NCBI RefSeq assembly: GCF_000732605.1 | Contig: NZ_JPME01000010.1 | Location: forward strand, 310,036 to 374,035 | Direction: 5' to 3' | Origin: Lacrimispora celerecrescens | GTDB lineage: Bacteria; Bacillota; Clostridia; Lachnospirales; Lachnospiraceae | Length of the DNA: 64,000 bases | In this document: positions 1 to 64,000 of the stretch, in pieces | Layout: the number at the start of each line of letters is the position of its first letter | How positions within the stretch are numbered: position 1 is the first letter of the stretch | The notes under the pieces: generated by a model | Told to the model about the DNA's origin: nothing | Databases searched by the model: none | What the model saw: the letters and a program-made list of their open reading frames with translations, nothing else | Made by a program: the position numbers and the translations under genes

Positions 1-1064
1 ATGTATCCGCTCACCTGTTCAATGGTCTCTTTCAGCGAATTGGAAAGGGTCTGGGCCTCGTCATTTGTCATCACCACTTCCACAGGGCTTGTCAAATCTC
101 CCTGAGCCAGCTTCTGTATCCGCTCTGTTACACTTCTCAAGGACTTTGAGATATTTCCAGCAAACCGGGCGATAAATAAGATTGCAAGCAGGGTAAGGGT
201 TATGGTAATGCCTACATTGATCATAACGGCAGTGTTTACGATATTCGTAAAGTCTGATTTTGGCGTTATGATGGCCAAATACCAGTTCGCACCTCGTACA
301 GGTGCATAAACCACAAGAGTATCCTTCCCATCTATTGACACAGAAGCGGATCCGATCCTTCCTGATTTCATTGCGTCAAATACTTCCAGGAGCTTTCCAT
401 TATCCTTATAAAGAGAATAAACATTCTCTCCGCTCTTTATTAAATCTGTATCAGGGTAAGCGACTACCTGGCCACTTTCATTCATAACAAAAGCGTGGCC
501 GCTGTAGCCAATATGTATACTGCTGATCACATCATCAAGCATGTCATACTTATAACTTCCTACCAGATAATAAGTGTTATTCTTTTCTGTGGATATAGGC
601 ATTCCCACATATACTTCAAGTCCATTTTCCCCGACAGAAGTATCGCCGATCACAAGATTTTGGGTTTCCTGCATCCTTTTGAACAATTCACCCCCGGAAA
701 TATCGGAAGGGCTGTTTCCGTTGCCCGTATACAATCTGCCATCCTGGGTGTAGAGGGCCAGCCATACAAATTCTATACCAGATGTGGCCTTGTCAAGAAC
801 CTGATGTTTTTCCTCAAGAGTCGCTTCCTCTGATGTCAGTTCATGATTTTCCCCAATCATAAATATACGGTCTGCCATGATATGCAGACTGCTCTCAATG
901 CTTTTTGAGGCAGTTTTAGCAAAAGGCATAAGAGTTTCCATCAATGTGAGATTGGTCAGAGACATGGCGGATACGGACAATACAATGGTTGTAACCACAG
1001 AAATAATTATGGTAACAATCAATGTATTTAAGATGATCTTCCGCCGAATTCCTTTTAAATTCAT
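1..1064 (-). CDS. Methyl-accepting chemotaxis protein, N-terminal part (cut by the window edge)
   Basis: Reading leftwards from an ATG at 1064, with AGGAGG at 1069-1074, the frame stays open to the window edge (about 354 residues). The visible part starts with a basic N-terminus and a hydrophobic segment (about residues 10-33). A roughly 240-residue extracellular region follows, of the double-Cache type: it has the typical W-Y-x-G dialogue around a membrane-distal sensor and ends in a segment reading APVRGANWYLAIITPKSDF. A second membrane segment and the start of a HAMP linker complete the visible part. This layout is that of a chemoreceptor sensing small molecules outside the cell. The signalling domain lies outside the window, so a histidine kinase or diguanylate cyclase with the same sensor half is not fully excluded. 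It is divergent from the small-protein/glycosylation cluster to its right. Confidence 0.8.
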   Translation of the reverse strand, partial: MNLKGIRRKIILNTLIVTIIISVVTTIVLSVSAMSLTNLTLMETLMPFAKTASKSIESSLHIMADRIFMIGENHELTSEEATLEEKHQVLDKATSGIEFVWLALYTQDGRLYTGNGNSPSDISGGELFKRMQETQNLVIGDTSVGENGLEVYVGMPISTEKNNTYYLVGSYKYDMLDDVISSIHIGYSGHAFVMNESGQVVAYPDTDLIKSGENVYSLYKDNGKLLEVFDAMKSGRIGSASVSIDGKDTLVVYAPVRGANWYLAIITPKSDFTNIVNTAVMINVGITITLTLLAILFIARFAGNISKSLRSVTERIQKLAQGDLTSPVEVVMTNDEAQTLSNSLKETIEQVSGY

Positions 1065-1272
1065 AAATCCTCCTTTGTATTGTTACAAAATTAATTTATA
1101 ACATATTAAGTAATATAACCGATTTAAAATAAAAAACAATAGTCTTGAAGAAATAAAAACCATTATTGGGAAAAATTGTATCATTAATAATAAAAATTCC
1201 TTAAATTAGATGTGAAGATGGAAAATTGTATAAAGTCCTGATCTCCCGTTTCCCCTGCTTCCCCCTACAGTC

Positions 1273-1299
1273 ACTTCCTGCAGCCAGGGACATACTATA
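1273..1299 (+). promoter_or_regulatory. Possible sigma-K-like promoter
   Basis: The sequence CATACTATA (1291-1299) fits the sigma-K -10 pattern CATANNNTA, and an AC dinucleotide lies 16 bases upstream (1273-1274), matching the sparse mother-cell -35 element. A perfect 16-bp palindrome, AGAAATACGTATTTCT, follows at 1304-1319. Few fixed bases are involved, so chance is a real possibility. If correct, the downstream 94-residue protein would be made in the mother cell late in sporulation. Confidence 0.35.
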
Positions 1300-1345
1300 T
1301 ATAAGAAATACGTATTTCTACAACATGTTAAAAGGGGGCAACCTT

Positions 1346-1630
1346 ATGGCCAACTATAAACCAATCGCAAAAACAATCTCAGCTGCTTCTGCAATTTCAG
1401 GAGTTCTGGTTCCTGCTAATCTCTCTACAACAAGCTGGGGGTTACTTTTAGTAAGAGGTTCTGCATTATTCAGTAATACAATCCTAAGAAGCGGTGCTGT
1501 GGCGGTATGGGAAAGTACAAAACCTACCACTGCTGCTCCAAGCCGGGAAACATTTACCGATGCAAATGCCATCTATGGCATTACCTGCAGAGCCGGAGTA
1601 AAGCTGATATTTAAGTTCTATGCTCACTAA
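1346..1630 (+). CDS. Small Ser/Thr/Ala-rich protein of unknown function
   Basis: I do not recognise this 94-residue protein. The start is the ATG at 1346, 7 bases after AAAGGGGG (1331-1338); an in-frame extension to 1226 lacks a ribosome site. The protein has no signal peptide. Its first two thirds are dominated by Ser, Thr, Ala, Val and Leu in short beta-like stretches (SAASAISGVLVPANLSTTSW), followed by a Pro/Thr segment (TKPTTAAPS), one Cys near the C-terminus and a basic-aromatic tail. It stands first in the glycosylation cluster, just ahead of the small beta-sandwich proteins and the Maf-type transferase. Its many hydroxyl residues make it a candidate acceptor for the legionaminic acid made downstream, but that is inference from position and composition. 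Confidence 0.6.
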   Translation: MANYKPIAKTISAASAISGVLVPANLSTTSWGLLLVRGSALFSNTILRSGAVAVWESTKPTTAAPSRETFTDANAIYGITCRAGVKLIFKFYAH

Positions 1631-1791
1631 CATTTAAAAAGGGTGCTTCAAAGGTTAAAAATCCAACATCACGCTTACCAAATACGAACGAATTTAAGCT
1701 AATTTTAATATCTGGCATGTATGGGATGGAAAGGAACCTTTGAGGCGCCTTTCTTTAAAGAAACATCTATTTAAACAAAGGAGGGGGAGAA

Positions 1792-2085
1792 ATGCAGCAA
1801 AAAATATATTTCACAGGCTGTCAGATTATTTGTTCCGGAATCGTGACAGCAGACATTACCTTATCAAATAATGCGTTTATATTAATTACGGGAACCGTAT
1901 ACAGTCCAACAGGAAAGCCACTGCCAAATGCTGCGGTTGAAATACTTCTCTTGGATGATTCCCATAACCCTTCTGAAGAAAAAAGCTTAGGTGTAACCTT
2001 TACACTTCAAGATGGTACTTATGGAATATCACTTCCCAGGATTGGAGAAAAGCAATACAAATTAATTGCCTATTCACCTGTTTAA
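1792..2085 (+). CDS. Small carboxypeptidase-regulatory-like (beta-sandwich) protein 1
   Basis: A 97-residue protein with an excellent ribosome site (AGGAGGGGG, 1781-1789). After about 35 residues it has one beta-sandwich repeat of the carboxypeptidase-D-regulatory / transthyretin type. Its marks are ITGTVYSPTGKPLPNAAVEI at the start of the fold, a central G-V-T-F-T-x-x-D-G-T-Y-G, and a closing YKLIAYSPV. Three further tiny genes (4077, 4400, 4713) carry the same pattern (GT[VI]Y, A-x-V-x-[IV], T-[ND]-x-x-G-x-[YF], Y-x-[LI]-x-[VI]-[YF]). There is no export signal, so export would need another route, or the proteins act inside the cell or in the mother cell on the spore. Isolated single domains of this type as whole proteins are unusual. 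Confidence 0.7.
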   Translation: MQQKIYFTGCQIICSGIVTADITLSNNAFILITGTVYSPTGKPLPNAAVEILLLDDSHNPSEEKSLGVTFTLQDGTYGISLPRIGEKQYKLIAYSPV

Positions 2086-2120
2086 ATGGGAATAAATAGC
2101 CAGTCAACACGGAGATTATC

Positions 2121-3851
2121 ATGAAAAAATATAAAACAATGGATGGATATCACGTATATCGGATAAAGAGAAATAAGAAATTCTTTTTTCTGGCAGACCA
2201 ACTGGATTACAAAAAAGAAATCAATCAATTATTATATACTTTGGAGGATTTAAAATTTGATTCCCTGATCTTTTTATTCGGAATTGATACGGGAGAATAC
2301 CTACAAGATTTAAAAAAATTGCTGTGTGCCAAAAACAGAGTGATTATATTTGAACCAAACCCCGGGATTTTTAAAAAATTCGATTCCAAATTAGCAGACA
2401 ATATAAGCCTTGTTCTGTTTGAGGAAAATCAGGTAAGACAAATATTTGACAATACCATTCATTTTAAAAATATCAATAATATTTACTTTTACGCATTCGG
2501 CAACTATTCCAGTATTTATAAGGAAGAATACGATCGTTTGATTGAACATCTGGATTGGACCATCATCAACGCGGCTTCCCAGGTGGAGCTTGCAAAACGT
2601 TTTAAGAAAATTTTCATCCAGAACATGACTGCAAATTTGATGGCTTTAAATCAGAGCACTCCCATTCACCACTATCGCTCCACCAATCTCAATGTTCCCG
2701 CACTTGTGGTATCCGGAGGCCCTTCCCTGGATTCAAACATCAGGGATATGCTAGTTCATAAGGATCAGTTAGACCAGTACTTTATTATTACCGGAAGCAG
2801 GACCGCAGAGGCATTAACAAAAAATGGGATCCTTCCGGATATGATCGTATCCGTAGATCCGGTTGACGCAAACTTCGATATGATGAAGAACTGCCTGAAC
2901 TTAGAAGTTCCCCTTGCTTTCTATGAATACAGCAACCGATATCTGGTTGGAAATTATAAGGGAGATAAAATCTTTATTTCCCTCCTGCTTTCTCAAACAG
3001 TGAAGGGCTTTGAACAATATCAGGGTGTGTACTGCGGAGGTTCGGTTGCCCACGCCTGTATTGATATTGCAAACATGATGGGCTGCTCTCCCATCATATT
3101 TTTGGGCCAGGATCTCGCTTATACTTATAACAAACATCATGCAGACAGCGCAGTCTTTGATTATGATAAGAGCCTTCTCTATGGGGCCACAACCATTGTA
3201 AAGGATGTATACGGCAATCCGGTCGGGACGACCATCACCCTGGATCATTACAGGAGAAGGCTGGAACATTATATTGCTATTTATAAAGACCAGAAACGAA
3301 TCCGGTTTATTAATTGTTCCTATGGAGCGGATATAAATGGCGCCCCACATAAGGAGCTGTCTGATGTATTTAAGGAAGAAACTGCCGGAAAGCAAAAAAA
3401 GAAATGCATCCCAAACCAGGAGATCCGGATAGACAGCAGGAAGACCATAGACGCCCTTCTCTGCTTCATCGAAGAATACCGGATAAAGGCAAGCCAGGGC
3501 CTGGAGTTATGTGAAATCATATGCTCTGAAAACCAAACAAAGTCTCTGCTTATTATGGAAGAAACGGATATTGATCTGCAGCGGATCTTATACATTATTA
3601 AAATTGTAAATGATTTTGAAAATGCTGCTGACATCATATATTTAGGGGGATATTTCAGCGAATTCGTTTATGAAATAAAAGAAAGAACGTTTGACATGTC
3701 TGCTAAGGATTATGAGAAGCTGACATCTGATCTGCAGCATCAGGCAAGAGCTTTTAAGATGTATTTTGAAAAAATGAAGGAAATGCTTGAAGAAGTAAAA
3801 GAAACCATTTTGGAAACGGTAACAGAATTCTATAAACCGCATATAGTTTAA
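2121..3851 (+). CDS. DUF115 / Maf-type motility accessory factor-like glycosyltransferase
   Basis: This 576-residue protein matches the DUF115 (MptE-like) family, which includes the Maf proteins that attach pseudaminic or legionaminic acid to Ser/Thr of flagellins. The central domain (about residues 165-400) opens with the family hallmark LVVSGGPSLD and continues with a [IV]TGSRTAEAL segment and PDMIVSVDP. It has a Rossmann-like N-terminal region (about 40-160) and a helical C-terminal region. The ribosome site is GGAG before the ATG at 2121. It stands among the small beta-sandwich genes and upstream of a full legionaminic acid pathway, which supports a role as the transferase onto protein. 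Because no flagellin gene is nearby, its acceptor may be one of the small neighbours. The family assignment is firm; the acceptor is unknown. Confidence 0.85.
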   Translation: MKKYKTMDGYHVYRIKRNKKFFFLADQLDYKKEINQLLYTLEDLKFDSLIFLFGIDTGEYLQDLKKLLCAKNRVIIFEPNPGIFKKFDSKLADNISLVLFEENQVRQIFDNTIHFKNINNIYFYAFGNYSSIYKEEYDRLIEHLDWTIINAASQVELAKRFKKIFIQNMTANLMALNQSTPIHHYRSTNLNVPALVVSGGPSLDSNIRDMLVHKDQLDQYFIITGSRTAEALTKNGILPDMIVSVDPVDANFDMMKNCLNLEVPLAFYEYSNRYLVGNYKGDKIFISLLLSQTVKGFEQYQGVYCGGSVAHACIDIANMMGCSPIIFLGQDLAYTYNKHHADSAVFDYDKSLLYGATTIVKDVYGNPVGTTITLDHYRRRLEHYIAIYKDQKRIRFINCSYGADINGAPHKELSDVFKEETAGKQKKKCIPNQEIRIDSRKTIDALLCFIEEYRIKASQGLELCEIICSENQTKSLLIMEETDIDLQRILYIIKIVNDFENAADIIYLGGYFSEFVYEIKERTFDMSAKDYEKLTSDLQHQARAFKMYFEKMKEMLEEVKETILETVTEFYKPHIV

Positions 3852-3871
3852 TAAAAAAAGGGGATAAGGAA

Positions 3872-4120
3872 ATGGAAACGGAAGGCAGGAACAAAGAAAT
3901 CAATGATATAAAATACAAAGAAGTGGAAGTAAATAAGATGATCATCAATGGGAAGGAACAGACGGGGAACATTATTAATGCTGAGGATACGAAGGATATG
4001 CAGGAACTAAACGTAACCGTATATACCCGCAGCATAACGGAACCCCCGGAAAACGGAGGGAGGCATAACAAGTTATATGAACTGCTTCAAAAAGTCCTCT
4101 TTAAGAATAAACGGAGCTAA
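3872..4120 (+). CDS. Small charged protein of unknown function
   Basis: I do not recognise this 82-residue protein. It is highly charged and hydrophilic (many Glu, Lys, Asn, Asp), with no hydrophobic segment, and ends in a basic tail (LFKNKRS). The start follows GGGGATAAGG. Its middle (ELNVTVYTRSITEPPENGG) faintly recalls the GT-V-Y strand of the neighbouring beta-sandwich proteins. Its last 44 bases overlap the next gene in another frame, so the two are either translationally coupled or the remains of one longer frame. Confidence 0.5.
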   Translation: METEGRNKEINDIKYKEVEVNKMIINGKEQTGNIINAEDTKDMQELNVTVYTRSITEPPENGGRHNKLYELLQKVLFKNKRS

Positions 4121-4379
4121 ACTCCAATCCCACCCGGAATATCATTTTGACATCCACTTAGAAAAACAGAAATTCCAGATCATCAATGGAACCGTATACA
4201 GCGAGAGCCAGAAGCCTTGTGCAGGAGCTGCGGTCCGGATCACCCAGATCGACTGCAGGGATAATACCAGAAGCCTGCTGGGTTATACCTTGACGGATGA
4301 AAATGGGTATTATTTATTCTCGATGAAAGCAAAGACCCATATGAAGTATGAATTAGCGGTCTATGCTCCCCTTCTCTGA
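4077..4379 (+). CDS. Small carboxypeptidase-regulatory-like protein 2
   Basis: A 100-residue protein with the same single beta-sandwich as the product of 1792: IINGTVYSESQKPCAGAAV, then LLGYTLTDENGYYLFS and a closing YELAVYAPLL. The ATG at 4077 lies 12 bases after GGAGGGAGG (4056-4064), a long but usable spacing, and inside the previous gene. The first 30 residues are basic (CFKKSSLRI) and have no counterpart in the other copies, so the true start could lie further in, or the upstream gene could be joined to it by a frameshift. It contains three Cys. It was probably copied from a common ancestor with its neighbours and then diverged strongly. Confidence 0.6.
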   Translation: MNCFKKSSLRINGAKLQSHPEYHFDIHLEKQKFQIINGTVYSESQKPCAGAAVRITQIDCRDNTRSLLGYTLTDENGYYLFSMKAKTHMKYELAVYAPLL

Positions 4380-4399
4380 TGCAGAAAGGAGGAAACCTG

Positions 4400-4699
4400 T
4401 TGAGCGGTTATACTGAGATCATCTTGTCACCAAAGCATTTTAAGAACCGCGACATGTTAAAGACAACCATTACCATTGAAAAATCAGATAAGGTTTTATT
4501 AACAGGCACTATTTATAATTCACGCCATGAGGCTTCAGAAGGCGCGGTTGTCCGGGTCAGCAAAATCACCGGGGATAACCAGAGGGTGAGCAAAGGCTAT
4601 GTGATCACCAACGAGTCCGGAGAGTTTGCAATAGCCGTGGAAAAAGACAAATTTGCCTGTTACCAGCTGGATATATACGAACCACTTTTAACCACTTAG
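4400..4699 (+). CDS. Small carboxypeptidase-regulatory-like protein 3 (TTG start)
   Basis: I prefer the TTG at 4400 because AAAGGAGG (4386-4393) sits at ideal spacing before it. The in-frame ATG at 4379 overlaps the previous stop codon and has no ribosome site. The resulting 99-residue protein begins LSGYTEIILSPKHF and carries the cluster's beta-sandwich: VLLTGTIYNSRHEASEGAVV, a G-Y-V-I-T-N-E-S-G-E-F turn, and YQLDIYEPLL. It has no signal peptide and a single Cys. It resembles the neighbouring copies in its strand-forming positions only, so the copies are old. Confidence 0.65.
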   Translation: MSGYTEIILSPKHFKNRDMLKTTITIEKSDKVLLTGTIYNSRHEASEGAVVRVSKITGDNQRVSKGYVITNESGEFAIAVEKDKFACYQLDIYEPLLTT

Positions 4700-4712
4700 G
4701 CGAGGGCGCATT

Positions 4713-4976
4713 ATGGAACAGATTAATCATGAATATCATATGGAAGGTATATTAATTATAGGGAGGGTCCGTTATAAAGATTCCTGTCCGGTTAAAGGTG
4801 CTATCGTTATCTTAGAAAAGCTTGTCCCAATTTATAACGAAGATGTACAGGAGCAAGAATATGAAGGGACCTATCTTGGGCATGGGCTGACCAACGATCA
4901 CGGTGAATTCTGCTTTTCTATTTCAGATCGAATGAGCAGCTATAAAATAAAGGTTTTTGATAACCATCACAGGTGA
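4713..4976 (+). CDS. Small carboxypeptidase-regulatory-like protein 4
   Basis: An 87-residue protein, 13 bases after the previous gene, with a weak ribosome site (GAGGG). It has the same fold pattern as the three other small proteins, here with a longer loop: ILIIGRVRYKDSCPVKGAIV, a Glu-rich insert (about residues 45-57), then LGHGLTNDHGEFCFSIS and a final YKIKVFDNHHR. The proline before the C-terminus shared by the other copies is lost. It ends 10 bases before legB, so it is very likely in the same transcript as the sugar pathway. Its function is unknown. Confidence 0.6.
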   Translation: MEQINHEYHMEGILIIGRVRYKDSCPVKGAIVILEKLVPIYNEDVQEQEYEGTYLGHGLTNDHGEFCFSISDRMSSYKIKVFDNHHR

Positions 4977-4986
4977 GGGATGAAAC

Positions 4987-5967
4987 ATGAAAAAGGTTCT
5001 GGTTACTGGAGCGGATGGATTTATAGGCAGTCATTTAACGGAAACACTTGTTGAACGGGGTTATGATGTAAGAGCTTTTACTTTTTATAATTCCTTCAAT
5101 ACCTGGGGATGGCTGGATTTTCTTCCTGATGAAATAAAGAAGGAAATCGAGATACTTCCCGGGGATATCCGGGATCCAAACGGCGTAAGGAACGCCATGA
5201 CAGGGATAGAATCGGTGTTTCATCTGGCCGCTTTAATCGCCATCCCTTTTAGCTATCACTCTCCGGATTCCTATGTGGATACCAATATAAAGGGAACGCT
5301 AAATGTCCTCCAGGCCGCAAGAGGCCTTGGTACGGATAAGGTACTCATCACCTCTACTTCTGAGGTCTATGGCAGCGCCAAATACGTTCCGATTGATGAA
5401 TCCCATCCCTTTCAGGGACAATCGCCCTATTCCGCTACGAAGATCGGAGCCGACCGGCTGGCAGAATCCTTTTACAGAAGCTTTTCCCTTCCGGTTTCCA
5501 TTGTCAGACCATTTAACACCTATGGCCCCAGGCAGTCTGCAAGAGCTGTAATACCCTCCATCATCAGCCAGCTGCTGACTGGGACCAAAGAGTTACACCT
5601 TGGCAGTCTGACCCCCACCAGGGATTTTAATTATGTAAAAGATACCGTAAACGGTTTTATTGAAATAGAAAAGTCTGGAAAAACCATTGGTGAAGAAATT
5701 AACATTGCAAGCCAAACGGAAATCTCCATCGGCGAACTTGCAGCAGAGCTGATTCGCCAAATTAATCCACAGGCCAGTATCATCTGTGAACAAGAGCGGA
5801 TGCGTCCTCAAAAAAGTGAGGTGAACAGACTTCTTGGGTCAAATAAAAAGTTAAAAGAACTTACAGACTGGAACCAGGAATACTCTCTTTCCTTTGGCCT
5901 AAAAAAAACCATTGACTGGATGGAGAAAAACCAGGATAAGTATAAGACCGGCATCTATAACCTTTAG
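4987..5967 (+). CDS. legB: NAD-dependent sugar-nucleotide 4,6-dehydratase (LegB-like)
   Basis: An extended short-chain dehydrogenase of 326 residues. It has the glycine motif TGADGFIG (7-14) for NAD, TSTSEVYG (122-129), and the catalytic YSATK (Tyr148, Lys152). In the legionaminic acid route this enzyme converts GDP- (or UDP-) N-acetylglucosamine to the 4-keto-6-deoxy sugar without inverting C5, which distinguishes it from PseB of the pseudaminic route. The aminotransferase that uses its product is the next gene. The ribosome site is GAGGGATG. The family is certain; the exact substrate is inferred from the complete leg gene set here. Confidence 0.85.
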   Translation: MKKVLVTGADGFIGSHLTETLVERGYDVRAFTFYNSFNTWGWLDFLPDEIKKEIEILPGDIRDPNGVRNAMTGIESVFHLAALIAIPFSYHSPDSYVDTNIKGTLNVLQAARGLGTDKVLITSTSEVYGSAKYVPIDESHPFQGQSPYSATKIGADRLAESFYRSFSLPVSIVRPFNTYGPRQSARAVIPSIISQLLTGTKELHLGSLTPTRDFNYVKDTVNGFIEIEKSGKTIGEEINIASQTEISIGELAAELIRQINPQASIICEQERMRPQKSEVNRLLGSNKKLKELTDWNQEYSLSFGLKKTIDWMEKNQDKYKTGIYNL

Positions 5968-5994
5968 AATCAGACAAGGAGCGGAGGAACGAAT

Positions 5995-7143
5995 ATGATA
6001 CCTTTATCGGTTCCCAATCTAACGGGGAACGAAAAAAAATATATATTAGATGCCCTTGACAGCGGCTGGATATCAACAGCAGGCAGCTATGTGACAAGAT
6101 TTGAACAGGATATGGCTTCTTATTTAAAAGTCCCCGGCGCGGCGGCCGTTCAAAGCGGAACTGCCGCGATCCACTTAGCGATGCTCTTATCCGGTGTGAA
6201 ACCGGGACAGGAAGTGATCGTCCCAACCCTTACCTTTATTGCCTCAGTCAATCCAGCTGCCTACATAGGTGCTGCTCCTGTTTTTATGGATTGTGATGAC
6301 TCTCTGAATTTAGATTGTGACAAGCTTGAGGACTTTTTGAAAAAGGAATGTGTCATGACCTCTTCCGGGCTGATCAATAAGAGCACAAACCGGATCATCA
6401 CGGCAGTTGTCATCGTCCACATCTTTGGAAACATGGCGGATATGGAACGGCTGAGAGCATTGACTGGACAATATGGACTCAAACTGATCGAAGATGCTGC
6501 AGAAGCATTAGGAACCTACTACAATCAGGGATCGTACCACGGACAATTTGCAGGGACCATAGGCGATTTTGGGGCCTATTCCTTTAACGGCAATAAGATC
6601 ATCACCACAGGAGGCGGGGGGCTTCTGACCGCAAAGGATGGCAAGGACCTGGAAAGAGCTAAGTATCTTGCTGCCCAGGCAAAAGATGATCCCTTCCATT
6701 ATACTCACAATGAAGTCGGCTATAACTACCGCATGACCAACTTACAGGCAGCCCTTGGAGTCGGCCAGTTGGAATGTCTTGAGGATTTTATCCGGATCAA
6801 AGAAAACAATTATGAGTATTACGATAATGCCATATCATCAATGGAAAACTTTAAGCTGCTTAAGTTTAACCAGAAGGCGAGAAACAACCGGTGGTTCTAT
6901 TCCCTATTCATAAACAACAATGGATTAGACCGAAATGCAGTCATAAAGCAGCTAAAGGAAAAGGATATTGAAACAAGGCCTATCTGGCAGCTTGTCCATA
7001 CCCAGAAGATGTATGAGAACTGTCAGGCGTATTATATAGAGAAGGCTCCATTTTACTGGAACCGGATCATCAATATTCCTTGCAGTACCAGCCTTTTAAA
7101 AAAGGATGTGGATCATATCATTCAAGCATTGAGTTACATTTAG
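5995..7143 (+). CDS. legC: PLP-dependent sugar aminotransferase (LegC-like)
   Basis: A 382-residue DegT/DnrJ/EryC1-type aminotransferase. The PLP lysine is Lys201, in SFNGNKIITTGGGG, and a VQSGTAAIHLAML segment binds the cofactor phosphate. It should transfer an amino group from glutamate to C4 of the keto-sugar from LegB. Tandem ribosome sites (AAGGAGCGGAGG) precede the ATG. It is separated by only 21 bases from the next gene and is clearly part of the operon. Confidence 0.88.
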   Translation: MIPLSVPNLTGNEKKYILDALDSGWISTAGSYVTRFEQDMASYLKVPGAAAVQSGTAAIHLAMLLSGVKPGQEVIVPTLTFIASVNPAAYIGAAPVFMDCDDSLNLDCDKLEDFLKKECVMTSSGLINKSTNRIITAVVIVHIFGNMADMERLRALTGQYGLKLIEDAAEALGTYYNQGSYHGQFAGTIGDFGAYSFNGNKIITTGGGGLLTAKDGKDLERAKYLAAQAKDDPFHYTHNEVGYNYRMTNLQAALGVGQLECLEDFIRIKENNYEYYDNAISSMENFKLLKFNQKARNNRWFYSLFINNNGLDRNAVIKQLKEKDIETRPIWQLVHTQKMYENCQAYYIEKAPFYWNRIINIPCSTSLLKKDVDHIIQALSYI

Positions 7144-7164
7144 CAGTCTGAAAGAGGGATAGGC

Positions 7165-8211
7165 ATGGAAGTTCGTAAATTTATTATTGCACCGGATGTT
7201 TCTATCCGGGAGGCAATCAGACAATTGGACCAGACAGCAAGAAAGATCCTTGTTGTTGAAGAAAATAATAAGCTGGCCGGTGTTCTTACAGACGGGGATA
7301 TCAGGCGGTGGATATTAAAAAATAAGGATATTTCCATGCCGGTACGCCTGATCATGAATACTGCCCCTGTTGTTATAAAAAAAGAGAAAAGCCATCTGGC
7401 GCTGGAGATCATGAAAGAAAAGCAAATCGAAGGGCTGCCCCTGGTAAATGACAACAATGAGGTTACCGATATCCTGTTTTGGAATGAGCTGAACGATCAT
7501 AATCCGGGCCGCCAGAAGAAAACCCAGACACCGGTAGTCATCATGGCAGGAGGCAGGGGTTCCCGGCTATATCCCTATACAAAGATCATACCAAAGCCTC
7601 TGATTCCAATCGGAGATACCCCCATTGTAGAACGGATTATGAATCAGATGATGGAATATGGGTTTTATGAATTTTATCTTACCATAAACTATAAAAAAGA
7701 ACTTATAAAAGCTTATTTTAATGATGACCATCGTTATCATCTCCACCTGATCGAAGAGGCCAATCCTTTAGGAACAGCCGGATCCTTAAACCTGATTAAA
7801 AAGGATATCAAGGGGAGTTTTCTTGTAAGCAACTGTGACATTTTAGTTGACGTCAATTATACTAAGCTTCTTCTTTATCACAAAACCCATAAAAACAAGA
7901 TCACGGTTGTCACAGCCATGAAGAGCTATGAGATTCCCTATGGGGTGGTTTCCTTAGGAGAAAACGGATCCGTTGATGCATTAAATGAAAAACCCAGATA
8001 TGAGCTGTTAGTGAGCACCGGACTTTATGTATTAGAGGAAGAAATCTTAACATACCTCCCTCAGGATCAGTATTTTGATATGACAGACTTGATCCGCAGA
8101 TGCTTAAAAAACGGGGAGCAGGTAGGAGCCTATCCGGTCATGGACAGCGCCTGGCTGGATATGGGAGAATTTGGCGAAATGAAAAAAATGGCCGAGAGAA
8201 TGAAATTATGA
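7165..8211 (+). CDS. ptmE: CBS-domain nucleotidyltransferase (PtmE-like, sugar-1-phosphate guanylyltransferase)
   Basis: A 348-residue fusion. Two CBS repeats (about residues 1-115; the first ends LAGVLTDGDIRRW) are followed by a nucleotidyltransferase domain that starts at VVIMAGGRGSRLYPYTKIIP (about 123). This is the architecture of Campylobacter PtmE, which makes GDP-glucosamine and so commits GDP sugars to legionaminic acid. The G-G-x-G-[ST]-R-L and later D-[ML]-G-[ED] elements are intact. Its presence argues for a GDP-linked rather than UDP-linked start of the pathway. It overlaps the next gene by four bases (ATGA), indicating translational coupling. Confidence 0.82.
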   Translation: MEVRKFIIAPDVSIREAIRQLDQTARKILVVEENNKLAGVLTDGDIRRWILKNKDISMPVRLIMNTAPVVIKKEKSHLALEIMKEKQIEGLPLVNDNNEVTDILFWNELNDHNPGRQKKTQTPVVIMAGGRGSRLYPYTKIIPKPLIPIGDTPIVERIMNQMMEYGFYEFYLTINYKKELIKAYFNDDHRYHLHLIEEANPLGTAGSLNLIKKDIKGSFLVSNCDILVDVNYTKLLLYHKTHKNKITVVTAMKSYEIPYGVVSLGENGSVDALNEKPRYELLVSTGLYVLEEEILTYLPQDQYFDMTDLIRRCLKNGEQVGAYPVMDSAWLDMGEFGEMKKMAERMKL

Positions 8212-8855
8212 AAGAGGAACTGATTCTGATCGGCGGAGGCGGTCATGCGGAAAGCATCATCGATACCATCAGAGGACTGGAAAAATATAAGATCACCGGC
8301 ATCCTGGACCGCCGCAAAAAAGCGGGTACAGAGGTCCTTGGCATAAAGATCATAGGAAGTGATGAAGATTTAGCCGACTGTTATAACCGCGGAATCAGGA
8401 ATGCGGTAATCGCCGTAGGAAGCATAGGAAATTCAGCGCCAAGGCGGAGGCTATACGAGCGGTGCAAAAAAATAGGCTATAATTTTCCCAATATCCTGGA
8501 TAAAAGCTCCATCCTTTCAGAAACTCTTAATATAGGGGAAGGAAACTTTATCGGAAAGGGAGTCCTCATCAATTCCAATGTTATTATAGGAAATGGAACG
8601 ATTATTAATACAGGGGCCATCGTCGAACATAGCTGCAGGATCGATGACTTTGTCCATATCGCTCCCGGAAGCGTTTTATGCGGAAATGTCCTGGTCATGG
8701 CCAATTCCCATATTGGTGCCCATTCCACCATCATACAAGGCGTGACCATTGGAAATGACACCGTGATCGGTGCAGGAAGTCTTGTTTTAAATAATATATC
8801 GTCAAATAAGCTGGCTTATGGAAGTCCGGCAAAGGAGGTAGCTTACCATGAGTAA
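8208..8855 (+). CDS. legH: Hexapeptide-repeat sugar N-acetyltransferase (LegH/NeuD-like)
   Basis: I start at the ATG overlapping the previous stop (8208); the longer frame to 8100 lies inside ptmE. The 215-residue protein begins LILIGGGGHAESIID, the NeuD/PglD N-terminal nucleotide-sugar-binding Rossmann piece. A left-handed beta-helix of hexapeptide repeats follows (about residues 95-205), including GNGTIINTGAIVEHSCRID with the catalytic His of this family. It should acetylate the C4 amine of the diamino sugar using acetyl-CoA. It overlaps legI by eight bases. Confidence 0.85.
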   Translation: MKEELILIGGGGHAESIIDTIRGLEKYKITGILDRRKKAGTEVLGIKIIGSDEDLADCYNRGIRNAVIAVGSIGNSAPRRRLYERCKKIGYNFPNILDKSSILSETLNIGEGNFIGKGVLINSNVIIGNGTIINTGAIVEHSCRIDDFVHIAPGSVLCGNVLVMANSHIGAHSTIIQGVTIGNDTVIGAGSLVLNNISSNKLAYGSPAKEVAYHE

Positions 8856-9843
8856 TGTTATGATCATCGCCGAAGCAGGAGTAAACCATAACGGCGACTT
8901 AAGCATTGCCAAACAACTGGTGGATGCCGCAAGCGTCATAGGAGCAGACGCCATTAAATTCCAGACCTTTCGGGCAAAGCATCTTGCTGTTCCGGATGCG
9001 AGGAAAGCGGACTATCAGATTGAAAATACGGGGCAGACCATGTCACAATACGAAATGTTAAAAAGCCTCGAACTATCCTGGCAGGAGTTTGAAGAGCTGT
9101 TTCAGTACTGCTCCTTCCGGCGCATTCGGTTCCTGTCCTCTCCTTTTGATGAGGAAAGCCTCCTTTTTCTTGACCGGCTTGGGGTCGATCTCATAAAGAT
9201 TCCTTCCGGAGAGATTACAAATTATAGCTATCTGAAAAAAATAGCTTCATTAAAGAAGCAAGTCATTCTGTCCACGGGAATGTCCACAGAGGAAGAGGTA
9301 GGCGAAGCCCTGGAAATCCTGGAGGAAGGCGGGCAGGAAATCACACTGCTCCACTGCTCCAGCTCCTATCCTACTCCCATGGAGGATGTGAATTTAAATG
9401 CCATGAATGCGTTAAAGCTCAAGTTCCACAAGCGGGTGGGGTATTCTGACCATACGCCGGGAATCGAAGTCGCCATTGCCGCCACAGCCCTTGGCGCCTG
9501 TGTCATTGAAAAGCATATGACCCTGGACAAAACTATGCCCGGACCGGATCATAAGGCAAGCCTGGAGCCGGATGAATTCCAACAAATGGTGGACAGCATC
9601 AGAAAAATTGAAGTTGCCCTGGGTGACGGGGTCAAAAAGCCCACGCAAGCGGAACAAAAGAACAGCGATTATGTAAGAAAATACCTGGTGGCTTCCAGGG
9701 AAATTAAAAAGGGAGAAGCCTTTACCCTTCAAAACCTGTGCGCAAAACGCAGTGCATATGGGATATCTCCCATGAAGATCCCCAGCCTGTTGGGAACGGT
9801 CGCTCAAAGAGATTATCTGAAAGACGAAAGGATCGACCAATGA
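8848..9843 (+). CDS. legI: Legionaminic acid synthase (LegI, NeuB family)
   Basis: A 331-residue NeuB-family synthase, which condenses a six-carbon N-acyl sugar with phosphoenolpyruvate to a nine-carbon sialic-acid-like sugar. It opens with the family start IAEAGVNHNGD. The TIM barrel includes KIPSGEITN and ILSTGMST, HCSSSYPTP and GYSDHTPG, then EKHMTLD. A C-terminal SAF/antifreeze-like domain (about 270-331) is present. AAAGGAGGT gives a near-perfect ribosome site. The specificity for legionaminic rather than N-acetylneuraminic or pseudaminic acid is inferred from its neighbours. Confidence 0.9.
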   Translation: MSNVMIIAEAGVNHNGDLSIAKQLVDAASVIGADAIKFQTFRAKHLAVPDARKADYQIENTGQTMSQYEMLKSLELSWQEFEELFQYCSFRRIRFLSSPFDEESLLFLDRLGVDLIKIPSGEITNYSYLKKIASLKKQVILSTGMSTEEEVGEALEILEEGGQEITLLHCSSSYPTPMEDVNLNAMNALKLKFHKRVGYSDHTPGIEVAIAATALGACVIEKHMTLDKTMPGPDHKASLEPDEFQQMVDSIRKIEVALGDGVKKPTQAEQKNSDYVRKYLVASREIKKGEAFTLQNLCAKRSAYGISPMKIPSLLGTVAQRDYLKDERIDQ

Positions 9844-11003
9844 TCAAATTATGCGTAGTGACCGGAAACCGGGCGGAATACGGCTTATTAAAGCCGGTCC
9901 TAGACCGTGTCGGGCAAGACCCGGATTTTAAACTGCAAATCATTGTCACCGGAAGCCATCTGGATACCAGATATGGGCATGGCTGCGTAGACATGGAAAA
10001 TAACGGCATAACGATCGATGAAAAAATAGAGATGAACCTTGCCTCAGACACCTCTCTTGGAATATGCAAATCCATGGGGCTGGAAATGATCAGCTTATCC
10101 GAAGCTTACCAGCGGTTAAAACCGGATATGGTTCTGCTTCTTGGGGACCGGTATGAAATCTTTGCTGCAGCAAGCGCAGCCGTTATCTGTAACATCCCCA
10201 TTGCCCATATACACGGCGGGGAAATAACAAGAGGGGCATACGATGACTCCTTGAGACATGCCATCAGTAAGATGAGCTATCTTCATTTCACAAGCACGAT
10301 GGAATACCGGAAAAGGGTCATTCAGTTAGGGGAAGCTCCTGACAGAGTCTATTGGGTCGGAGCTCTTGGTATTGAGAACATAAAGACCATGAAGCTATTA
10401 ACCAGACAGGAATTGGAGGAAAAGCTAAGGATCTCACTGATCCCTCCCATTGCTCTTGTCACATTCCATCCTGCCACTTTGGAACAGGAAAGTCCTTCGG
10501 AACAATTTAAACCCCTGGAAGATGCACTTTTGCATTTTCCGAACTTATTTGTTGTCTTTACAAAAAGCAATTCTGACAACGGCGGGAACCGGATCAACGA
10601 AATGATCAATGCTTACGCAAGCAGGAATCCTGACATGTCGGCAGTGTTTCCTTCCCTTGGCAGCCTGAATTACTTAAGCCTGATGAACTGCTGCCAGGCT
10701 GTGATCGGAAATTCTTCCAGTGGAATCCTGGAAGCGCCTTTTTTTAAAGTACCCTCCGTGAATATCGGAAACAGGCAGGCTGGAAGAATCGCACCTGCCT
10801 CTGTCATAAGCTGCGGCTATTCTGTAAACGAGATCGTGACTGCGATTCAGAAAGCCCTGTCCTTTGAACGGTATCAAGAAGAAGCTCCAAACCCTTACGA
10901 AGGCATGGAGACCAGCAAACAAATTGTCTCGGTCATTAAACAGACGTTTAAAAAGGGAATTCAACTGGAAAAGCATTTTTATGATGTGGAATGGAGATTG
11001 TAA
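9840..11003 (+). CDS. legG: Hydrolysing UDP-sugar 2-epimerase (LegG/NeuC-like)
   Basis: The start at 9840 overlaps the previous stop (ATGA). The longer frame to 9738 lies within legI. The 387-residue protein begins IKLCVVTGNRAEYGLLKPVL, typical of NeuC/LegG. It contains LLLGDRYEIFAAASAA, AHIHGGEITRGAYDDSLRHA and the late GNSSSGILEAP motif of the 2-epimerase fold. It releases the nucleotide and inverts C2 to give the 2,4-diacetamido-mannose used by LegI. Confidence 0.9.
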   Translation: MIKLCVVTGNRAEYGLLKPVLDRVGQDPDFKLQIIVTGSHLDTRYGHGCVDMENNGITIDEKIEMNLASDTSLGICKSMGLEMISLSEAYQRLKPDMVLLLGDRYEIFAAASAAVICNIPIAHIHGGEITRGAYDDSLRHAISKMSYLHFTSTMEYRKRVIQLGEAPDRVYWVGALGIENIKTMKLLTRQELEEKLRISLIPPIALVTFHPATLEQESPSEQFKPLEDALLHFPNLFVVFTKSNSDNGGNRINEMINAYASRNPDMSAVFPSLGSLNYLSLMNCCQAVIGNSSSGILEAPFFKVPSVNIGNRQAGRIAPASVISCGYSVNEIVTAIQKALSFERYQEEAPNPYEGMETSKQIVSVIKQTFKKGIQLEKHFYDVEWRL

Positions 11004-11716
11004 TGTATAGAAATAAAACTTTTTTGGCTATCATACCTGCCCGGAGTGGTTCAAAAGGAATCATCGATAAAAACATCCGGGAAATCAATCATAAGCCCCT
11101 CTTGGCATATACGTTGGAAGCCTGTAAGCGTTCCGGAATATTCGATGATATCGTGGTATCTACAGACTCTGTAAAATATGCGGAGATTGCAGAGCGGTTC
11201 GGGGCCAGTGTGCCCTTTCTGCGCCCAAAGGAACTGGCTACGGATCAGGCTTCCTCCAACGACGTCATACTGCACGTCATCAATGGGCTGGGACAGCTTG
11301 GAAACGTGTTTGATTGCTTCATGCTTTTACAGCCCACCTCTCCCCTTAGAAACGAAATACATATGATGAAAAGCGCTGATATCCTGTTAGAAAATGATGC
11401 CGATTCTGTCGTCAGTATCTGCAAGTCAGATTCCCACTCCTATTTAACCGTTGAGCTTACGGAGGAAGGAAGATTGAAGGCTTTATTTTCGGATAAAAAA
11501 CAGGTCAGAAGACAGGATATACCGCCGAATTACAGAATTAACGGGGCTATTTACCTGGCTCTGACCAGTTATTTTATGAAGTATAAAAGCTTTTACGAGG
11601 GTAAAACCCTGCCCTATTTGATGAACATCTTTGATTCCATTGATATCGATGATGATTTCCAGTTAAAAATAGCGGAATTACTTCTCATTGATAAAAATTT
11701 ATCAAATCCATTCTAA
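11003..11716 (+). CDS. legF: CMP-legionaminic acid synthetase (LegF/PtmB-like)
   Basis: A 237-residue cytidylyltransferase that activates the nine-carbon sugar with CTP. The motif LAIIPARSGSKGI near the start is the family's nucleotide-binding loop, followed by KPLLAYTLEA and LLQPTSPLR. I choose the ATG at 11003, which overlaps the stop of legG (TAATG) and has GGAG 8 bases ahead; the ATG at 10991 would lack one. This is the last gene of the glycosylation operon. The next gene is convergent, 11 bases away. Confidence 0.88.
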   Translation: MYRNKTFLAIIPARSGSKGIIDKNIREINHKPLLAYTLEACKRSGIFDDIVVSTDSVKYAEIAERFGASVPFLRPKELATDQASSNDVILHVINGLGQLGNVFDCFMLLQPTSPLRNEIHMMKSADILLENDADSVVSICKSDSHSYLTVELTEEGRLKALFSDKKQVRRQDIPPNYRINGAIYLALTSYFMKYKSFYEGKTLPYLMNIFDSIDIDDDFQLKIAELLLIDKNLSNPF

Positions 11717-11727
11717 CAGGAAATCCG

Positions 11728-12870
11728 TTAATTGCCTTCCGTAATCAGTCCCAGGGCCAGGAGGGCACTTTTTTCAAGCTCATCTTCCGTTGTAAATTCA
11801 TTCGGAGTATGGACCTCATTCATTCCGCAGGATACTACGATCCCCCGAATCCCTCCCTTGACAAAGTGATTGTTGTCACTGCCGCCCAGAGTATACTGGG
11901 TGGAGCCTTTTAAACCAAGGGACCGGCAGACTCGCTTGAACCGTTCCACCACTTCTTCACTGTCACTGATTTCATAGGCTTCGATCTGTTTTTCCACAGT
12001 AATCTCCAGGCTGCCGCCATATCCTGCCGCATTACCTTCAAAGATCTCCTTCAGTCTATTCCATTCAGACAGAGCCTTATGATCCTTTAAGCTACGGATC
12101 TCTCCTGACACAACGCATTCATCGGAAACAATATTGGTTTGTTTTCCGCCGCTTATTTTTCCAATGTTTACGGTTGTCTCATCGTCTACCCAGCCTTGCT
12201 TTAATTGGGATATGGCATGGGCTGCGATTTCAATGGCATTGATCCCCAGCTGAGGACAAAAGCCTGCATGGGCATTTTTGCCCTTGACCTTAATTTCAAA
12301 GGAAAGAAGGGTGGGCGCTGAGGTTGCAGCCAGGCCAATCTCCCCACTCAAATCAAATACATAAGCCTGTTTTGACCTTATTTTAGAATAATCAATCAGC
12401 TGGCTTCCTTTTCCGTAGTTCTCTTCTGCTACCGGAAAAAGGACCTCAATATCTCCATGAGGAAGGTTATTTTCCTTAACCACCCGGACTGCCTCTAATA
12501 TGGCAACGATTCCGGAAAGGTCGTCGGCACCAAGCACCGTATCCCCTTCCGAGGTAATCTTCCCCTTCGCATCCTGGACTGCGCGTTTCCCCTTGCCAGG
12601 CTTTACCGTATCCATATGGGCCGACAGCAAAATGGGGGCAGAACCTGTGGTTCCCTTTAAATATCCGTAAAGATTTCCTGTGGGAGCGGCGGTTCCATAT
12701 TCCGGCAGCTTTTCTTTCAGTCGGTGACCGGCATCATCTTCCCGTACCTCAAATCCAAGCTGTTTTAATTCGCCTGTTAAATAGTCCGCAATTTCCCTTT
12801 CCTGATAAGTTTCGGAATCGAATTCCACCATTTTTTTAAATTGGCTAACCAACCTGCTTCTTTGAATCAT
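11728..12870 (-). CDS. M20-family peptidase, peptidase-T-like
   Basis: A 380-residue zinc metallopeptidase of the PepT-like group. Metal ligands are visible at SAHMDTV (His85, with Asp87), GADDLSG (Asp116/117) and AEENYG (catalytic Glu149, Glu150), with a late GGSDNNHF. It should release amino acids from small peptides in the cytoplasm. It is the last gene of the long minus-strand sulfur operon, 34 bases after a GST-like gene, which suggests its substrate is a cysteine-containing dipeptide such as Cys-Gly. That role is inference. Confidence 0.8.
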   Translation of the reverse strand: MIQRSRLVSQFKKMVEFDSETYQEREIADYLTGELKQLGFEVREDDAGHRLKEKLPEYGTAAPTGNLYGYLKGTTGSAPILLSAHMDTVKPGKGKRAVQDAKGKITSEGDTVLGADDLSGIVAILEAVRVVKENNLPHGDIEVLFPVAEENYGKGSQLIDYSKIRSKQAYVFDLSGEIGLAATSAPTLLSFEIKVKGKNAHAGFCPQLGINAIEIAAHAISQLKQGWVDDETTVNIGKISGGKQTNIVSDECVVSGEIRSLKDHKALSEWNRLKEIFEGNAAGYGGSLEITVEKQIEAYEISDSEEVVERFKRVCRSLGLKGSTQYTLGGSDNNHFVKGGIRGIVVSCGMNEVHTPNEFTTEDELEKSALLALGLITEGN

Positions 12871-12904
12871 ATCGCCACCTGCTCTTTTCCTATGGGTTCA
12901 TATA

Positions 12905-13921
12905 TTAATTATCATATCTTTTAAACTTTTCTTCAGGTGTTTTGCTTAATTCCTTCCGGTTCTGCGGAGCAGACCAGATACCCTCGTAATCAATCTGGTT
13001 CACGAAACGGGAATTAAAATCCTGGAAAAAGGACTTGTTTTCTGACTGGGGCGCCGCAATATCCCGAAAGTACGTATTGTTTCTGAATGCAGGAATTTCA
13101 TATAAGTCCCTACAATATCCCCAGATGTTCTCGTAATCAACGATTCTGTGCTTAATGGGGCCCAGATTCCTGTAATAATGGGTATCAAACCTTGCCAGAG
13201 TCACAAAAAGTCTCACATCACTGTCAGTCACATAATCTCCAAATAAGAAACGGGCTTTGGAAAGGCGCTCTTCGATGAGATCCAGTGCATGATAAAAGTC
13301 TTCAAATGCCTCTTCATAAGCTATGATGGACTGCGCAAACATCATCCGGTAGGTCCCGTTATTTATATTGGGGAAAAGCCAGTCATTGTAATCATCGATC
13401 TCTTTTCTCAGTTCCTCCGGGTATAAATCCGGGGCATCCGGACTCTGGAAGGGACGGAACGCTGTTTCGAAGTAATTAGTCAGCCTGTGGTAATCATTAT
13501 TTACCACTTTTTCCGTAGTAACATCGACCAGGGCCGGCACGGTACAACGTCCTTCGTAATCCGGGTCTGCATGATAGTATAGTTCGCTTAAGTACTGAAC
13601 GCCTAGAACCGGGTCTTTTCTGTCCTCATTATACACGAATTCCCAGCCATATGCACGATTATCTTTGCTGTGGCCAACCAAATTGATCCCGATCGCCTCC
13701 TGAAGCCCTAATAACTCCCGCACAATGGAAGCACGGTTAGACCAATGGCAGCCTTTTGCCCAAAACAGCCGGTACCGGCCGCTTTCCGCCTTTAAATCAT
13801 TTTCACCATCTCCAAAGGGAGTGGTAAAACGGTTAAGCTGGCGGATAAATGCTCCTCTTTCATCGATTTCTTTCTCTATTTCCTTTGGGCGTACCTTTTG
13901 CCCGATGCTGCAGCTTGACAT
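12905..13921 (-). CDS. Glutathionyl-hydroquinone-reductase-like protein (Xi-class GST), paralogue 1
   Basis: A 338-residue protein of the ECM4/YqjG family, which reductively removes a thiol from S-aryl conjugates. It shows the family hallmarks: GRYRLFWAKGC with the active Cys58, an all-helical C-terminal half, and VTDSDVRLFVTLARFDTHYY. The usual CPWAHR is changed here to CHWSNR: the proline after the catalytic Cys is His, and the His becomes Asn. This makes it the most diverged of four copies in this operon. The host probably lacks glutathione, so another thiol (cysteine, or N-acetylcysteine conjugates) is the likely partner. The ribosome site is AGGAGGAG. It may have altered substrate range or lowered activity. 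Confidence 0.8.
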   Translation of the reverse strand: MSSCSIGQKVRPKEIEKEIDERGAFIRQLNRFTTPFGDGENDLKAESGRYRLFWAKGCHWSNRASIVRELLGLQEAIGINLVGHSKDNRAYGWEFVYNEDRKDPVLGVQYLSELYYHADPDYEGRCTVPALVDVTTEKVVNNDYHRLTNYFETAFRPFQSPDAPDLYPEELRKEIDDYNDWLFPNINNGTYRMMFAQSIIAYEEAFEDFYHALDLIEERLSKARFLFGDYVTDSDVRLFVTLARFDTHYYRNLGPIKHRIVDYENIWGYCRDLYEIPAFRNNTYFRDIAAPQSENKSFFQDFNSRFVNQIDYEGIWSAPQNRKELSKTPEEKFKRYDN

Positions 13922-13968
13922 ATGAATCTCCTCCTATTGGCTTAATATTAACGGAATACGGAACCCCT

Positions 13969-14925
13969 TTATTTAAATTTAATTTTATCCCTGCCATGAG
14001 GTGTTTTCCAGATGGAAAGGTCCGGTCCCTTAGGCACGATGCCAAAGGGATTTGTGGAAACAGCACATAAATGATAGTGTTTTTTGATAGCTTCAAAATC
14101 CGTCGTATCACCAAATCCCGGCTGTTCATATAGATCCCTTGCATATCCCCAGAGATTGGGAAAATCGGAAATCAAGCTGCGGTTTAATAAAAAGCCATTA
14201 TAGTAGGCCACATCAAAGCGGGCAAGGGTCACATACAAACGAATATCGGATTCTGTGATGTTAGCTCCAAACAGGTATCGGCTGTGGCTTAAGCGTTCTT
14301 CCAGCCAGTCAAGACGGCTGAAGACAAGATGATATGCCTCCTCATAAGCTTCCTGACTTCTGGCAAAACCTGCTTTGTAGACTCCGTTGTTAATTTCATG
14401 GAAAAGAATATCATTTAATGCATCAATCTCTTCTCTTAATTCAACCGGATATAAATCCGGTGCTCCTGCCTTATGATATCTCTTCCACTCCACCTCCCAG
14501 TATCTGGTCAGGTTAAAGTAATCGTTATTTACGACTTTTCCTGTTGTTAAATCCACGACTGCAGGAACGGTAAACCTTCCCTTATATCCGGGATCTGCTT
14601 TTAAATAGGCTTCACTTAAATACCGGATCTTTAATACCGGATCTTCCTCATTTTCATCCAGAGTAAATGCCCAATCGGTCCGCTCCACATCAGGTCTTAC
14701 CGGATCCAGTGTGCCCAGGCTGATTGCATCCTGAAGACCACGCAGGCTCCTTACAATAACAGAGCGGTGGGCCCATGGGCAGGCAGGGGACCAAAACAGG
14801 CGGTATCTTCCTGCTTCTACAGGCAGCTGCCCTTCATCTGTTCCAAATGGTGTTATAAACTGGTTTTTCTGCCGGTTGAATTTTCCGTCTTTTTCAATTT
14901 CATCCTTTATAAATTTCTTTGACAT
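13969..14925 (-). CDS. Glutathionyl-hydroquinone-reductase-like protein (Xi-class GST), paralogue 2
   Basis: A 318-residue member of the ECM4/YqjG family with the canonical active site CPWAHR (Cys49) after GRYRLFWSPA, plus the C-terminal ITESDIRLYVTLARFD that places the catalytic tyrosines. I start at the ATG at 14925, preceded by GAGGTGA. An in-frame ATG at 14949 has AGGTT directly abutting it and is less likely. The gene lies between the GNAT acetyltransferase and paralogue 1. It probably uses a small thiol to cleave an S-aryl or S-alkyl conjugate. Confidence 0.85.
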   Translation of the reverse strand: MSKKFIKDEIEKDGKFNRQKNQFITPFGTDEGQLPVEAGRYRLFWSPACPWAHRSVIVRSLRGLQDAISLGTLDPVRPDVERTDWAFTLDENEEDPVLKIRYLSEAYLKADPGYKGRFTVPAVVDLTTGKVVNNDYFNLTRYWEVEWKRYHKAGAPDLYPVELREEIDALNDILFHEINNGVYKAGFARSQEAYEEAYHLVFSRLDWLEERLSHSRYLFGANITESDIRLYVTLARFDVAYYNGFLLNRSLISDFPNLWGYARDLYEQPGFGDTTDFEAIKKHYHLCAVSTNPFGIVPKGPDLSIWKTPHGRDKIKFK

Positions 14926-14956
14926 AGTTATCACCTCATCCTTTTTCATAACCTGC

Positions 14957-15445
14957 CTAATGTTTCATATCGTCTCGCCCGTATTCATCGACAAAGCGGT
15001 ATTTTTCCGGAAGCAGGAATCCTTCTTTTTTCATCCAGTTTAAAGAATCTTCTGATCCACGGAATATGCTCATGGCTGTCTTATTCCTGCGAAATCCCAT
15101 TTTTTCGTATAGAGCGACTGTCCTGGGATGGGTGTATAGGATGACATTCTGGCCCTTAACCTGATCAAGCAGCAATTCAATCAGTTTTCTGCCGATTCCG
15201 TATCCCTGATATTCTTCATCAAGAGCAATATTATAGATCGCTGCCTGGCAGACACCATCGGATAAGGCTCTTCCGACACCCACGATCCTCCCTTTGTCAT
15301 AGACAAACACCACGGCATAGCTGTTTGTAAAGATGGTCTCCTGATCCTTTGCAGACCGGTCCGACAGCCCGGAACGCCGCAGCACATCGGCGACCTCCTG
15401 CCAGTGAATCCCTTCCTTTGTTATCTTGTAGGTTATATCATTCAT
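14957..15445 (-). CDS. GNAT-family N-acetyltransferase
   Basis: A 162-residue acetyltransferase with the acetyl-CoA motif IALDEEYQGYGIGRKLIELL (about residues 73-92) and a late Y-E-K-M-G-F. The ribosome site AGGAGG is inside the end of the previous gene, with which it overlaps by eight bases. In Bacillus, SnaA/SnaB of the ytm and yxe operons are GNAT enzymes that N-acetylate S-conjugated cysteines before cleavage. Its position here, with a cystine-type ABC importer and an M20 deacylase, fits the same job. The substrate is inferred from context only. Confidence 0.82.
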   Translation of the reverse strand: MNDITYKITKEGIHWQEVADVLRRSGLSDRSAKDQETIFTNSYAVVFVYDKGRIVGVGRALSDGVCQAAIYNIALDEEYQGYGIGRKLIELLLDQVKGQNVILYTHPRTVALYEKMGFRRNKTAMSIFRGSEDSLNWMKKEGFLLPEKYRFVDEYGRDDMKH

Positions 15446-16460
15446 GGGAGACCTCCTGAAGTTTCATCTTTTTATCCGGGTCCCTGCTTAAGATTTCCCG
15501 CCCTGACGGCAGCTCCCAGCCACTGACATCAGGTCCCTTGGCAACTATGGAATATACATTACCCCATAGAGGCTTTAAATGGGGCGATAACTGATAATGC
15601 TTTTTGTATACATCAAAACAGGTGCTTTCCTTTATTTCCGGTACCTGATATAAATCTCTGGCATAGGGCCACAAATTCTTATACTCCACCAGCCTTTTTT
15701 TGTTTGCATGAAAAACCTGATGATAGACCACATCAAATCTAGCCAGAGTCGGATACAGCCTGATATCGGAGTCCGTGATATAATCTCCGAATAAAAACCG
15801 CCTTGATTCCAGTCTTCGATCCAGGAGATCCATTGCCTCAAAAAAGGCCTCAAATGCCTTCTCGTATGCTTCCTGAGATCTGGCAAAGCCTACTTCATAA
15901 ACGCCATTGTTGATTCTTTTGAAAATGAAATGGTTTAGCTCATCGATTTCTGCCCGAAGTTCAGCCGGATAAAGCTCCGGTGCACCTACTTTATGATATG
16001 GCTTCCATGCAGTTTCAAAATAAACCGGGATCCAGAAGTGATCATTATTCACACCTTTTCCTGTGGTTGTATCTGCCAGAATGGGAACGGTGGGCCGCTC
16101 CTTATAATCCCCGTCAGGAGTATCCCTGTCATAAATTTCTTTTAAATAGTGGATTCCCAAAACAGGATCCTTTTCATCCGGATCCTCTGTAAATACCCAG
16201 CCTTTGGGATCACGGAAAATTCCCGTTGTTCCAAGACTGATAACCTTATCCAGTCCCAAAAGCCTTCTGGCTATTATGACCTTGTGCGCATGAGGGCAGG
16301 CCGGCATCCAAAGCAGACGGTACCGGCCGGCTTCCACCGGCCACTCCCCTTCTTCCCTGCCAAATTTCTTTTTGAAAAAATTATCCTGGACCTTGATTTC
16401 CCCATCCGTCTGAATCTGATGACGAAATGTGCTCTCAAATACTTCGATTCCTTCTGACAT
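15438..16460 (-). CDS. Glutathionyl-hydroquinone-reductase-like protein (Xi-class GST), paralogue 3
   Basis: A 340-residue family member with active site CPHAHK (Cys55), so the Trp of CPWAHR is His and the final Arg is Lys. The flanking GRYRLLWMPA and the C-terminal ITDSDIRLYPTLARFDVVYH are conserved. It has an insertion around residue 95 compared with paralogue 2 (KDPVLGIHYLKEIYD region). GGGGGAATGAT precedes the ATG. It sits directly after the ABC transporter genes. Each of the four paralogues has a different residue set at the active site, which suggests different leaving groups rather than simple dosage. Confidence 0.83.
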   Translation of the reverse strand: MSEGIEVFESTFRHQIQTDGEIKVQDNFFKKKFGREEGEWPVEAGRYRLLWMPACPHAHKVIIARRLLGLDKVISLGTTGIFRDPKGWVFTEDPDEKDPVLGIHYLKEIYDRDTPDGDYKERPTVPILADTTTGKGVNNDHFWIPVYFETAWKPYHKVGAPELYPAELRAEIDELNHFIFKRINNGVYEVGFARSQEAYEKAFEAFFEAMDLLDRRLESRRFLFGDYITDSDIRLYPTLARFDVVYHQVFHANKKRLVEYKNLWPYARDLYQVPEIKESTCFDVYKKHYQLSPHLKPLWGNVYSIVAKGPDVSGWELPSGREILSRDPDKKMKLQEVSHE

Positions 16461-16513
16461 ATCATTCCCCCTGTCAAGCGGATATTTATAATCCGCGCTC
16501 CTACTTGATTCGG

Positions 16514-17278
16514 TTATATCGTATAATCAGCGCTTTCCAACATGTGAATCTTTACTAAAAACTCCTTTAACCGCTGGTTTTTCGGATTATCAAAGATCTC
16601 TTTCGGTGTTCCGTCAGCTACAATTTTTCCGTTTTCCAGGAATATGATCCGATTGGCCACGTTCCTCACAAAATTCATCTCATGGGTTACAAGGAGTATG
16701 GTATTGCCCTCCTGGGCTGCCTTTTTTATGGTAATCAGAACTTCGCTCACCAGCTCCGGGTCCAGAGCCGAGGTCGGTTCATCCATAAGAAGCAGTTTCG
16801 GATCCATGGCCAGCGCCCTTGCGATGGCCACCCTTTGCTGCTGCCCTCCGGATAAATGCCTGGGATAATGGGACAAACGGTCCCCCATCCCTACCTTCTG
16901 CAAGTGCTTTTCTGCAATGCTCCTGGCCTCGCTTTTCTTTAACTTCTTTACAACCATAAGCCCTTCCATTACATTCTCCAGGGCGGTCCGGTTCTTGAAC
17001 AGATTAAACTGCTGGAATACCATTTCCGTATTCTTCCGCAGCTCCAGTTTTTCCCTGGCTGATCTTGTAGTAAGGTCGATTTCCTGATCGTTTATCTTGA
17101 TGGTTCCTTTTTCCGGTTTTTCAAGCAGATTGATGGAACGGAGCAGGGTGGACTTACCGGTTCCTGATGGTCCGATGATGGCGACCACATCACCTTCGTG
17201 TATGACCAGATCAATGTTATCCAGCACCACGTTCTTGCCAAATTTTTTACTTAATCCACGAATTTCAATGACGCTCAC
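16514..17278 (-). CDS. Polar amino-acid ABC transporter ATPase (cystine-type)
   Basis: A 254-residue ABC ATPase of the GlnQ/TcyC type. Walker A is GPSGTGKST (about 36-44), the signature is LSGGQQQRVAIARA, and Walker B is LLLMDEPTSALDPE, followed by a conserved H-loop (LLVTHEM). It energises uptake through the permease directly upstream (2 bases apart) and the lipoprotein further up. Related transporters (TcyKLMN, YxeMNO) import cystine and S-conjugated cysteine derivatives, which fits the operon. Confidence 0.9.
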   Translation of the reverse strand: MSVIEIRGLSKKFGKNVVLDNIDLVIHEGDVVAIIGPSGTGKSTLLRSINLLEKPEKGTIKINDQEIDLTTRSAREKLELRKNTEMVFQQFNLFKNRTALENVMEGLMVVKKLKKSEARSIAEKHLQKVGMGDRLSHYPRHLSGGQQQRVAIARALAMDPKLLLMDEPTSALDPELVSEVLITIKKAAQEGNTILLVTHEMNFVRNVANRIIFLENGKIVADGTPKEIFDNPKNQRLKEFLVKIHMLESADYTI

Positions 17279-17280
17279 AC

Positions 17281-18087
17281 TTATTCCTCCTTTCCCTTTC
17301 CCTTTTCCTGTCCATGCTTTTTGGACAGGGCCCGCCCCGTTTTACCGGGTGTAAAGGTATGTCCGCAGGACTCTTCTGTCGAAACCGTTTCCGGAACGCT
17401 CAACTTTTTTTCTAAATATACAAATAGCCGTTCAATAAAAATTGTCATAACCCAGTAGATGATAGCCAGAGAACAATATGCTTCAAAATACCGGTAGCTG
17501 TTTCCCGCAAGAATCTTACCCTGAGCCGTTATCTCAACAACCGAGCAGGTAAATGCAAGGGAGGTCCCTTTTACCAGGCTTATGAGGGAGTTTCCCAGGG
17601 AAGGGAGGGCTACTGTCACTGCCTGGGGAAACAGTACCCTGCGAAATATCTGGAACCCGTTCATTCCAAGGGCCTTGGCTGCCTCAACCTGCCCTTTTTC
17701 CACGGACTGTATGGCTGCCCGTATGGTTTCTGAATCAAAGGCAGATTGATTAAGCCCCAGGGCTACGATCGCAAAAATAATTGACGGGATTCCATTTACG
17801 TTATAAGAAGTTCCATTGTAAAAGTTATAATATTTCAAAGCGATAGGAATTCCAAAATACGTAAGATATAGCTGGACGATAATCGGGGTTCCCCGTACGA
17901 CCGAAACAAATAAAGTACATAATTGCCGCAGGATGGGAACATTGTGGATTTTTACCACAGCGATTAAAAGCCCTATCACCCACCCGATTATCAGGGCAAC
18001 TCCCGTCAGCTGCAGCGTTACAGGCAAGTATTTCAGCAATGCAGGAATTTCCGTGAACACCAGCCGCCAGTCAAATATTTTGCTCAT
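17281..18087 (-). CDS. Polar amino-acid ABC transporter permease
   Basis: A 268-residue HisMQ-type membrane permease with about five transmembrane helices and the EAA loop seen as QVEAAKALGMNGFQIFRRVL. The C-terminal tail is unusually long, charged and Lys/Gly-rich (KKHGQEKGKGKEE), trailing into the next gene's ribosome site. It forms the membrane channel for the ATPase and lipoprotein on either side. Confidence 0.9.
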   Translation of the reverse strand: MSKIFDWRLVFTEIPALLKYLPVTLQLTGVALIIGWVIGLLIAVVKIHNVPILRQLCTLFVSVVRGTPIIVQLYLTYFGIPIALKYYNFYNGTSYNVNGIPSIIFAIVALGLNQSAFDSETIRAAIQSVEKGQVEAAKALGMNGFQIFRRVLFPQAVTVALPSLGNSLISLVKGTSLAFTCSVVEITAQGKILAGNSYRYFEAYCSLAIIYWVMTIFIERLFVYLEKKLSVPETVSTEESCGHTFTPGKTGRALSKKHGQEKGKGKEE

Positions 18088-18105
18088 CTTGTTCCTCCGG
18101 TTTTA

Positions 18106-19035
18106 TTAATAAGATGGGGAGTAATCGGATCCAAACCATTTTAAGTTAATTTCCTTAGACGTTCCGTCCTCAATCACTTCATTTAACGCCTTGTCGATAT
18201 CCTCTACCAGTTTCTCATTCCCCTTGCTGACAATCAGATAGCTGAAGGGTTCTGCCATTAAGTCCTTTGAAAGGGTGTTGCTGATAGAAGCTCCTTCCAC
18301 ATTAAAGTTGAATTCTTTCTGATAATACTCGAACATTGGTTTATCCATTAACACGAAATCGTATTTCCCAGCTTCCACATCCTGAATCTGCAGCACAAGG
18401 TCTTCATCACTGTATTCGATTGCAATGGGGTTCTCGGCGTGAGTTGCGTTATAGTTTTCCAGGGCTGTGGTGATATTGATTCCCGCCGAGGAAATGGTCT
18501 TTAAGCCTGCAAGATCATCCCATGTCTCTATGCCTGCTGCCTTTTCATCGTTCTTTGCAAAGATGGCAACGTACTCATTGGCAAAGATCGGATCGGTAAA
18601 TAGATACTTTTCCTTCCTGCTCTCATTCTTTGCAAAATTATTTACACCGATCTGGTAACGGTCAGAATCCAGGCCTGCAAAAATTGAGGTAAAATCAGTT
18701 ACTTCGATTTCAAGCTTATATTGGGGGAGCCGGTCGAAAATAGCTTTGATCAGTTCAATGTTGTGACCGGTGAGCTGGTTGCTGCTGTCCACAAAAGTGA
18801 ACGGCTTTGGAGAACCGCCGGTTGCTGCATGAATGACTACCGGTTCTGTTGTGCCGGCCGCCTCACTGCTCTGCTCCTGTGCTGCCGGTGCTGCTGAACT
18901 CTCTGTCTTTGTTGTTTCCTCAGCTGCTTTGGTTACCGTTTGTTTGGTACTGCTCTTGCAGCCGGTCAGGGCTCCTAATACGGCCACTGCTGTAAGCACC
19001 CCCAGGATTGATTTTCCTGCAATTTTTTTCTTCAT
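18106..19035 (-). CDS. Amino-acid-binding lipoprotein of the ABC transporter
   Basis: A 309-residue extracellular binding protein. The ATG at 19035 has GAGGAG 8 bases ahead; the longer frame (19062) does not. The signal ends in the lipobox LTGC, followed by a Ser/Thr/Glu/Ala-rich linker (about residues 25-60), then a periplasmic-binding-protein type 2 fold (ATGGSPKPFTFVDSSNQLTG; ITDFTSIFAGLDSDRYQIGVNN). The fold belongs to the cystine/polar amino acid group. It should capture the substrate outside the membrane. Confidence 0.88.
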   Translation of the reverse strand: MKKKIAGKSILGVLTAVAVLGALTGCKSSTKQTVTKAAEETTKTESSAAPAAQEQSSEAAGTTEPVVIHAATGGSPKPFTFVDSSNQLTGHNIELIKAIFDRLPQYKLEIEVTDFTSIFAGLDSDRYQIGVNNFAKNESRKEKYLFTDPIFANEYVAIFAKNDEKAAGIETWDDLAGLKTISSAGINITTALENYNATHAENPIAIEYSDEDLVLQIQDVEAGKYDFVLMDKPMFEYYQKEFNFNVEGASISNTLSKDLMAEPFSYLIVSKGNEKLVEDIDKALNEVIEDGTSKEINLKWFGSDYSPSY

Positions 19036-19109
19036 AATTTTCTCTCCTCTTTTATCAATCATTTCCTTGATTTCAGTTATCTCCTTCCTGTTACCGGACG
19101 GAGTCTATG

Positions 19110-19934
19110 CTATTGCAATTCCTGGGGAACAAACCACAAGCCTGAGTTGTTCTTTTTCATATACTCTTTCAATTCGTCTGAGTGATAAGCAGCTGCGATG
19201 TCCTTTGCCCATTTTGTATCTTTGTTCTCTTCTTTTACAACCACCTGTAAAATCAGATGATCCAAAATATCTTCTTGTAAAATGGCGGTAGATGGATCGA
19301 TGCCTGCATTATAAACAATGCTTCCTGTGATCACTGCAAAATCAAAATCATCCAGAGCAGGAGGGATATTTAACGAATCCATTTCCACAAAATTGATGTT
19401 GTACGTGTTTTCAATGATGTCGGATTGTTTTACCGACTCAAGGGGAACATCCGGGTTAAGCTTAATCCAGCCGGCCTTTTGAAGAAGGGCATAAGCACGT
19501 GCCGTATTCGATGCATCATTTGGCACTGCAACGATCGCGCCATCCGCTATCGCATCCAATGAGGTATGCTTTGCAGAAAACAGTCCGGCGGGAACGGTGG
19601 GGATGGGGGAGATGGGAACAAGGTTTCCATTTTGCTTGTTGTTGAAATTTTCGGCATAAGCAGTATGCTGTTCCACGTTAAAGTCAATTTCACCTTCATT
19701 CAACGCGGTATCATTCTGCAAAAGGTCTGAAAAATCAACCACTTCCAGCTTATACCCCTGTTTTTCCAAGATGGGCTTTACTGCTTCTTCAAATAATACC
19801 GTATAGGGTCCTGCAGCCTTGCCGTATTTCAATGTTTTTTTGTCCTGGCCCAGCTTGCTTCCGTTATTGGCTGAGCAGCCGGCAACAGTGACGGCAAGTA
19901 ATGCAGCGATGATAATGAATCCAATTTTTTTCAT
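19110..19934 (-). CDS. metQ: Methionine-type binding lipoprotein (MetQ/NlpA family)
   Basis: A 274-residue lipoprotein with lipobox VAGC (Cys20). It has the NlpA-family core: a GxAAGPY start, a VEVVDFSD-like strand, NVEQHTAYAENFN, and VAVPNDASNTARAYALLQ. This last motif is highly conserved in MetQ. It delivers methionine, or related sulfur amino acids and their derivatives, to MetNI. It lies 14 bases after metI in the operon. Confidence 0.9.
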   Translation of the reverse strand: MKKIGFIIIAALLAVTVAGCSANNGSKLGQDKKTLKYGKAAGPYTVLFEEAVKPILEKQGYKLEVVDFSDLLQNDTALNEGEIDFNVEQHTAYAENFNNKQNGNLVPISPIPTVPAGLFSAKHTSLDAIADGAIVAVPNDASNTARAYALLQKAGWIKLNPDVPLESVKQSDIIENTYNINFVEMDSLNIPPALDDFDFAVITGSIVYNAGIDPSTAILQEDILDHLILQVVVKEENKDTKWAKDIAAAYHSDELKEYMKKNNSGLWFVPQELQ

Positions 19935-19948
19935 AATTAGTTCCTCCT

Positions 19949-20617
19949 CTATTCACGTGATCTGACACGTTTTGATAAATAATTTCCAAGCCCTTGAATC
20001 AGCTGAACAAACACGATCAATACGATTACGGTCGCAACCATTAAGGGAGTGTTAAATTGCTGATACCCATAGGTCAATGCCAGGTTGCCAACACCGCCTC
20101 CGCCTATGGCTCCCGCCATGGCGGTTGCACCAAGGAGACCGATGGTACCTGTGGTCAGGGATAAGATCAGCGAGCCCAATGCTTCCGGCAGCAAAAAGTG
20201 CCAAATGACCTGCACCGGAGTTGCCCCCATGGCCTCTGCCGCTTCAATGATTCCCTTATCAACCTCCAGCAGCGAGCTTTCTACCAGGCGGGAAAGAAAT
20301 GGCGTAATGTAAAACACCAGTGAAACCAAAGCGGCCTGGGTGCCGATCCGGGTACCCACAATGATTTTTGTTAAAGGCATAATAGCCACCAGCAAAATAA
20401 TATAGGGCACGGAGCGCACGATGTTAATGGTGTAATTGATCAGGGTATAGACGACTTTGTTTTGCAGGATACCACCCTTACGCGTAATGGTAAGTAATAT
20501 ACCGAGGGGAATCCCAAGAAGTGATCCCAGCACCAGCCCCCAGAACAGCATATAAACGGTCTGGCCGGCAGCAATTACCATCTGTTCGCTTGTAATGCCT
20601 AAATATTGCTCAATCAT
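19949..20617 (-). CDS. metI: Methionine-type ABC transporter permease MetI
   Basis: A 222-residue permease with five membrane segments and the MetI EAA loop (EAAEAMGATPVQVIWHFLLPEA). It overlaps the end of metN by eight bases, indicating translational coupling. It pairs with MetN and MetQ on either side. Confidence 0.92.
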   Translation of the reverse strand: MIEQYLGITSEQMVIAAGQTVYMLFWGLVLGSLLGIPLGILLTITRKGGILQNKVVYTLINYTINIVRSVPYIILLVAIMPLTKIIVGTRIGTQAALVSLVFYITPFLSRLVESSLLEVDKGIIEAAEAMGATPVQVIWHFLLPEALGSLILSLTTGTIGLLGATAMAGAIGGGGVGNLALTYGYQQFNTPLMVATVIVLIVFVQLIQGLGNYLSKRVRSRE

Positions 20618-21659
20618 TGCGATCCTCCTCTCCCCCGGTCAAATGTAAGACTTCCACATAGACTCCGGAATCTTCAATAAATTGCTGTACCTCGTCAAGC
20701 CTTTGAGCGGAACCAAACACCTGCACAATCATAACGCTGAACACAACTCCCTGAAGTTCACAAACAGTGGCAAACAATATGCTGTTTTCCATGTGGTATT
20801 CTGCGCTTATGCGGTACAACAGAGGTTTTCCGGCAATATTTCCTTGAAAACGCAGTCGGAAGATCCGGTTCTCCCCCTGATATTCAAGAATTTCCCGGGC
20901 AAGGCTCCCTGGTATGCTGTCGTCAATTACGGTCTTTACAAAACTCCTGGTGATTTTATGCTGTGGATTACCGAATACTTGAAGCACCGTTCCCTGCTCT
21001 AACACCCTGCCGTTATCCATAACCGCTACTTTGTTACATATATCACAAATAACGTGCATTTCATGAGTGATCAGGAGAATCGTAACATTTAGCTCCCTGT
21101 TTATTTTTTTCAATAGCTCCAGAATAGAATCCGTGGTCTTAGGATCCAAAGCACTTGTAGCCTCGTCGCAAAGTAAGATGCTGGGATTTGTGGCAAGGGC
21201 GCGGGCTATGCCGACCCTTTGTTTTTGACCGCCTGAAAGCTTTGATACATTGGTGTGGATTTTATCCTCAAGTTCTACAAAATGCAAGAGCTCTTTTACC
21301 CGCTTATCTATGTCCTTTTTCGGCACTTTGTTTAATACCAGAGGCGCCGCTACGTTCTGAAAAACAGATTTGGACTGCAGCAGATTAAATTGCTGGAAAA
21401 TCATGCCGATATTCTTTCTCAGCATTCGTAAGTCCGGTTTTGACAGGGTGGTGATGTCCGTGCCATCAACCAGCACCCGTCCTTCTGAAGGGCGTTCCAA
21501 TAAATTTACCAGACGTACCAGGGTTGATTTACCTGCTCCGCTGAAGCCTATCACTCCGAAAATATCGCCCTTTTCAACCGTAAGGCTGACCTGCCGCAGG
21601 GCATGAACTTCACCAGAAGCAGAATCAAACCGTTTACTTACGTTTTGAATTTCAATCAT
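20610..21659 (-). CDS. metN: Methionine-type ABC transporter ATPase MetN
   Basis: A 349-residue ATPase: Walker A GFSGAGKST, signature LSGGQKQRVGIARA, Walker B LLCDEATSALDP. A C-terminal NIL domain (about 265-340) is the regulatory methionine-sensing part found in MetN. It overlaps the M20 gene's stop by eight bases. A second importer in the same operon suggests that both disulfide/polar and thioether compounds are taken up. Confidence 0.93.
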   Translation of the reverse strand: MIEIQNVSKRFDSASGEVHALRQVSLTVEKGDIFGVIGFSGAGKSTLVRLVNLLERPSEGRVLVDGTDITTLSKPDLRMLRKNIGMIFQQFNLLQSKSVFQNVAAPLVLNKVPKKDIDKRVKELLHFVELEDKIHTNVSKLSGGQKQRVGIARALATNPSILLCDEATSALDPKTTDSILELLKKINRELNVTILLITHEMHVICDICNKVAVMDNGRVLEQGTVLQVFGNPQHKITRSFVKTVIDDSIPGSLAREILEYQGENRIFRLRFQGNIAGKPLLYRISAEYHMENSILFATVCELQGVVFSVMIVQVFGSAQRLDEVQQFIEDSGVYVEVLHLTGGEEDRND

Positions 21660-22833
21660 CAGATGCCTCCTCCTGCGCAGGAATCAATTCACCGCTTTTT
21701 ATGGCAAAAAGAGTTTTTTGTGCTAAAGCTGCAAAATAATCGATGGCCGGCTTCAATGCATTGGTGTCAACTTGAAATTTCGGGTGGTGGTTGGGATAGG
21801 ACTCACCGGTTCCTATGCGAATGAAAAATCCTGGTATCTTTTCCTGATAAAAGGCAAAGTCTTCTCCGCCGAGAGACGGGGAAGAAGTTTTGACCTTCAG
21901 TCCCTGTTCTTTTGCAACGGCTGCAGCAACAGGCTCAAAACACGGGGCATTATTTGTGGCAGGAGGCCCTGCAAGCCATTCAATTTCTGCTTCTGCCCCC
22001 TGTGACAATGCAATATGCTGAACCAGCGTCCGGAAGCGTTCTTCGATCAACCGTCGATTGTGTCTGCCCATGGTGCGTACCGTTCCTTCAAGCTCTGCTG
22101 TCTGTGGGATAACATTCCATGTGTTTCCCACCGTAACACGGGTTATGCTGAGCAGGCCCTGAGAAAACGGATCAATGTTACGGCTGACGATGCTTTGGGC
22201 AAGGGTTACAATCTGTGAGGCGGTAAGTACAGGATCAATTCCGTCCTGAGGATGAGCCGCATGAGTGCCCTTTCCCGTAAGCCTGACTGTAAACCTGTCA
22301 ACAGCGGCAGTCACACTTCCGGAAACAATTCCTACGGTTCCAACCGGGAGTGTGATATCGGTATGCAGGCCGTAGATCCCGTCAACATCATCAAGAACCT
22401 TTGTTTTGATTACTTCCATGGCACCGACAGAGGATTCCTCGGCGGGCTGGAACAGGATTTTCACCGTTCCGTGCAAATGTTCCTGCTGCTCCTGTAATTC
22501 TTTTGCCACATACAGCATAACTGTGGTATGAAAGTCGTGACCGCAGGCGTGCATCTTTCCAGTTATGGCAGATGAATAGGATAATTCGGTTTCTTCCTGT
22601 ACAGGCAGTGCGTCGATATCGCAGCGCAGTGCGATCACAGGTCCGTCGTGTGCACCTTGTATTTCTGCTACCAATCCTGTTTTTAAATCCAAATCCAGAA
22701 TACGGACATTGTAATATTCTAAAAACTCACGAATTCGACCAGTTGTCTCGTATTCTTCAAAGGATAGTTCGGGATTTTGGTGAAACCAATGAAAGGTTTC
22801 TGTAACCTGGTTATAAAACGTAGAATCAGACAT
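21652..22833 (-). CDS. M20-family amidohydrolase / N-acyl-amino-acid deacylase (YxeP/SndB-like)
   Basis: A 393-residue M20D amidohydrolase of the HipO/YxeP group. The metal-binding ACGHDFH (Cys97, His99), the catalytic pair AEE (Glu132/133), and HTD and HAAHP histidines are all present, with SLGGEDFAFYQEKIPG near the end. Close Bacillus relatives (SndA/SndB) remove the acetyl group from N-acetylcysteine after S-conjugate cleavage. Here it is the second gene of the operon, next to GST-like paralogue 4, so the same deacetylation step is the best guess. Confidence 0.87.
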   Translation of the reverse strand: MSDSTFYNQVTETFHWFHQNPELSFEEYETTGRIREFLEYYNVRILDLDLKTGLVAEIQGAHDGPVIALRCDIDALPVQEETELSYSSAITGKMHACGHDFHTTVMLYVAKELQEQQEHLHGTVKILFQPAEESSVGAMEVIKTKVLDDVDGIYGLHTDITLPVGTVGIVSGSVTAAVDRFTVRLTGKGTHAAHPQDGIDPVLTASQIVTLAQSIVSRNIDPFSQGLLSITRVTVGNTWNVIPQTAELEGTVRTMGRHNRRLIEERFRTLVQHIALSQGAEAEIEWLAGPPATNNAPCFEPVAAAVAKEQGLKVKTSSPSLGGEDFAFYQEKIPGFFIRIGTGESYPNHHPKFQVDTNALKPAIDYFAALAQKTLFAIKSGELIPAQEEASDD

Positions 22834-22850
22834 GAATGCTCCAGCCTTTC

Positions 22851-23831
22851 CTATATTCTCTTACCGAATTTTTCATCCCTGTTATTCGGTTCATCCCAGA
22901 TGGAAACATCCGGTCCCAGGGGAAGAATGTTATATGGATTGTGTCCATGGCTTCCCAGGAGATATCCCCTCTTTATGGAATCAAAATCCGTGGCTTCTTT
23001 AAATGCCGGAATCGTATACAAGTCCTTTGCATAATTCCACAGATTATCAAAATCAGCAATGCGGTTCCTGTTTGTCTTATGGCTGAAATAATAAGCCACA
23101 TCAAACCGGGCAAGGGTTACGTACAACCGAATATCAGAATCCGTGAGCCGGTCTCCGAACAGATATCTCCCCTTTGAAAGCCGCTCTTCCAGCCAGTCAA
23201 GCCTTTGAAACAGCACATCATACGCAGCTTCATATTCCTTTTGGGACTGGGCAAACCCTGCTTTGTATACCCCGTTGTTTACTTCATGGAATAATATCAC
23301 ATTGAGCTCATCGATTTCCGTTCTTAAGTCCTCGGGATACAGGTCCGGTACACCAGGCTTATGAAATGGTTTCCATGCAGTCTCCCAATAATTTGTTAAA
23401 CGATGATAATCGTTGTTGACCACCTTTCTGGTCTTTAAATCTACTACAGTGGGAACGGTTGCCCTTCCTTCATATTCCGGATCCGTGGCTGCATAAATTT
23501 CCGGAAGATAGCGGATTTTAAGGACTGGATCCACACCCCCCTCGTCAAGGGAAAATTCCCAGCCGTTTTCTGTTCTTACGGGACTTACCTTGCCGACACT
23601 GATCGCATCTTCCAGCCCCAGAAGCTTTAGGGCAATGACCTGTCTCGTGGCCCACGGGCAAAGGGGCGTCCATATGAGCCGATACCGTCCGGCTTCCACT
23701 GGAAGTTCTCCTTCCCCTTCTCCAAAAGGTGTGACAAAATGGTTATCCTGCCTTACAAAGGCTCCTGTTTCAGATACTTCGTGGGTATCTTCCGTGGTCG
23801 CTACCTTTCCAAATCTCTCTTCTATTGCCAT
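22851..23831 (-). CDS. Glutathionyl-hydroquinone-reductase-like protein (Xi-class GST), paralogue 4
   Basis: A 326-residue family member with active site CPWATR (Cys58), where the His of CPWAHR is Thr. GRYRLIWTPL precedes it, and LTDSDIRLYVTLARFDVAYY lies in the helical domain. I start at the ATG at 23831, preceded by GAAGGAAG; an upstream in-frame TTG at 23864 would lie in the terminator's U-tract region. It is the first structural gene of the 13-gene operon and stands directly behind the Cys-rich leader and its terminator, so it is the gene most directly controlled by cysteine supply. Confidence 0.85.
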   Translation of the reverse strand: MAIEERFGKVATTEDTHEVSETGAFVRQDNHFVTPFGEGEGELPVEAGRYRLIWTPLCPWATRQVIALKLLGLEDAISVGKVSPVRTENGWEFSLDEGGVDPVLKIRYLPEIYAATDPEYEGRATVPTVVDLKTRKVVNNDYHRLTNYWETAWKPFHKPGVPDLYPEDLRTEIDELNVILFHEVNNGVYKAGFAQSQKEYEAAYDVLFQRLDWLEERLSKGRYLFGDRLTDSDIRLYVTLARFDVAYYFSHKTNRNRIADFDNLWNYAKDLYTIPAFKEATDFDSIKRGYLLGSHGHNPYNILPLGPDVSIWDEPNNRDEKFGKRI

Positions 23832-23862
23832 ATTTTCTTCCTTCTCTCCTAAATTTGAGTAC

Positions 23863-23891
23863 AAAAAAAGCAGATGCCCTCTGACACCTGC
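23863..23891 (-). terminator. Attenuator-type intrinsic terminator before the GST/ABC operon
   Basis: On the minus strand GCAGGTGT pairs with GCATCTGC around the loop CAGAGG (23870-23891), followed by seven T. It lies between the leader peptide stop (23895) and the first structural gene (ATG at 23831), where a conditional terminator is expected. A short ACCTG within the leader (codons 21-23) could pair with CAGGT of the 5' arm as an antiterminator. Confidence 0.8.
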
Positions 23892-23894
23892 CTT

Positions 23895-23990
23895 CTATGC
23901 AGAATAGCCATGCACAGGAATTTCAGGTTTCAAGACACAAGTATAAAGACCATTTTTTACGCAATTACAGCAACAACACATCTTCAACAT
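23895..23990 (-). CDS. Cysteine-rich leader peptide (putative attenuator peptide) 1
   Basis: A 31-codon reading frame starting at the ATG at 23990, with AAAGGAG (23996-24002) at ideal spacing. It begins MLKMCCCCNC, so residues 5-8 and 10 are Cys, with another Cys at 18. The tail (KPEIPVHGYSA) is ordinary. Such a run of Cys codons, directly followed by an intrinsic terminator and then by cysteine-acquisition genes, is the classical layout of ribosome-stalling attenuation as in amino-acid biosynthetic leaders. A metal-binding mini-protein is an alternative, but a second unrelated leader with the same CCCC run stands before cysK. Confidence 0.75.
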   Translation of the reverse strand: MLKMCCCCNCVKNGLYTCVLKPEIPVHGYSA

Positions 23991-24030
23991 CTTAACTCCT
24001 TTCCCAGCATTCTTGTTTCTTTGTACTGAT

Positions 24031-24059
24031 ATCATACCATTCCTATAGGTTTTTGTATA
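24031..24059 (-). promoter_or_regulatory. Promoter and operator-like site of the leader-1 operon
   Basis: On the minus strand a -10 TATGAT (24031-24036) lies 17 bases after TATACA (24054-24059). Between them lies the palindrome CCTATAGG (24042-24049), within ACCTATAGGAATGGT. This resembles the ACCTAT...ATGGT / ATAGGT arrays before cysK and the Rrf2 gene. A repressor bound between -35 and -10 would block transcription. Confidence 0.5.
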
Positions 24060-24064
24060 ATATG

Positions 24065-24107
24065 AAAAAAATACAGCTGGTAATAAGATAATCTTATAAC
24101 CAGCTGT
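24065..24107 (-). terminator. Intrinsic terminator of cysK
   Basis: A long hairpin whose 17-base arms (24073-24089 and 24091-24107) are almost perfectly complementary, with an outer ACAGCTGG/CCAGCTGT core, followed on the minus strand by seven T. It separates cysK from the promoter of the following operon. Confidence 0.88.
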
Positions 24108-24144
24108 TTCTAAAACCACCAGTCATCTTATTTCATTGAAATAA

Positions 24145-25077
24145 TTAGCCGAATAAAGGAGTGGACAAATACCTGTCACCGGAATCTGGCAGCAAGACAA
24201 CGATCGTCTTTCCCTTGTTTTCCGGTCTTTCCGCCAACAGCTTTGCGGCTTTTAGTGCAGCACCGGAAGAGATTCCAACCAGAATTCCTTCGGATACTGC
24301 AAATGTCTTACCTTCCTTAAATGAATCCTCATTCTCAACGGTAATTATTTCATCGTAAATTCCGGTATCCAGGACTTCAGGTACAAAGCCTGCACCAATT
24401 CCCTGAATCTTGTGAGGTCCTGGCTTGCCTCCGGAGAGTACCGGACTGCTTGCCGGTTCAACCGCTACGATTTTGACTTCCGGTTTCTTTTCCTTTAAAT
24501 ATTGGCCTACACCTGTAATAGTTCCGCCTGTGCCAACACCAGCTACAAAAATATCCACTTCCCCAGCCGTCTGTTCCCAGATCTCCGGACCGGTGGTCTC
24601 CTTGTGCACTTTGGGATTTGCCTGGTTTACAAACTGTCCCAGGATAATAGAACCAGGTATGCTGGTCTTTAACTCCTCTGCTTTCTCAATGGCCCCCCTC
24701 ATGCCCTTTGCTCCCTCAGTCAGCTCCAGTTCCGCGCCATAGGCCTTTAATAAGTTTCTTCGCTCCACGCTCATGGTATCTGGGAGTGTCAGAATCGTCC
24801 GATAGCCTTTGGCTGCCGCAACGGCTGCCAAACCGATTCCGGTATTTCCTGAGGTCGGCTCAATAATGGTTGCACCAGGCTTTAAGATCCCTTTTTCTTC
24901 TGCATCCTCGATCATGGCAAGAGCAATTCTGTCTTTTACGGAACCGGCAGGATTTAAGTATTCCAGCTTAGCCAGAAGTGTAACGCCCTCGATTCCTTCC
25001 TTTGCACTGTATCGGTTTAATTTGAGTATCGGTGTTCCTCCAATGAGCTCCACTGCGCTTTCTTTAATTGTTCCCAT
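24145..25077 (-). CDS. cysK: Cysteine synthase A
   Basis: A 310-residue PLP enzyme making cysteine from O-acetylserine and sulfide. PLP is bound by Lys48 in NPAGSVKDR; the substrate loop TSGNTG is at 75-80, with [10 protein letters not shown] for the cofactor phosphate and SSGAAL late in the protein. It has its own Cys-rich leader peptide and terminator upstream and an Rrf2-type operator-like site, so its expression seems tied to cysteine supply in two ways. GGAGGT precedes the ATG. Confidence 0.95.
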
Positions 25078-25126
25078 ATCCTTTACCTCCGTTTTATATG
25101 ATATTTAATAGTTTGTTAATTAAATG

Positions 25127-25160
25127 AAAAAAGAGCGGCTGCCTATTACGGCACCTGCTC
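25127..25160 (-). terminator. Attenuator-type intrinsic terminator before cysK
   Basis: On the minus strand GAGCAGGTGCC pairs with GGCAGCCGCTC (two mismatches) around GTAATA, then six T. It stands 64 bases after the leader-2 stop and 50 bases before the cysK start. Its 5' arm contains CAGGTG, which can alternatively pair with an upstream CATCCTG (25198-25204), giving a possible antiterminator. Confidence 0.78.
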
Positions 25161-25223
25161 CACAGTTCTGCTGAAAATATGGAAATTTCACATATTCCAG
25201 GATGTCAGGCATCATAATAAGCA

Positions 25224-25328
25224 TTACAACAAAGCTGTATCTCTATTCATACATACAGCCTGACAACAACAACATCTATTTTTATAAAATTCATGATTTC
25301 CTGCTACCTTAAATTCAAATTCCTTCAT
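25224..25328 (-). CDS. Cysteine-rich leader peptide (putative attenuator peptide) 2
   Basis: A 34-codon frame from the ATG at 25328 (GAGATGA 9 bases ahead). Residues 19-22 are four consecutive Cys (NRCCCCQAVC), with a fifth at 26. The N-terminal 18 residues have no similarity to leader 1, so the shared CCCC run is the selected part. The TGT-CAG-GC bases at the end of the Cys run (TGTCAGGC) are perfectly complementary to GCCTGACA 48 bases downstream, so a ribosome waiting on these codons would change the folding of the leader. It is too short and too oddly placed to be a conventional gene. Confidence 0.75.
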   Translation of the reverse strand: MKEFEFKVAGNHEFYKNRCCCCQAVCMNRDTALL

Positions 25329-25348
25329 ACTGATCATCTCTTTTCATT

Positions 25349-25367
25349 ACCTATATGTTTAATAGGT
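25349..25367 (-). promoter_or_regulatory. Operator-like inverted repeat of cysK
   Basis: The minus strand reads ACCTATTAAACATATAGGT, a 6-7-6 inverted repeat. It lies just downstream of the promoter's -10 and upstream of leader 2. It shares ACCTATT-n-AACAT with the site in front of the Rrf2 gene at 28755, so it is a good candidate for Rrf2 binding. Confidence 0.55.
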
Positions 25368-25382
25368 TTATATGTTATTATT

Positions 25383-25411
25383 ATATTAATACACGAAGAG
25401 AAATGTGTCAA
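25383..25411 (-). promoter_or_regulatory. cysK promoter
   Basis: On the minus strand TTGACA (25406-25411) is followed after 17 bases by TAATAT (25383-25388), a good sigma-A promoter. Transcription would run through the operator-like repeat, leader 2 and the attenuator. Confidence 0.65.
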
Positions 25412-25573
25412 TACCTTTTTACAATATTTTATTGATTCCGCTCTGAATATGTCTCCTTTTTAGGTGTCATCGAAACTGATGGCCTAATAAATTTTTCCAT
25501 TTTTTCCACTTTTTCTTATAAATCCTTAGAAATCTGGTAACACTACTGGTAAATAAATTAGGAGGAACAAAAA

Positions 25574-26167
25574 ATGGTAGCACTGAAAGACAGCGTTACA
25601 AAGGAAAACCTTTTAAAAGCTTTTGCAGGAGAATGCCAGGCTTGGCGACGTTATGAATTTGCCGCTTCCCAGGCAAAAAATCAGAACCTTGCTGTTTTAT
25701 ACTGGCTTTTCCATTATACAGGAAGTCAGGAGAAGGAACACGCCGAGGTATTCTATAATCACTTAAAGGAGTTCCATGGGCAGGAAATCTCCATAAGTGC
25801 CAACTATCCAATTGACAACTCCAATAACATCCTGGAGCTTTTGAAGCTTTCATCCCAGCATGAGGCTGCCGAGCACGACACAATTTATAAATCCTTCGGC
25901 GACAAGGCTAAGGAAGAGGGATTTTCCAGTATCGCAAATTCCTTTTATATGATTGCTGAGGTTGAAAAAGTACACAGCCAACGTTTTGCTCAGTATGCAC
26001 AGCTGGTGCAAGACAATAAACTTTTTGTGAACGATACGACCACAGAATATATCTGCTTAAACTGCGGCCATATCCATAAAGGTACCACAGCACCTCAGGT
26101 CTGTCCGGTTTGCAGCCATAACCAAGGGTATTTTGTACGCCGGGAAGACTCTCCATTCGGGAAATAA
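25574..26167 (+). CDS. Rubrerythrin
   Basis: A 197-residue rubrerythrin that reduces hydrogen peroxide in anaerobes. The four-helix diiron domain has its ligand motifs EC-Q-A-W-R-R-Y-E and EKEHAE early, and HEAAEHD and EVEKVHSQRF later. A C-terminal rubredoxin-like iron site (CLNCGHIH...CPVCSH) completes it. AGGAGG precedes the start. The gene is monocistronic, divergent from cysK and convergent with the PatB-type lyase. Confidence 0.93.
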   Translation: MVALKDSVTKENLLKAFAGECQAWRRYEFAASQAKNQNLAVLYWLFHYTGSQEKEHAEVFYNHLKEFHGQEISISANYPIDNSNNILELLKLSSQHEAAEHDTIYKSFGDKAKEEGFSSIANSFYMIAEVEKVHSQRFAQYAQLVQDNKLFVNDTTTEYICLNCGHIHKGTTAPQVCPVCSHNQGYFVRREDSPFGK

Positions 26168-26215
26168 AGTCAAACGGATGTTCGCAATCCGCTTCGCTGT
26201 TTGATGAGGTAAAAA

Positions 26216-26263
26216 AACGCCGGAGTCTCACAAAAACATCGTTTTTTGCGGGTCTCCGGCGTT
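26216..26263. terminator. Bidirectional terminator between rubrerythrin and the C-S lyase gene
   Basis: Ten-base perfect outer arms, AACGCCGGAG and CTCCGGCGTT, with further inner pairing of CAAAAAC with GTTTTTTG. T-rich sequence follows on the plus strand (26264 onward) and an A-run precedes it (26211-26217), so it can stop transcription from both convergent genes. Confidence 0.85.
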
Positions 26264-26277
26264 AATTTTATTATTTT

Positions 26278-27462
26278 TTATAACGTCTTTATGGCTTGCT
26301 CTAAGTTCCCTAGGGCCTGTTCCAGAATGGACCGGGGGCATGCGATGTTAATCCTTTCAAATCCCTCTCCCACCGGACCGAACATGGCTCCGCTGTCCAG
26401 CCAAAGCCCTGCCTTTTTCATGATCAAATCTTCTCTCTCCTCTTCTGTAAGGCCCAGTTCCCGAAAATCCAGCCAGACAAGATAAGTTCCTTCCGGTTCT
26501 ATAAGCTTAACCTTAGGTATTTTCTCTTTTATAAACTCCCGTACATAGGAAATGTTTGCTTTTAAATACTCGATAAGCTGATCATGCCACTCTTCTCCAT
26601 GACGATATGCTGCTTCGCATGCAGTTAATCCCAAGGTGTTAAGCTGACTGTATCCGGCAGCCGCTACCTGTTTGCGGAACCTCCTCCTCAGCTTCTGATT
26701 TGCAATAAATATATTGGAAATCTGTAAGCCTGCCAGATTAAAGGTCTTACTTGGGGAGGTACAGGTAATGGTCCTGTTTTTCAATTCTTCACTTAGACCG
26801 GCAAATACCAGGTGCTCTCCCTCAAACACAAAATCCTGGTGAATCTCATCGCTGACCACAAGGATATCTCTTCGGATGCAGATTTCCCCTAATTTCTCCA
26901 GTTCCTCCCGGCTCCAGACTCTTCCTACCGGATTATGGGGACTGCATAATAGAAATAATTTCACATGGAACTCTTCTGCTTTTCTTTCAAAATCTTCTAA
27001 ATCCATGTGATACGTTCCATCTTCTCCAAGATACAGGGTATTATCCACTACCACCCTGTCATTATCCTCAATGACTTCACTGAATGGATAATATACAGGC
27101 TGCTGGATCATGACCCCATCCCCCGGATCTGTAAAAGCCTGGACAGCCATGGCTAAGGCAAATACAACACCAGGCGTTTTGATCAGCCATCTGCTTTCCA
27201 CATTCCAATGATGCTTTTTTTCCATCCAGTCCCGGATGGCTGCAAAATATTCATCCTGGACCTCGCTGTAGCCGAAAATCCCATGGTCGACCCGCTCATG
27301 AAGGGCGTTAAGAACCTCTTCGGATACTTTAAAGTCCATATCCGCTACCCACAGAGGCAAAAGATTATCCGGCTTTCCCCTTCTTATTGCAAAATCATAC
27401 TTAAGGCAGTTTGTATTTTTACGGTTTATGACATGATCAAAATCAATCGTTTTCTTACACAT
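26278..27462 (-). CDS. patB: PatB/MalY-type cystathionine beta-lyase (C-S lyase)
   Basis: A 394-residue fold-type I PLP enzyme. The Schiff-base lysine is in SPSKTFNLAGLQ; LLPLWVADMDF near the start and CSPHNPVGRVW are typical of PatB/MalY. It cleaves cystathionine or cysteine S-conjugates to a thiol, pyruvate and ammonia. It overlaps the preceding gene by eight bases, so the two are co-translated. In this sulfur context it could also act on products of the ABC-imported conjugates. Confidence 0.9.
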   Translation of the reverse strand: MCKKTIDFDHVINRKNTNCLKYDFAIRRGKPDNLLPLWVADMDFKVSEEVLNALHERVDHGIFGYSEVQDEYFAAIRDWMEKKHHWNVESRWLIKTPGVVFALAMAVQAFTDPGDGVMIQQPVYYPFSEVIEDNDRVVVDNTLYLGEDGTYHMDLEDFERKAEEFHVKLFLLCSPHNPVGRVWSREELEKLGEICIRRDILVVSDEIHQDFVFEGEHLVFAGLSEELKNRTITCTSPSKTFNLAGLQISNIFIANQKLRRRFRKQVAAAGYSQLNTLGLTACEAAYRHGEEWHDQLIEYLKANISYVREFIKEKIPKVKLIEPEGTYLVWLDFRELGLTEEEREDLIMKKAGLWLDSGAMFGPVGEGFERINIACPRSILEQALGNLEQAIKTL

Positions 27463-28609
27463 GAAATATCCTCTCTAATTCCCTTATTAAATCTTCTGAG
27501 TCCTCGATCCCCACCGATAATCTTAAGATCCGGTCGGTGACACCATTGGCTGCCAGTACTTCTTTAGGCACATCGGCATGAGTCTGGGTAATCGGGTAAG
27601 TGATCAGCGTTTCTACGCCGCCTAAGCTTTCTGCAAAACGGATTAGTTTTACCTCTTTTAATATCCGATGAGCCAGTTCCGTTGATTCCACCTCAAAGGT
27701 AACCATGGAGCCAAATCCCGTTGCCTGCTTTTTACAGACCTCGTGACCGGGATGGGATTGGATTCCGGGGTAAAATACCTTTGTGATCTTCTTTTCCTGG
27801 CACAGCCAATCGACAAGTATTCTGGCATTTTTCTCCCCTCGTTCCATCCGGATTCCAAGGGTTTTAATCCCTCTTAATATGAGCCAGCTGTCAAAAGGAG
27901 CCAGACCGGAACCTACCGTCTTTATAATAAACCTGAGTCTTTCGGATATCTCTGCCGATGAAGTGACCAGAAAGCCAGCAATGGTATCATTATGTCCGCC
28001 CAGGTATTTGGTTCCGCTGTGGACAACTATGTCAGCTCCCAACTTCAACGGGTTTTGAAAGTAAGGGGACAAAAACGTATTGTCCACGATCAAAAGCAAA
28101 TGGTTCTTTTTTGCAATCTCTGCCAGCTTCCTAATGTCAATGACATTCATCATGGGATTTGTCGGTGTCTCAATGTAGATTGCTTTTGTGTTCTCACCGA
28201 TCAAGGTTTCAAATTCTGCTAAGTCCCCGCGGGAGCAGTCTACGGAACTGATCAAAATCCCATTTTTCTTGCTGATATTATCAAACAAACGAATGCTGCC
28301 GCCATATAAATCACAATCGGTTATCATATGGTCTCCCGGCTGAAACAGTTCCATCAAAGCCGTGATTGCTGCCATACCGCTGGAAAATGCCAGAGCATCC
28401 ACTCCATTTTCAAGGGAAGCTACCACTCTTTCAAGCTGCTCTCTGGTTGGATTTTGCAGGCGGCTGTAATCATAACCGGTGCTTTCCCCGATTCCCTTAT
28501 GAGCAAAGGTCGCTGTCTGGTATATAGGAAAGCTGATGGCCCCAGACTTATCTGTAGCAACCCCTTCCCCATTGCCGTATAAACATTTTGTAGAAATCCC
28601 GTATTCCAT
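27455..28609 (-). CDS. Cystathionine gamma-synthase / gamma-lyase (Cys/Met metabolism PLP enzyme)
   Basis: A 384-residue PLP enzyme of the transsulfuration group: YDYSRLQNPTREQLE near the start, FSSGMAAITAL, VVHSGTKYLGGHND with the PLP lysine, and YPGIQSHPGHEV. I start at the ATG at 28609, because AGAGGG (28617-28622) fits it; the ATG six bases upstream is too close. Whether it makes or breaks cystathionine cannot be decided from sequence alone; pairing with PatB suits methionine synthesis from cysteine (gamma-synthase). Confidence 0.87.
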   Translation of the reverse strand: MEYGISTKCLYGNGEGVATDKSGAISFPIYQTATFAHKGIGESTGYDYSRLQNPTREQLERVVASLENGVDALAFSSGMAAITALMELFQPGDHMITDCDLYGGSIRLFDNISKKNGILISSVDCSRGDLAEFETLIGENTKAIYIETPTNPMMNVIDIRKLAEIAKKNHLLLIVDNTFLSPYFQNPLKLGADIVVHSGTKYLGGHNDTIAGFLVTSSAEISERLRFIIKTVGSGLAPFDSWLILRGIKTLGIRMERGEKNARILVDWLCQEKKITKVFYPGIQSHPGHEVCKKQATGFGSMVTFEVESTELAHRILKEVKLIRFAESLGGVETLITYPITQTHADVPKEVLAANGVTDRILRLSVGIEDSEDLIRELERIFHV

Positions 28610-28752
28610 ATTCATACCCTCTTTCTCAATTTGGAATCATGTATCTATTCTTTTTTAAGTATACCAATGAAGCGCCGTCAACGGTATTACTTAAAAGCAA
28701 TCACCTGCTATAGTTAATTTCTATTGCTAAAGAATTTTATTTCATGGGTTGA

Positions 28753-28781
28753 ATACCTATTCAACATGGTAAAATAGGTAT
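28753..28781. promoter_or_regulatory. Operator-like repeat at the Rrf2 gene promoter
   Basis: Nine-base arms, ATACCTATT and AATAGGTAT, separated by 11 bases, overlap a plausible -35 (TTGAAT, 28749-28754) and -10 (TAAAAT, 28770-28775). Inside lies ACCTATTCAACATGGT, nearly identical to part of the cysK operator-like site. Autoregulation by the downstream Rrf2 protein is the likely meaning. Confidence 0.6.
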
Positions 28782-28815
28782 TGATACACAAAATTGTTTT
28801 GTAAGGTGGTAAATT

Positions 28816-29247
28816 ATGAAAATATCGACTCGTGGCCGCTATTCTCTTCGAATGATGATTGATTTAGCAGAGCATTATAACGAAGAATTCATTGCCTTAA
28901 AGGACATTTCCGAAAGGCAGAACATTTCAAAAAAATATCTGGAACAGATCGTTCCTTTTTTAAACCGCAGCAATCTGCTCACTACCTACCGTGGTCACAT
29001 GGGAGGTTATAAGCTGGCAAGGCATCCCTCCCAGATCACCATTGGAGATATCTTACTCAGCTCAGAAGGAAGTTTAAATCCTGTCAGCTGCATGGACAAC
29101 GATCCCAACATATGCTCCAGGCAGACAGACTGTCTGACTCTTCCCATCTGGCAGGGACTGGCGGATGTCATTGCAGATTATTTAAACGGCATTACGTTAC
29201 AGGACATTCTTGACAAGTACCAGGAGTCTCCTGAATATTATATTTAG
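28816..29247 (+). CDS. Rrf2-family transcriptional regulator (cysteine/iron-sulfur type)
   Basis: A 143-residue winged-helix regulator beginning MKISTRGRYSLRMMIDLA, typical of CymR/IscR. Three cysteines (92, 100, 106) sit in the loop where IscR binds its iron-sulfur cluster, though with C-x7-C-x5-C instead of C-x5-C-x5-C. CymR lacks such a set. It is divergent from the cystathionine gene and preceded by an operator-like repeat also found before cysK, so it probably represses the local sulfur genes. Whether it senses cysteine (via CysK, as CymR does) or an iron-sulfur cluster is open. Confidence 0.88.
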   Translation: MKISTRGRYSLRMMIDLAEHYNEEFIALKDISERQNISKKYLEQIVPFLNRSNLLTTYRGHMGGYKLARHPSQITIGDILLSSEGSLNPVSCMDNDPNICSRQTDCLTLPIWQGLADVIADYLNGITLQDILDKYQESPEYYI

Positions 29248-29362
29248 GGAAGTGAAATCTTAAGCACGCCAGCCCCTTCTATGAAATATATAAGATATGC
29301 TATATTAGAATTACAAAAGAAACAACCGCCTCAATACGAGGGGTTGACAGCATAGAAGATAG

Positions 29363-29397
29363 AAAACCACCCTGCCAAGTTTACAAGGGTGGTTTTT
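29363..29397. terminator. Bidirectional terminator after the Rrf2 gene
   Basis: AAAACCACCCT (29363-29373) pairs with AGGGTGGTTTT (29386-29396), with T-runs on both strands. It lies between the convergent Rrf2 gene and the small secreted-protein gene. The 115 bases to its left hold no gene I can support. Confidence 0.85.
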
Positions 29398-29433
29398 AGT
29401 AATCTCCTACTTCAAATTTTTATATCATTTTGT

Positions 29434-29700
29434 TTAACATAATTCCCACTCGCCAATCCATTTCTGCCTTGAGTAATTATATTGGCGCCTATAAACCTTT
29501 CCATCTTCGGTCTTGTAACGCCAACCAATAACCTGAGCATAGGTTACTGCGCCAAGCAGTTGACTATTTTCTTGAGAATTTACAGCAATCGGTGGAAGCT
29601 GTTGTTTATTGTCTTGAGCATATGCCTCCATAGGAAGTGCCGACAAACTCAGTGCCATACTTATTAATGATAACACAATTCTTTTACTTTTGACCTTCAT
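29434..29700 (-). CDS. Small secreted protein of unknown function
   Basis: An 88-residue protein with a clear signal peptide (basic MKVKSKR, hydrophobic core, cleavage near AYAQD at about residue 28). The mature part of about 60 residues ends in a Tyr/Trp-rich segment (GWRYKTEDGKVYRRQYNYS, then W-I-G-E-W), a pattern seen in small Lachnospiraceae cell-surface peptides. It overlaps the end of the BlaR1-like gene by 17 bases, so it is likely translated with it. Confidence 0.65.
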   Translation of the reverse strand: MKVKSKRIVLSLISMALSLSALPMEAYAQDNKQQLPPIAVNSQENSQLLGAVTYAQVIGWRYKTEDGKVYRRQYNYSRQKWIGEWELC

Positions 29701-30844
29701 AAAAAAGTGCCTCCTCTACATTTTTGTATCTACGCATATCTGAAAATGAATCTTTTATTTCTGAAACCGTACCCAGATACTCATTATTCAAATAGATATC
29801 AAACCCCCCTTTAGCATTTACTACCAGATAGGTCGTTTCTGCAGTAAATTCTACCGTTTTTTGCTGATCCTCTGGCGCTATGGAGTACGGCTCTATTACA
29901 ATAAACGACATAATCGTTAATATAAGTACAATCGTTATGAACATGATAAAGTTTTGCATTCCAGATTTTTGCTTATATGTATGATTTAATACAATATGAA
30001 ATCTTTGAGAAAGAACAGAAACTGTTCTGCTATCAAAGGCCAGAGCGAAGCTGTTTATCTGAGATGGTGTATTTCCTTTCGCAACCATCAGAAGGCATTC
30101 CAGGTAACGGATTTTTTCCGCTTCACACATTCGTTTTGTCACTGTTGTATCCGCCCGTATTTCAAGAATCTTATCAATTTGCTGCCTTAAAAGATACACC
30201 AAAGGATTCCACCAGTAGATAATAACAATTAACTCGGTAAGTAATTTTATCCATAAGTCATGATGATGATAGTGTGCAACTTCGTGCTTGATGATATATC
30301 CTAATTCTTCATCAGCGAATTCAATTTGAGGTAATACAATCGTTGGTTTAAATACTCCAAAAAGTAACGGCACAGAAATAAGATTTGTTCTGATTACACG
30401 AAACTCAGTGAATTTTCCGTATAGGTACTCCGTTGAATGAATCAGGTCTTTTACAGCTTTATCATTCACGCTAGGTTCTTTTTCAAGCAAGTTTTTGAAT
30501 TTAAAATAAACGGTCATTGTTCTGAATCCAAACAGAGCAATTCCACAAATCCAGACCAACAGGAAAATGTGATATACATAAACATTAAACATATCAGATT
30601 CAATAATCGGTGTATAAAGGAATATGAATACATTGGGGAGTATATATTTATCGATGATCGTGTACTCAAATGAGAACTCAAATGGTATGAGCAGCCGCAA
30701 GAGCAGGAATAACAGCCCAATCAGCAACGCATGCAGACTTATTTGCAATATTCTTTTATCATTCTTTAAAAAAAGCCACACAGCGAGAATTGACATGTTG
30801 CAAATCAGCAATATCGTAATAAGTGAAGCTGTCGATAGAATCAT
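29684..30844 (-). CDS. BlaR1/MecR1-type M56 membrane metallopeptidase
   Basis: A 386-residue membrane protein with about four transmembrane helices, the zinc-protease motif HEVAHYHHH in a cytoplasmic loop, and WWNPLVYLLRQ next to it, all typical of the M56 family. The C-terminal penicillin-binding sensor domain of true BlaR1 is missing; only about 75 residues lie outside the last helix. It should cleave the adjacent BlaI-type repressor when it senses an unknown signal. It starts one base after the repressor gene ends, so they form a coupled pair. Confidence 0.87.
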   Translation of the reverse strand: MILSTASLITILLICNMSILAVWLFLKNDKRILQISLHALLIGLLFLLLRLLIPFEFSFEYTIIDKYILPNVFIFLYTPIIESDMFNVYVYHIFLLVWICGIALFGFRTMTVYFKFKNLLEKEPSVNDKAVKDLIHSTEYLYGKFTEFRVIRTNLISVPLLFGVFKPTIVLPQIEFADEELGYIIKHEVAHYHHHDLWIKLLTELIVIIYWWNPLVYLLRQQIDKILEIRADTTVTKRMCEAEKIRYLECLLMVAKGNTPSQINSFALAFDSRTVSVLSQRFHIVLNHTYKQKSGMQNFIMFITIVLILTIMSFIVIEPYSIAPEDQQKTVEFTAETTYLVVNAKGGFDIYLNNEYLGTVSEIKDSFSDMRRYKNVEEALFYEGQK

Positions 30845-30845
30845 A

Positions 30846-31259
30846 CTATTCTTCCTTTTGTTTAAGCAATTTCTTTCTTTCCTCCAACATTACTTCCAGT
30901 TCCTCTATAACTTCTCGTTCATTCTTTTCATGCTTCAGTAAAGTAGTAACTAAATTAGGAATAGAAACTTTATCATTTTCTTGAAATTGTCTAATAAATC
31001 GCTGAACTGTCATTTCTTTTTTTGATAAAGTAGGCCTGTAACTACGGGTTAAGACTGTACCGCTATAAACAATATCAGCCACTTCAATGTATTTTTTATC
31101 TAACAGTTTCCTAATAACAGCCTGTACAGTGTTGATATTCAATGAATCATCCATTTTTGTAATTTCTGATGCAACCAATGGTGTATTGCTTTCCCAAAGT
31201 ATTGTCATTACATCCATTTCTCTTTTTGTTAACGAAAGTTCCGTTTTTCCTCTAGGCAT
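30846..31259 (-). CDS. BlaI/MecI/CopY-family repressor
   Basis: A 137-residue winged-helix repressor with LTKREMDVMTILWE at the start, NINTVQAVIRKLLDKKYI as recognition/wing region, and a Lys/Glu-rich C-terminal dimerisation helix. AGGAGG lies 14 bases before the ATG, with the tiny frame ATG-ATA-TAA in between at ideal spacing. A 45-bp palindrome lies in the intergenic region upstream. It very likely represses both its own operon and the divergent secreted-protein gene. Confidence 0.88.
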   Translation of the reverse strand: MPRGKTELSLTKREMDVMTILWESNTPLVASEITKMDDSLNINTVQAVIRKLLDKKYIEVADIVYSGTVLTRSYRPTLSKKEMTVQRFIRQFQENDKVSIPNLVTTLLKHEKNEREVIEELEVMLEERKKLLKQKEE

Positions 31260-31396
31260 TTATATCATTATTACCTCCTACTCTTTAGGCTCTTTATTGT
31301 AATTTAATAATATGATATTTTTATTACCTTGTCAATATTTTTAGTTGCTTTTTATCAAAAAATCACTTGACAATTAATGTAATATTATGTTTTAAT

Positions 31397-31441
31397 GATA
31401 TTGTAAAATAAATAATTAATCATTATTTATTTTACAATATC
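31397..31441. repeat. 45-bp palindrome (20-bp perfect arms), probable BlaI-type operator
   Basis: The left arm (31397-31416, starting GATATTGTAAAATAAATAAT) is followed by a 5-base loop and its exact reverse complement (31422-31441). TTGTA...TACAA elements resemble BlaI-family operators. A related half-site (ATTGTAATTTAATAAT) lies near 31298. An upstream TTGACA (31370-31375) marks the promoter of the divergent secreted gene. Confidence 0.7.
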
Positions 31442-31534
31442 AAATGAAAGGTAGTGATTCCATTGGGAATTGAGGTTTACGATCAAAAATCAATATTATA
31501 ACAGGTACTATTTAAAAATTTGGAGGAAAAGTTT

Positions 31535-32125
31535 ATGGGAAGTGTAAAAAGGTACTTAGGAATAATACTTTCAAGTTTCCTTATTTTAGGAAGCAATATG
31601 ACAGCATTTGCTGCTACTCAGTATCAGGATGTGATTACTCAAACGGAAGCGGGGGCGGAGGAAACAAGGTTAGGAAATTTTTCTACCAAAAAGGTGGTAA
31701 ACTTTCAGCCTCAGGCAAAAGCTGGACTTGCCAAAAAAGATGTTATAGTTATTTCAAATGTAAGCAAACCTACAAAATATAATTTATTTCAACCAGTATC
31801 CGATTATATTGCTGCTCCGGGAACTGTCTCAGTTTCAAAAGGGGTTAGCACTACTATCAGTGCTTCTGTCACAGGCGGTGTTACGGTAGACGCAGAAATT
31901 TTAAAAGCCAATGTAGCTTCAACACTTGGTGGTTCTGTTACATTTACTACAACACAGACTATTTCTTATCCTATCTCTTCTGGATATAAGGGGAGAATAG
32001 TATTAAGATACTCACAGGATCGTTACACATATACTGTAACTAAGAATAGCAAATCGTATAATTGCTCTGGGTATACTGCCGCTTACGATGAGTATTATGC
32101 GTTACAACAGATATCATTAAGATAG
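31535..32125 (+). CDS. Secreted Thr/Ser-rich protein of unknown function
   Basis: A 196-residue protein with a standard signal peptide (cleavage near AFAAT). The ATG at 31535 has GGAGG 8 bases ahead; the in-frame TTG at 31520 lies inside that ribosome site. The mature part is rich in beta-forming Thr/Ser/Val, with alternating stretches (SVTGGVTVDAEILKANVAST and GGSVTFTTTQTISYP) like the insertion strands of beta-hairpin pore formers, then a Tyr-rich end with one Cys. I do not recognise a family. It is divergent from the BlaI-type repressor and likely its target. Confidence 0.65.
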   Translation: MGSVKRYLGIILSSFLILGSNMTAFAATQYQDVITQTEAGAEETRLGNFSTKKVVNFQPQAKAGLAKKDVIVISNVSKPTKYNLFQPVSDYIAAPGTVSVSKGVSTTISASVTGGVTVDAEILKANVASTLGGSVTFTTTQTISYPISSGYKGRIVLRYSQDRYTYTVTKNSKSYNCSGYTAAYDEYYALQQISLR

Positions 32126-32145
32126 AATGGTAACGTAAATATAAA

Positions 32146-32188
32146 GCATAGGAGTGGATAGGTAACTTATTCACTCCTATCGCTTTTT
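32146..32188 (+). terminator. Intrinsic terminator after the secreted-protein gene
   Basis: ATAGGAGTG (32148-32156) pairs with CACTCCTAT (32172-32180), flanked by GC/CGC, then five T. It separates the secreted gene from the lipoproteins. Confidence 0.82.
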
Positions 32189-32304
32189 AGTGTATATAAT
32201 ATCCTATCAGAAATATCAACATCGATCGTCCCTCTTCTACTAAATACGCAATGATAAAAGTCGGCTTATTTGTGCTTTGAGAAGTGAAAGGAATGATAAT
32301 AATT

Positions 32305-33153
32305 ATGAAAAAGCTATTTATTTTAATGACATCTACATTAATAATTTTATTAAGTGGGTGTAATCAAAATGAATTTCAAAGGATTTTTAAAAAGATTGAC
32401 TTTAATCAAGATATTGGTTTATATTATATTGACAATTCCAAAGTTACTGACTCGCTGTTACTTTTTGCAAGTACAAATAACTTAAGCGATGAAGATTTCA
32501 ATTATTTAGTTGATTCTGATATACATATTATGTTAATAGCCGATAATAATAATAAAATAATGTTAAAACCTGATAATATTGAATGGCAGCAGTGTAATCC
32601 CAATTTACTTAAAAATGGGATTTCTTTACGCTTGATTTTTAACAGAACGAAAGACATGCACGATTTGACTTTTAAGAATATTGTTTTTACCTGTAATAAA
32701 ACAAGAGTAACAATGAAGGTCCAGCCTATTTATTTAAATATTTATACAAGTAAAAAAAATGGAATTTCTATTATGGAAGCTCCAATAGCACCTCAAAATA
32801 AAGTTCCCGTTAATATGAAACACTCGTATGCATATAAAATTCTAGATGCAAATGGAGTCATTACCGAAGATTTAAAAGTTGAAATGTTTTATCCTGAGGA
32901 TGTTCACGATTATATAGATATTAGCGGTTTCATAACCTCAAGAGATGAAAATACAGAGGAGCAAATTAAAGAAGATTATAAAAAGACGGTAAGTGAAGAA
33001 AAATTATCTAAATTAAAGGTCTATGAAATTCGTTGTGATTATATAATAAAAAAAGAGTCTAATATAATTTTTCAACCCAAAATTAAAATTAGATTTTCAG
33101 GGAAAGAACAGGATCTTGTACCTTTTGAACCTATCTGCTTTTTTATTAACTAA
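32305..33153 (+). CDS. AT-rich lipoprotein of unknown function 1
   Basis: A 282-residue lipoprotein with signal KKLFILMTSTLIILLSGC, so Cys would be the first mature residue. I choose the ATG at 32305, just before Lys-Lys; the ribosome site AAAGGA is 12 bases away, and an ATG at 32293 is also possible. The mature part is Asn/Lys/Ile-rich, with no family I recognise. Base composition is clearly richer in A+T than the flanking metabolic genes, suggesting recent acquisition. Confidence 0.6.
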   Translation: MKKLFILMTSTLIILLSGCNQNEFQRIFKKIDFNQDIGLYYIDNSKVTDSLLLFASTNNLSDEDFNYLVDSDIHIMLIADNNNKIMLKPDNIEWQQCNPNLLKNGISLRLIFNRTKDMHDLTFKNIVFTCNKTRVTMKVQPIYLNIYTSKKNGISIMEAPIAPQNKVPVNMKHSYAYKILDANGVITEDLKVEMFYPEDVHDYIDISGFITSRDENTEEQIKEDYKKTVSEEKLSKLKVYEIRCDYIIKKESNIIFQPKIKIRFSGKEQDLVPFEPICFFIN

Positions 33154-33174
33154 ATAAAATACGAGGTAATATTT

Positions 33175-33588
33175 ATGAAAAATAGGGTTCTTATTATTAT
33201 AGTATGTATTCTACTTTTATCAATACAAGGATGTGGAAGAAAAAGCAGCAGTAATGATTACGAGAAAATAACAGATGATGATACTTATAATCTATTAATT
33301 ACAAATAATACTCCGTTGTATTTGAAAAGTATTGTTATAAAAAGAAGTGATGCTGACAATAATAATGAAACTATTGATGCGCTTATTGACAGTAATATTA
33401 ATACCGGAGAAGTTGGAAAGTTTAATATACCTGAAATTGGACAATATAATTTCAGAATAACTCTCAATCCTAAAAATAATTACTCTGTTAGCCAAGATTT
33501 TGAAGAAAATTTCAGTAAAGAATCCATAGTGAATTATGAAGTTGTGATTGAAAGGAATGAGATTACTATAAAAAAAATTGAAAAGTAA
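33175..33588 (+). CDS. AT-rich lipoprotein of unknown function 2
   Basis: A 137-residue lipoprotein with signal ending LSIQGC. The rest is Asn/Asp/Ile-rich, with a beta-sandwich-like pattern (YNLLITNNTPLYLKSIVIKR, YNFRITLNPKNNYSV). GAGGT precedes the ATG. It follows lipoprotein 1 by 21 bases, so they share a transcript. The function is unknown; both could be immunity or surface partners of the secreted protein upstream. Confidence 0.6.
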   Translation: MKNRVLIIIVCILLLSIQGCGRKSSSNDYEKITDDDTYNLLITNNTPLYLKSIVIKRSDADNNNETIDALIDSNINTGEVGKFNIPEIGQYNFRITLNPKNNYSVSQDFEENFSKESIVNYEVVIERNEITIKKIEK

Positions 33589-33734
33589 CTATAACTGAGC
33601 AGCTTCGTCAAATATCGTATACTTTATGGTATGCGATTTATCCCACATCTATAATCATCATAAAATTAAGAAATATCATGACGGAGAAAAGTGATTTGTG
33701 AAGAGAATAAATACAAGAACTGAGAGGGATTCAA

Positions 33735-33878
33735 ATGAATGCCACCCCAACTATTGACAAAGAGCCAACAAAAAAGCGCAGGAACAAGAAAATCCAAAAC
33801 TGGATTATCCTATTCCCACGCTTTGATATGGCTTCCCCACTATGGCCTGGGTGCTGTGTCAATATTCTGTTTGCATAA
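33735..33878 (+). CDS. Possible small protein or gene remnant
   Basis: A 47-codon frame preceded by GAGAGGGAT. It is basic at the start (KKRRNKKIQNW), then hydrophobic, with two adjacent Cys near the end, and may be the remnant of a longer membrane protein. It is the only candidate in the 320 bases between lipoprotein 2 and the LysR gene; the rest of that gap holds nothing I can name. Confidence 0.25.
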   Translation: MNATPTIDKEPTKKRRNKKIQNWIILFPRFDMASPLWPGCCVNILFA

Positions 33879-33911
33879 TATCACTGATTATCTTCATATT
33901 AACCAATGAAC

Positions 33912-34826
33912 TTAAGTTGAAAGATGTTTTTCTTTCAATCTGATTAGTTCCGCTATATATTTTTTACCAAGGATACTTAAGGGCATTTTCTTCTTTTTTA
34001 TATAACCGATTCTCATCTTATCATCGGTATTAAGAGGAATTGCCCTATATTCATCTCCATTTAAATCTTCACAGATGATTCCTGAGCACAAGGTATAGCC
34101 ATTTAATCCTACCATGAGATTTAAGAGAGTGGCCCTGTCATCTGCCTTTATGATCTGCTTATATTCATAAGTGCTGAACACTTCTTCCGCCAGATAAAAG
34201 GAATTATTATTTCCCTGTTCAAAGGACAGGCAAGGATAATTCTTTAAATCTTCAAATTCGATCAATTCTTTTTCTGCCAGAGGGTTGCCCTTCCATAGAA
34301 AAACATAGATTCCGCACTGAAATAACTCCACAAATTCCAACTCATTATCGTAAAAGATTTTTTCAATGGCTTTCTGGTTAAAATCATTTAGATACAGGAT
34401 CCCTAATTCGCTTTTCTGGTTCCTCACATTTTCAATGACCTCATAGGTTTTGGTTTCATGTACAGCAAATTCGTAATCATCCATACCGAATTCTTTTGCC
34501 ATATGGATAAATGCCTGAACGGCAAAGGTGTAATGCTGCATGGATACGCTGAATTTCTTCTTAAACTTTTCCTTCTTTACGAACCGTTCTTCCATCTGGC
34601 GGTACTGCTCCAGCATCTGTCTGGCATATCCAAGGAATTCTTCTCCTTCGGGGGTGATCACAATTCCCCGGTTTGAGCGTAGAAATAACTTAAGTCCGAT
34701 CTCTTCTTCCAGATCCCGGATGGTGCTTGAAAGGCTGGGCTGCGTGATAAACAGCTCGGCAGCCGCCTTGTTCATGGATTTTTGATTTGCAATGCATATA
34801 GCATAACGAAGCTGCTGTAATGTCAT
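33912..34826 (-). CDS. LysR-family transcriptional regulator
   Basis: A 304-residue LysR regulator: a helix-turn-helix in the first 60 residues (LRYAICIANQKSMNKAAAEL, TQPSLSSTIRDLEEEIG) and a two-lobe effector domain. The ATG at 34826 has AAAGGAG at good spacing; the longer frame to 34844 lacks one. It is transcribed in the same direction after metY. A LysR-type inverted repeat at -66 of the metY promoter makes metY its likely target, with a sulfur amino acid precursor (such as O-acetylhomoserine) as a plausible effector. Confidence 0.9.
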   Translation of the reverse strand: MTLQQLRYAICIANQKSMNKAAAELFITQPSLSSTIRDLEEEIGLKLFLRSNRGIVITPEGEEFLGYARQMLEQYRQMEERFVKKEKFKKKFSVSMQHYTFAVQAFIHMAKEFGMDDYEFAVHETKTYEVIENVRNQKSELGILYLNDFNQKAIEKIFYDNELEFVELFQCGIYVFLWKGNPLAEKELIEFEDLKNYPCLSFEQGNNNSFYLAEEVFSTYEYKQIIKADDRATLLNLMVGLNGYTLCSGIICEDLNGDEYRAIPLNTDDKMRIGYIKKKKMPLSILGKKYIAELIRLKEKHLST

Positions 34827-34878
34827 GGTTTCTCCTTTCTCCAAGCTTGACCACGCTTTGTGGACACAAAGGTTAATG

Positions 34879-34902
34879 GGCTGCCATAGGAATATGGCAG
34901 CC
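34879..34902 (-). other. Stable hairpin between metY and the LysR gene
   Basis: Ten-base perfect arms (GGCTGCCATA / TATGGCAGCC) around GGAA. No T-tract follows on either strand, so it is more likely an mRNA-processing or stability element, or a partial terminator setting the ratio of the two genes. Confidence 0.55.
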
Positions 34903-34929
34903 TGTTATTGGCCCTGTCTGACCTGGCGA

Positions 34930-36237
34930 TTACTGAATCGCCTTAAATGCTTCTTCTAAATCTTCAATGATATCAGCTGCATGTTCTGTTCCTATGGATA
35001 ACCGGATGGTGTTCGGTTTGATTCCTGAGTCTTCCAATTCCTCTTCTGACATTTGGGAATGGGTCGTGGATGCAGGATGAATGACTAAGGATTTTACATC
35101 CGCTACGTTGGCCAACAGGGAGAATAATTCCAGCTGGTCAATAAAGTCTTTTGCTTTTCTGGCATCTCCTTTAATTTCAAAAGTAAATATGGAACCTCCT
35201 CCATTCGGAAAATACTTGCCGTATAATTCCTGCTGCTCCGGATCCTCTGAAACAGAGGGATGGTGCACCTTCTCCACCTGAGGATGACCCTTTAAATACT
35301 GAGCCACCTTCAGCGCATTTTCCACATGACGTTCTACACGAAGGGATAAAGTTTCTAAGCCCTGGAGAAATAAAAATGCATGGAAAGGAGAAAGGGCTGC
35401 TCCTGTATCACGGAGTAGGATCGCGCGGATCTTTGTTACATAAGCCGCCGCTCCTACTGCCTTAGTAAAGCTGATTCCATGATAACTTGGGTTCGGCTCT
35501 GTAAGGGAAGAGAATTTTCCGGAAGCCTCCCAGTCGAATGTTCCACCGTCTATAATGACGCCGCCAATGGAGGTTCCATGGCCCCCGATATATTTTGTGG
35601 CGGAATGGACCACAATATCCGCTCCATATTCAATGGGTCTCACTAGATAAGGAGTTGCAAAGGTATTATCAACAATCAGCGGAATTTTATGTGCATGGGC
35701 GATGCCTGCCAGCTTTTCGATATCAACTACGTCAGAATTGGGATTGCCCAGGGTTTCAATGAATACCAGCTTTGTGTTTTCCTGAATAGCGTTGTCAAAG
35801 GCTTCATAATCAAATGGATCCACAAAGGTCGTTTCCACTCCGTATTCAGGCAAGGTATGCTCCAGCAAATTATAAGTGCCTCCATAGATATTCTTTGCCG
35901 CTACGATATGATCCCCGTTTTTTGCAATGTTCTCAATGGAATAAGTAACTGCGGTAGCTCCTGATGCCACTGCCAGGGCAGCCACTCCGCCCTCCAAAGC
36001 TGCAATCCTGCGCTCAAAAACGTCCTGGGTTGGGTTTGTCAGCCTTCCATAAATATTGCCTGCATCTGATAAGTTGAATCTGGCCGCAGCATGATCGCAA
36101 TTATGGAATACATAGGAAGATGTCTGGTAAATAGGTACTGCTCTTGCATCGGTAACCGGATCTGCCTGTTCCTGCCCAACATGTAATTGTAATGTTTCAA
36201 ATTTTAAATTTCTCTCAGCTCTTATCTTCTTAGCCAT
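34930..36237 (-). CDS. metY: O-acetylhomoserine sulfhydrylase
   Basis: A 435-residue PLP enzyme that makes homocysteine from O-acetylhomoserine and sulfide. It has FETLQLHVGQEQADPVTDAR at the start, YGRLTNPTQDVFE, and VVHSATKYIGGHG containing the PLP lysine. The length and the 'GG-IIDGGTFDW' insert set MetY apart from the shorter cystathionine enzymes such as the one at 27455. GGGAGG precedes the ATG. It offers a second entry of sulfide into amino acids, beside cysK. Confidence 0.94.
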   Translation of the reverse strand: MAKKIRAERNLKFETLQLHVGQEQADPVTDARAVPIYQTSSYVFHNCDHAAARFNLSDAGNIYGRLTNPTQDVFERRIAALEGGVAALAVASGATAVTYSIENIAKNGDHIVAAKNIYGGTYNLLEHTLPEYGVETTFVDPFDYEAFDNAIQENTKLVFIETLGNPNSDVVDIEKLAGIAHAHKIPLIVDNTFATPYLVRPIEYGADIVVHSATKYIGGHGTSIGGVIIDGGTFDWEASGKFSSLTEPNPSYHGISFTKAVGAAAYVTKIRAILLRDTGAALSPFHAFLFLQGLETLSLRVERHVENALKVAQYLKGHPQVEKVHHPSVSEDPEQQELYGKYFPNGGGSIFTFEIKGDARKAKDFIDQLELFSLLANVADVKSLVIHPASTTHSQMSEEELEDSGIKPNTIRLSIGTEHAADIIEDLEEAFKAIQ

Positions 36238-36293
36238 ATGAATATCCTCCCAAATGTTATAATAATTATTTATTTCGTCTCTTCTTAGTTGGT

Positions 36294-36363
36294 ATTATAC
36301 CTGGTTTCATGGCTAAGTGTTAATTGATATAATTATGACCTGGTTATAGGAAAAACCTATAAC
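36294..36363 (-). promoter_or_regulatory. metY promoter with LysR-type binding site
   Basis: On the minus strand TTAACA (36318-36323) and TATAAT (36294-36299) are 18 bases apart. Upstream, 36343-36363 is an inverted repeat with eight-base perfect arms (GTTATAGG / CCTATAAC) around five A. Its centre lies about 66 bases before the expected transcription start, the usual LysR activator position. Confidence 0.6.
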
Positions 36364-36462
36364 AAAACTGACAAAGATTTCTGTTCCAAGCTTCCTGCTT
36401 ATCCTTCATATATCCCTGAGTACTGAATATACATATACAAATAATATTGAGGACAATGACCT

Positions 36463-37098
36463 ATGAATGAACATTACCCCTTTGTAAACCTGCCTCTGCC
36501 GTATCCATACGATGCACTGGAACCCTACATAGACACACAAACCATGTACCTGCATCACGACAGACTGCAGCAACGATATGTGGCGAATCTTAACGGGATC
36601 CTATCGAATTATCCCCAGCTGCAAAACAAGTCTTTAGAGGAACTGCTTTCAAACACGGAAAGCCTGCCTTCGGAGGTCCGCCAAAGCATCATTAATAATG
36701 CAGGCGGAGTTTATAATCATACCATCTATTTCTTCGGGATGACCAATTCCATGACCCGGACCCAGGCTGAAGTATTGTATCCCGCCATCATGCAATACTT
36801 CGGAACGATCGAACAGTTTTTTGATGAATTTAAAAAGTATGCACTGGCTATATTTGGATCCGGATATGCATGGCTGGTGGTGGATTCAAACGGTGCACTG
36901 AAGATTGTAACAACCCCAAACCAAAATTCTCCTATCTCGGATGGCCTTTGTGTCGTTGCCGGCATTGACTGTTGGGAGCATGCCTATTTTTTAAAGCGGT
37001 TCAACGACAGGGCCGCATACATAGAAGACTGGTTCCATGTGGTAAGCTGGGAGGCGGCGGACGAACGTTACAAGGCATGCGTCAACGCCAAGTCTTAA
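36463..37098 (+). CDS. sodA: Superoxide dismutase (Fe/Mn family)
   Basis: A 211-residue Fe/Mn superoxide dismutase. Metal ligands are visible: His31 (YLHHDRLQ), His86 (YNHTIYF), and Asp169 and His173 (GIDCWEHAYF). The usual V before WEHAY is Cys here. The start is after GAGGAC. It is divergent from metY and sits alone between two terminators. It protects against oxygen together with rubrerythrin at 25574. Confidence 0.9.
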   Translation: MNEHYPFVNLPLPYPYDALEPYIDTQTMYLHHDRLQQRYVANLNGILSNYPQLQNKSLEELLSNTESLPSEVRQSIINNAGGVYNHTIYFFGMTNSMTRTQAEVLYPAIMQYFGTIEQFFDEFKKYALAIFGSGYAWLVVDSNGALKIVTTPNQNSPISDGLCVVAGIDCWEHAYFLKRFNDRAAYIEDWFHVVSWEAADERYKACVNAKS

Positions 37099-37123
37099 TA
37101 TGGATGACTCCGATTATAAAATT

Positions 37124-37170
37124 AAACCTTCAAACCGATGATATGATATTGTCTGTTTGAAGGTTTTATA
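37124..37170 (+). terminator. Terminator of the superoxide dismutase gene
   Basis: AAACCTTCAAAC (37124-37135) pairs perfectly with GTTTGAAGGTTT (37155-37166), followed by a T-rich stretch. Confidence 0.85.
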
Positions 37171-37180
37171 TTTGATAATC

Positions 37181-37210
37181 AAAAAGAGGAACCGGCAAAG
37201 CGACTCCTCT
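37181..37210 (-). terminator. Terminator of the GGGtGRT gene
   Basis: On the minus strand AGAGGA (37205-37210) pairs with TCCTCT (37185-37190), followed by T-runs. It is short but correctly placed. Confidence 0.65.
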
Positions 37211-37253
37211 TTCTTTTTCTAAAAGTAAAATTCCTTAAAGATCAAGGATATCC

Positions 37254-38291
37254 TTAGAATTTACCTTCTTTTGCACTTTCCTCGATGCCAACAGCAACAG
37301 CAACGGTAGCTCCAACCATTGGGTTGTTACCCATACCGATCAGACCCATCATCTCTACGTGAGCCGGAACGGAAGAAGAACCTGCGAACTGAGCATCAGA
37401 GTGCATACGTCCCATTGTATCAGTCATACCATAGGAAGCTGGACCTGCTGCCATGTTATCTGGATGAAGGGTACGTCCTGTACCGCCGCCGGATGCTACG
37501 GAGAAGTACTTCTTGCCCTTCTCTGAACATTCCTTCTTGTAAGTTCCTGCAACAGGATGCTGGAATCTGGTTGGGTTGGTGGAGTTTCCTGTAATAGAAA
37601 CGTCAACGCCTTCCTTCCACATAACTGCAACACCTTCTGTTACGTCGTTTGCACCGTAGCAGTTAACTTTTGCTCTTAAGCCTTCTGAGTAGGACTTTCT
37701 CCAAAGCTCTTTCACTTCGCCTGAGTAATAATCCATCTCTGTTTCTACATATGTAAATCCATTGATTCTGGAAATGATCTGAGCTGCATCTTTTCCTAAA
37801 CCATTTAAAATAACTCTTAATGGTTTCTGACGAACCTTGTTTGCCTTCTCAGCAATACCAATTGCGCCTTCTGCTGCTGCAAAGGACTCATGACCTGCTA
37901 AAAAGCAGAAGCACTCTGTCTCTTCTTCCAGAAGCATCTTTCCTAAGTTACCATGTCCCAGACCTACTTTACGCTGGTCGGCAACGGAACCTGGAATACA
38001 GAAAGCCTGAAGACCTTCTCCAATGGCTGCTGCTGCGTCAGCTGCTTTTCTGCAGTCTTTCTTGATTGCAATTGCTGCACCAACTATGTAAGCCCAACAG
38101 GCATTCTCAAAGCAGATCGGCTGGATCTTCTTTACCTGCTCGTATACATCCAGACCTGCATCTTTTGTAATCTTTTCAGCTTCTTCAATAGATGCAATGC
38201 CATAGCTATTTAATACAGAATTGATTTTGTCAATTCTTCTCTCATATGATTCAAATAATGCCATTATCTTGTCCTCCTTATTATTGGCCAA
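37254..38291 (-). CDS. GGGtGRT protein
   Basis: A 345-residue member of the family named for its GGGTGRT motif, seen here in SVASGGGTGRTLHPDNMA. Other conserved stretches are ISRINGFTYVETEMDYYSGE and MIGMGNNPMVGATVAVAVG-like sequence near the end. The family is common in Lachnospiraceae and other anaerobes. Its biochemical role is unknown to me. The gene is 48 bases downstream of a NifU-like scaffold gene and almost surely co-transcribed with it, pointing to a metal-cluster-linked function. Confidence 0.88.
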   Translation of the reverse strand: MANNKEDKIMALFESYERRIDKINSVLNSYGIASIEEAEKITKDAGLDVYEQVKKIQPICFENACWAYIVGAAIAIKKDCRKAADAAAAIGEGLQAFCIPGSVADQRKVGLGHGNLGKMLLEEETECFCFLAGHESFAAAEGAIGIAEKANKVRQKPLRVILNGLGKDAAQIISRINGFTYVETEMDYYSGEVKELWRKSYSEGLRAKVNCYGANDVTEGVAVMWKEGVDVSITGNSTNPTRFQHPVAGTYKKECSEKGKKYFSVASGGGTGRTLHPDNMAAGPASYGMTDTMGRMHSDAQFAGSSSVPAHVEMMGLIGMGNNPMVGATVAVAVGIEESAKEGKF

Positions 38292-38339
38292 ATATCCTCA
38301 CTTTGATAACCGGTAACCGACAGGCTTTTGCAGGTCCGA

Positions 38340-39032
38340 TTATTCATGTCTTGGGTCAATGATCTTAGCAGCTTCGGCAACGCGTCCGTACTGTCCTTTT
38401 GCCTTTTCCCAAGCAGTATTCGGGTCATCACCCTTCTTGATGAAGTCTGTCATCTTACCAAGGCTTACGAACTGATAGCCAATGATCTGATCTTCTTCAT
38501 CCAGAGCGATACCGGTTACATAGCCTTCTGCCATCTCTAAGTAACGAGGACCTTTCTTTAATGTTCCGTACATGGTACCAACCTGTGAACGGAGACCCTT
38601 TCCTAAGTCTTCCAGGCCAGCACCTACCGGAAGTCCATCTTCAGAAAATGCACTCTGTGTTCTGCCGTATGCGATCTGTAAGAATAATTCTCTCATAGCG
38701 GTGTTGATAGCGTCACAAACAAGGTCTGTATTTAATGCTTCTAAAACGGTAAGTCCTGGCAGGATCTCTGCTGCCATAGCAGCGGAGTGTGTCATACCGG
38801 AGCAACCGATTGTCTCTACTAATGCTTCCTGGATAATACCCTCTTTTACGTTAAGAGTCAGCTTACATGCACCCTGCTGAGGAGCACACCAGCCAACGCC
38901 ATGTGTCAGACCGGAGATATCTTTAACTTCTCTAGATTTTACCCATTTTGCTTCTTCTGGGATTGGAGCTGCGCCGTGATGAACGCCCTGTGCCACTGTG
39001 CACATCTCTTCTACTTCCTGTGAATAAATCAT
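38340..39032 (-). CDS. NifU/IscU-like iron-sulfur scaffold-like protein, GGGtGRT partner
   Basis: A 230-residue protein with the Cys arrangement of IscU-like scaffolds: GWCAPQQGAC, then ETIGCSGMTHSAAMAAE, and a further Cys (LVCDAINTAMRE). It is longer than plain IscU and has extra segments with Gly and Tyr at the C-terminal side. AAAGGAG precedes the ATG. Because the pair always appears fixed here, I infer it supplies or stores a cluster for the GGGtGRT protein, not general assembly; no cysteine desulfurase is adjacent. Confidence 0.8.
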   Translation of the reverse strand: MIYSQEVEEMCTVAQGVHHGAAPIPEEAKWVKSREVKDISGLTHGVGWCAPQQGACKLTLNVKEGIIQEALVETIGCSGMTHSAAMAAEILPGLTVLEALNTDLVCDAINTAMRELFLQIAYGRTQSAFSEDGLPVGAGLEDLGKGLRSQVGTMYGTLKKGPRYLEMAEGYVTGIALDEEDQIIGYQFVSLGKMTDFIKKGDDPNTAWEKAKGQYGRVAEAAKIIDPRHE

Positions 39033-39152
39033 GTTAAAACTCCTTTCGAATAAGTAATAATTGTGAACAGTACTTTGTTAAATATATCACATCATACTTG
39101 ATTACATTTTCTCATATAATGTCGAATTCCGCAAGCCCTTTTTAAGGAAACA

Positions 39153-39174
39153 GGAGGGATGATCAGATCCCTCC
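39153..39174 (-). terminator. Possible terminator of the NlpC/P60 gene
   Basis: GGAGGGAT and ATCCCTCC form eight perfect pairs around GATCAG, but the T-rich stretch that follows on the minus strand is interrupted. Confidence 0.6.
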
Positions 39175-39190
39175 CTGCTTAATAAATTCC

Positions 39191-40441
39191 CTATACAATT
39201 CTTCTGACGGAAAGGATCGTCCGGTAGGTGGCATTACCTACTTTAATTCCGGTCGACGGGGAGCTGGCATGAACAATTTGTCCATTACCGATATAAATTC
39301 CTATATGGCCTGCATAGCAGATAAGGTCTCCAGGCTGGGCATCCGAATAGGATACCTCACGTCCTGCGGAGCGCTGCTCCGAAGAGCTTCTTGGAAGGGA
39401 GTAACCGAAATGCTTGTAAACGGACAGAACAAATCCGGAGCAGTCCGTACCACTCGTCAGGCTGGTGCCTCCAAATACATAGGGGTTCCCCACAAACTGA
39501 AGTCCGTAATCCGCAACTGCACGGCCTTCAGCTGTTCCTCCGTTACTCTTAGCTGCAGTCGGACCAGTGTACTTGTTGTTTGCATTGGATGACTTGGGTT
39601 TAGAGCTGGTATTTGCTGCAGCCTTCTTTCTGGCCTCTTCTTCTGCCTTTTTCCTGGCTTCTTCGGCGGCCTTCTTTCTGGCCTCCTCCTCTTTTGCCTT
39701 ACGGATCTCCTCATTCTTCTTAGCTACCGTCTGGGCAAAAACAGCCGCATCTTGCTTCGCCTGTGCAAGCTGGCTGTCGAAATTAGAAACTTCCTTTTTC
39801 TTCGTAGAGATCAGTGTCTCAAGCGCGGACTGCTGTTCTTTGTACTCCAGCTCCATGACCTCCATCTCAGCCTTGTCCTCTTCCAGGTTTGACTTATAAT
39901 CGGCCACCTTCTGCTTTGTCTCCTGGAAAGTTATCAGCATATTCCGGTCGTATGTATAAATTCCTTCTACGTATTCCGCCTTATTAAGAAGATCAGACAT
40001 GTTCTTTACCTGAAGGAAAATATCAAGATATTCTGTATCTCCCTTCTCGTACATGTACTGGATTCTCTTCTTCATGGAAGCGTACTGCTTTTCTTCCTCT
40101 TTCTTAGCCGCCGCATAGTCAAGTTCTGCCTGCTTGATCTCAGCTTCCTTGTTGGCCATATCAGTTTCCAGAACCTTGATATCAGCCAAAAGAGCAGTCA
40201 GATCAGAGGTCAGCTTTGACACCTGATTCTGGGCAGCACTCTTTTTGCCTTCTGCTTCCTGGGCTTTTTTATTTGCCTCTTCCAGCTTTTTTTGTGCTTC
40301 CTGCTTTTCTTTTTCCGCTTTTGACGTGGCCCAGGCGGGAACAGTCTGGCCGCAGACCATTGCACTTACCAACAGGCCGCAGAGAAGCTTTTTAATCATT
40401 TTCCTGTTTCTTTCATACATATTCTGCATTTTTCGTTTCAT
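39191..40441 (-). CDS. Secreted peptidoglycan hydrolase with coiled coil and NlpC/P60 domain
   Basis: A 416-residue exported protein. After a signal peptide (hydrophobic LLCGLLVSAMVCG, cleavage near AWAT) comes a long coiled coil (about residues 45-255), of the type that docks with the FtsEX membrane complex in PcsB/CwlO-like proteins. A Lys/Ala/Glu linker and a Ser/Asn-rich stretch follow. The C-terminal NlpC/P60 domain (about 305-416) has catalytic Cys in GTDCSGF, His in GHIGIYIG, and a third polar His in IVHASS. It should cut peptide cross-bridges in the wall during division or growth. Confidence 0.9.
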   Translation of the reverse strand: MKRKMQNMYERNRKMIKKLLCGLLVSAMVCGQTVPAWATSKAEKEKQEAQKKLEEANKKAQEAEGKKSAAQNQVSKLTSDLTALLADIKVLETDMANKEAEIKQAELDYAAAKKEEEKQYASMKKRIQYMYEKGDTEYLDIFLQVKNMSDLLNKAEYVEGIYTYDRNMLITFQETKQKVADYKSNLEEDKAEMEVMELEYKEQQSALETLISTKKKEVSNFDSQLAQAKQDAAVFAQTVAKKNEEIRKAKEEEARKKAAEEARKKAEEEARKKAAANTSSKPKSSNANNKYTGPTAAKSNGGTAEGRAVADYGLQFVGNPYVFGGTSLTSGTDCSGFVLSVYKHFGYSLPRSSSEQRSAGREVSYSDAQPGDLICYAGHIGIYIGNGQIVHASSPSTGIKVGNATYRTILSVRRIV

Positions 40442-40541
40442 CGTCAGTTCCTTTTCCCCTTTTTTCTACCTTATATGTTACCGTATAACCATGGTGAAAT
40501 TCAAGTCTTTTTTGGAAAATTTTGATAATTGTAAGATACTG

Positions 40542-41925
40542 TCATAATTCAAGCTCCGCCTCCAGTTGAACCCGGTGCTTATCCTGGGGCAGCTTTCTCG
40601 AAACCACAAGGAATGATAAGAAGAATAAAATCCCTTTGATGATGCTTGAAATGGAAAAAGCCCACCAGATTCCGTCAAGCCCAAGGGCTGTGCTGCTTAA
40701 AATCATGGCAAGAGGTATCCTGGCGGAAGTAAATACAACGCTTATGACCGAGCAGAGAAGGGTCCTGCCAAGACCGGAAAGAGCTCCTACTGTTGTCAGT
40801 TCAATACACATGAACATCTGGCAAACGCCCAGGATCACAAGATAGCGCACTCCCATGGGAATTACTTCCGGCTCGTGGATGAATAATCCAAATATCTGCT
40901 CCGGAAAGGAGACAAGAAGAACGGAGCAGAACAATCCCCAGATAAACATGACTCCGATTGCGGTAAAATAGCCTTTTTTCACTCTTCCATACTGTCCTGC
41001 TCCATAGTTTTGCCCTACAAAGGAATTAATAGCTGCTCCAAATCCATCTGCTGTCATCCATGATATGGATTCGATCTGGCCGCCCACTCGCAGCACTGCC
41101 ACAGCAATATCTCCAAAGCCGGTCACAAACCGGGTCAAAATCATGGAAATGCTGGTATAGATAAGGTTCTGAACGGAAGCAGGAAAGCCGATCCGGATCA
41201 TGGCTTTCATATAATCCCAGGGAACCTTATGTAACACCTTCACCTTATCAAACACCACCTGGTCTTTTCGAATAGCCAGTAGGAATACCGCAGTAACAAC
41301 CGCCTGTGCCATGACCGTAGCAATGGCCGCCCCCGCAACTCCTGTGCCTTTAATCGGACCTACTCCAAAAATCAGGACAGGATCCAGTATCATATTCAAA
41401 ACCAGGCCGATAAAATTCGCTAGCAGCGGTGTTTTACTATCCCCCATCGCTGTCATGATCCCGGTAATAATCGTATTCAAATAAGAAAATATAATCAAAC
41501 CACAGGTGATCTTTAAATAAACCTGGGCATTATAGGCAACGGATGCATCGTTCAGCCCGAAAAATCCAATCAAAGGCTTTGCCCCGAAAAACGTCACTAC
41601 CCCATACAGCAGCGCAAATAAAAAGCCCCATCTGAAGCGAGCCGGAAGCATAGATTGCCGCTTCCTTTCTGTCTCCCTTTCCAAGAGCATGAGCTACCTT
41701 TACCTGGCCTCCCATTTTTGCCAGAGCAACAACTCCCTGGGAGAGCCATACATACATGCCCCCTGCACCAACCGCCGCAACAGCCGGAGAGCCGACAAAC
41801 CCGATCCAGGCCATATCGGTCAGATTATAAGCCATCTGAACCAGGGCCGTGACCATGATAGGAAGGGCCAGACCGGTCAGCGATGTAAATATATGTCCTT
41901 TTAATAAATCAATTTTTTTATTCAT
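40542..41925 (-). pseudogene. MATE-family efflux transporter interrupted by a frameshift
   Basis: Two overlapping frames make up one MATE transporter of about 460 residues. The first part (41925 down to about 41630) begins KKIDLLKGHIFTSLTGLALP and reads well to ...YASGSLQMG. The other frame continues with FLFALLYGVVTFFGAKPLIG to the end at 40542. The switch falls at a run of four G on the coding strand (41626-41629): one base fewer restores a single frame. This is either a real inactivating or phase-variable frameshift, or an assembly error in a homopolymer. All usual MATE segments are otherwise present, so the loss is recent. Confidence 0.8.
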
Positions 41926-41945
41926 AAACTATGTCACGACCTTTC

Positions 41946-41976
41946 AAAAGGGCCGCCAGTGAACTGGCAGCCCTTT
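41946..41976 (-). terminator. Terminator after the NfnB-like gene
   Basis: A nearly perfect hairpin (AAAGGGC-GCCAGT / ACTGGC-GCCCTTT) with four T following on the minus strand, between the nfn operon and the MATE gene. Confidence 0.8.
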
Positions 41977-42064
41977 ATTTCTGCAAGCAATGAGTCAGGC
42001 ACAGGAATGCTTGCATTCCTGCATCCGGCGATTGCTTTAAATGTCAGATATCTGACTATCAGGA

Positions 42065-43453
42065 TTATTCCTTTGAAGAAAGGTATTCATCAATCCCTCT
42101 TGCTCCAGCCCGTCCGGCTTCCATAGCCAGAATAACGGTTGCAGCTCCTGTTACCGCATCCCCTCCGGCATAAACGCCTTCCTTGCTGGTCTTTCCTGTA
42201 GATTCCTCAGCAATGATACATTTACGCTTATTGATATCCAGTCCATTGGTTGTATTGGATATGAGCGGGTTCGGTGAAGTACCGAGAGACATAATCACGG
42301 TGTCCACATCAATGACGAATTCAGATCCCTCTATCTCCACAGGTCTTCTTCTGCCGGAAGCATCCGGCTCTCCAAGCTCCATCTTAATGCATTTCATTCC
42401 ATTTACCCAGCCTTTTTCATCGGTGAGGATTTCAATCGGGTTGGATAAAAGGTTAAAAATGATTCCTTCTTCTTTTGCATGGTGAACTTCTTCTGCTCTT
42501 GCAGGAAGCTCCGCCTCACTTCTTCTATATACAACGTGTACCTCTGCGCCGAGACGAAGGGCTGTCCTGGCTGCATCCATGGCAACGTTTCCGCCGCCTA
42601 CCACTGCAACCTTCTTGCTTGCCAGGATAGGGGTATCATAATCACTGCGGAATGCTTTCATCAGGTTGCTTCTGGTTAAATATTCGTTTGCAGAGAATAC
42701 GCCGTTTGCGTTCTCTCCCGGAATTCCCATAAACATAGGAAGACCTGCTCCAGAACCGATGAATATGGCCTGAAATCCTTCTTCATCCAAAAGCTCGTCA
42801 ATGGTCACGGACTTACCGATGATTACATTGGTTTCAATCTTAACGCCAAGCTTTCTTACGTTGTCAATCTCCGGCTGAACCACACCTTCCTTTGGAAGAC
42901 GGAATTCCGGAATGCCGTAAGTCAATACGCCGCCCGGCTCATGAAGAGCTTCGAAAATAGTAACTTCATAGCCCATTTTAGCCAGATCACCGGCACAGGT
43001 TAATCCGGAAGGACCGGATCCGATAACGGCTACCTTCTTGCCATTGGTCTTTTCCGGGGCAGTCGGTACGAAACCATGCTCTCTGGAATAGTCCGCCACA
43101 AAACGCTCCAGCTTTCCGATAGAAATCGGTTCTCCCTTGATTCCGCGGATACACTGGCCTTCGCACTGGCTCTCCTGAGGACATACCCGGCCACAGACAG
43201 CAGGAAGTGCAGAGGACTGAGCTATAATCTTTGCTGCTTCCTCGTGATTACCGTTTTCCACTTCTTTAATAAATCCGGGAATATTAATGGATACCGGGCA
43301 GCCTGCTACGCATTTGGGATTTTTACAATTAATGCAGCGGCTGGCTTCCTCTTTTGCCTCTTCCTCATTATATCCAAGACAAACCTCTTCGAAGTTCGTC
43401 GCTCTTACCTTTGGGTCTTGTTCTCTTACTGGTACTTTCTTTAATACATCCAT
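42065..43453 (-). CDS. NADPH:ferredoxin oxidoreductase-type large subunit (NfnB / GltA-like)
   Basis: A 462-residue flavoprotein. N-terminal iron-sulfur cysteines (CINCKNPKCVAGCP and VCGRVCPQESQCEGQC), the FAD motif VAVIGSGPSGL, and a second nucleotide site VAVVGGGNVAMDAA are visible. The family includes the small subunit of glutamate synthase and NfnB. The partner directly upstream is the NfnA-type protein, and no large glutamate synthase is present, so NfnAB (bifurcating transhydrogenase) is favoured. The two genes share one base (ATG/TGA overlap). Confidence 0.88.
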   Translation of the reverse strand: MDVLKKVPVREQDPKVRATNFEEVCLGYNEEEAKEEASRCINCKNPKCVAGCPVSINIPGFIKEVENGNHEEAAKIIAQSSALPAVCGRVCPQESQCEGQCIRGIKGEPISIGKLERFVADYSREHGFVPTAPEKTNGKKVAVIGSGPSGLTCAGDLAKMGYEVTIFEALHEPGGVLTYGIPEFRLPKEGVVQPEIDNVRKLGVKIETNVIIGKSVTIDELLDEEGFQAIFIGSGAGLPMFMGIPGENANGVFSANEYLTRSNLMKAFRSDYDTPILASKKVAVVGGGNVAMDAARTALRLGAEVHVVYRRSEAELPARAEEVHHAKEEGIIFNLLSNPIEILTDEKGWVNGMKCIKMELGEPDASGRRRPVEIEGSEFVIDVDTVIMSLGTSPNPLISNTTNGLDINKRKCIIAEESTGKTSKEGVYAGGDAVTGAATVILAMEAGRAGARGIDEYLSSKE

Positions 43454-44343
43454 TACTCGTTACCTCCACACAGTCCGCAGCCGCCGTGATGAGTATCGCC
43501 CTCACGTTCTTTTAAAACCGCACGCCCTTCTTCTGACTTATACATCATCTGGCGCTTCATTGCCTCTTCAAAATTAACCAGATGACCGTCAAACTCCGGT
43601 CCATCTACGCAGGCAAATTTCACTTCATCGCCAACCGTAACACGGCAGGCACCGCACATGCCGGTTCCGTCTACCATGACCGGGTTTAAGCTGACAACGG
43701 TAGGAATACCAAGCTCCTTGGTTACAAGGCAGGCAAACTTCATCATGATCATCGGTCCGATGGCTACACACACATCGTATTTCTTGCCCTGGTTTAAAAC
43801 CAGGTCTTTGATTACCTCAGTTACCAGGCCCTTTCTTTCATAAGAGCCGTCATCCGTGGTTATATATAAATTTCCGGCCTGTTCTCTCATGGCATCTTCC
43901 AGAATCAATAAGTCCTTGGTCTTTGCCCCTACGATAACATCCACGTCAATGCCGTGCTCCTTCATCCATCTTACCTGTGGATAAACGGGAGCCGTTCCCA
44001 CACCGCCTGCCACAAATAAAAATTTCTTTTTCTTCAGTTCCTCTATATCTTCGTGTACAAATTCAGAAGCATTGCCCAAAGGACCTACCACATCAGCAAA
44101 GCTGTCACCAGTCTTTAATACAGCCATTTTTTCCGTGCTTGCGCCTACGGTCTGGAACACAATGGTAATGCTTCCCTTCTCACGATCATAATTACAAATG
44201 GTCAGGGGGATTCTCTCTCCTCTGTCATCCATCTTAACAATAACAAACTCTCCAGGCTGGCAGGCTTTGGCAATCCGAGGTGCTTCCACATCCATCAGAT
44301 AGATCTTGTCAGCTAACATCTCTGCTTTTAAAATCTTATACAT
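43453..44343 (-). CDS. Ferredoxin-NADP reductase-type small subunit (NfnA-like)
   Basis: A 296-residue FAD/NAD-binding protein of the dihydroorotate dehydrogenase electron-transfer/NfnA group. FAD is bound by IPLTICNYD, NAD(P) by FLFVAGGVGTAP, and a [2Fe-2S] cluster by cysteines in MCGACRV plus the later FACVDG. I start at the ATG at 44343, 6 bases after AGGAGG (44350-44355). The C-terminal Gly/Cys stretch (GGCGLCGG) is an unusual extra. Together with the next gene it should balance NADH, NADPH and ferredoxin. Confidence 0.87.
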   Translation of the reverse strand: MYKILKAEMLADKIYLMDVEAPRIAKACQPGEFVIVKMDDRGERIPLTICNYDREKGSITIVFQTVGASTEKMAVLKTGDSFADVVGPLGNASEFVHEDIEELKKKKFLFVAGGVGTAPVYPQVRWMKEHGIDVDVIVGAKTKDLLILEDAMREQAGNLYITTDDGSYERKGLVTEVIKDLVLNQGKKYDVCVAIGPMIMMKFACLVTKELGIPTVVSLNPVMVDGTGMCGACRVTVGDEVKFACVDGPEFDGHLVNFEEAMKRQMMYKSEEGRAVLKEREGDTHHGGCGLCGGNE

Positions 44344-44550
44344 CTTCATCCTCCTAATGTCTTCGTGAATAAACCTGTACACCTTTCCTGATAGCCTTCC
44401 CCAACGATCAGGCGAAATAGTACTCGTATCATATTACCATTTTTAAAGGGCACTGACAACATTTATTAAAAAAATATCAATAAAATTTTATGAAAACAGG
44501 CATTTTTTGCTCATTTTCTGCCAAATTTTGTATGACGAATCTACATGCTA

Positions 44551-45042
44551 TTAACTTTTCCTTTGATACATGCGGAACGTATAGCATAAATCAAAATAAG
44601 TCTGTTCATCACTTTCTGCCGCCATTTCCCATGTCGGATCCTGGTCTAAATTGGGGAAATGTGTATCGGCACTGTATAGATAGTCAATATAAGTCACATG
44701 GGCCGTGTCGCAATATGGGAAAAACTGCTCGTAAATGCTTTGTCCGCCTATAACAAAACAATCCTCCTCCGGATAATTGCTAAGCTCTTTAAGAACCTCT
44801 GGAAGGCTGTGGCAGACAATCGCTCCCTTTACTTTATAATCCGGGTTCCTGGTCAATACAATGTTGGTTCTGCCATAGAGCGGCTGCTTTCCTGGAAGGC
44901 TCTCTAGTGTCTTTCGTCCCATGACGATCACCTTTCCCATGGTTTCCTCCCGAAACAGCTTCTTATCTTCTGGGATGGAAACAAGAAGCTGGCCCTGATT
45001 GCCGATGGACCAGTTTTTATCCACTGCAACAATGATATTCAT
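44551..45042 (-). CDS. folA: Dihydrofolate reductase
   Basis: A 163-residue enzyme with the family start IVAVDKNWSIGNQGQLL, VIVMGRKTLESLPG for NADPH, and VIGGQSIYEQF. It regenerates tetrahydrofolate. It follows a ThyX-like gene by 21 bases. Confidence 0.94.
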   Translation of the reverse strand: MNIIVAVDKNWSIGNQGQLLVSIPEDKKLFREETMGKVIVMGRKTLESLPGKQPLYGRTNIVLTRNPDYKVKGAIVCHSLPEVLKELSNYPEEDCFVIGGQSIYEQFFPYCDTAHVTYIDYLYSADTHFPNLDQDPTWEMAAESDEQTYFDLCYTFRMYQRKS

Positions 45043-45063
45043 AGGTCAACCCCTCCTTTTCCT

Positions 45064-45684
45064 TTATTCTTCTCCGATGATCAGTTCTTTTGCATAAGGA
45101 AGTGTTTCGATCCACCGGCATAAGGCATGCCATTCTTCCAGCTTGTGACTGCGCCTTGCAAAATATATGTTGATCAGGGTTTCATAATTTAACGTGCATG
45201 TCCTCATCTGGTTATAGCTGGATGGAAGGAGCTGGATCAGATCATACCAGTCTTCTTTCTTCTTATTCTCTATGTAGCGGAGACGGATCTTTTCCATTTC
45301 AGCAACCACAGTTTCCATAAAAGCCAGAGTACCTTCTGTCATATGATCATGGCTGAAGTCTTCCAGTTCAAAGGGCTTGCTGTGGATCTTATGCATGGTG
45401 CTGGTGGAATTGGCTACAGTAGACACTTTGTAGGTATCGTATTCTTTCCACCAATAAATCGGCGCCGTAATGTCCACAGATACCAGGATCTGCCGGATGT
45501 ATTTGCGGTGGTCGCTTCCTGCTTTTCTCAACCGCTTTGCAAGGCCAAGATCATTTGGTCCTAGGATGTATTCTCCATCCTCATTATATCCGCTGTCCAT
45601 CCGGTCCCAGCTATTCATGGGATTTCTTGCACCTCGAATGGCATTTTCTATGTTCATAACACTGGTTCTTTCGCAGTTTAACAT
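45064..45684 (-). CDS. ThyX-like (flavin-dependent thymidylate synthase-related) protein
   Basis: A 206-residue protein I start at the ATG at 45684, which has AAAGGATG ahead; the longer frame to 45756 lacks a site. It shows overall similarity to flavin-dependent thymidylate synthases (LRKAGSDHRKYIRQ, then APIYWWKEYDTYKV and a Asn-Ser-Thr-Ser stretch). But the catalytic RHR-x7-S signature appears degenerate: its place is taken by TYKVSTVANSTSTMHK. Position next to folA supports a link to thymidylate or folate metabolism. It could be an altered enzyme of this fold. Confidence 0.55.
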   Translation of the reverse strand: MLNCERTSVMNIENAIRGARNPMNSWDRMDSGYNEDGEYILGPNDLGLAKRLRKAGSDHRKYIRQILVSVDITAPIYWWKEYDTYKVSTVANSTSTMHKIHSKPFELEDFSHDHMTEGTLAFMETVVAEMEKIRLRYIENKKKEDWYDLIQLLPSSYNQMRTCTLNYETLINIYFARRSHKLEEWHALCRWIETLPYAKELIIGEE

Positions 45685-45764
45685 GGTATCATCCTTTCTG
45701 TATGTTAATCCTTGTTTCATGGCTCTATTTATTATAGAGCAAAATACCCGTTTCATCCATTGAT

Positions 45765-46991
45765 TTATTTCTCAAAAAGCCTTATGTTATACAATTTCTT
45801 TTGAGCCGTATATATAGATCTGTCTCCATTAAATAGATATGCAATGCTGCAGACCACAAAAAAATATGGCATATAAGAATAACCGAAAACCTCGGCTCCT
45901 ATAAAAACAGGTGCTAAAAGAGTATTTGTGGCACTGCCAAAAACCGCCGCATATCCCATTGCGGCAACAAATTCAAGCGGCAATCCCAAAATTCCTGCAA
46001 CAGCAGCTCCAAGGCTCGTCCCTATTGCAAACAGAGGAGTAACTTCTCCTCCCTGAAACCCTGCTGCAATCGTAATAATGGTCAGAACAAGCTTTAAAAT
46101 CCAGTCCCAGCCGTAGATACGGCCTCCATGGAAACCGGCTGAAATCAAATTAGTTCCCAAACCGGAATATCTTCCCATTCCCAATAGAATAAACAATATT
46201 ACCAGAAAGATACTTACTATAGCTATTTTCTTCACCGGATCATGAAACGTTCTCCTAAACCTGCTTTTCATCGAAACCAGGCCATAAGCAAACAGTGACC
46301 CTACCAGTCCAAACAAGACTCCCATCACCAGTAATTTCACGATAAATGATACGTCTATCTGAATGATTGTATTTAAGGCATAATGAAAATTTTCCAATCC
46401 CAGAGTTCTTGAGACCGCACTGGCGGTAAAGGAGGCGGCAATGGCTGGAAACAGGGCAGAATACTCCAGGGTTCCTGCTGTTAAAACCTCTAATGCAAAA
46501 AAACAGGCAGCTACAGGAGTTCCAAATAAGCCGGAAAAACCAGCTGCCATACCTGTTACCAAAAAGATTTTAGAGTTGTTCTTCACCTTTATTTTAAGGC
46601 CGACCCAGTGTGAAAAGGTGGCACCTATCTGAACGGCAACTCCTTCTCTTCCGGCGCTTCCCCCAAATAAATGGGTAATCCAGGTGCTTAAAACCGTTAG
46701 CGGGATCAGTCTCAATGGAATCCGGTCTTCTTCTCCATGACCCACCTGAAAAATTAGTCCCATTCCCTTAACACACGTTCCCTCATCCCAATGATACAGC
46801 CAGACTGACAAGGCTCCTGCGGCAGGAAGAAAAATGATCAGGGGGATAAAATATTCTTCTCGTAATTCTGTTACATAAAGTAAAATTCTTCCAAATCCCA
46901 TATCCAGTATTCCCACTGCTGCGCCGATCACCACTCCGCAAATTCCTAAGATCATCAATTCCCTGTACTTTTTTAGCTCTTTCTCAAACAT
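45765..46991 (-). CDS. CLC-family anion channel/antiporter, probably fluoride-exporting
   Basis: A 408-residue CLC membrane protein with about ten hydrophobic segments. Selectivity-filter motifs read GGSAGREGVAVQIG and GMAAGFSGLFGTPVAACFFALE. The first carries GREGV where classical chloride CLCs have G(K/R)EGP; this is the pattern of fluoride/proton antiporters (CLC-F). A fluoride riboswitch in its leader makes the fluoride role strong. I start at 46991, preceded by GGAAGGAA, not at the GTG at 47015. Confidence 0.88.
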   Translation of the reverse strand: MFEKELKKYRELMILGICGVVIGAAVGILDMGFGRILLYVTELREEYFIPLIIFLPAAGALSVWLYHWDEGTCVKGMGLIFQVGHGEEDRIPLRLIPLTVLSTWITHLFGGSAGREGVAVQIGATFSHWVGLKIKVKNNSKIFLVTGMAAGFSGLFGTPVAACFFALEVLTAGTLEYSALFPAIAASFTASAVSRTLGLENFHYALNTIIQIDVSFIVKLLVMGVLFGLVGSLFAYGLVSMKSRFRRTFHDPVKKIAIVSIFLVILFILLGMGRYSGLGTNLISAGFHGGRIYGWDWILKLVLTIITIAAGFQGGEVTPLFAIGTSLGAAVAGILGLPLEFVAAMGYAAVFGSATNTLLAPVFIGAEVFGYSYMPYFFVVCSIAYLFNGDRSIYTAQKKLYNIRLFEK

Positions 46992-47074
46992 CAAACAATT
47001 CCTTCCTTCGACCACCTCTAAAAGGTCCGGTCATTTATATTCTTACATTTTTAAAGGCGATCAATTCCCGTCAA

Positions 47075-47173
47075 TTAAAAAAGCTGATTTCTTCTGCATA
47101 TTCAGTCAAAATATACAGAAGCCATCAGCAAATTGCGGTTTTGATAATTCTATCATGGGAGAGCTTCATTCCC
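47075..47173 (-). promoter_or_regulatory. Fluoride riboswitch with terminator, upstream of the CLC gene
   Basis: On the minus strand GGGAATGAAGCTCTCCC (47157-47173), then an inserted small hairpin, then AAACCGC and GCTGATGGCTTCTG (47116-47129) match the crcB/fluoride aptamer and its pseudoknot. GCTGAT and the CTTCTG part then pair with a downstream CAGAAG...ATCAGC followed by six T (47077-47082), forming the expression-platform terminator. Promoter elements TTGACA (47207-47212) and TATAAT (47185-47190) lie upstream. Confidence 0.88.
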
Positions 47174-47258
47174 TTTTCTCAATTATTATACAGGTTTCTT
47201 CTCTGTTGTCAAGTTTTTATCTCATATAAATAGTGTTGGATAATCTCCTGTTTTTCTG

Positions 47259-50200
47259 TTATACACCATCAGGAAGGACATCGAAGTCCCACAAAATCCT
47301 GCTTCCTTTTTCTGTTTTTTTTACCAGGAGCTTCTTACCGATCTGTTCCTTTAATTCCGTTACATGGGAAACAATGCCGATCAGCCTGTGGCCCCCGGCA
47401 AGCTCCTGAAGAATACGGACCGCCTTAAGCCTGGATTCCTCATCAAGAGAACCAAAGCCTTCGTCAATGAACAAAGCATCCATACTCACATTTCCGGCCG
47501 TACGCTGGATAATGTCCGTCATTCCAAGTGCCATGGCAAGAGCCGCCATAAAGGATTCACCGCCGGAAAGGGTTTTAACATCCCGAACCTTATCTGTTGC
47601 CATACTGTATACATCTAAATCCAGACCAACCTCTCCTTGTTTTCCAAGGGTCTCCAAATCCCTGCACTGGAGCAGGAACTGACCGTCTGTCATAACGTCA
47701 AGCCGTTTGTTAGCCGCATAGATCATCTGGTTAAAGTACTGCCTCTGAACATAGGTCTGGAAATCCAGGCTGACAGAGCCTGCCATTTTTCCATTGGCCG
47801 TCTGAAAAAGGGTGTGATACAGACGGTATTTCTCTTCCAGCTGCTCTCTCTCCTTCCACAGCTGCCCCAGATTTTCAGCAGCCTGAAGAGCCCTGCTGCC
47901 AATGGCCGTGACTTTTGCCTCCCTGGCCTGCAGCTGCTTCTGTCCCTCCTTAAGCGCTTCCGCCTGTCCTTTCCATTGCTCCGTTTCTATCCTTTCGCGC
48001 CCTTTAGTCTGTTCCTTAAACTGGTCATAAACAGTGCGGGCCTTCAACAGCTCTTTTTCATAATTTCCTATTTCCTGCTCCCACTGCTTTACGGTTTCCG
48101 GCGCCTGCTTTGCCCTGTGGTAATCCTCTTCTCCTAAAAAGTCCAGTTCCATCAAAACAGAACGGAAAGCGGCATCTGCCTGCTCAAGTGCAAGTCTTCG
48201 CGTATCTTTGTTTTCCTCTTCCGAAGCCAGACGGCCTTTTCCTTCCTTTTCTTTCACTAAAATATACTGGAAACGTTTATCCGACTGCTCCTCTGCTCTT
48301 AAAAGATCTTCTTTCCTTCTTTTGAAGCCCGCCAGCTTCCCCATGGCTTCCTCTTCCTCAGGGTATGGCAAAAGCTTCTTCACGTGATCCGCTTCTGCGA
48401 CAGCAGCGGCCCTATCCAGCTGCTTCTGCTGCCAGTTCTTTATGGTCTCTTCTTTTTTAAGTTCCAGCTCCTCAAGTCGTCCCCGGTCCGCTTTTCGTTC
48501 TTCCAGAAGCTTCTTAAGAAGGCGGTCCGAATCCAATGCTTTCTGCTCGTCTTTTTCCACTTCCCGCAAAAGCATACCGACCCGTTCCCTCTCATCATTC
48601 AGACGGACGTGAAGCTGGTCCTGAGGGAAGGAAGTCCCAAACCATTTTTCTTCCTCTCCCTCCAGCAGCTCCTTTAAGTGACGGCAGACCTCTAACGCCC
48701 TGACAGCAGTCTGAACGGCCTGTGAACGTCGTTCTTCTGCCTGATTTCTGGCTATCTTTGCCTGCTCTACCTCTTCCTGGGTGACAGCACCCTCTATCAG
48801 TTCTGCCTTCAAAGGATGGTGGACGGAACCACAAACAGGGCAGGGGGTTCCATCTGCCAGCTCCTTAGCCATAATTCCAGCCTGCAATGCCAGAAACTCC
48901 CGAAACCTGTCATTATAATGCGCTTCCGCCTGATCGTAATCTTTCTGAGCGTGTCTAACCGCTTCCTGGTATTCTTTCAGTTTTAAGTCTGCCGCCTCTC
49001 CTGCCTTAGCTGCTTTCGCAAGATCTTCCATGGCCTGCTTCCGCTCCAGGATCACAGTTTTTCTCTGTCTTATATCCGGCAGACTCCGTGCCCCTTCTTC
49101 CAGATTTTCCTGCCTTGCTTCGTTTGCAGCCAGACGTTCCTTTAACCGGAGCAGCTCGGCCTCAATTTTATGGAAGTATTGTAAAGCCTCTTCTTCCGCT
49201 CTTTTCTTATCAAGGGATGCCATCTCCATGGTCTTCCAGCGGCCATAGAGCGGCATAACCTCATTAAGCCGTTCAATGAAAACTGACAGCTTTGGTACTT
49301 CTTCCTGGGAGGCTTCCCTGCTTTCCTTTGCCTCCTTTTCCGCAGAAGCAAGGGCAAGAGATGTTTCCTCCAATTCTTTTTTAAGCTGTTCAGCTCTCTT
49401 TATGGCTGATTCATATTCCAATTTTTTATCTAAGAACTGGTTCTCCGAGCCTTTCGCCTTTTCCGCCCGGACGGCTTCTTTTAGCTGCTCTTCTATTTCA
49501 AGCCATTGTTCCTTCTGGCCTTCCAGAATATCCAGCCTGGCCTTTGCCTGCATAAGGCCGTCAAAGAGGCGGTTCACTTCCAGGGCCCGGCTTAACTGCC
49601 CTTCCACTTCTGAAAGAAGCTTTCCCCTGTGGTCCCGTTCTTCACAAAGCTCCTGTTCTTTTTCCTTTATCTCTGCTAGAATGGAGCCTAAAAGATCTTG
49701 GATCTCCTCTGTCCTCGTTTCCTTAAAATCCAAAAGCTCCCGCCATGGTTCCTGATACGTGCTTTCATCCAAAAGCACCACATTTTCCAGTTCATGGAAA
49801 CATAGCCTGCGGTTGTTCTCCAGGCTGTCATAATAAAGATTATTCTGTTCCTTTAATTTCAACTGAATGCGGCTATAAATCCCGGTATTAAAGATCCTGG
49901 AAAATATCTCTTTCCGTTCTCTGGAAGATGCATGAAGAAGTCTTAAATAATCTCCCTGGGCAATCATGGCGATTTGCGAGAACTGGTTTAAATCTACGCC
50001 TACAATTTCCTGGATCTTCTGATTAATGTCCCTAAGGTTGCCAACATATTCCGATCCATCAGGCAAGAGAAGGGAGGCCTTTGCCGGAACAGGAACAGCA
50101 GAATACTCTCCATTTTTATTCCTTCTTTTGCTGATCCTTGTATAGGAAGGGCTTCTTGTAATTTCATACCTCTCCCCCCCTTCAGAAAATTTCAGGGTAA

Positions 50201-50432
50201 CATAAGTTTCCTGGTCTTCTGCCGCATACTGACTGCGCATCATGGAAGGCTCCCGCTTCTGTCCGCTGGTCTCCCCGAAGAGGGCAAATGATACAGCATC
50301 GAAAATGGTGGTCTTGCCTGCTCCCGTATCTCCTGTTATAAGGAAAATGCCGTGGCCGATTTTATCAAAATCCACGGTTTCCTTTCCTCCATAGGAACCA
50401 AAAGCGGACATGGTCAACTGCAGTGGCTTCAT
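47259..50432 (-). CDS. sbcC: Exonuclease SbcCD, ATPase subunit SbcC
   Basis: A 1057-residue SMC-like ATPase. Walker A is GDTGAGKTT (residues 34-42); two very long coiled coils flank the zinc hook CPVCGSVHHP (about residue 530). The C-terminal half has LSGGESFMAALAMALG and IDEGFGSLDEES. It opens and processes DNA hairpins and blocked ends with SbcD, whose gene overlaps it by four bases. Confidence 0.96.
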   Translation of the reverse strand: MKPLQLTMSAFGSYGGKETVDFDKIGHGIFLITGDTGAGKTTIFDAVSFALFGETSGQKREPSMMRSQYAAEDQETYVTLKFSEGGERYEITRSPSYTRISKRRNKNGEYSAVPVPAKASLLLPDGSEYVGNLRDINQKIQEIVGVDLNQFSQIAMIAQGDYLRLLHASSRERKEIFSRIFNTGIYSRIQLKLKEQNNLYYDSLENNRRLCFHELENVVLLDESTYQEPWRELLDFKETRTEEIQDLLGSILAEIKEKEQELCEERDHRGKLLSEVEGQLSRALEVNRLFDGLMQAKARLDILEGQKEQWLEIEEQLKEAVRAEKAKGSENQFLDKKLEYESAIKRAEQLKKELEETSLALASAEKEAKESREASQEEVPKLSVFIERLNEVMPLYGRWKTMEMASLDKKRAEEEALQYFHKIEAELLRLKERLAANEARQENLEEGARSLPDIRQRKTVILERKQAMEDLAKAAKAGEAADLKLKEYQEAVRHAQKDYDQAEAHYNDRFREFLALQAGIMAKELADGTPCPVCGSVHHPLKAELIEGAVTQEEVEQAKIARNQAEERRSQAVQTAVRALEVCRHLKELLEGEEEKWFGTSFPQDQLHVRLNDERERVGMLLREVEKDEQKALDSDRLLKKLLEERKADRGRLEELELKKEETIKNWQQKQLDRAAAVAEADHVKKLLPYPEEEEAMGKLAGFKRRKEDLLRAEEQSDKRFQYILVKEKEGKGRLASEEENKDTRRLALEQADAAFRSVLMELDFLGEEDYHRAKQAPETVKQWEQEIGNYEKELLKARTVYDQFKEQTKGRERIETEQWKGQAEALKEGQKQLQAREAKVTAIGSRALQAAENLGQLWKEREQLEEKYRLYHTLFQTANGKMAGSVSLDFQTYVQRQYFNQMIYAANKRLDVMTDGQFLLQCRDLETLGKQGEVGLDLDVYSMATDKVRDVKTLSGGESFMAALAMALGMTDIIQRTAGNVSMDALFIDEGFGSLDEESRLKAVRILQELAGGHRLIGIVSHVTELKEQIGKKLLVKKTEKGSRILWDFDVLPDGV

Positions 50433-51598
50433 AATCCCTCTTCCTCCTTTGCTTCCTGTACGATCCGCTCCATGGCCTGTTCTTCTTCCATTGTCATCTC
50501 TTCCCCTCTTACCGCTTTGAAAAACTGCCGGAAAGCCTCCAAAGGTTTAAGAACCGGCACGGTCTCCCCCTCTTCCAGACGCTTATGCCTGGTGCGCTCA
50601 TTGTCCACCCGAAGCTCAAGCATATGATCGAACACCTCTTCTAAGCGTTCCCTGACCCGGTAAGGCTCCTCTTCATCGGTGAGCGTGACGCTGACAAAAT
50701 CATGACGGTTTTCCTCTGTGGCTCTTTTAAGAATTTCAGACAAGGTACCTCTTTCCCGCCTCACATCCTGGATTCCATTGAGCGGAAGAAATTCAAGTTC
50801 CGGTTCGTCTCCCTTTTTTCCTATATTCACTACGGTAACTGATTTTTTATGGTTTTCTTCGCTGACGGAATATTTATATGGGGTACCGCAGTATCGAACA
50901 GAAGCCTTGCCCACCTTTTGGGAACCATGGATATGTCCCAGAGCTATGTAGTCAAAATCAGAAAGAACAGAAGCATCTACCCGGTCCAATCCGCCCGCCA
51001 TGATAACCGCCTGCTCTGACTCGCATGTTTCCGGGTCTTTGCTGCCCGCTGTGTAAAATTGATGGGATAAAAGGATGTTTCGTTCCCCGGCGTCAATGGT
51101 TTCCCTCTCCAGAACAGCTCTTATGGCACTTTCGTATCCATCCGGCTGGTTGTCCGGGAAAAGCTGCCTGACATACCCAGGTTTTAAAAAGGGCAAAAGG
51201 TAGAAATTCACCGGACCATTTTCATCCCGTAATACCACCTTTTTTAAGTACTCCTCCTGATTTCTGGGCGGAAACACGGATAAATGAATGCGATGCCGTT
51301 CCAGAAAGGCTGAGGCATAGGACAGACGTTCCGGTGAATCATGATTTCCTGCGATGATCAGGACCGTAATTTCAGGCTTTATCCCGGAAAGGGCTTCCAG
51401 GAAATTGCCAAACATGGTATAGGCCTCCCCGGAAGGAGCCGTTTTATCATAAATATCGCCGCAGATCAGGATAACATCCGGATGCCGGGACGCCGCATAA
51501 TCCACAATCTGATTTAGGACCGCTTCCTGATTTTCTTTTAAACTATAGCCGTTTAACTGCTTTCCGATATGCAGATCCGACAGATGAAAAATCTTCAT
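50429..51598 (-). CDS. sbcD: Exonuclease SbcCD, nuclease subunit SbcD
   Basis: A 389-residue Mre11-type nuclease with the metal sites FHLSDLHIGKQL (Asp8, His10), ICGDIYDKTAP, IIAGNHDSPERL and GHIHGSQKV. It overlaps sbcC by four bases (ATGA). Confidence 0.96.
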   Translation of the reverse strand: MKIFHLSDLHIGKQLNGYSLKENQEAVLNQIVDYAASRHPDVILICGDIYDKTAPSGEAYTMFGNFLEALSGIKPEITVLIIAGNHDSPERLSYASAFLERHRIHLSVFPPRNQEEYLKKVVLRDENGPVNFYLLPFLKPGYVRQLFPDNQPDGYESAIRAVLERETIDAGERNILLSHQFYTAGSKDPETCESEQAVIMAGGLDRVDASVLSDFDYIALGHIHGSQKVGKASVRYCGTPYKYSVSEENHKKSVTVVNIGKKGDEPELEFLPLNGIQDVRRERGTLSEILKRATEENRHDFVSVTLTDEEEPYRVRERLEEVFDHMLELRVDNERTRHKRLEEGETVPVLKPLEAFRQFFKAVRGEEMTMEEEQAMERIVQEAKEEEGL

Positions 51599-51729
51599 AT
51601 TTCCTCTTTCCTGCCCGTGCTTTTTGCATAAGGTATACCCACAGGGTGTTTCCTCCCAGGCATTATTTTCTTAAATATTTACCAGATGTTCCTTTTCATC
51701 CAGCTCTGCCAGCACAGGGAACTCGGAAA

Positions 51730-53604
51730 CTATGACTGGAAAATCGTTAAAAACCTTTCCCCATATTTTTCGAACTTAAATTCCCCGACTCCGGACACTG
51801 ATAACATCTCTTCCTTTGTCTTTGGTTTCATCACTGACATATGTACCAGGGTTTTGTCGGAAAATACGATATAAGGCGGTACTTTTTCCTCTTTGGCAAT
51901 TTCCATCCGCAGCGCTCTTAGTGAATCAAATAAAGCTGCCTCCCCTTCTGTTAATTCCAAGGCAGATGCACTTGATTTCTTTATCTTCTTTCCGCTCTTA
52001 ACCTTTTCCACAGGCTCCTGTTCCTTCGCCATCTTCATGATCACAGATTCACTATCTTCCAGTACCGCCTTAGATCTCTCTGTCAGCTTTACAATGGTGT
52101 ATTCATCATTGGTTATTGCCAGCCAATCGTTTAAGAATAAATGGTTCATCACCTGTCGCAGCTTATAGGCAGGAACCTTTGCCAGACTTCCATAATGAGG
52201 GTTCTCATTCATCCGGTAGTTCCTGATCTTAGCCGTATTGGCTCCATGAACCGTATCGATAATGACTGCTGTTCCATACCTCTGCCTGCTTGCCTTTACG
52301 CATCCTACTAATTCTTTTGCAATATCCGTCACATCCACAGTTTCAAACTGGCTTAAGCAGTTGGAACAGTTGCCGCAGTAATTCTCCCCATACTCCCCAA
52401 AGTACCGCAGGATGTAGTCCCTGAGACATTCGTTGGTAAAGGAGTAAAAGGTCATCTTCTTAAGCCGTTCGCGGTCCCGTTCCATAACCATCTGGCGGGT
52501 AAGGGAATCCAGCTCCTGATTATCCTGGTTGTTGTCAATAAACATCTGATTGGTTACGACATCCTGACCACTGTATAACAGGATACATTCCCCCGGCTCC
52601 CCATCTCTGGAGCACCTGCCCACTTCCTGATAGTAAGATTCCAGGTTCTTCGGCATATTGTAATGGATAACAAACCGTACATTGGATTTATCGATGCCCA
52701 TACCAAAGGCATTGGTCGCCACCATGATCTGGCTTCTATCGTAGATAAAATCATCTTGATTCTTCCGCCGCTCCTCATCGCTTAACCCTGCATGATACCT
52801 GGTTGCCGAAAATCCCTCTTGATTCAGCCGGTCGCATACCTCCTCCACTAACTTTCTGGTAAGACAGTAAATAATCCCGCACTGATCCGGGTGGCATTCC
52901 ACGTAGTTCTTTAATGTAGCATACTTATCCTTAGGAGACTGAACGCCCAGATAGAGATTCGGTCTGTCATACCCCGTAGACACCACGGCTGGCTCCCTGA
53001 GCATAAGAATATCAATCACATCTTCACGGACCTCTTTGGTAGCAGTGGCCGTAAACGCACTGATGACCGGACGCTTTGGAAGCTTATCAATAAAATCCAC
53101 AATTTTTAAATAGCTGGGTCTGAAGTCCTGTCCCCATTGGGATACACAGTGAGCCTCATCTACCGCTACCATGGAAATATTTGTGTTTAATGCAAAATCC
53201 AGAAATTCATCCGTTACAAGACGTTCCGGTGCTACATAAATAATGGGATATCGCCCTTCCCGTGCATAGGCCAGGGCCTTATAATACTGACTTGCAGTCA
53301 AAGAACTGTTAAGATATGCGGCATGAATGCCTGCTTGATTGAGAGTTGTTACCTGGTCCTTCATGAGGGAGATCAGGGGAGAAATAACCAGTGTGATTCC
53401 TTCCATCATAAGAGCTGGTATCTGGAAACACAAGGATTTTCCGGAACCGGTGGGCATGATTCCGAGGGCGTCTCTTCCGGACAAAATGCTGTCGATAAGA
53501 ATTTCCTGCCCCTCCCGGAAACTGTCGTAGCCGAAATAGTGCTTTAATGCTTGAAATTTATCCATATAACTTTGTTTCTGCTCCTTATCATTTGTTTTTT
53601 CCAT
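51730..53604 (-). CDS. recQ: ATP-dependent DNA helicase RecQ
   Basis: A 624-residue helicase: Walker A GIMPTGSGKSLCF, Walker B VDEAHCVSQWGQDFRPSY, a zinc-binding segment (YCGNCSNCLSQF), a winged-helix region, and a C-terminal HRDC domain with a Lys-rich linker before it. It unwinds recombination intermediates and joins the sbcCD genes in a repair group. The start at 53604 has only a weak ribosome site; an ATG at codon 14 is possible. Confidence 0.95.
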   Translation of the reverse strand: MEKTNDKEQKQSYMDKFQALKHYFGYDSFREGQEILIDSILSGRDALGIMPTGSGKSLCFQIPALMMEGITLVISPLISLMKDQVTTLNQAGIHAAYLNSSLTASQYYKALAYAREGRYPIIYVAPERLVTDEFLDFALNTNISMVAVDEAHCVSQWGQDFRPSYLKIVDFIDKLPKRPVISAFTATATKEVREDVIDILMLREPAVVSTGYDRPNLYLGVQSPKDKYATLKNYVECHPDQCGIIYCLTRKLVEEVCDRLNQEGFSATRYHAGLSDEERRKNQDDFIYDRSQIMVATNAFGMGIDKSNVRFVIHYNMPKNLESYYQEVGRCSRDGEPGECILLYSGQDVVTNQMFIDNNQDNQELDSLTRQMVMERDRERLKKMTFYSFTNECLRDYILRYFGEYGENYCGNCSNCLSQFETVDVTDIAKELVGCVKASRQRYGTAVIIDTVHGANTAKIRNYRMNENPHYGSLAKVPAYKLRQVMNHLFLNDWLAITNDEYTIVKLTERSKAVLEDSESVIMKMAKEQEPVEKVKSGKKIKKSSASALELTEGEAALFDSLRALRMEIAKEEKVPPYIVFSDKTLVHMSVMKPKTKEEMLSVSGVGEFKFEKYGERFLTIFQS

Positions 53605-53797
53605 TATACCATTTAACCTTCAAATATTCCACCGGTATTCTTTCATAATGTTGTCGATTTAGGAGCCTCCATATTTGAATTTGGATCTATCTTCCGTAAT
53701 TGTGAAATAAAGCTGGCTTTTCCCAAATGATCATACTATAATAACTAATGCATTTGATTCCATTATAAATTTTATCTCACAACATAGGAGAATAACT

Positions 53798-54685
53798 TTG
53801 AAGACGAATATTGGACTGTACCTGGCTCTTCTTTTCGGCGTCTTTTCCCTTTCCACTTCCGCTATTTTTGTGCGCCTGGCAAACGCCCCCTCCGCCATAA
53901 CGGCTTTTTTCCGGTTATTTTTTGCTGCTTTGCTCCTTTTACCATTTTTATTGACCAGCAAGGAAAACAAGCGTCAACTGCTGTCCCTGTCGAAAAAGCA
54001 ATGGACACTGGGGATTTTGTCAGGACTGCTTTTATCCGCCCATTATATGCTGTGGTTTGAATCATTAAGACATACGTCGGTGGCAAGCTCCACCGTAATT
54101 GTAACACTGCAGCCCCTATTCTCTATTGCCATCGGATTTATTTTTTTAAAGGAGCGATTCCATAAGTTGGCCATCGGAGGCTGCCTGATCGCCATCGCCG
54201 GCTGCTTTCTGATCGGATGGGGAGATTTTCAAATAAGCTCCCAGGCCCTGTTTGGGGATCTGCTGGCATTCCTGGCGGCAGGATTTATCAGTATCTACTT
54301 TTTTATCGGCCAGGCAATTAGAAAGGAATTATCCGCGGTTCCTTACTCCGTCATAAGTTATTTAAGCAGTTCCGTTTTCCTGGGATGCTGCGCCATAATG
54401 GAACGCAGCTCATTTTCCGGCTATCCTGCAGCCACATGGATGGCCTTTGGGGGATTAGCTCTCATATCAACTGTATTTGGTCAGTTTATATTTAATTGGC
54501 TGTTAAAGTGGATTCCTGCAACCGTCATATCCATGAGCATTTTAGGTGAAACCATTGGTACATGTATTCTTGCTTATTTTATTTTAAATGAAGCTATCTC
54601 CTTTCAGCAAGGGGTGGGAATCACTACGATTCTAATAGGGCTGGTACTGTTTTTCCTCAGCCCGCCCATGCAGAGAGACAGGTAA
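53798..54685 (+). CDS. EamA/DMT-family transporter (TTG start)
   Basis: A 295-residue membrane protein with ten helices in two EamA repeats (first ends LKERFHKLAIGGCLIAIAG, second around GETIGTCILAYFILNEAIS). The start is the TTG at 53798, 7 bases after AGGAG. Substrate is unknown; relatives export amino acids or metabolites. Its last 54 bases overlap the convergent next gene. Confidence 0.87.
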   Translation: MKTNIGLYLALLFGVFSLSTSAIFVRLANAPSAITAFFRLFFAALLLLPFLLTSKENKRQLLSLSKKQWTLGILSGLLLSAHYMLWFESLRHTSVASSTVIVTLQPLFSIAIGFIFLKERFHKLAIGGCLIAIAGCFLIGWGDFQISSQALFGDLLAFLAAGFISIYFFIGQAIRKELSAVPYSVISYLSSSVFLGCCAIMERSSFSGYPAATWMAFGGLALISTVFGQFIFNWLLKWIPATVISMSILGETIGTCILAYFILNEAISFQQGVGITTILIGLVLFFLSPPMQRDR

Positions 54686-55189
54686 TAGCTTCTTCCATTT
54701 TCTGATTTTACTTCTAAATGACTGAAAAGGCGCTACCGTATTGATGTGGAGCCATTTCCAGACCGGCCAATTGGAGGGAGTGGAAGCCGCCCACCTCCTC
54801 CCTCCGGGCTGAAAAAGCTCAGCATCTGTATAACTTTCTGTCATATTCATAATCTTTTGAACCGCTTCGTTAAACATGGTACATAATTCCTGTAAACTGC
54901 ATGTTTCGTATTGCCTGTAAAAGCTCTCATACAAGCCCCCCAGGTTATTCCATTTATAATCAGGATGAGGAGTGATAACTGTATTACCCTGCTGCTCCTG
55001 CTCTTCCCAGCAAAGAAGGAGGTTCATCCACCCTAATTGATATGCCACCATCTGCGCAGGTGTTCTGTCTACACCGTCCATTGGCTTATCCTTGTCAGAT
55101 TCCCGGATGTGGGAAAATTCTTCAATGAATAGATCCGCCCGTTTTGATATTTCATCTATCAATTCCTGTTTATCTTTATATTCAATCAT
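54632..55189 (-). CDS. ClbS/DfsB-family four-helix protein
   Basis: A 185-residue protein of the ClbS/DfsB (DUF1706) family: DRTPAQMVAYQLGWMNLLL in the first helix pair, a conserved YKWNNLGGLYESFYRQY segment and a late PSNWPVWKWLHINT. The family includes the colibactin self-protection hydrolase but most members have unknown roles. Its 3' end overlaps the convergent EamA gene. Confidence 0.8.
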   Translation of the reverse strand: MIEYKDKQELIDEISKRADLFIEEFSHIRESDKDKPMDGVDRTPAQMVAYQLGWMNLLLCWEEQEQQGNTVITPHPDYKWNNLGGLYESFYRQYETCSLQELCTMFNEAVQKIMNMTESYTDAELFQPGGRRWAASTPSNWPVWKWLHINTVAPFQSFRSKIRKWKKLLPVSLHGRAEEKQYQPY

Positions 55190-55360
55190 GTGACACTTCC
55201 TTTCTTATTCCTATCTTCTATTGCATGATACAAAAAACAGATTTTCTCATAGATGCATTATACTCCCATCCTGACGAGTCAGCAATGAATGGTTTGCTGT
55301 TGCAATTATTTATTCAGACTATTATAATTATATGAATCAGTTATGGAAAGGATGAAACAT

Positions 55361-55425
55361 ATGTACGCCCGGAAACCATGATCGACGGTACATGTGAAAA
55401 TAAAAAGCCTGTTAACAGGCGTACA
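55361..55425 (+). promoter_or_regulatory. Structured leader with short upstream frame before the sensor kinase gene
   Basis: TGTACGCC (55362-55369) is complementary to GGCGTACA (55418-55425), whose GGC also ends the inner hairpin GCCTGTTAACAGGC (55407-55420); the two folds exclude each other. A six-codon frame (ATG at 55361, MYARKP) preceded by AAAGGA overlaps the first arm. This looks like a translational or transcriptional switch just ahead of the kinase ribosome site, but I cannot assign a ligand. Confidence 0.4.
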
Positions 55426-55444
55426 TCGCAAGGAGGCGGTAAAA

Positions 55445-56962
55445 ATGGCAGAAAATACTCGGGATGAGCAACGCAGTTATGTTCTTACCATCATTCTTTT
55501 TATAGCAGCGGCTACGGGTATCTGCTGGCTGTTCCGCTTTCTTCGCTTTCCTGAAACAAATATTGTTGTTGTTTATATTTTGTCCGTATTGCTGACGGCA
55601 CGGTTTACAAGAGGATATGCTTATGGCATTGCTGCCACAGTCATTGCGACTTGTATGTTCAATTATTTTTTCACCGAACCGTATTTTACACTTTCAGTTA
55701 ATGACCCAACCTATTTTGTCACCTTTGGAATCATGACCGTTACTTCCATTATCACAAGTGCCTTGACTACTAAAGTAAAGCAAAATGCATTGGAGGCACG
55801 GGAAAAAGAGGCGGAAGCCAGTGCCCTGTACCAGCTTACAAGCCATTTATCCGATGCGGCAGACATTTCCGACATCGCAGCGATCACCGTTAAAACCATC
55901 AGCGATATTTTGAACTGCCGTGCCGCCTGCCTTTGCTTTGATGAAAACGGCCAACCGGAACAGAGCTTTATCCAACAGAAAAACTCAAATGAACAGCTTC
56001 GCCGGAACGTGGATGACAAGGAAGCCCTCCTCCTCCGCATGGAAAACTTAAGGACAGCTTATGATGTAGGAGCAGAATTTTATGACTGGCCCATTTACGG
56101 CCGAGAGACGATGCTTGGCATATTACGGATTCCCAATGAAGCAGCGGAACAAATGAGTGATGCCCAGCTGCGTCTGCTCCGTTCCATGTTGGAAAGCGCC
56201 GCACTTGCTATGGACAGTTTCAGAAGCGCTCAGGAACGGATCAAATCCAGAGAAGAAATCGCTCAGGAGCGCTACCGCAGCAATCTGCTCCGCGCCATTT
56301 CCCACGACCTGCGCACCCCTCTTTCCGGTATTATGGGAACAAGTGAAATGCTTATGGGTATGACGGACCCGAAAGATAGCCGTTATGCTTTAGCAGAAGG
56401 CATTTACAAAGATGCCGACTGGCTCCACTCACTTGTGGAAAATATATTAGGCCTGACCCGTCTGCAGGATAGCAGACTTGTACTGAACAAGCAGATGGAA
56501 GCGGTTGAAGAAGTGATCGGCGTTGCGGTGATGGCCATTGGAAAACGGGCGCCAGAACGTGAAATCATGGTGCATATCCCAGATACCGTGATGCTGGTTC
56601 CTATGGATGCAAAGCTGATAGACCAGGTTCTTGTAAATCTTTTGGATAACGCCATAAAGCACACGCCGCCGGCAGGGGAAATCTCCATAACTGTAAGAGA
56701 AAATATAGAAGAAGGAGTTGCTGTGTTTACGGTCGCCGACCGGGGTACAGGAATTGCTTCAGTAGATATATCCCATATTTTTCAAATGTTTTATACGACT
56801 CATGGTAAAGAGGCGGATTCACAGAGAGGCGTAGGCTTAGGACTTGCAATATGCGAATCCATAATTAAGGCTCACGTCGGGACTATATCTGCTAAAAACA
56901 GAAAGAATGGCGGTGCGGAGTTTACCTTTACCCTGCCATTGGAGGCTGAGAATCATGACTAG
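55445..56962 (+). CDS. KdpD-like sensor histidine kinase lacking the KdpD N-terminal domain
   Basis: A 505-residue kinase. The start at 55445 has AAGGAGGCGGT ahead. It begins with a DUF4118-type membrane region of three to four helices, including FRFPETNIVVVYILSVLLTA and FNYFFTEPYFTLSVND. A GAF-like domain (about 130-265) follows, then the phosphorylated His in RAISHDLRTPLSG (about residue 284) and the ATPase (LLDNAIKHTPP, DRGTGI, GVGLGLAI). Full KdpD has an additional roughly 370-residue cytoplasmic KdpD-plus-USP half that is absent. It overlaps the response-regulator gene by eight bases and likely controls the Trk genes downstream. Confidence 0.9.
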   Translation: MAENTRDEQRSYVLTIILFIAAATGICWLFRFLRFPETNIVVVYILSVLLTARFTRGYAYGIAATVIATCMFNYFFTEPYFTLSVNDPTYFVTFGIMTVTSIITSALTTKVKQNALEAREKEAEASALYQLTSHLSDAADISDIAAITVKTISDILNCRAACLCFDENGQPEQSFIQQKNSNEQLRRNVDDKEALLLRMENLRTAYDVGAEFYDWPIYGRETMLGILRIPNEAAEQMSDAQLRLLRSMLESAALAMDSFRSAQERIKSREEIAQERYRSNLLRAISHDLRTPLSGIMGTSEMLMGMTDPKDSRYALAEGIYKDADWLHSLVENILGLTRLQDSRLVLNKQMEAVEEVIGVAVMAIGKRAPEREIMVHIPDTVMLVPMDAKLIDQVLVNLLDNAIKHTPPAGEISITVRENIEEGVAVFTVADRGTGIASVDISHIFQMFYTTHGKEADSQRGVGLGLAICESIIKAHVGTISAKNRKNGGAEFTFTLPLEAENHD

Positions 56963-57653
56963 TAAAAATGAAACAATCCTGGTTGTTGAGGATGATACCC
57001 AAATACGAAATTTTATCTGCTATGCCCTAAAGCAGGAAGGCTTTCCTTATACTACGGCAAGTACGGCACAAAACGCCCTTTCCATTCTTGTCTCTAACCA
57101 GATCGACTTAATGCTCCTTGATCTTGGTCTGCCAGATTTTGACGGTATGGAGGTCATTAAAAAGGTACGGGAATGGTCAGAAATGCCTATCATCGTTGTA
57201 TCAGCCCGGGATCAGGATAAGGAAAAGGCGGCAGCTTTAGACAGCGGCGCAGACGATTATCTGACAAAACCATTTTCTGCGACAGAGCTGATGGCCCGGA
57301 TCCGGGTTGCATTACGCCATTTATACAAAATCGGTGTAACTAAGGCACAGACAGTTCTTTCCGTGGGAGGCCTTTCCATTGACTTAGAAAAACGTATTGT
57401 GTCCCTGGATGGTGCCCAACTCCATGTCACCCCTCTTGAATATCATTTGCTGACACTGTTTTTAAAGAATCCAGGTAAGGTGCTGACTACCCAGTACATT
57501 TTAAAAGAAATCTACGGCGTGGGGTACGGAACTGATACTCAGGCTCTTCGGGCACTCATGGCCGGACTTCGTCGAAAGATCGAACCGACTCCGGCGAAAC
57601 CAAGATACATTCTTACTGAGATAGGAGTTGGCTACCGGCTTGTAGATGAATAA
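56955..57653 (+). CDS. KdpE-like OmpR-family response regulator
   Basis: A 232-residue regulator; I start at 56955 (GGAGG ahead), inside the end of the kinase gene. Receiver domain has the acidic pair VVEDD, phosphoacceptor Asp in LLDLGLPDFDG (about 56), VSARD and LTKPF; the C-terminal OmpR-type DNA-binding domain ends YILTEIGVGYRLVDE. It closely resembles KdpE. A terminator follows, then the potassium uptake genes. Confidence 0.92.
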   Translation: MTSKNETILVVEDDTQIRNFICYALKQEGFPYTTASTAQNALSILVSNQIDLMLLDLGLPDFDGMEVIKKVREWSEMPIIVVSARDQDKEKAAALDSGADDYLTKPFSATELMARIRVALRHLYKIGVTKAQTVLSVGGLSIDLEKRIVSLDGAQLHVTPLEYHLLTLFLKNPGKVLTTQYILKEIYGVGYGTDTQALRALMAGLRRKIEPTPAKPRYILTEIGVGYRLVDE

Positions 57654-57660
57654 AAAAGAT

Positions 57661-57700
57661 AAAAAGACCGTCCCGGTTTCCGAGATGGTCTTTTTATTTT
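57661..57700 (+). terminator. Terminator after the response-regulator gene
   Basis: AAAAAGACC (57661-57669) pairs with GGTCTTTTT (57687-57695), with more inner pairing and further T. It separates the two-component genes from the potassium operon. Confidence 0.85.
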
Positions 57701-57822
57701 GCAGATTATTAATTTTTCTCACAGCATTCTCACAGGACGCCCCAGCCTCTCACACCACGGTCACGGAATCCACGATATGATAATCATGCAAAGAGGAAAG
57801 AGGCATCAAAGGAGGCTTGATC

Positions 57823-58215
57823 ATGAAAGAGCTGGCAATATCTGAAAGCAAAAAAGAGCTGAACGCGCTTTGTACTTCTGTCCGAAGGCTTGCACTCGCA
57901 GGAGAATACAGGGAATGTGAGCGTCTTATATCTGACGCAATGGGAAAATACCCTCATGCAGCAGAGCCGCATAATCTGTTTGGTGTAATTCTTGAAAAAG
58001 AGGATGATCATATAGCGGCTATGAAACACTTCCGCGCTGCCTGGGCATTGAACCCTTCCTATTTGCCGGCACGGCAAAATCTGGAAAGCTTCGGAACATT
58101 CTTTTCCCAGGGCCGGACTGCTTATGACGAAAGCGATTGTCCGGAAGAACATCCGGTTGATTATGCAAAAGAATCTGATGCTCAGAGCATCGGATATGTG
58201 GACAGGAGGAAATGA
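57823..58215 (+). CDS. TPR-like protein of the potassium-uptake operon
   Basis: A 130-residue protein with about two TPR-type helical repeats (LALAGEYRECERLISDAMGK; AAMKHFRAAWALNPSYLPAR). The ATG at 57823 is 7 bases after AAAGGAGG. Its end overlaps or abuts the RCK gene, so it is in the operon. It may be a small assembly or regulatory partner of the transporter; I know no function for it. Confidence 0.75.
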   Translation: MKELAISESKKELNALCTSVRRLALAGEYRECERLISDAMGKYPHAAEPHNLFGVILEKEDDHIAAMKHFRAAWALNPSYLPARQNLESFGTFFSQGRTAYDESDCPEEHPVDYAKESDAQSIGYVDRRK

Positions 58216-58217
58216 AT

Positions 58218-58703
58218 ATGAAACTGGTTTCATCTAAGAATTTATCTGAGTATTTCATAATCGTTGGATGCGGAAGGTTAGGTGCCAACCTTGCAAATAC
58301 TTTGTCAGAGGAGGGCGGAAACGTACTCATCATTGACAAAAATAAGGAAGCCTTCCGCAAGCTATCACCATCATTCGGGGGGTTATCCGTTGCCGGGGAC
58401 GGTACGGATTTTGACGTGTTACAGGAAGCGCAGATCGATAAGGCAAACGTTCTTGTGGTCGTCACGAATAATGATAATGTCAATGTGATGATTGCTCAGA
58501 TCGCGCGGGAAATATTTAAGGTCAACCGTGTTATTGCCCGGCTGTATGATCCTGAGCGTGAATGTGTATACCGCGAATTCGGCATTGACACCATCTGCCC
58601 TGCCATCTTGTCTGCAAAGGAGATAGATAAAATGCTCCTCAGAACAGGCAGCACGGAAAAATTGGATAAAACAGCCTGTGAGCTTAAGGAGGAAACAAAA
58701 TGA
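58218..58703 (+). CDS. trkA: Trk/Ktr potassium uptake, single RCK-N (NAD-binding) protein
   Basis: A 161-residue TrkA-N protein: YFIIVGCGRLGANLA is an intact NAD-binding glycine motif, and D-T-D-x-x-V-L-x-x-A is present. No RCK-C domain follows. I start at the ATG at 58218, which has AGGAGG at good spacing; the ATG at 58212 is too close. It overlaps the next RCK gene by four bases. It gates the TrkH-type channel in response to nucleotides. Confidence 0.87.
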   Translation: MKLVSSKNLSEYFIIVGCGRLGANLANTLSEEGGNVLIIDKNKEAFRKLSPSFGGLSVAGDGTDFDVLQEAQIDKANVLVVVTNNDNVNVMIAQIAREIFKVNRVIARLYDPERECVYREFGIDTICPAILSAKEIDKMLLRTGSTEKLDKTACELKEETK

Positions 58704-59365
58704 AAAAGAAAGTCCTGCTTGTGGGCGGCAGAAGCAAATCAAAATCTCTCGCCCTTTCACTGATTAAGCGTGGGTATCAGGTGACCGCTATTAATGATAT
58801 CTATGATGACTGCCTGAAACTGGCTGAAATCAAAAAGCTGTCCGTCATCTACGGCGACGGGTCCAAGCCATTTGTTTTAGAAGATGCAGATGCTGCAGCT
58901 TATGACATTGTAATTGCACTGACATCAAAGGATGAAGACAACCTTGTGGTATGTGAACTGTGCAAAAAACGTTTTCACATAAAAAAAACTGTTGCATTGG
59001 TGTCCGATCCGAAGAAAACTGAATTCTTCTATAAAATGGGCATTGACAGTGTGGTATGCGCCATTTCCGCCGTGACAAGCATCATCGAACAACAGGCATT
59101 TGTTGATGAAATGGCAAATATTGTCCCCATTGGAGAAGGACGGATCCAAATCGCCGAAGTACCTATTACCGGCAGTGCACCGGTAGTTGGCAAAAAAATT
59201 TGGGAGATCGATCTTCCAAAGGAAGTGATTATTGGATGCATCCTGCGGAGTAACACGGCCATGATCCCACGCGGCGATACGAGGATACTTGCCGGTGATG
59301 TGCTGGTGTTAATATCCAGCAGCGGTCAGGAAATTGCTGCGGTCAAAGGTTTGACTGGAAGGTGA
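58700..59365 (+). CDS. Trk/Ktr potassium uptake, second RCK protein with RCK-C domain
   Basis: A 221-residue TrkA-family protein with an RCK-N domain (1-130) and an RCK-C domain (about 140-221; IQIAEVPITGSAPVVGKKIW, GDVLVLISS). Its glycine-rich loop is degenerate: VGGRSKSKSLAL in place of GxGxxG, so it may not bind NAD in the usual manner. With the preceding RCK-N protein it likely forms a mixed ring, splitting the roles of one two-repeat TrkA. Confidence 0.85.
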   Translation: MKKKVLLVGGRSKSKSLALSLIKRGYQVTAINDIYDDCLKLAEIKKLSVIYGDGSKPFVLEDADAAAYDIVIALTSKDEDNLVVCELCKKRFHIKKTVALVSDPKKTEFFYKMGIDSVVCAISAVTSIIEQQAFVDEMANIVPIGEGRIQIAEVPITGSAPVVGKKIWEIDLPKEVIIGCILRSNTAMIPRGDTRILAGDVLVLISSSGQEIAAVKGLTGR

Positions 59366-59370
59366 TACTT

Positions 59371-60846
59371 ATGAATCGAACATTTTCCGATTGTTCAAGT
59401 TGCGGGAAACTCATGCTGCTTGTAGGAGTGCTGGTAGCCACCCCCCTGACCGTTCTGCCCTTTTATCCTGATGACATCATCTATATGCTGTCTTTCCTTA
59501 TTCCTGCAGGTGGATCAATGATACTCGGGGCAATTCTCTGTTTGTTCGGAAGACAGGATGGGGATGGCGGACTTGAATGGAGATCCTCCATACAGCGCAG
59601 CAGCCTTACCGTATTATTTGCATGGTTTTGGGGTATTTTTGTAGGTGCCATTCCATTTGTTACCGGTAAACAGTTAACCATTCTACAGGCTTTGTTTGAG
59701 TCTGTAAGCGGCTGGACGACAACAGGACTTTCCGTGATGGACGTTACGGTAACACCTAAAATATTTTTGTTTCACCGGAGTTTCATGCAGTATTGCGGCG
59801 GTCTAGGGTTTGTGATGATGATGGTCATGTTCGTATCGGGGAAGCAGTCGATGAACTTGTTTACCGCGGAGGGGCACCCAGATAAGCTCATGCCAAACCT
59901 TAAAAAAACGGCGCAGACGGTATTTGCCATGTACAGCTGTCTCCTGATTGCAGGGACGGCTGCATACCGGATTGCCGGAATGGAACTGTTTGATGCCATC
60001 ATGCACACCATGTGTGCACTGTCAACCGGCGGTTTTTCAACACGGCTCAACAGTATAGGAGAATATAACAGTTTTTTCATAGAGATCATCACCATTTTCC
60101 TGATGCTGGCCGGAACCACCAACTTTGCTGCATTGCTGCTGCTTGCAAAACGAAAATGGCGACAGTTCACTGGCATCAGCGAGATCCGGTTTATGTTCCT
60201 GCTTTTACTCATATTTGTGCCGCTTACAGCGATATCCCTCTCACATGGTCTTGGCATCAGCCTTGCCCAGGGCTTGCGCAAGGCCTCATTTGATATCGTA
60301 TCTGCCCTTTCCACTACCGGTTATTCCACCATGAGCTACACATCATGGCCACCTGTTGCTATAGGCATACTCATTCTGATGATGCTCATCGGCGGCGGCA
60401 TGGGTTCCACAGCAGGAGGATTAAAATTATCCCGGGTTTACATCATGCTAAGACTGGCTGTCCTGGAAATACGCAAAAGACTTTCTCCTACCCGCAATGT
60501 GGAAGCTCCTGTATATATAAAAGCACAGGGCAAAACACCCATTGACTCCTCCCTTGCAGCAGATACAACAGGATTTGCCGTCTGTTATATGGGATTATTC
60601 ATAACAGGATCACTGCTTACTACGGTTACCGCAGGCTGTGGACTAACAGAAGGAATGTTTGAGTTCGCATCCGCGCTTGGTACCGTGGGCCTGTCAATTG
60701 GCATCACCGGACCTTTAACCGGTGCCGGTACCTTGATTGTTGAAATGTTTGGAATGGTACTTGGAAGACTTGAAATCTTTCTTGTAATCATAGGATTTTA
60801 TTCCGGCGTGAACATTCTGCGTCAGAGCTTTAACAGAAAATTGTAA
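59371..60846 (+). CDS. trkH: TrkH/KtrB-family potassium transporter
   Basis: A 491-residue membrane protein with about ten helices and four selectivity loops, e.g. SVSGWTTTGLSVM, LSTGGFSTRLNS and LSTTGYSTMSY, each with the conserved Gly. I choose the ATG at 59371 (GGAAGGTGA ahead), not the GTG at 59362. It brings K+ into the cell and is regulated by the RCK proteins upstream. Confidence 0.93.
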   Translation: MNRTFSDCSSCGKLMLLVGVLVATPLTVLPFYPDDIIYMLSFLIPAGGSMILGAILCLFGRQDGDGGLEWRSSIQRSSLTVLFAWFWGIFVGAIPFVTGKQLTILQALFESVSGWTTTGLSVMDVTVTPKIFLFHRSFMQYCGGLGFVMMMVMFVSGKQSMNLFTAEGHPDKLMPNLKKTAQTVFAMYSCLLIAGTAAYRIAGMELFDAIMHTMCALSTGGFSTRLNSIGEYNSFFIEIITIFLMLAGTTNFAALLLLAKRKWRQFTGISEIRFMFLLLLIFVPLTAISLSHGLGISLAQGLRKASFDIVSALSTTGYSTMSYTSWPPVAIGILILMMLIGGGMGSTAGGLKLSRVYIMLRLAVLEIRKRLSPTRNVEAPVYIKAQGKTPIDSSLAADTTGFAVCYMGLFITGSLLTTVTAGCGLTEGMFEFASALGTVGLSIGITGPLTGAGTLIVEMFGMVLGRLEIFLVIIGFYSGVNILRQSFNRKL

Positions 60847-60852
60847 ATTAAT

Positions 60853-60888
60853 AGGGTTTCAGAGTTTGTTCCCGGGCTCTGAAACCCT
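60853..60888 (+). terminator. Terminator of the potassium operon
   Basis: AGGGTTTCAGAG (60853-60864) pairs perfectly with CTCTGAAACCCT (60877-60888); the T-rich tail is weak. Confidence 0.78.
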
Positions 60889-60977
60889 GTTACTGTATAT
60901 TTTTAAAATATTAATTGATGTTCATTTTAACCGTTCCATGGTATACTTTGAATTACTACATTTAAGGCGGTGATAAA

Positions 60978-61568
60978 GTGATCTTTCAGATCAGTATATT
61001 TGGATTAATTACCTGTTTTTATATTGGATATTTCATGAAACAGATACTTCTCCGGAAAAAGGGCATTCATACAAACCGGTTGGCTAAGGGCCGCAAGCCT
61101 CCTAAAACGGCTGCGATTGAAACAGCCCTGTTAACGGCTACCTACAGCATTGCAGTCATTCAGTATGCAAGTGTTTTCTTTCCCCGGTTCATACTTACTC
61201 TTAAATTTCCAGCAAGCATTCGGTGGGTTGGTATCGTGCTTACAGGAGGCGGAGTCATTTTCTTTATCCTGGCTATTACCTCCATGCGTGACAGCTGGCG
61301 GGCAGGTGTAGACGAAAGCCAAAAGACTGCCATTGTCACAAATGGAATTTACAAAATCAGTAGAAATCCCGCCTTTTTAGGCTTTGACATGCTGTACCTT
61401 GGCTCAGCACTTGCACTGCCAAACGTCATCCTTCTGGTCGCAGCGGTCATTGGCATCCTGCTGCTGCATTTACAGATTCTGGAGGAAGAAACATATTTGC
61501 CACGTGCCTTTGGGGATGAGTATTTGCAGTACAAGAGCCGAACGGCACGGTATTTTCTGTTTTTCTAA
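60978..61568 (+). CDS. Isoprenylcysteine carboxyl methyltransferase-like membrane protein (GTG start)
   Basis: A 196-residue membrane protein of the ICMT/PEMT type. Several helices are followed by the conserved GIYKISRNPAFLGFDMLYLG and a C-terminal EEETYLPRAFGDEYLQYKSR, the SAM-binding signature of the family. The start is the GTG at 60978 after GGCGGTGA. In bacteria the substrates are mostly unknown, probably lipids or small metabolites. Confidence 0.83.
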   Translation: MIFQISIFGLITCFYIGYFMKQILLRKKGIHTNRLAKGRKPPKTAAIETALLTATYSIAVIQYASVFFPRFILTLKFPASIRWVGIVLTGGGVIFFILAITSMRDSWRAGVDESQKTAIVTNGIYKISRNPAFLGFDMLYLGSALALPNVILLVAAVIGILLLHLQILEEETYLPRAFGDEYLQYKSRTARYFLFF

Positions 61569-61666
61569 CCCATTACGATCCTATCCCCTTTACAGCAATG
61601 TTCAATCCCCCACAGTTGCACGTAATAAGAATAGTGAAGATGATTATAAGAATTATGAATTATACC

Positions 61667-61695
61667 TTGAAATTTTCACCCGTCTCCGCTATAAT
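61667..61695 (+). promoter_or_regulatory. Promoter of the fluoride-controlled antiporter gene
   Basis: TTGAAA (61667-61672) and TATAAT (61690-61695) are separated by 17 bases. The riboswitch begins 8 bases further on. Confidence 0.7.
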
Positions 61696-61702
61696 AGCTC
61701 AA

Positions 61703-61796
61703 GGGAATGAAGTTCTCCCTGTGCTGATTATAGCCGAACCGCTTATTAAGCTGATGACTTCTGCAATAATTTCATTGCAGAAGTGTCAGCTTTTTT
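61703..61796 (+). promoter_or_regulatory. Fluoride riboswitch with terminator, upstream of a cation:proton antiporter
   Basis: GGGAATGAAGTTCTCCC (61703-61719), an inserted hairpin, GAACCGC and GCTGATGACTTCTGC match the fluoride aptamer and closely resemble the copy before the CLC gene. The 3' part pairs in a long hairpin (AAGCTGATGACTTCTGCAAT, 61748-61767, with ATTGCAGAAGTGTCAGCTT, 61774-61792), followed by a T-run ending at 61796. Fluoride binding should prevent this terminator. Confidence 0.88.
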
Positions 61797-61822
61797 ACAT
61801 TTCTGCACAAAGGAGGATATAT

Positions 61823-63037
61823 ATGCTTTTCAGTCTTGCGATGATGGTTCTTTGCGGTATGATATTGAGCGGAACCATGCAGAAACTTAAACTCCCTGGC
61901 CTTGTGGGCATGCTTCTCACCGGCATTGTGTTAGGGCCGTATGCGCTGAATTTGATCGCGCCGGAGCTGTTGAATATTTCTGCAGATTTGAGACAAATTG
62001 CCCTGATCGTGATCCTTACAAGGGCAGGGCTCGCGCTGGATATTAAGGATTTAAAGAAGGTTGGCCGTCCGGCAATCCTTATGTGTTTCATTCCGGCAAG
62101 TTTTGAAATAGCCGCCACTACTATTTTTGCACCTATGCTCTTCCCCATTTCTCATTTGGAAGCAGCCATTATGGGAACGGTGCTCGGTGCAGTCTCCCCG
62201 GCAGTTATTGTGCCTAAAATGTTAAAGCTGATGGAGCATGGCTATGGCAGGGAAAAGAGCATTCCGCAGCTTATCATGGCCGGAGCATCCGTTGACGACA
62301 TTTATGTCATTGTCCTTTTTACATCATTCATGGGGATGTACGAAGGAAGCAGTTTTGATGCCATAAGCCTTATAAAAATACCTGTGGCCATTATGACAGG
62401 CTTGTTAGTCGGTATTTTACTGGGCCTGGTTTTGGTAAAGCTGTTTCAAAAAATCCACTTGCGGGATACCGCCAAGATTTTGATTTTATTAAGCACTGCG
62501 TTTTTGCTGGTTTCTCTTGAAACCGCCATGAAAACGTATGTGCCTATGTCGGGTTTGCTGGCTGTCATGGCTTTAGGCGGTACCATCCTGAAGCAATATG
62601 ATATATTAGCAAAGCGCCTGTCGGGCAAGTTCTCAAAGATCTGGGTGGCTGCGGAGTTGATGCTGTTTATATTGGTAGGTGCAACAGTGGATATCAGCTA
62701 TGCGGCAAAGGCCGGATTTGCGGCTGTCGCTCTTATCTTTATTGCTCTGATGATACGGGTATGCGGTGTGTTTTTCTGCCTTGTCAAAACCCCAATAAGT
62801 GCAAAGGAGCGCCTGTTTTGTGCCATTGCCTATTTACCGAAAGCAACTGTACAGGCGGCAATCGGAGGACTTCCTTTGGCGGCTGGCGTTGCAGCCGGCA
62901 ATACGATTTTGACGGTTGCGGTTTTAGCGATCCTGATCACTGCTCCAATAGGGGCGATCGGAGTGGATGCAACTTATAAAAGGCTGCTTGTAAAGAGTAA
63001 CAGTCACACGAAAACCCATGCGGCCAGCAAACGGTAA
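61823..63037 (+). CDS. Cation:proton antiporter (CPA family), fluoride-responsive
   Basis: A 404-residue antiporter with about 11-12 helices; the start at 61823 has AAAGGAGG at good spacing, while the longer frame runs through the riboswitch. Conserved segments are LPGLVGMLLTGIVLGPYAL, GAVSPAVIVPKML and MAGASVDDIYVIVLF, where Ala-Ser-Val-Asp-Asp holds the ion-binding acids. Antiporters of this group are known members of fluoride regulons, presumably helping pH or ion balance during fluoride stress. Confidence 0.9.
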   Translation: MLFSLAMMVLCGMILSGTMQKLKLPGLVGMLLTGIVLGPYALNLIAPELLNISADLRQIALIVILTRAGLALDIKDLKKVGRPAILMCFIPASFEIAATTIFAPMLFPISHLEAAIMGTVLGAVSPAVIVPKMLKLMEHGYGREKSIPQLIMAGASVDDIYVIVLFTSFMGMYEGSSFDAISLIKIPVAIMTGLLVGILLGLVLVKLFQKIHLRDTAKILILLSTAFLLVSLETAMKTYVPMSGLLAVMALGGTILKQYDILAKRLSGKFSKIWVAAELMLFILVGATVDISYAAKAGFAAVALIFIALMIRVCGVFFCLVKTPISAKERLFCAIAYLPKATVQAAIGGLPLAAGVAAGNTILTVAVLAILITAPIGAIGVDATYKRLLVKSNSHTKTHAASKR

Positions 63038-63101
63038 TGAAAAAAGTGCGGGTTGTATGAGGTGGTCTCCATTATTAGTCAATCAGAGTACCTTACAACC
63101 C

Positions 63102-63139
63102 AACCACATGCCTGGAATTCGAAAGGGCATGTGGTTTTT
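63102..63139 (+). terminator. Terminator of the antiporter gene
   Basis: AACCACATGCC (63102-63112) pairs with GGCATGTGGTT (63126-63136), then T. The following 115 bases to the DtxR-type gene contain no gene I can support. Confidence 0.85.
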
Positions 63140-63256
63140 CTGTCTTCCGGGCAGGCAGAAAGCCTGCTTAATTTATGTAAGAACAGCGTTGTGATATTCC
63201 GATTACCATAGGCAATAATAGGAACTAACAAGCGTTGCAGCAATCCTTCAAAACAT

Positions 63257-63748
63257 TTATTCTTTAGAACAGTTAACCATATCCCTAAAATTCTCAAACT
63301 GTTTTCCTATATCCGGGTTTTGGATAAAAAACTCCATCAGCACCTTTATCTCCAATATAGTCAAATCCCCCAGCATGTGTTCAACCAATTCTGCTTCTTC
63401 CAAAGGGCGCGGACTTTTAAGCATGGTAAAAAAACGTTCCAAAACATTATGACGTTCCAGCAGATAATTGCCGGTTATCTTTCCCTCATCAGTCAGCAGG
63501 ATATTTTCAAGGCTATCGTATCTCAGATAACCAAGCTGGACAAGCTTGGCTACCATCTTTGACGCAGACGATGGGCGGACGTGCAGCTGACCAGAAAGTC
63601 TGTTAATGCGAGTACAGCTTTCTTCCATGCATAATCGGTACGCCATTTCAAGATAATCCTCAAGAGCAGGTGTGAGTCTGCTCTCGTTTTGTTTTTTCAG
63701 TTCATAACCCCGGACGGTACGGAACTCCTGAGGCGGAAGTTGGCTCAT
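63257..63748 (-). CDS. DtxR/MntR-family metal-dependent regulator
   Basis: A 163-residue regulator with a winged helix (ALEDYLEMAYRLC, VRPSSASKMVAKLVQLGYL, LTDEGKITGNYLLERHNVLERFF). Metal-binding His and Glu are at the helices near ERHNVLERF and ELVEHMLG. There is no SH3-like C-terminal domain. It is divergent from a gene at the right edge whose promoter carries a palindrome suited to this family. It probably controls iron or manganese uptake. Confidence 0.88.
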   Translation of the reverse strand: MSQLPPQEFRTVRGYELKKQNESRLTPALEDYLEMAYRLCMEESCTRINRLSGQLHVRPSSASKMVAKLVQLGYLRYDSLENILLTDEGKITGNYLLERHNVLERFFTMLKSPRPLEEAELVEHMLGDLTILEIKVLMEFFIQNPDIGKQFENFRDMVNCSKE

Positions 63749-63891
63749 TAATTCATCCTCTGTTTTTTTAACTTTATATAGTGTATTCGTAACACTTTCT
63801 GCTTAGGTCTCATAAATTAGCCAAGGGAAACGTTATTTCCCTACCCTAACAGACCTGAATCATGAAATGCTTAATTTTATGTGTAAACCAC

Positions 63892-63945
63892 TTGCGCTTT
63901 TAGATATTTAGGCATATAATATAATAAAGTTTAGGCATGCCTAAA
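63892..63945 (+). promoter_or_regulatory. Promoter with DtxR-type operator
   Basis: TTGCGC (63892-63897) and TATAAT (63915-63920) are 17 bases apart. The perfect 16-bp palindrome TTTAGGCATGCCTAAA (63930-63945) and a half-site TTTAGGCAT (63907-63915) flank or overlap the start region. This resembles the TTAGG...CCTAA boxes of DtxR-type iron/manganese regulators, one of which is encoded just left. Confidence 0.75.
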
Positions 63946-63978
63946 TTAAAAATACGATAACACAACAGGAGGAAATTT

Positions 63979-64000
63979 ATGGATACTTATACTAAACAGC
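63979..64000 (+). CDS. Start of a gene cut by the right window edge
   Basis: The ATG at 63979 follows AGGAGG with good spacing; only MDTYTKQ can be read. The DtxR-type operator in its promoter suggests a metal-uptake or metal-homeostasis gene. Confidence 0.5.

Follow-up and report, generated by a model that had tools for sequence, protein, structure and literature searches.

A gene cluster of Lacrimispora celerecrescens predicted to salvage cysteine without oxygen

A cluster of genes at 11728–23831 on the minus strand of the window analysed here, from the gut-type anaerobe Lacrimispora celerecrescens, encodes four proteins resembling glutathionyl-hydroquinone reductases (GHRs), two importers, a GNAT N-acetyltransferase and two M20 hydrolases. 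The reading that we prefer, and rate a little better than even, is that of an operon serving in cysteine starvation to recover cysteine from S-conjugates without oxygen, with GHR as the cleaving enzyme. The window is a stretch of 64,000 nt (assembly GCF_000732605.1, contig NZ_JPME01000010.1, 310,036–374,035 of the forward strand), and positions are given within it.

Gene content of the cluster

Strand and spacing suggest that the cluster genes are read as a single transcript (Table 1). The original prediction had noted importer, GNAT and M20 genes beside four GHR-like proteins. All are there, though the importers are in fact two and the M20 proteins are two of different subfamilies; a profile search finds just these four GHRs in the whole genome. 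GHR4 is likely to start at the ATG at 23831, preceded by AGGAGAGAAGG, rather than at the TTG of a longer listed frame. A rubrerythrin gene adjoins cysK, and a SOD gene is found at 36463–37098.

Table 1. Features of the cluster and its upstream region; genes from GHR4 to the PepT-like M20 are in order of transcription
Feature	Position	Strand	Evidence
cysK leader-peptide ORF, four consecutive Cys codons (...NRCCCCQAVC...)	25224..25328	-	
Predicted cysK attenuator	25127..25265	-	segment 1 25258-25265 (overlaps Cys codons); segment 2 25203-25210; segments 3/4 terminator stem and T run ~25160-25127
cysK, cysteine synthase A; directly upstream of operon	24145..25077	-	TIGR01139 445.8 bits, cut-off 351
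GHR-operon leader-peptide ORF, MLKMCCCCNCVKNGLYTCVLKPEIPVHGYSA	23895..23990	-	
Terminator-like hairpin and T run between leader and GHR4	23861..23897	-	
GHR4, Xi-class GST/GHR-like, motif C-P-W-A-T	22851..23831	-	PDB 4pts E 4e-88; YqjG 3r3e E 2.9e-63
M20 amidohydrolase, YxeP-like, N-acetylcysteine deacetylase candidate	21652..22833	-	1ysj (YxeP) E 6.8e-110; TIGR01891 354.9 bits, cut-off 153.75
MetN-like ATPase with NIL domain	20610..21659	-	TIGR02314 396 bits (below cut-off 500); PF09383 NIL
MetI-like permease	19949..20617	-	PRK10782 191 bits (below cut-off 212)
MetQ/NlpA-family lipoprotein	19110..19934	-	PF03180 203 bits; NCBIfam MetQ models below cut-off
Family-3 substrate-binding protein, YtmK-related	18106..19062	-	PF00497 98 bits; PDB 4eq9 E 1.7e-38, 4c0r 1.9e-36, 2o1m ytmK 2.5e-28
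Amino-acid ABC permease	17281..18087	-	PF00528
Amino-acid ABC ATPase	16514..17278	-	PF00005
GHR3, motif C-P-H-A-H	15438..16460	-	3m1g E 1.5e-82; YqjG E 6e-48
GNAT N-acetyltransferase	14957..15445	-	PF00583 52 bits; aligned with 23 cluster GNATs
GHR2, motif C-P-W-A-H	13969..14949	-	3m1g E 1.8e-99
GHR1, motif C-H-W-S-N; without tyrosine equivalent to YqjG Y296	12905..13921	-	
PepT-like M20 peptidase/hydrolase	11728..12870	-	TIGR01883 302 bits, cut-off 274; 3gb0 E 5.9e-73

The GHR-like proteins

Matches of the four GHRs to 3m1g, 4pts and YqjG all reach E ≤ 6e-48, with homology over most of the protein length, and a structure model of GHR1 has the Xi fold. Residue counts and a tree left out 27 of 184 GHR frames on grounds of length, score or truncation: 13 long GHR3-like frames (449–541 aa), five with GHR2 and GHR1 in one frame, three other long frames and six fragments. 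The C-x-x-[AS] active-site motif is present in 24 of these 27; the other three are fragments missing that end.

The catalytic Cys is kept in all 174 aligned GHRs (161 in the main count and 13 long), and the Ser that binds the gamma-glutamyl part of glutathione (Ser149 in YqjG numbering) is found in none (0/161 and 0/13). In YqjG numbering, C63, R130 and Y195 are each present in 161 of 161 sequences and W96 in 158, while all 13 long GHRs keep C63, W96, R130, Y195 and Y296, with Pro or Ala in position 149. The other tyrosine looked at, Y296, occurs in 137 of the 161 and is missing from the GHR1 group, so that GHR1 is without one tyrosine of the catalytic triad. The active-site motif also departs from C-P-W-A: the GHR1 group has C-[HN]-W-S-N (26/26), GHR3 has C-P-H-A/S (6/6) and the long GHRs have C-P-H-S.

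Compared with the known GHR/Xi-class GSTs (E. coli YqjG, yeast ECM4, PcpF), these proteins share the catalytic Cys, Tyr195, Trp96 and Arg130, but the glutathione anchor N-E-S is mostly replaced by N-D-Y, with Asp as the acidic residue in 159 of 161, and the genes are clustered with those for GNAT, importer and M20. Because the Glu-Ser pair that binds glutathione is not kept, the label "glutathione-dependent" is not claimed here. In ScECM4 the acidic residue at this site binds the glutathione amine; as Asp, it would accommodate a free amine more readily than one that is N-acetylated, which counts against the salvage reading. Profile searches of the genome found neither a PF04262-type GshA nor a PF10079 (BshC) match, and PF04262 is absent from 23 of the 30 GHR host genomes examined.

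The nearest solved relatives, 3m1g and 4pts, are actinobacterial; 3m1g likewise has N-D-Y, but Gly in place of Arg130. The actinobacterial MstX of C. glutamicum has roles in oxidative stress (PMC6815410), whereas the context of the present operon is cysteine acquisition. Published GHR chemistry acts on (hydro)quinone thioethers and, in certain members, on acetophenone thioethers too (PMC5063366, PMC6815410), though MstX is reported inactive toward glutathionyl-acetophenones (PMC6815410). ScECM4 and MstX also have thioltransferase activity (PMC5063366, PMC6815410).

Deacetylase, importers and acetyltransferase

The YxeP-like M20, a candidate N-acetylcysteine deacetylase, is identical to B. subtilis YxeP at 177 of 378 residues (47%), and HACGHD, AEE, GED and HHP line up in the two proteins. 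ScmP (YxeP) is described as a bona fide NAC deacetylase (PMC12757645). An M20 of this kind was recognised in only two of 79 loci (L025, L065); the M20 of the other loci that have one is PepT-like, and solved structures related to that kind are named peptidase T or tripeptidase.

The binding protein belongs to the YtmK/Tcy kind by its match to ytmK; 4eq9 and 4c0r, which match it better, are glutathione-binding GshT proteins. The MetN-like ATPase is 56% identical to a MetN adjoining a YxeP-like M20 in Paenibacillus. The acetyltransferase is assigned by family (PF00583). Four GNAT groups, barely related to each other, each partner GHRs, and a search of 15 Bacilli genomes with the window GNAT gave 50% identity matches only in two Paenibacillus, with weaker ones elsewhere.

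Recurrence of the gene grouping

Of 355 encoding stretches in the genome scan, 80 were retained for the counts. In the 79 named loci, a GNAT gene is within six genes of a GHR in 58, and GNAT, importer and M20 are all present in 20. At the same distance, 39 of the 64 non-Bacilli loci have an importer, 29 have an M20 and 12 have none of the three. In aerobic Bacilli, GNAT is found in 15 of 15 loci, a family-3 binding protein or matching permease in 0 of 15 and M20 in 0 of 15. GNAT genes make up 60 of 215 immediate GHR neighbours versus 2 of 166 genes more than eight away. According to locus titles, the adjacency is repeated with varied gene order in Lachnospiraceae, Clostridium, Propionispira, Treponema, Acholeplasmatales and Gilliamella. 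The grouping is more than chance, and similar ones are found in several phyla.

Within the organism's own family, GHRs are patchy (17 of 299 sampled genomes, this one included). Among 17 non-duplicate stretches read from 14 of these genomes, importer parts, GNAT, M20 or Cys/Met PLP enzymes are encoded in 14, and none of these in three. Some other loci encode a second CysK-like protein; a special function for it is unsupported, as all three cases checked score above the cysK cut-off.

Cysteine-codon leaders

Short ORFs with Cys codons, each followed by a predicted terminator, are found ahead of both the operon and cysK. This arrangement predicts that both are controlled by cysteine starvation, and the operon is probably switched on by cysteine shortage. 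These leader and terminator pairs are new here. Known Cys-codon leaders include those of cys/cbs operons in Actinobacteria (PMC1262725) and uORFC-8-2, ascribed to cysS (PMC8632094). Those leaders, as described there, are alike in having Cys codons in a short leader and, in the second case, a terminator; the present ones differ in preceding cysK and a GHR operon, and at cysK the 1:2, 2:3 and 3:4 pairings can be made out.

A leader with CCC is present in all seven listed loci with cysK downstream (L001, L002, L005, L006, L007, L008 and L011). The three cysK pairings partly exclude one another, and the layout is seen in eight related sequences; in three of the eight the 1:2 stem has one compensatory change, TGT/ACA to TGC/GCA, which is synonymous in the Cys codon. 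Ahead of the operon, the segment 23858–23900 folds at −21.2 kcal/mol (z −5.0 versus shuffles), while longer leader stretches fold unremarkably (z −0.95 for 23850–23990, and −1.70), and the antiterminator is represented only by an ACCTG/CAGGT match in the alignment. An identical hairpin sequence precedes GHR4 in L001, L002, L005 and L008; leader and hairpin were not seen in the other six of ten loci examined (L003, L004, L006, L007, L011, L037). Cys leaders were found only within a close Lachnospiraceae clade.

A sigma-70 and terminator scan gave no more sites than in shuffles, with neither terminator among them. Both terminators are therefore proposed from folding and conservation. Control by a T-box or a SAM riboswitch was rejected, as Rfam finds neither in the window; three further scans, covering 21 loci, gave no T-box and one SAM riboswitch, downstream of the M20 of L025.

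Absence of a monooxygenase

In B. subtilis, the yxe/scm pathway consists of the importer YxeMNO, the acetyltransferase YxeL, the oxygen-using monooxygenase YxeK and the deacetylase YxeP. The present operon shares the importer, the GNAT and the YxeP-like M20, but has four GHRs, a second, MetNIQ-like importer and an extra PepT-like M20. The predicted lack of a monooxygenase holds genome-wide for the luciferase family: PF00296 has no match in this 99%-complete assembly, nor in the rest of the 35 non-Bacilli genomes searched.

The proposal that GHR takes the place of the monooxygenase fares less simply. The architecture favours it, with a YxeP-type M20, a YtmK-related importer, no PF00296, association across phyla and Cys leaders. 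However, luciferase-type monooxygenases were found in 15 of 15 aerobic Bacilli searched, and these have GNAT beside GHR as well, which weakens the argument that the chemistry suits an anaerobe. One Paenibacillus has both a monooxygenase cluster (L109: two PF00296 proteins with GNAT nearby and no GHR in the stretch) and GHRs elsewhere (L043). GHR is thus not a simple monooxygenase swap. The importer ATPase of L109 is 58% identical to that of the window and its M20 47%. Among L108–L111, this comparison draws on L109, and that of the M20-MetNIQ block on L108; L084–L087, monooxygenase-bearing and possible ytm references, were dropped for want of a notable family-3 importer, M20 or GNAT match.

In the yxe loci with the S-(2-succino) lyase 2SL, an enzyme that needs no oxygen stands in for YxeK within an acetylate-cleave-deacetylate scheme (PMC9706529); 2SL acts by elimination, while GHR chemistry is thiol-dependent. 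A 2SL-type lyase in the present locus was rejected: the four PF00206 (Lyase_1) matches of the genome are all on other contigs. In the same study 11 of 102 yxe loci have neither YxeK nor 2SL, and its authors state that additional genes may be involved; GHR is a candidate cleaving enzyme for these.

Proposed pathway and alternatives

In the salvage reading, low Cys-tRNA would stall the ribosome on the leader Cys codons, an antiterminator would form and the operon would be read. The YtmK-related importer would, judging by its family, bring in cysteine S-conjugates, either free or as part of small peptides, and the GNAT, by family and by its pairing with GHR, would N-acetylate the conjugate. By analogy with ScECM4 and YqjG, the catalytic Cys of GHR would then attack the sulfur of the N-acetylcysteine conjugate, giving off the arene and leaving an enzyme–N-acetylcysteine mixed disulfide that a small thiol or thioredoxin could resolve; oxygen would not be needed. 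The YxeP-like M20, given its strong homology, would free cysteine, and the PepT-like M20 may act on Cys-Gly forms. The four GHR paralogues would split the range of aryl groups.

As to substrates, the original prediction named S-aryl and S-(2-succinyl) conjugates. Published GHR activity on (hydro)quinone and acetophenone thioethers makes the S-aryl, quinone-derived kind plausible, and likelier by analogy than the S-succinyl kind, which would be unnatural for GHR; cysteinyl-(hydro)quinones from oxidising plant polyphenols would be the likeliest natural ones. That this activity requires a quinone-type or acetophenone-type leaving carbon counts against the salvage reading. So do the rarity of the YxeP-like M20 among the loci, the GHR loci and family stretches with none of the partner genes, the confinement of the Cys leaders to one clade, the ordinary folding energy of the longer leader stretches and the tyrosine missing from GHR1.

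Detoxification is an unlikely alternative but the strongest of four: the GHRs would reduce intracellular quinone-thiol adducts and the GNAT would acetylate conjugates for mercapturate-type export, with importer and Cys control replacing lost cysteine. The part of MstX in oxidative stress (PMC6815410), the Bacilli loci with GHR and GNAT but no importer or M20, and the rubrerythrin and SOD genes would all fit. Many of the anaerobe loci are tied to importer or M20, however, with the YxeP-like M20 here, and these together with the Cys-codon leaders of the clade point inward, to cysteine gain.

Less likely again is disulfide salvage, in which the GHRs would be one-cysteine thioltransferases opening imported mixed disulfides (cystine, glutathione-cysteine disulfide) while GNAT and M20 handle N-acetylated or peptide forms. 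The thioltransferase activity of ScECM4 and MstX and the GshT relatives of the binding protein agree with this, but the glutathione-binding Glu-Ser pair is not kept, and the regular GNAT–GHR pairing and several diverged GHR paralogues are left unexplained.

It is improbable that the GNAT makes N-acetylcysteine to serve the GHRs as small-thiol cosubstrate in place of glutathione, the conjugate itself not being acetylated. The lack of PF04262 and PF10079 in the genome, and GNAT adjoining GHR even without M20, are in its favour, but Gilliamella has PF04262 in three of three genomes yet keeps GNAT in the GHR cluster, and the YxeP-type M20 encoded in this operon would reverse the acetylation. A loose sulfur-metabolism neighbourhood with no common pathway is very improbable: in its favour, the genes for Cys/Met PLP enzymes and MetNIQ belong to the common sulfur genes, which cluster in any case, and GHRs are patchy in the family, but adjacency recurs across six named taxa with varied gene order, and GNAT is enriched next to GHR.

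A possible wider class of thiolytic salvage

A broader form of the salvage reading is offered tentatively, as somewhat doubtful: a third class of salvage, thiolytic and in no need of oxygen, in which plant-fed gut anaerobes, and Gilliamella of the bee gut, recover cysteine from the cysteinyl-(hydro)quinones of oxidised polyphenols. Several Xi-class enzymes shifted from glutathione to N-acetylcysteine (or Cys-Gly) would take part, under a Cys-reading attenuator in some lineages. No paper linking GHR or Xi-class proteins to cysteine salvage was found among the titles and abstracts listed by searches of the open-licence literature, and a 2024 review of thiol transferases, in the part available, mentions the Xi class for mycothiol only (PMC10950700).

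The salvage reading names a concrete cleaving-enzyme candidate, with testable chemistry, for the yxe loci that have neither YxeK nor 2SL, and gives GST-like proteins a possible role in bacteria where no gene for the synthesis of glutathione (PF04262) or bacillithiol (PF10079) was found. The predicted attenuators make its regulation directly testable. If true, it would tie a gut microbial function to the browning chemistry of plants; in the rumen, the degradability of cysteine and methionine falls as dietary red clover, which is rich in polyphenol oxidase, rises (reviewed in PMC4259006).

Organization of the operon

The host genome (5.04 Mb, 99% complete) encodes four glutathionyl-hydroquinone-reductase (GHR)-like proteins by profile search, GHR1 to GHR4, all within the window operon. 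The gene series starts with cysK and continues on the minus strand with GHR4, an M20 amidohydrolase, MetNIQ-like genes, a family-3 binding protein, a permease and an ATPase, followed by GHR3, a GNAT, GHR2, GHR1 and a PepT-like M20 as the last gene.

Positions of features in the window and in compared loci
Feature	Sequence	Position	Strand
cysK, start of gene series	window	24145-25077	-
M20-MetNIQ block	window	19110-22833	-
NeuB-family and cytidylyltransferase genes	window	8848-11716	+
Voltage_CLC gene	window	45765-47015	
Fluoride riboswitch	window	47109-47182	-
Fluoride riboswitch	window	61694-61770	+
Na/H exchanger frame, as called	window	61598-63037	
M20-MetNIQ block	L108	2701-7430	
Fused GHR2-GHR1 frame	L006	10019-11995	
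Fused GHR2-GHR1 frame	L007	10019-11779	
Fused GHR2-GHR1 frame	L009	280-2256	
Fused GHR2-GHR1 frame	L010	3365-5341	
Fused GHR2-GHR1 frame	L011	10019-11995	
Tandem GNAT	L012	7970-8965	
Tandem GNAT	L028	426-1361	
Tandem GNAT	L033	19704-20708	
Tandem GNAT	L038	2854-3828	
Tandem GNAT	L052	1684-2664	
Leader ORF ahead of metN	L037	20305	

Recurrence of the gene group

The gene group is real and recurring. A genome scan gave 355 encoding stretches, and retaining the best 80 left 79 distinct loci (64 non-Bacilli and 15 Bacilli), a set thereby biased to close relatives of GHR2. By title, the nearest named matches among them are Hungatella, Lacrimispora and related Lachnospiraceae; many loci are titled rumen or gut, and others Clostridium, Propionispira or Bacilli. 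Within six genes of a GHR, the 64 non-Bacilli loci in this best-80 set show a GNAT in 43 cases, a family-3 binding protein or matching permease in 39, a CysK/PatB/MetB-type enzyme in 37 and an M20 in 29; contig ends truncate several of the loci. GNAT, importer and M20 are all present in 20 of the 64 and all missing in 12, and 49 have at least two GHR frames. Over the same distance, the Bacilli loci of the set have a GNAT in 15 of 15 cases and a family-3 importer or an M20 in none.

GNATs make up 60 of 215 immediate GHR neighbours; among genes at a distance of more than eight they number 2 of 166. Since cluster members were the source of the GNAT models, near counts are favoured and the ratio is an upper estimate. 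The four GNAT groups (GNATa, U2, U3 and U13) are barely alike, with best cross-scores of about 20 bits by profile, while BLAST gives E 6e-4 or finds no match. Their distance suggests more than one recruitment of an acetyltransferase next to GHR. A U3-group GNAT directly follows the GHR in 13 of 13 aerobic Bacilli loci (L044, L061-L064, L068-L070, L072, L075, L077-L079). Tandem GNATs of 311–334 residues consist of two copies of the cluster GNAT domain. An ABC binding protein of the U5 group is found in the GHR chains of L019, L021, L027, L030, L038, L042, L052, L053 and L062; that of L052, the one case tested, is NMT1-like, with a match just below the Pfam cut-off.

In a sample of the host's own family, chosen irrespective of gene neighbourhood, 17 of 299 genomes (the host included) had a GHR at E 1e-30. 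20 stretches were examined, from 15 of the 16 other GHR genomes; G334, a partial match, was omitted. Three duplicate earlier loci, and the remaining 17 come from 14 genomes. Of these 17, 14 contain an importer part, a GNAT, an M20 or a Cys/Met PLP enzyme (nine of them a GNAT), and L090, L105 and L107 contain none, in a sample not fully independent, as some of its genomes also supplied named loci.

Monooxygenases and lyases

The original prediction described an operon without a monooxygenase, and this was borne out: the luciferase-type (YxeK kind) family PF00296 has no match in the whole host genome by profile search. The survey covered 50 genomes, the host and 49 of the 79 with named loci. PF00296 was missing from all 35 non-Bacilli genomes, including three of the bee-gut bacterium Gilliamella, and was found in all 15 Bacilli genomes. 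Since this split tracks lineage and lifestyle, it is by itself no proof of replacement by GHR. Aerobic Bacilli have both GHR-GNAT pairs and monooxygenases.

A Paenibacillus locus, L109, has the order LysR, binding protein, two permeases, ATPase, PF00296 protein, M20 similar to YxeP (the B. subtilis N-acetylcysteine deacetylase), oxidase-like protein, second PF00296 protein and a further M20; a GNAT lies past the LysR gene on the opposite strand. Identity to the window is 58% for the ATPase and 47% for the M20, and the GNAT is 33% identical to one of the U3 group that is paired with GHR in Bacilli. This likeness indicates that related importer, deacetylase and acetyltransferase families go with monooxygenases or with GHRs according to setting; the same genome also holds GHRs (L043), so the two are not mutually exclusive. 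Elsewhere in the genome of this aerobic Paenibacillus (L108), a YxeP-like M20 stands beside MetNIQ as in the window, with one additional gene between MetI and MetQ. The block is not inside the cluster of the closest relatives (L001, L002, L005-L008, L011) and may be a separate cassette.

PF00206, which we take to be the superfamily of the S-(2-succino) lyase 2SL, has four matches in the host genome, every one on other contigs than the operon's. That superfamily is termed lyase class I in PMC9706529.

Active site of the GHRs

Residues were counted, in the numbering of the E. coli GHR YqjG, in 161 proteins: the four window GHRs and, selected by length and score, 157 of 184 frames. Cys63, Arg130 and Tyr195 are present in all 161, Trp96 in 158 and Tyr296 in 137. 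Positions 147–149 are N-E-S in YqjG and mostly N-D-Y in this set. A further 13 long GHR3-like proteins outside the set keep all five residues and have N-[DE]-[PA] at 147–149, so that Ser149 is found in 0 of 161 and 0 of 174. According to PMC5063366, the yeast GHR ScECM4 binds glutathione through a Glu-Ser pair at the gamma-glutamyl part and through a Trp, an Arg and a Val at the cysteine and glycine; these residues were equated with YqjG 148–149, 96, 130 and 133 by motif spacing. The pattern fits a ligand without a gamma-glutamyl group, with cysteine and a carboxylate. The solved actinobacterial relative 3m1g also has N-D-Y, but Gly at 130. The host genome has no match to PF04262 (GshA type) or PF10079 (BshC); among 30 genomes tested, these were found in seven and five (Bacilli), respectively.

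A tree of the 157 loci frames, made by a quick method, has deep groups, with GHR1 (C-[HN]-W-S-N) and GHR3 (C-P-H-A/S) each forming one side of a branch. All four GHR labels occur in Lachnospiraceae and in a Treponema (L027). The long GHR3-like kind, of 449–541 residues and with the motif C-P-H-S-N, is found once per locus in 13 loci (L012, L013, L014, L015, L016, L019, L020, L021, L022, L026, L033, L039, L054) and not in the window. Apparent GHR2-GHR1 fusions are single open frames with both active-site motifs. One is at a cluster end in a MAG titled Paenibacillaceae (L009); it has 80% identity to window GHR2 and shows the fusion seen in Lacrimispora. The taxon given for this MAG is probably wrong.

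Cysteine-codon leaders

A 34-codon ORF upstream of cysK has four consecutive Cys codons; at seven other loci, the leader ahead of cysK has CCC in this place. Between the Cys-codon region TGTCAGGC and GCCTGACA, 8 pairs can form, and these are 100% kept in the 8 sequences. In three related sequences, both partners of one pair differ (TGT to TGC, still Cys); the covariation score was matched by 9 of 500 shuffles and, with only eight close sequences, represents one event. GCCTG in the second segment and an invariant CAGGT form another possible pairing, and pairing of this segment with the terminator 3' half is possible in 94.5% of cells, with no covariation. Fold z was −1.70 for the leader and −2.26 for the terminator. 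The layout predicted from these pairings is that of a ribosome-controlled attenuator.

Ahead of GHR4, a 31-codon ORF (MLKMCCCCNC...) stands before a hairpin with a run of seven T; z was −5.0 for the 43-base hairpin and −0.95 for the longer leader. A Cys-rich frame with the same hairpin precedes the GHR operon in L001, L002, L005 and L008, and was not seen in L003, L004, L006, L007, L011 and L037. A pattern of Cys codons, CCTG and GCAGGTG at set spacings matched two sites in the genome, the cysK and GHR4 leaders (reversed control 0); derived from these two sites, it is informative only as to the absence of others. No such Cys-run leader was found ahead of cluster-type genes of the other loci, save L037 and the doubtful L048. 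The L037 leader ORF has four Cys codons (MRSYMRAYNQMMCCCCRYICG...) and lies 138 bases ahead of metN; none was seen at the GHR operon of this strain. The gene group is probably cysteine-regulated, as judged from the leaders.

Proposed pathway and substrate

In the proposed pathway, a cysteine S-conjugate would be imported and N-acetylated, GHR would cleave it thiolytically, and deacetylation would yield cysteine, the whole under cysteine control. The sequences themselves show the protein families, clustering, active-site features and leaders, and each of the reactions is inferred. The salvage pathway of the original prediction, by acetylation, GHR cleavage and deacetylation, is the best explanation in outline, with cysteine regulation now added and the substrate narrowed. 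GHR chemistry needs a (hydro)quinone-like leaving carbon, so cysteinyl-(hydro)quinones are likelier candidate substrates than S-(2-succinyl) compounds. The two strongest reservations are that aerobes with monooxygenases carry GHR-GNAT pairs too and that the pathway chemistry is conjectural.

According to the review PMC4259006, plant polyphenol oxidase gives o-quinones that attach to the sulfhydryls of proteins, and rumen cysteine degradability is lower at higher red clover levels. Such binding would be a substrate source, though no test of the pathway.

Other features of the window

A NeuB-family and cytidylyltransferase gene set of a sialic/legionaminic-acid type pathway stops 12 bases from the last gene of the operon, on the opposite strand. 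Of two fluoride riboswitches, one precedes a Voltage_CLC gene. The other sits inside the early part of a frame called as a Na/H exchanger, the real start of which is probably later than called.
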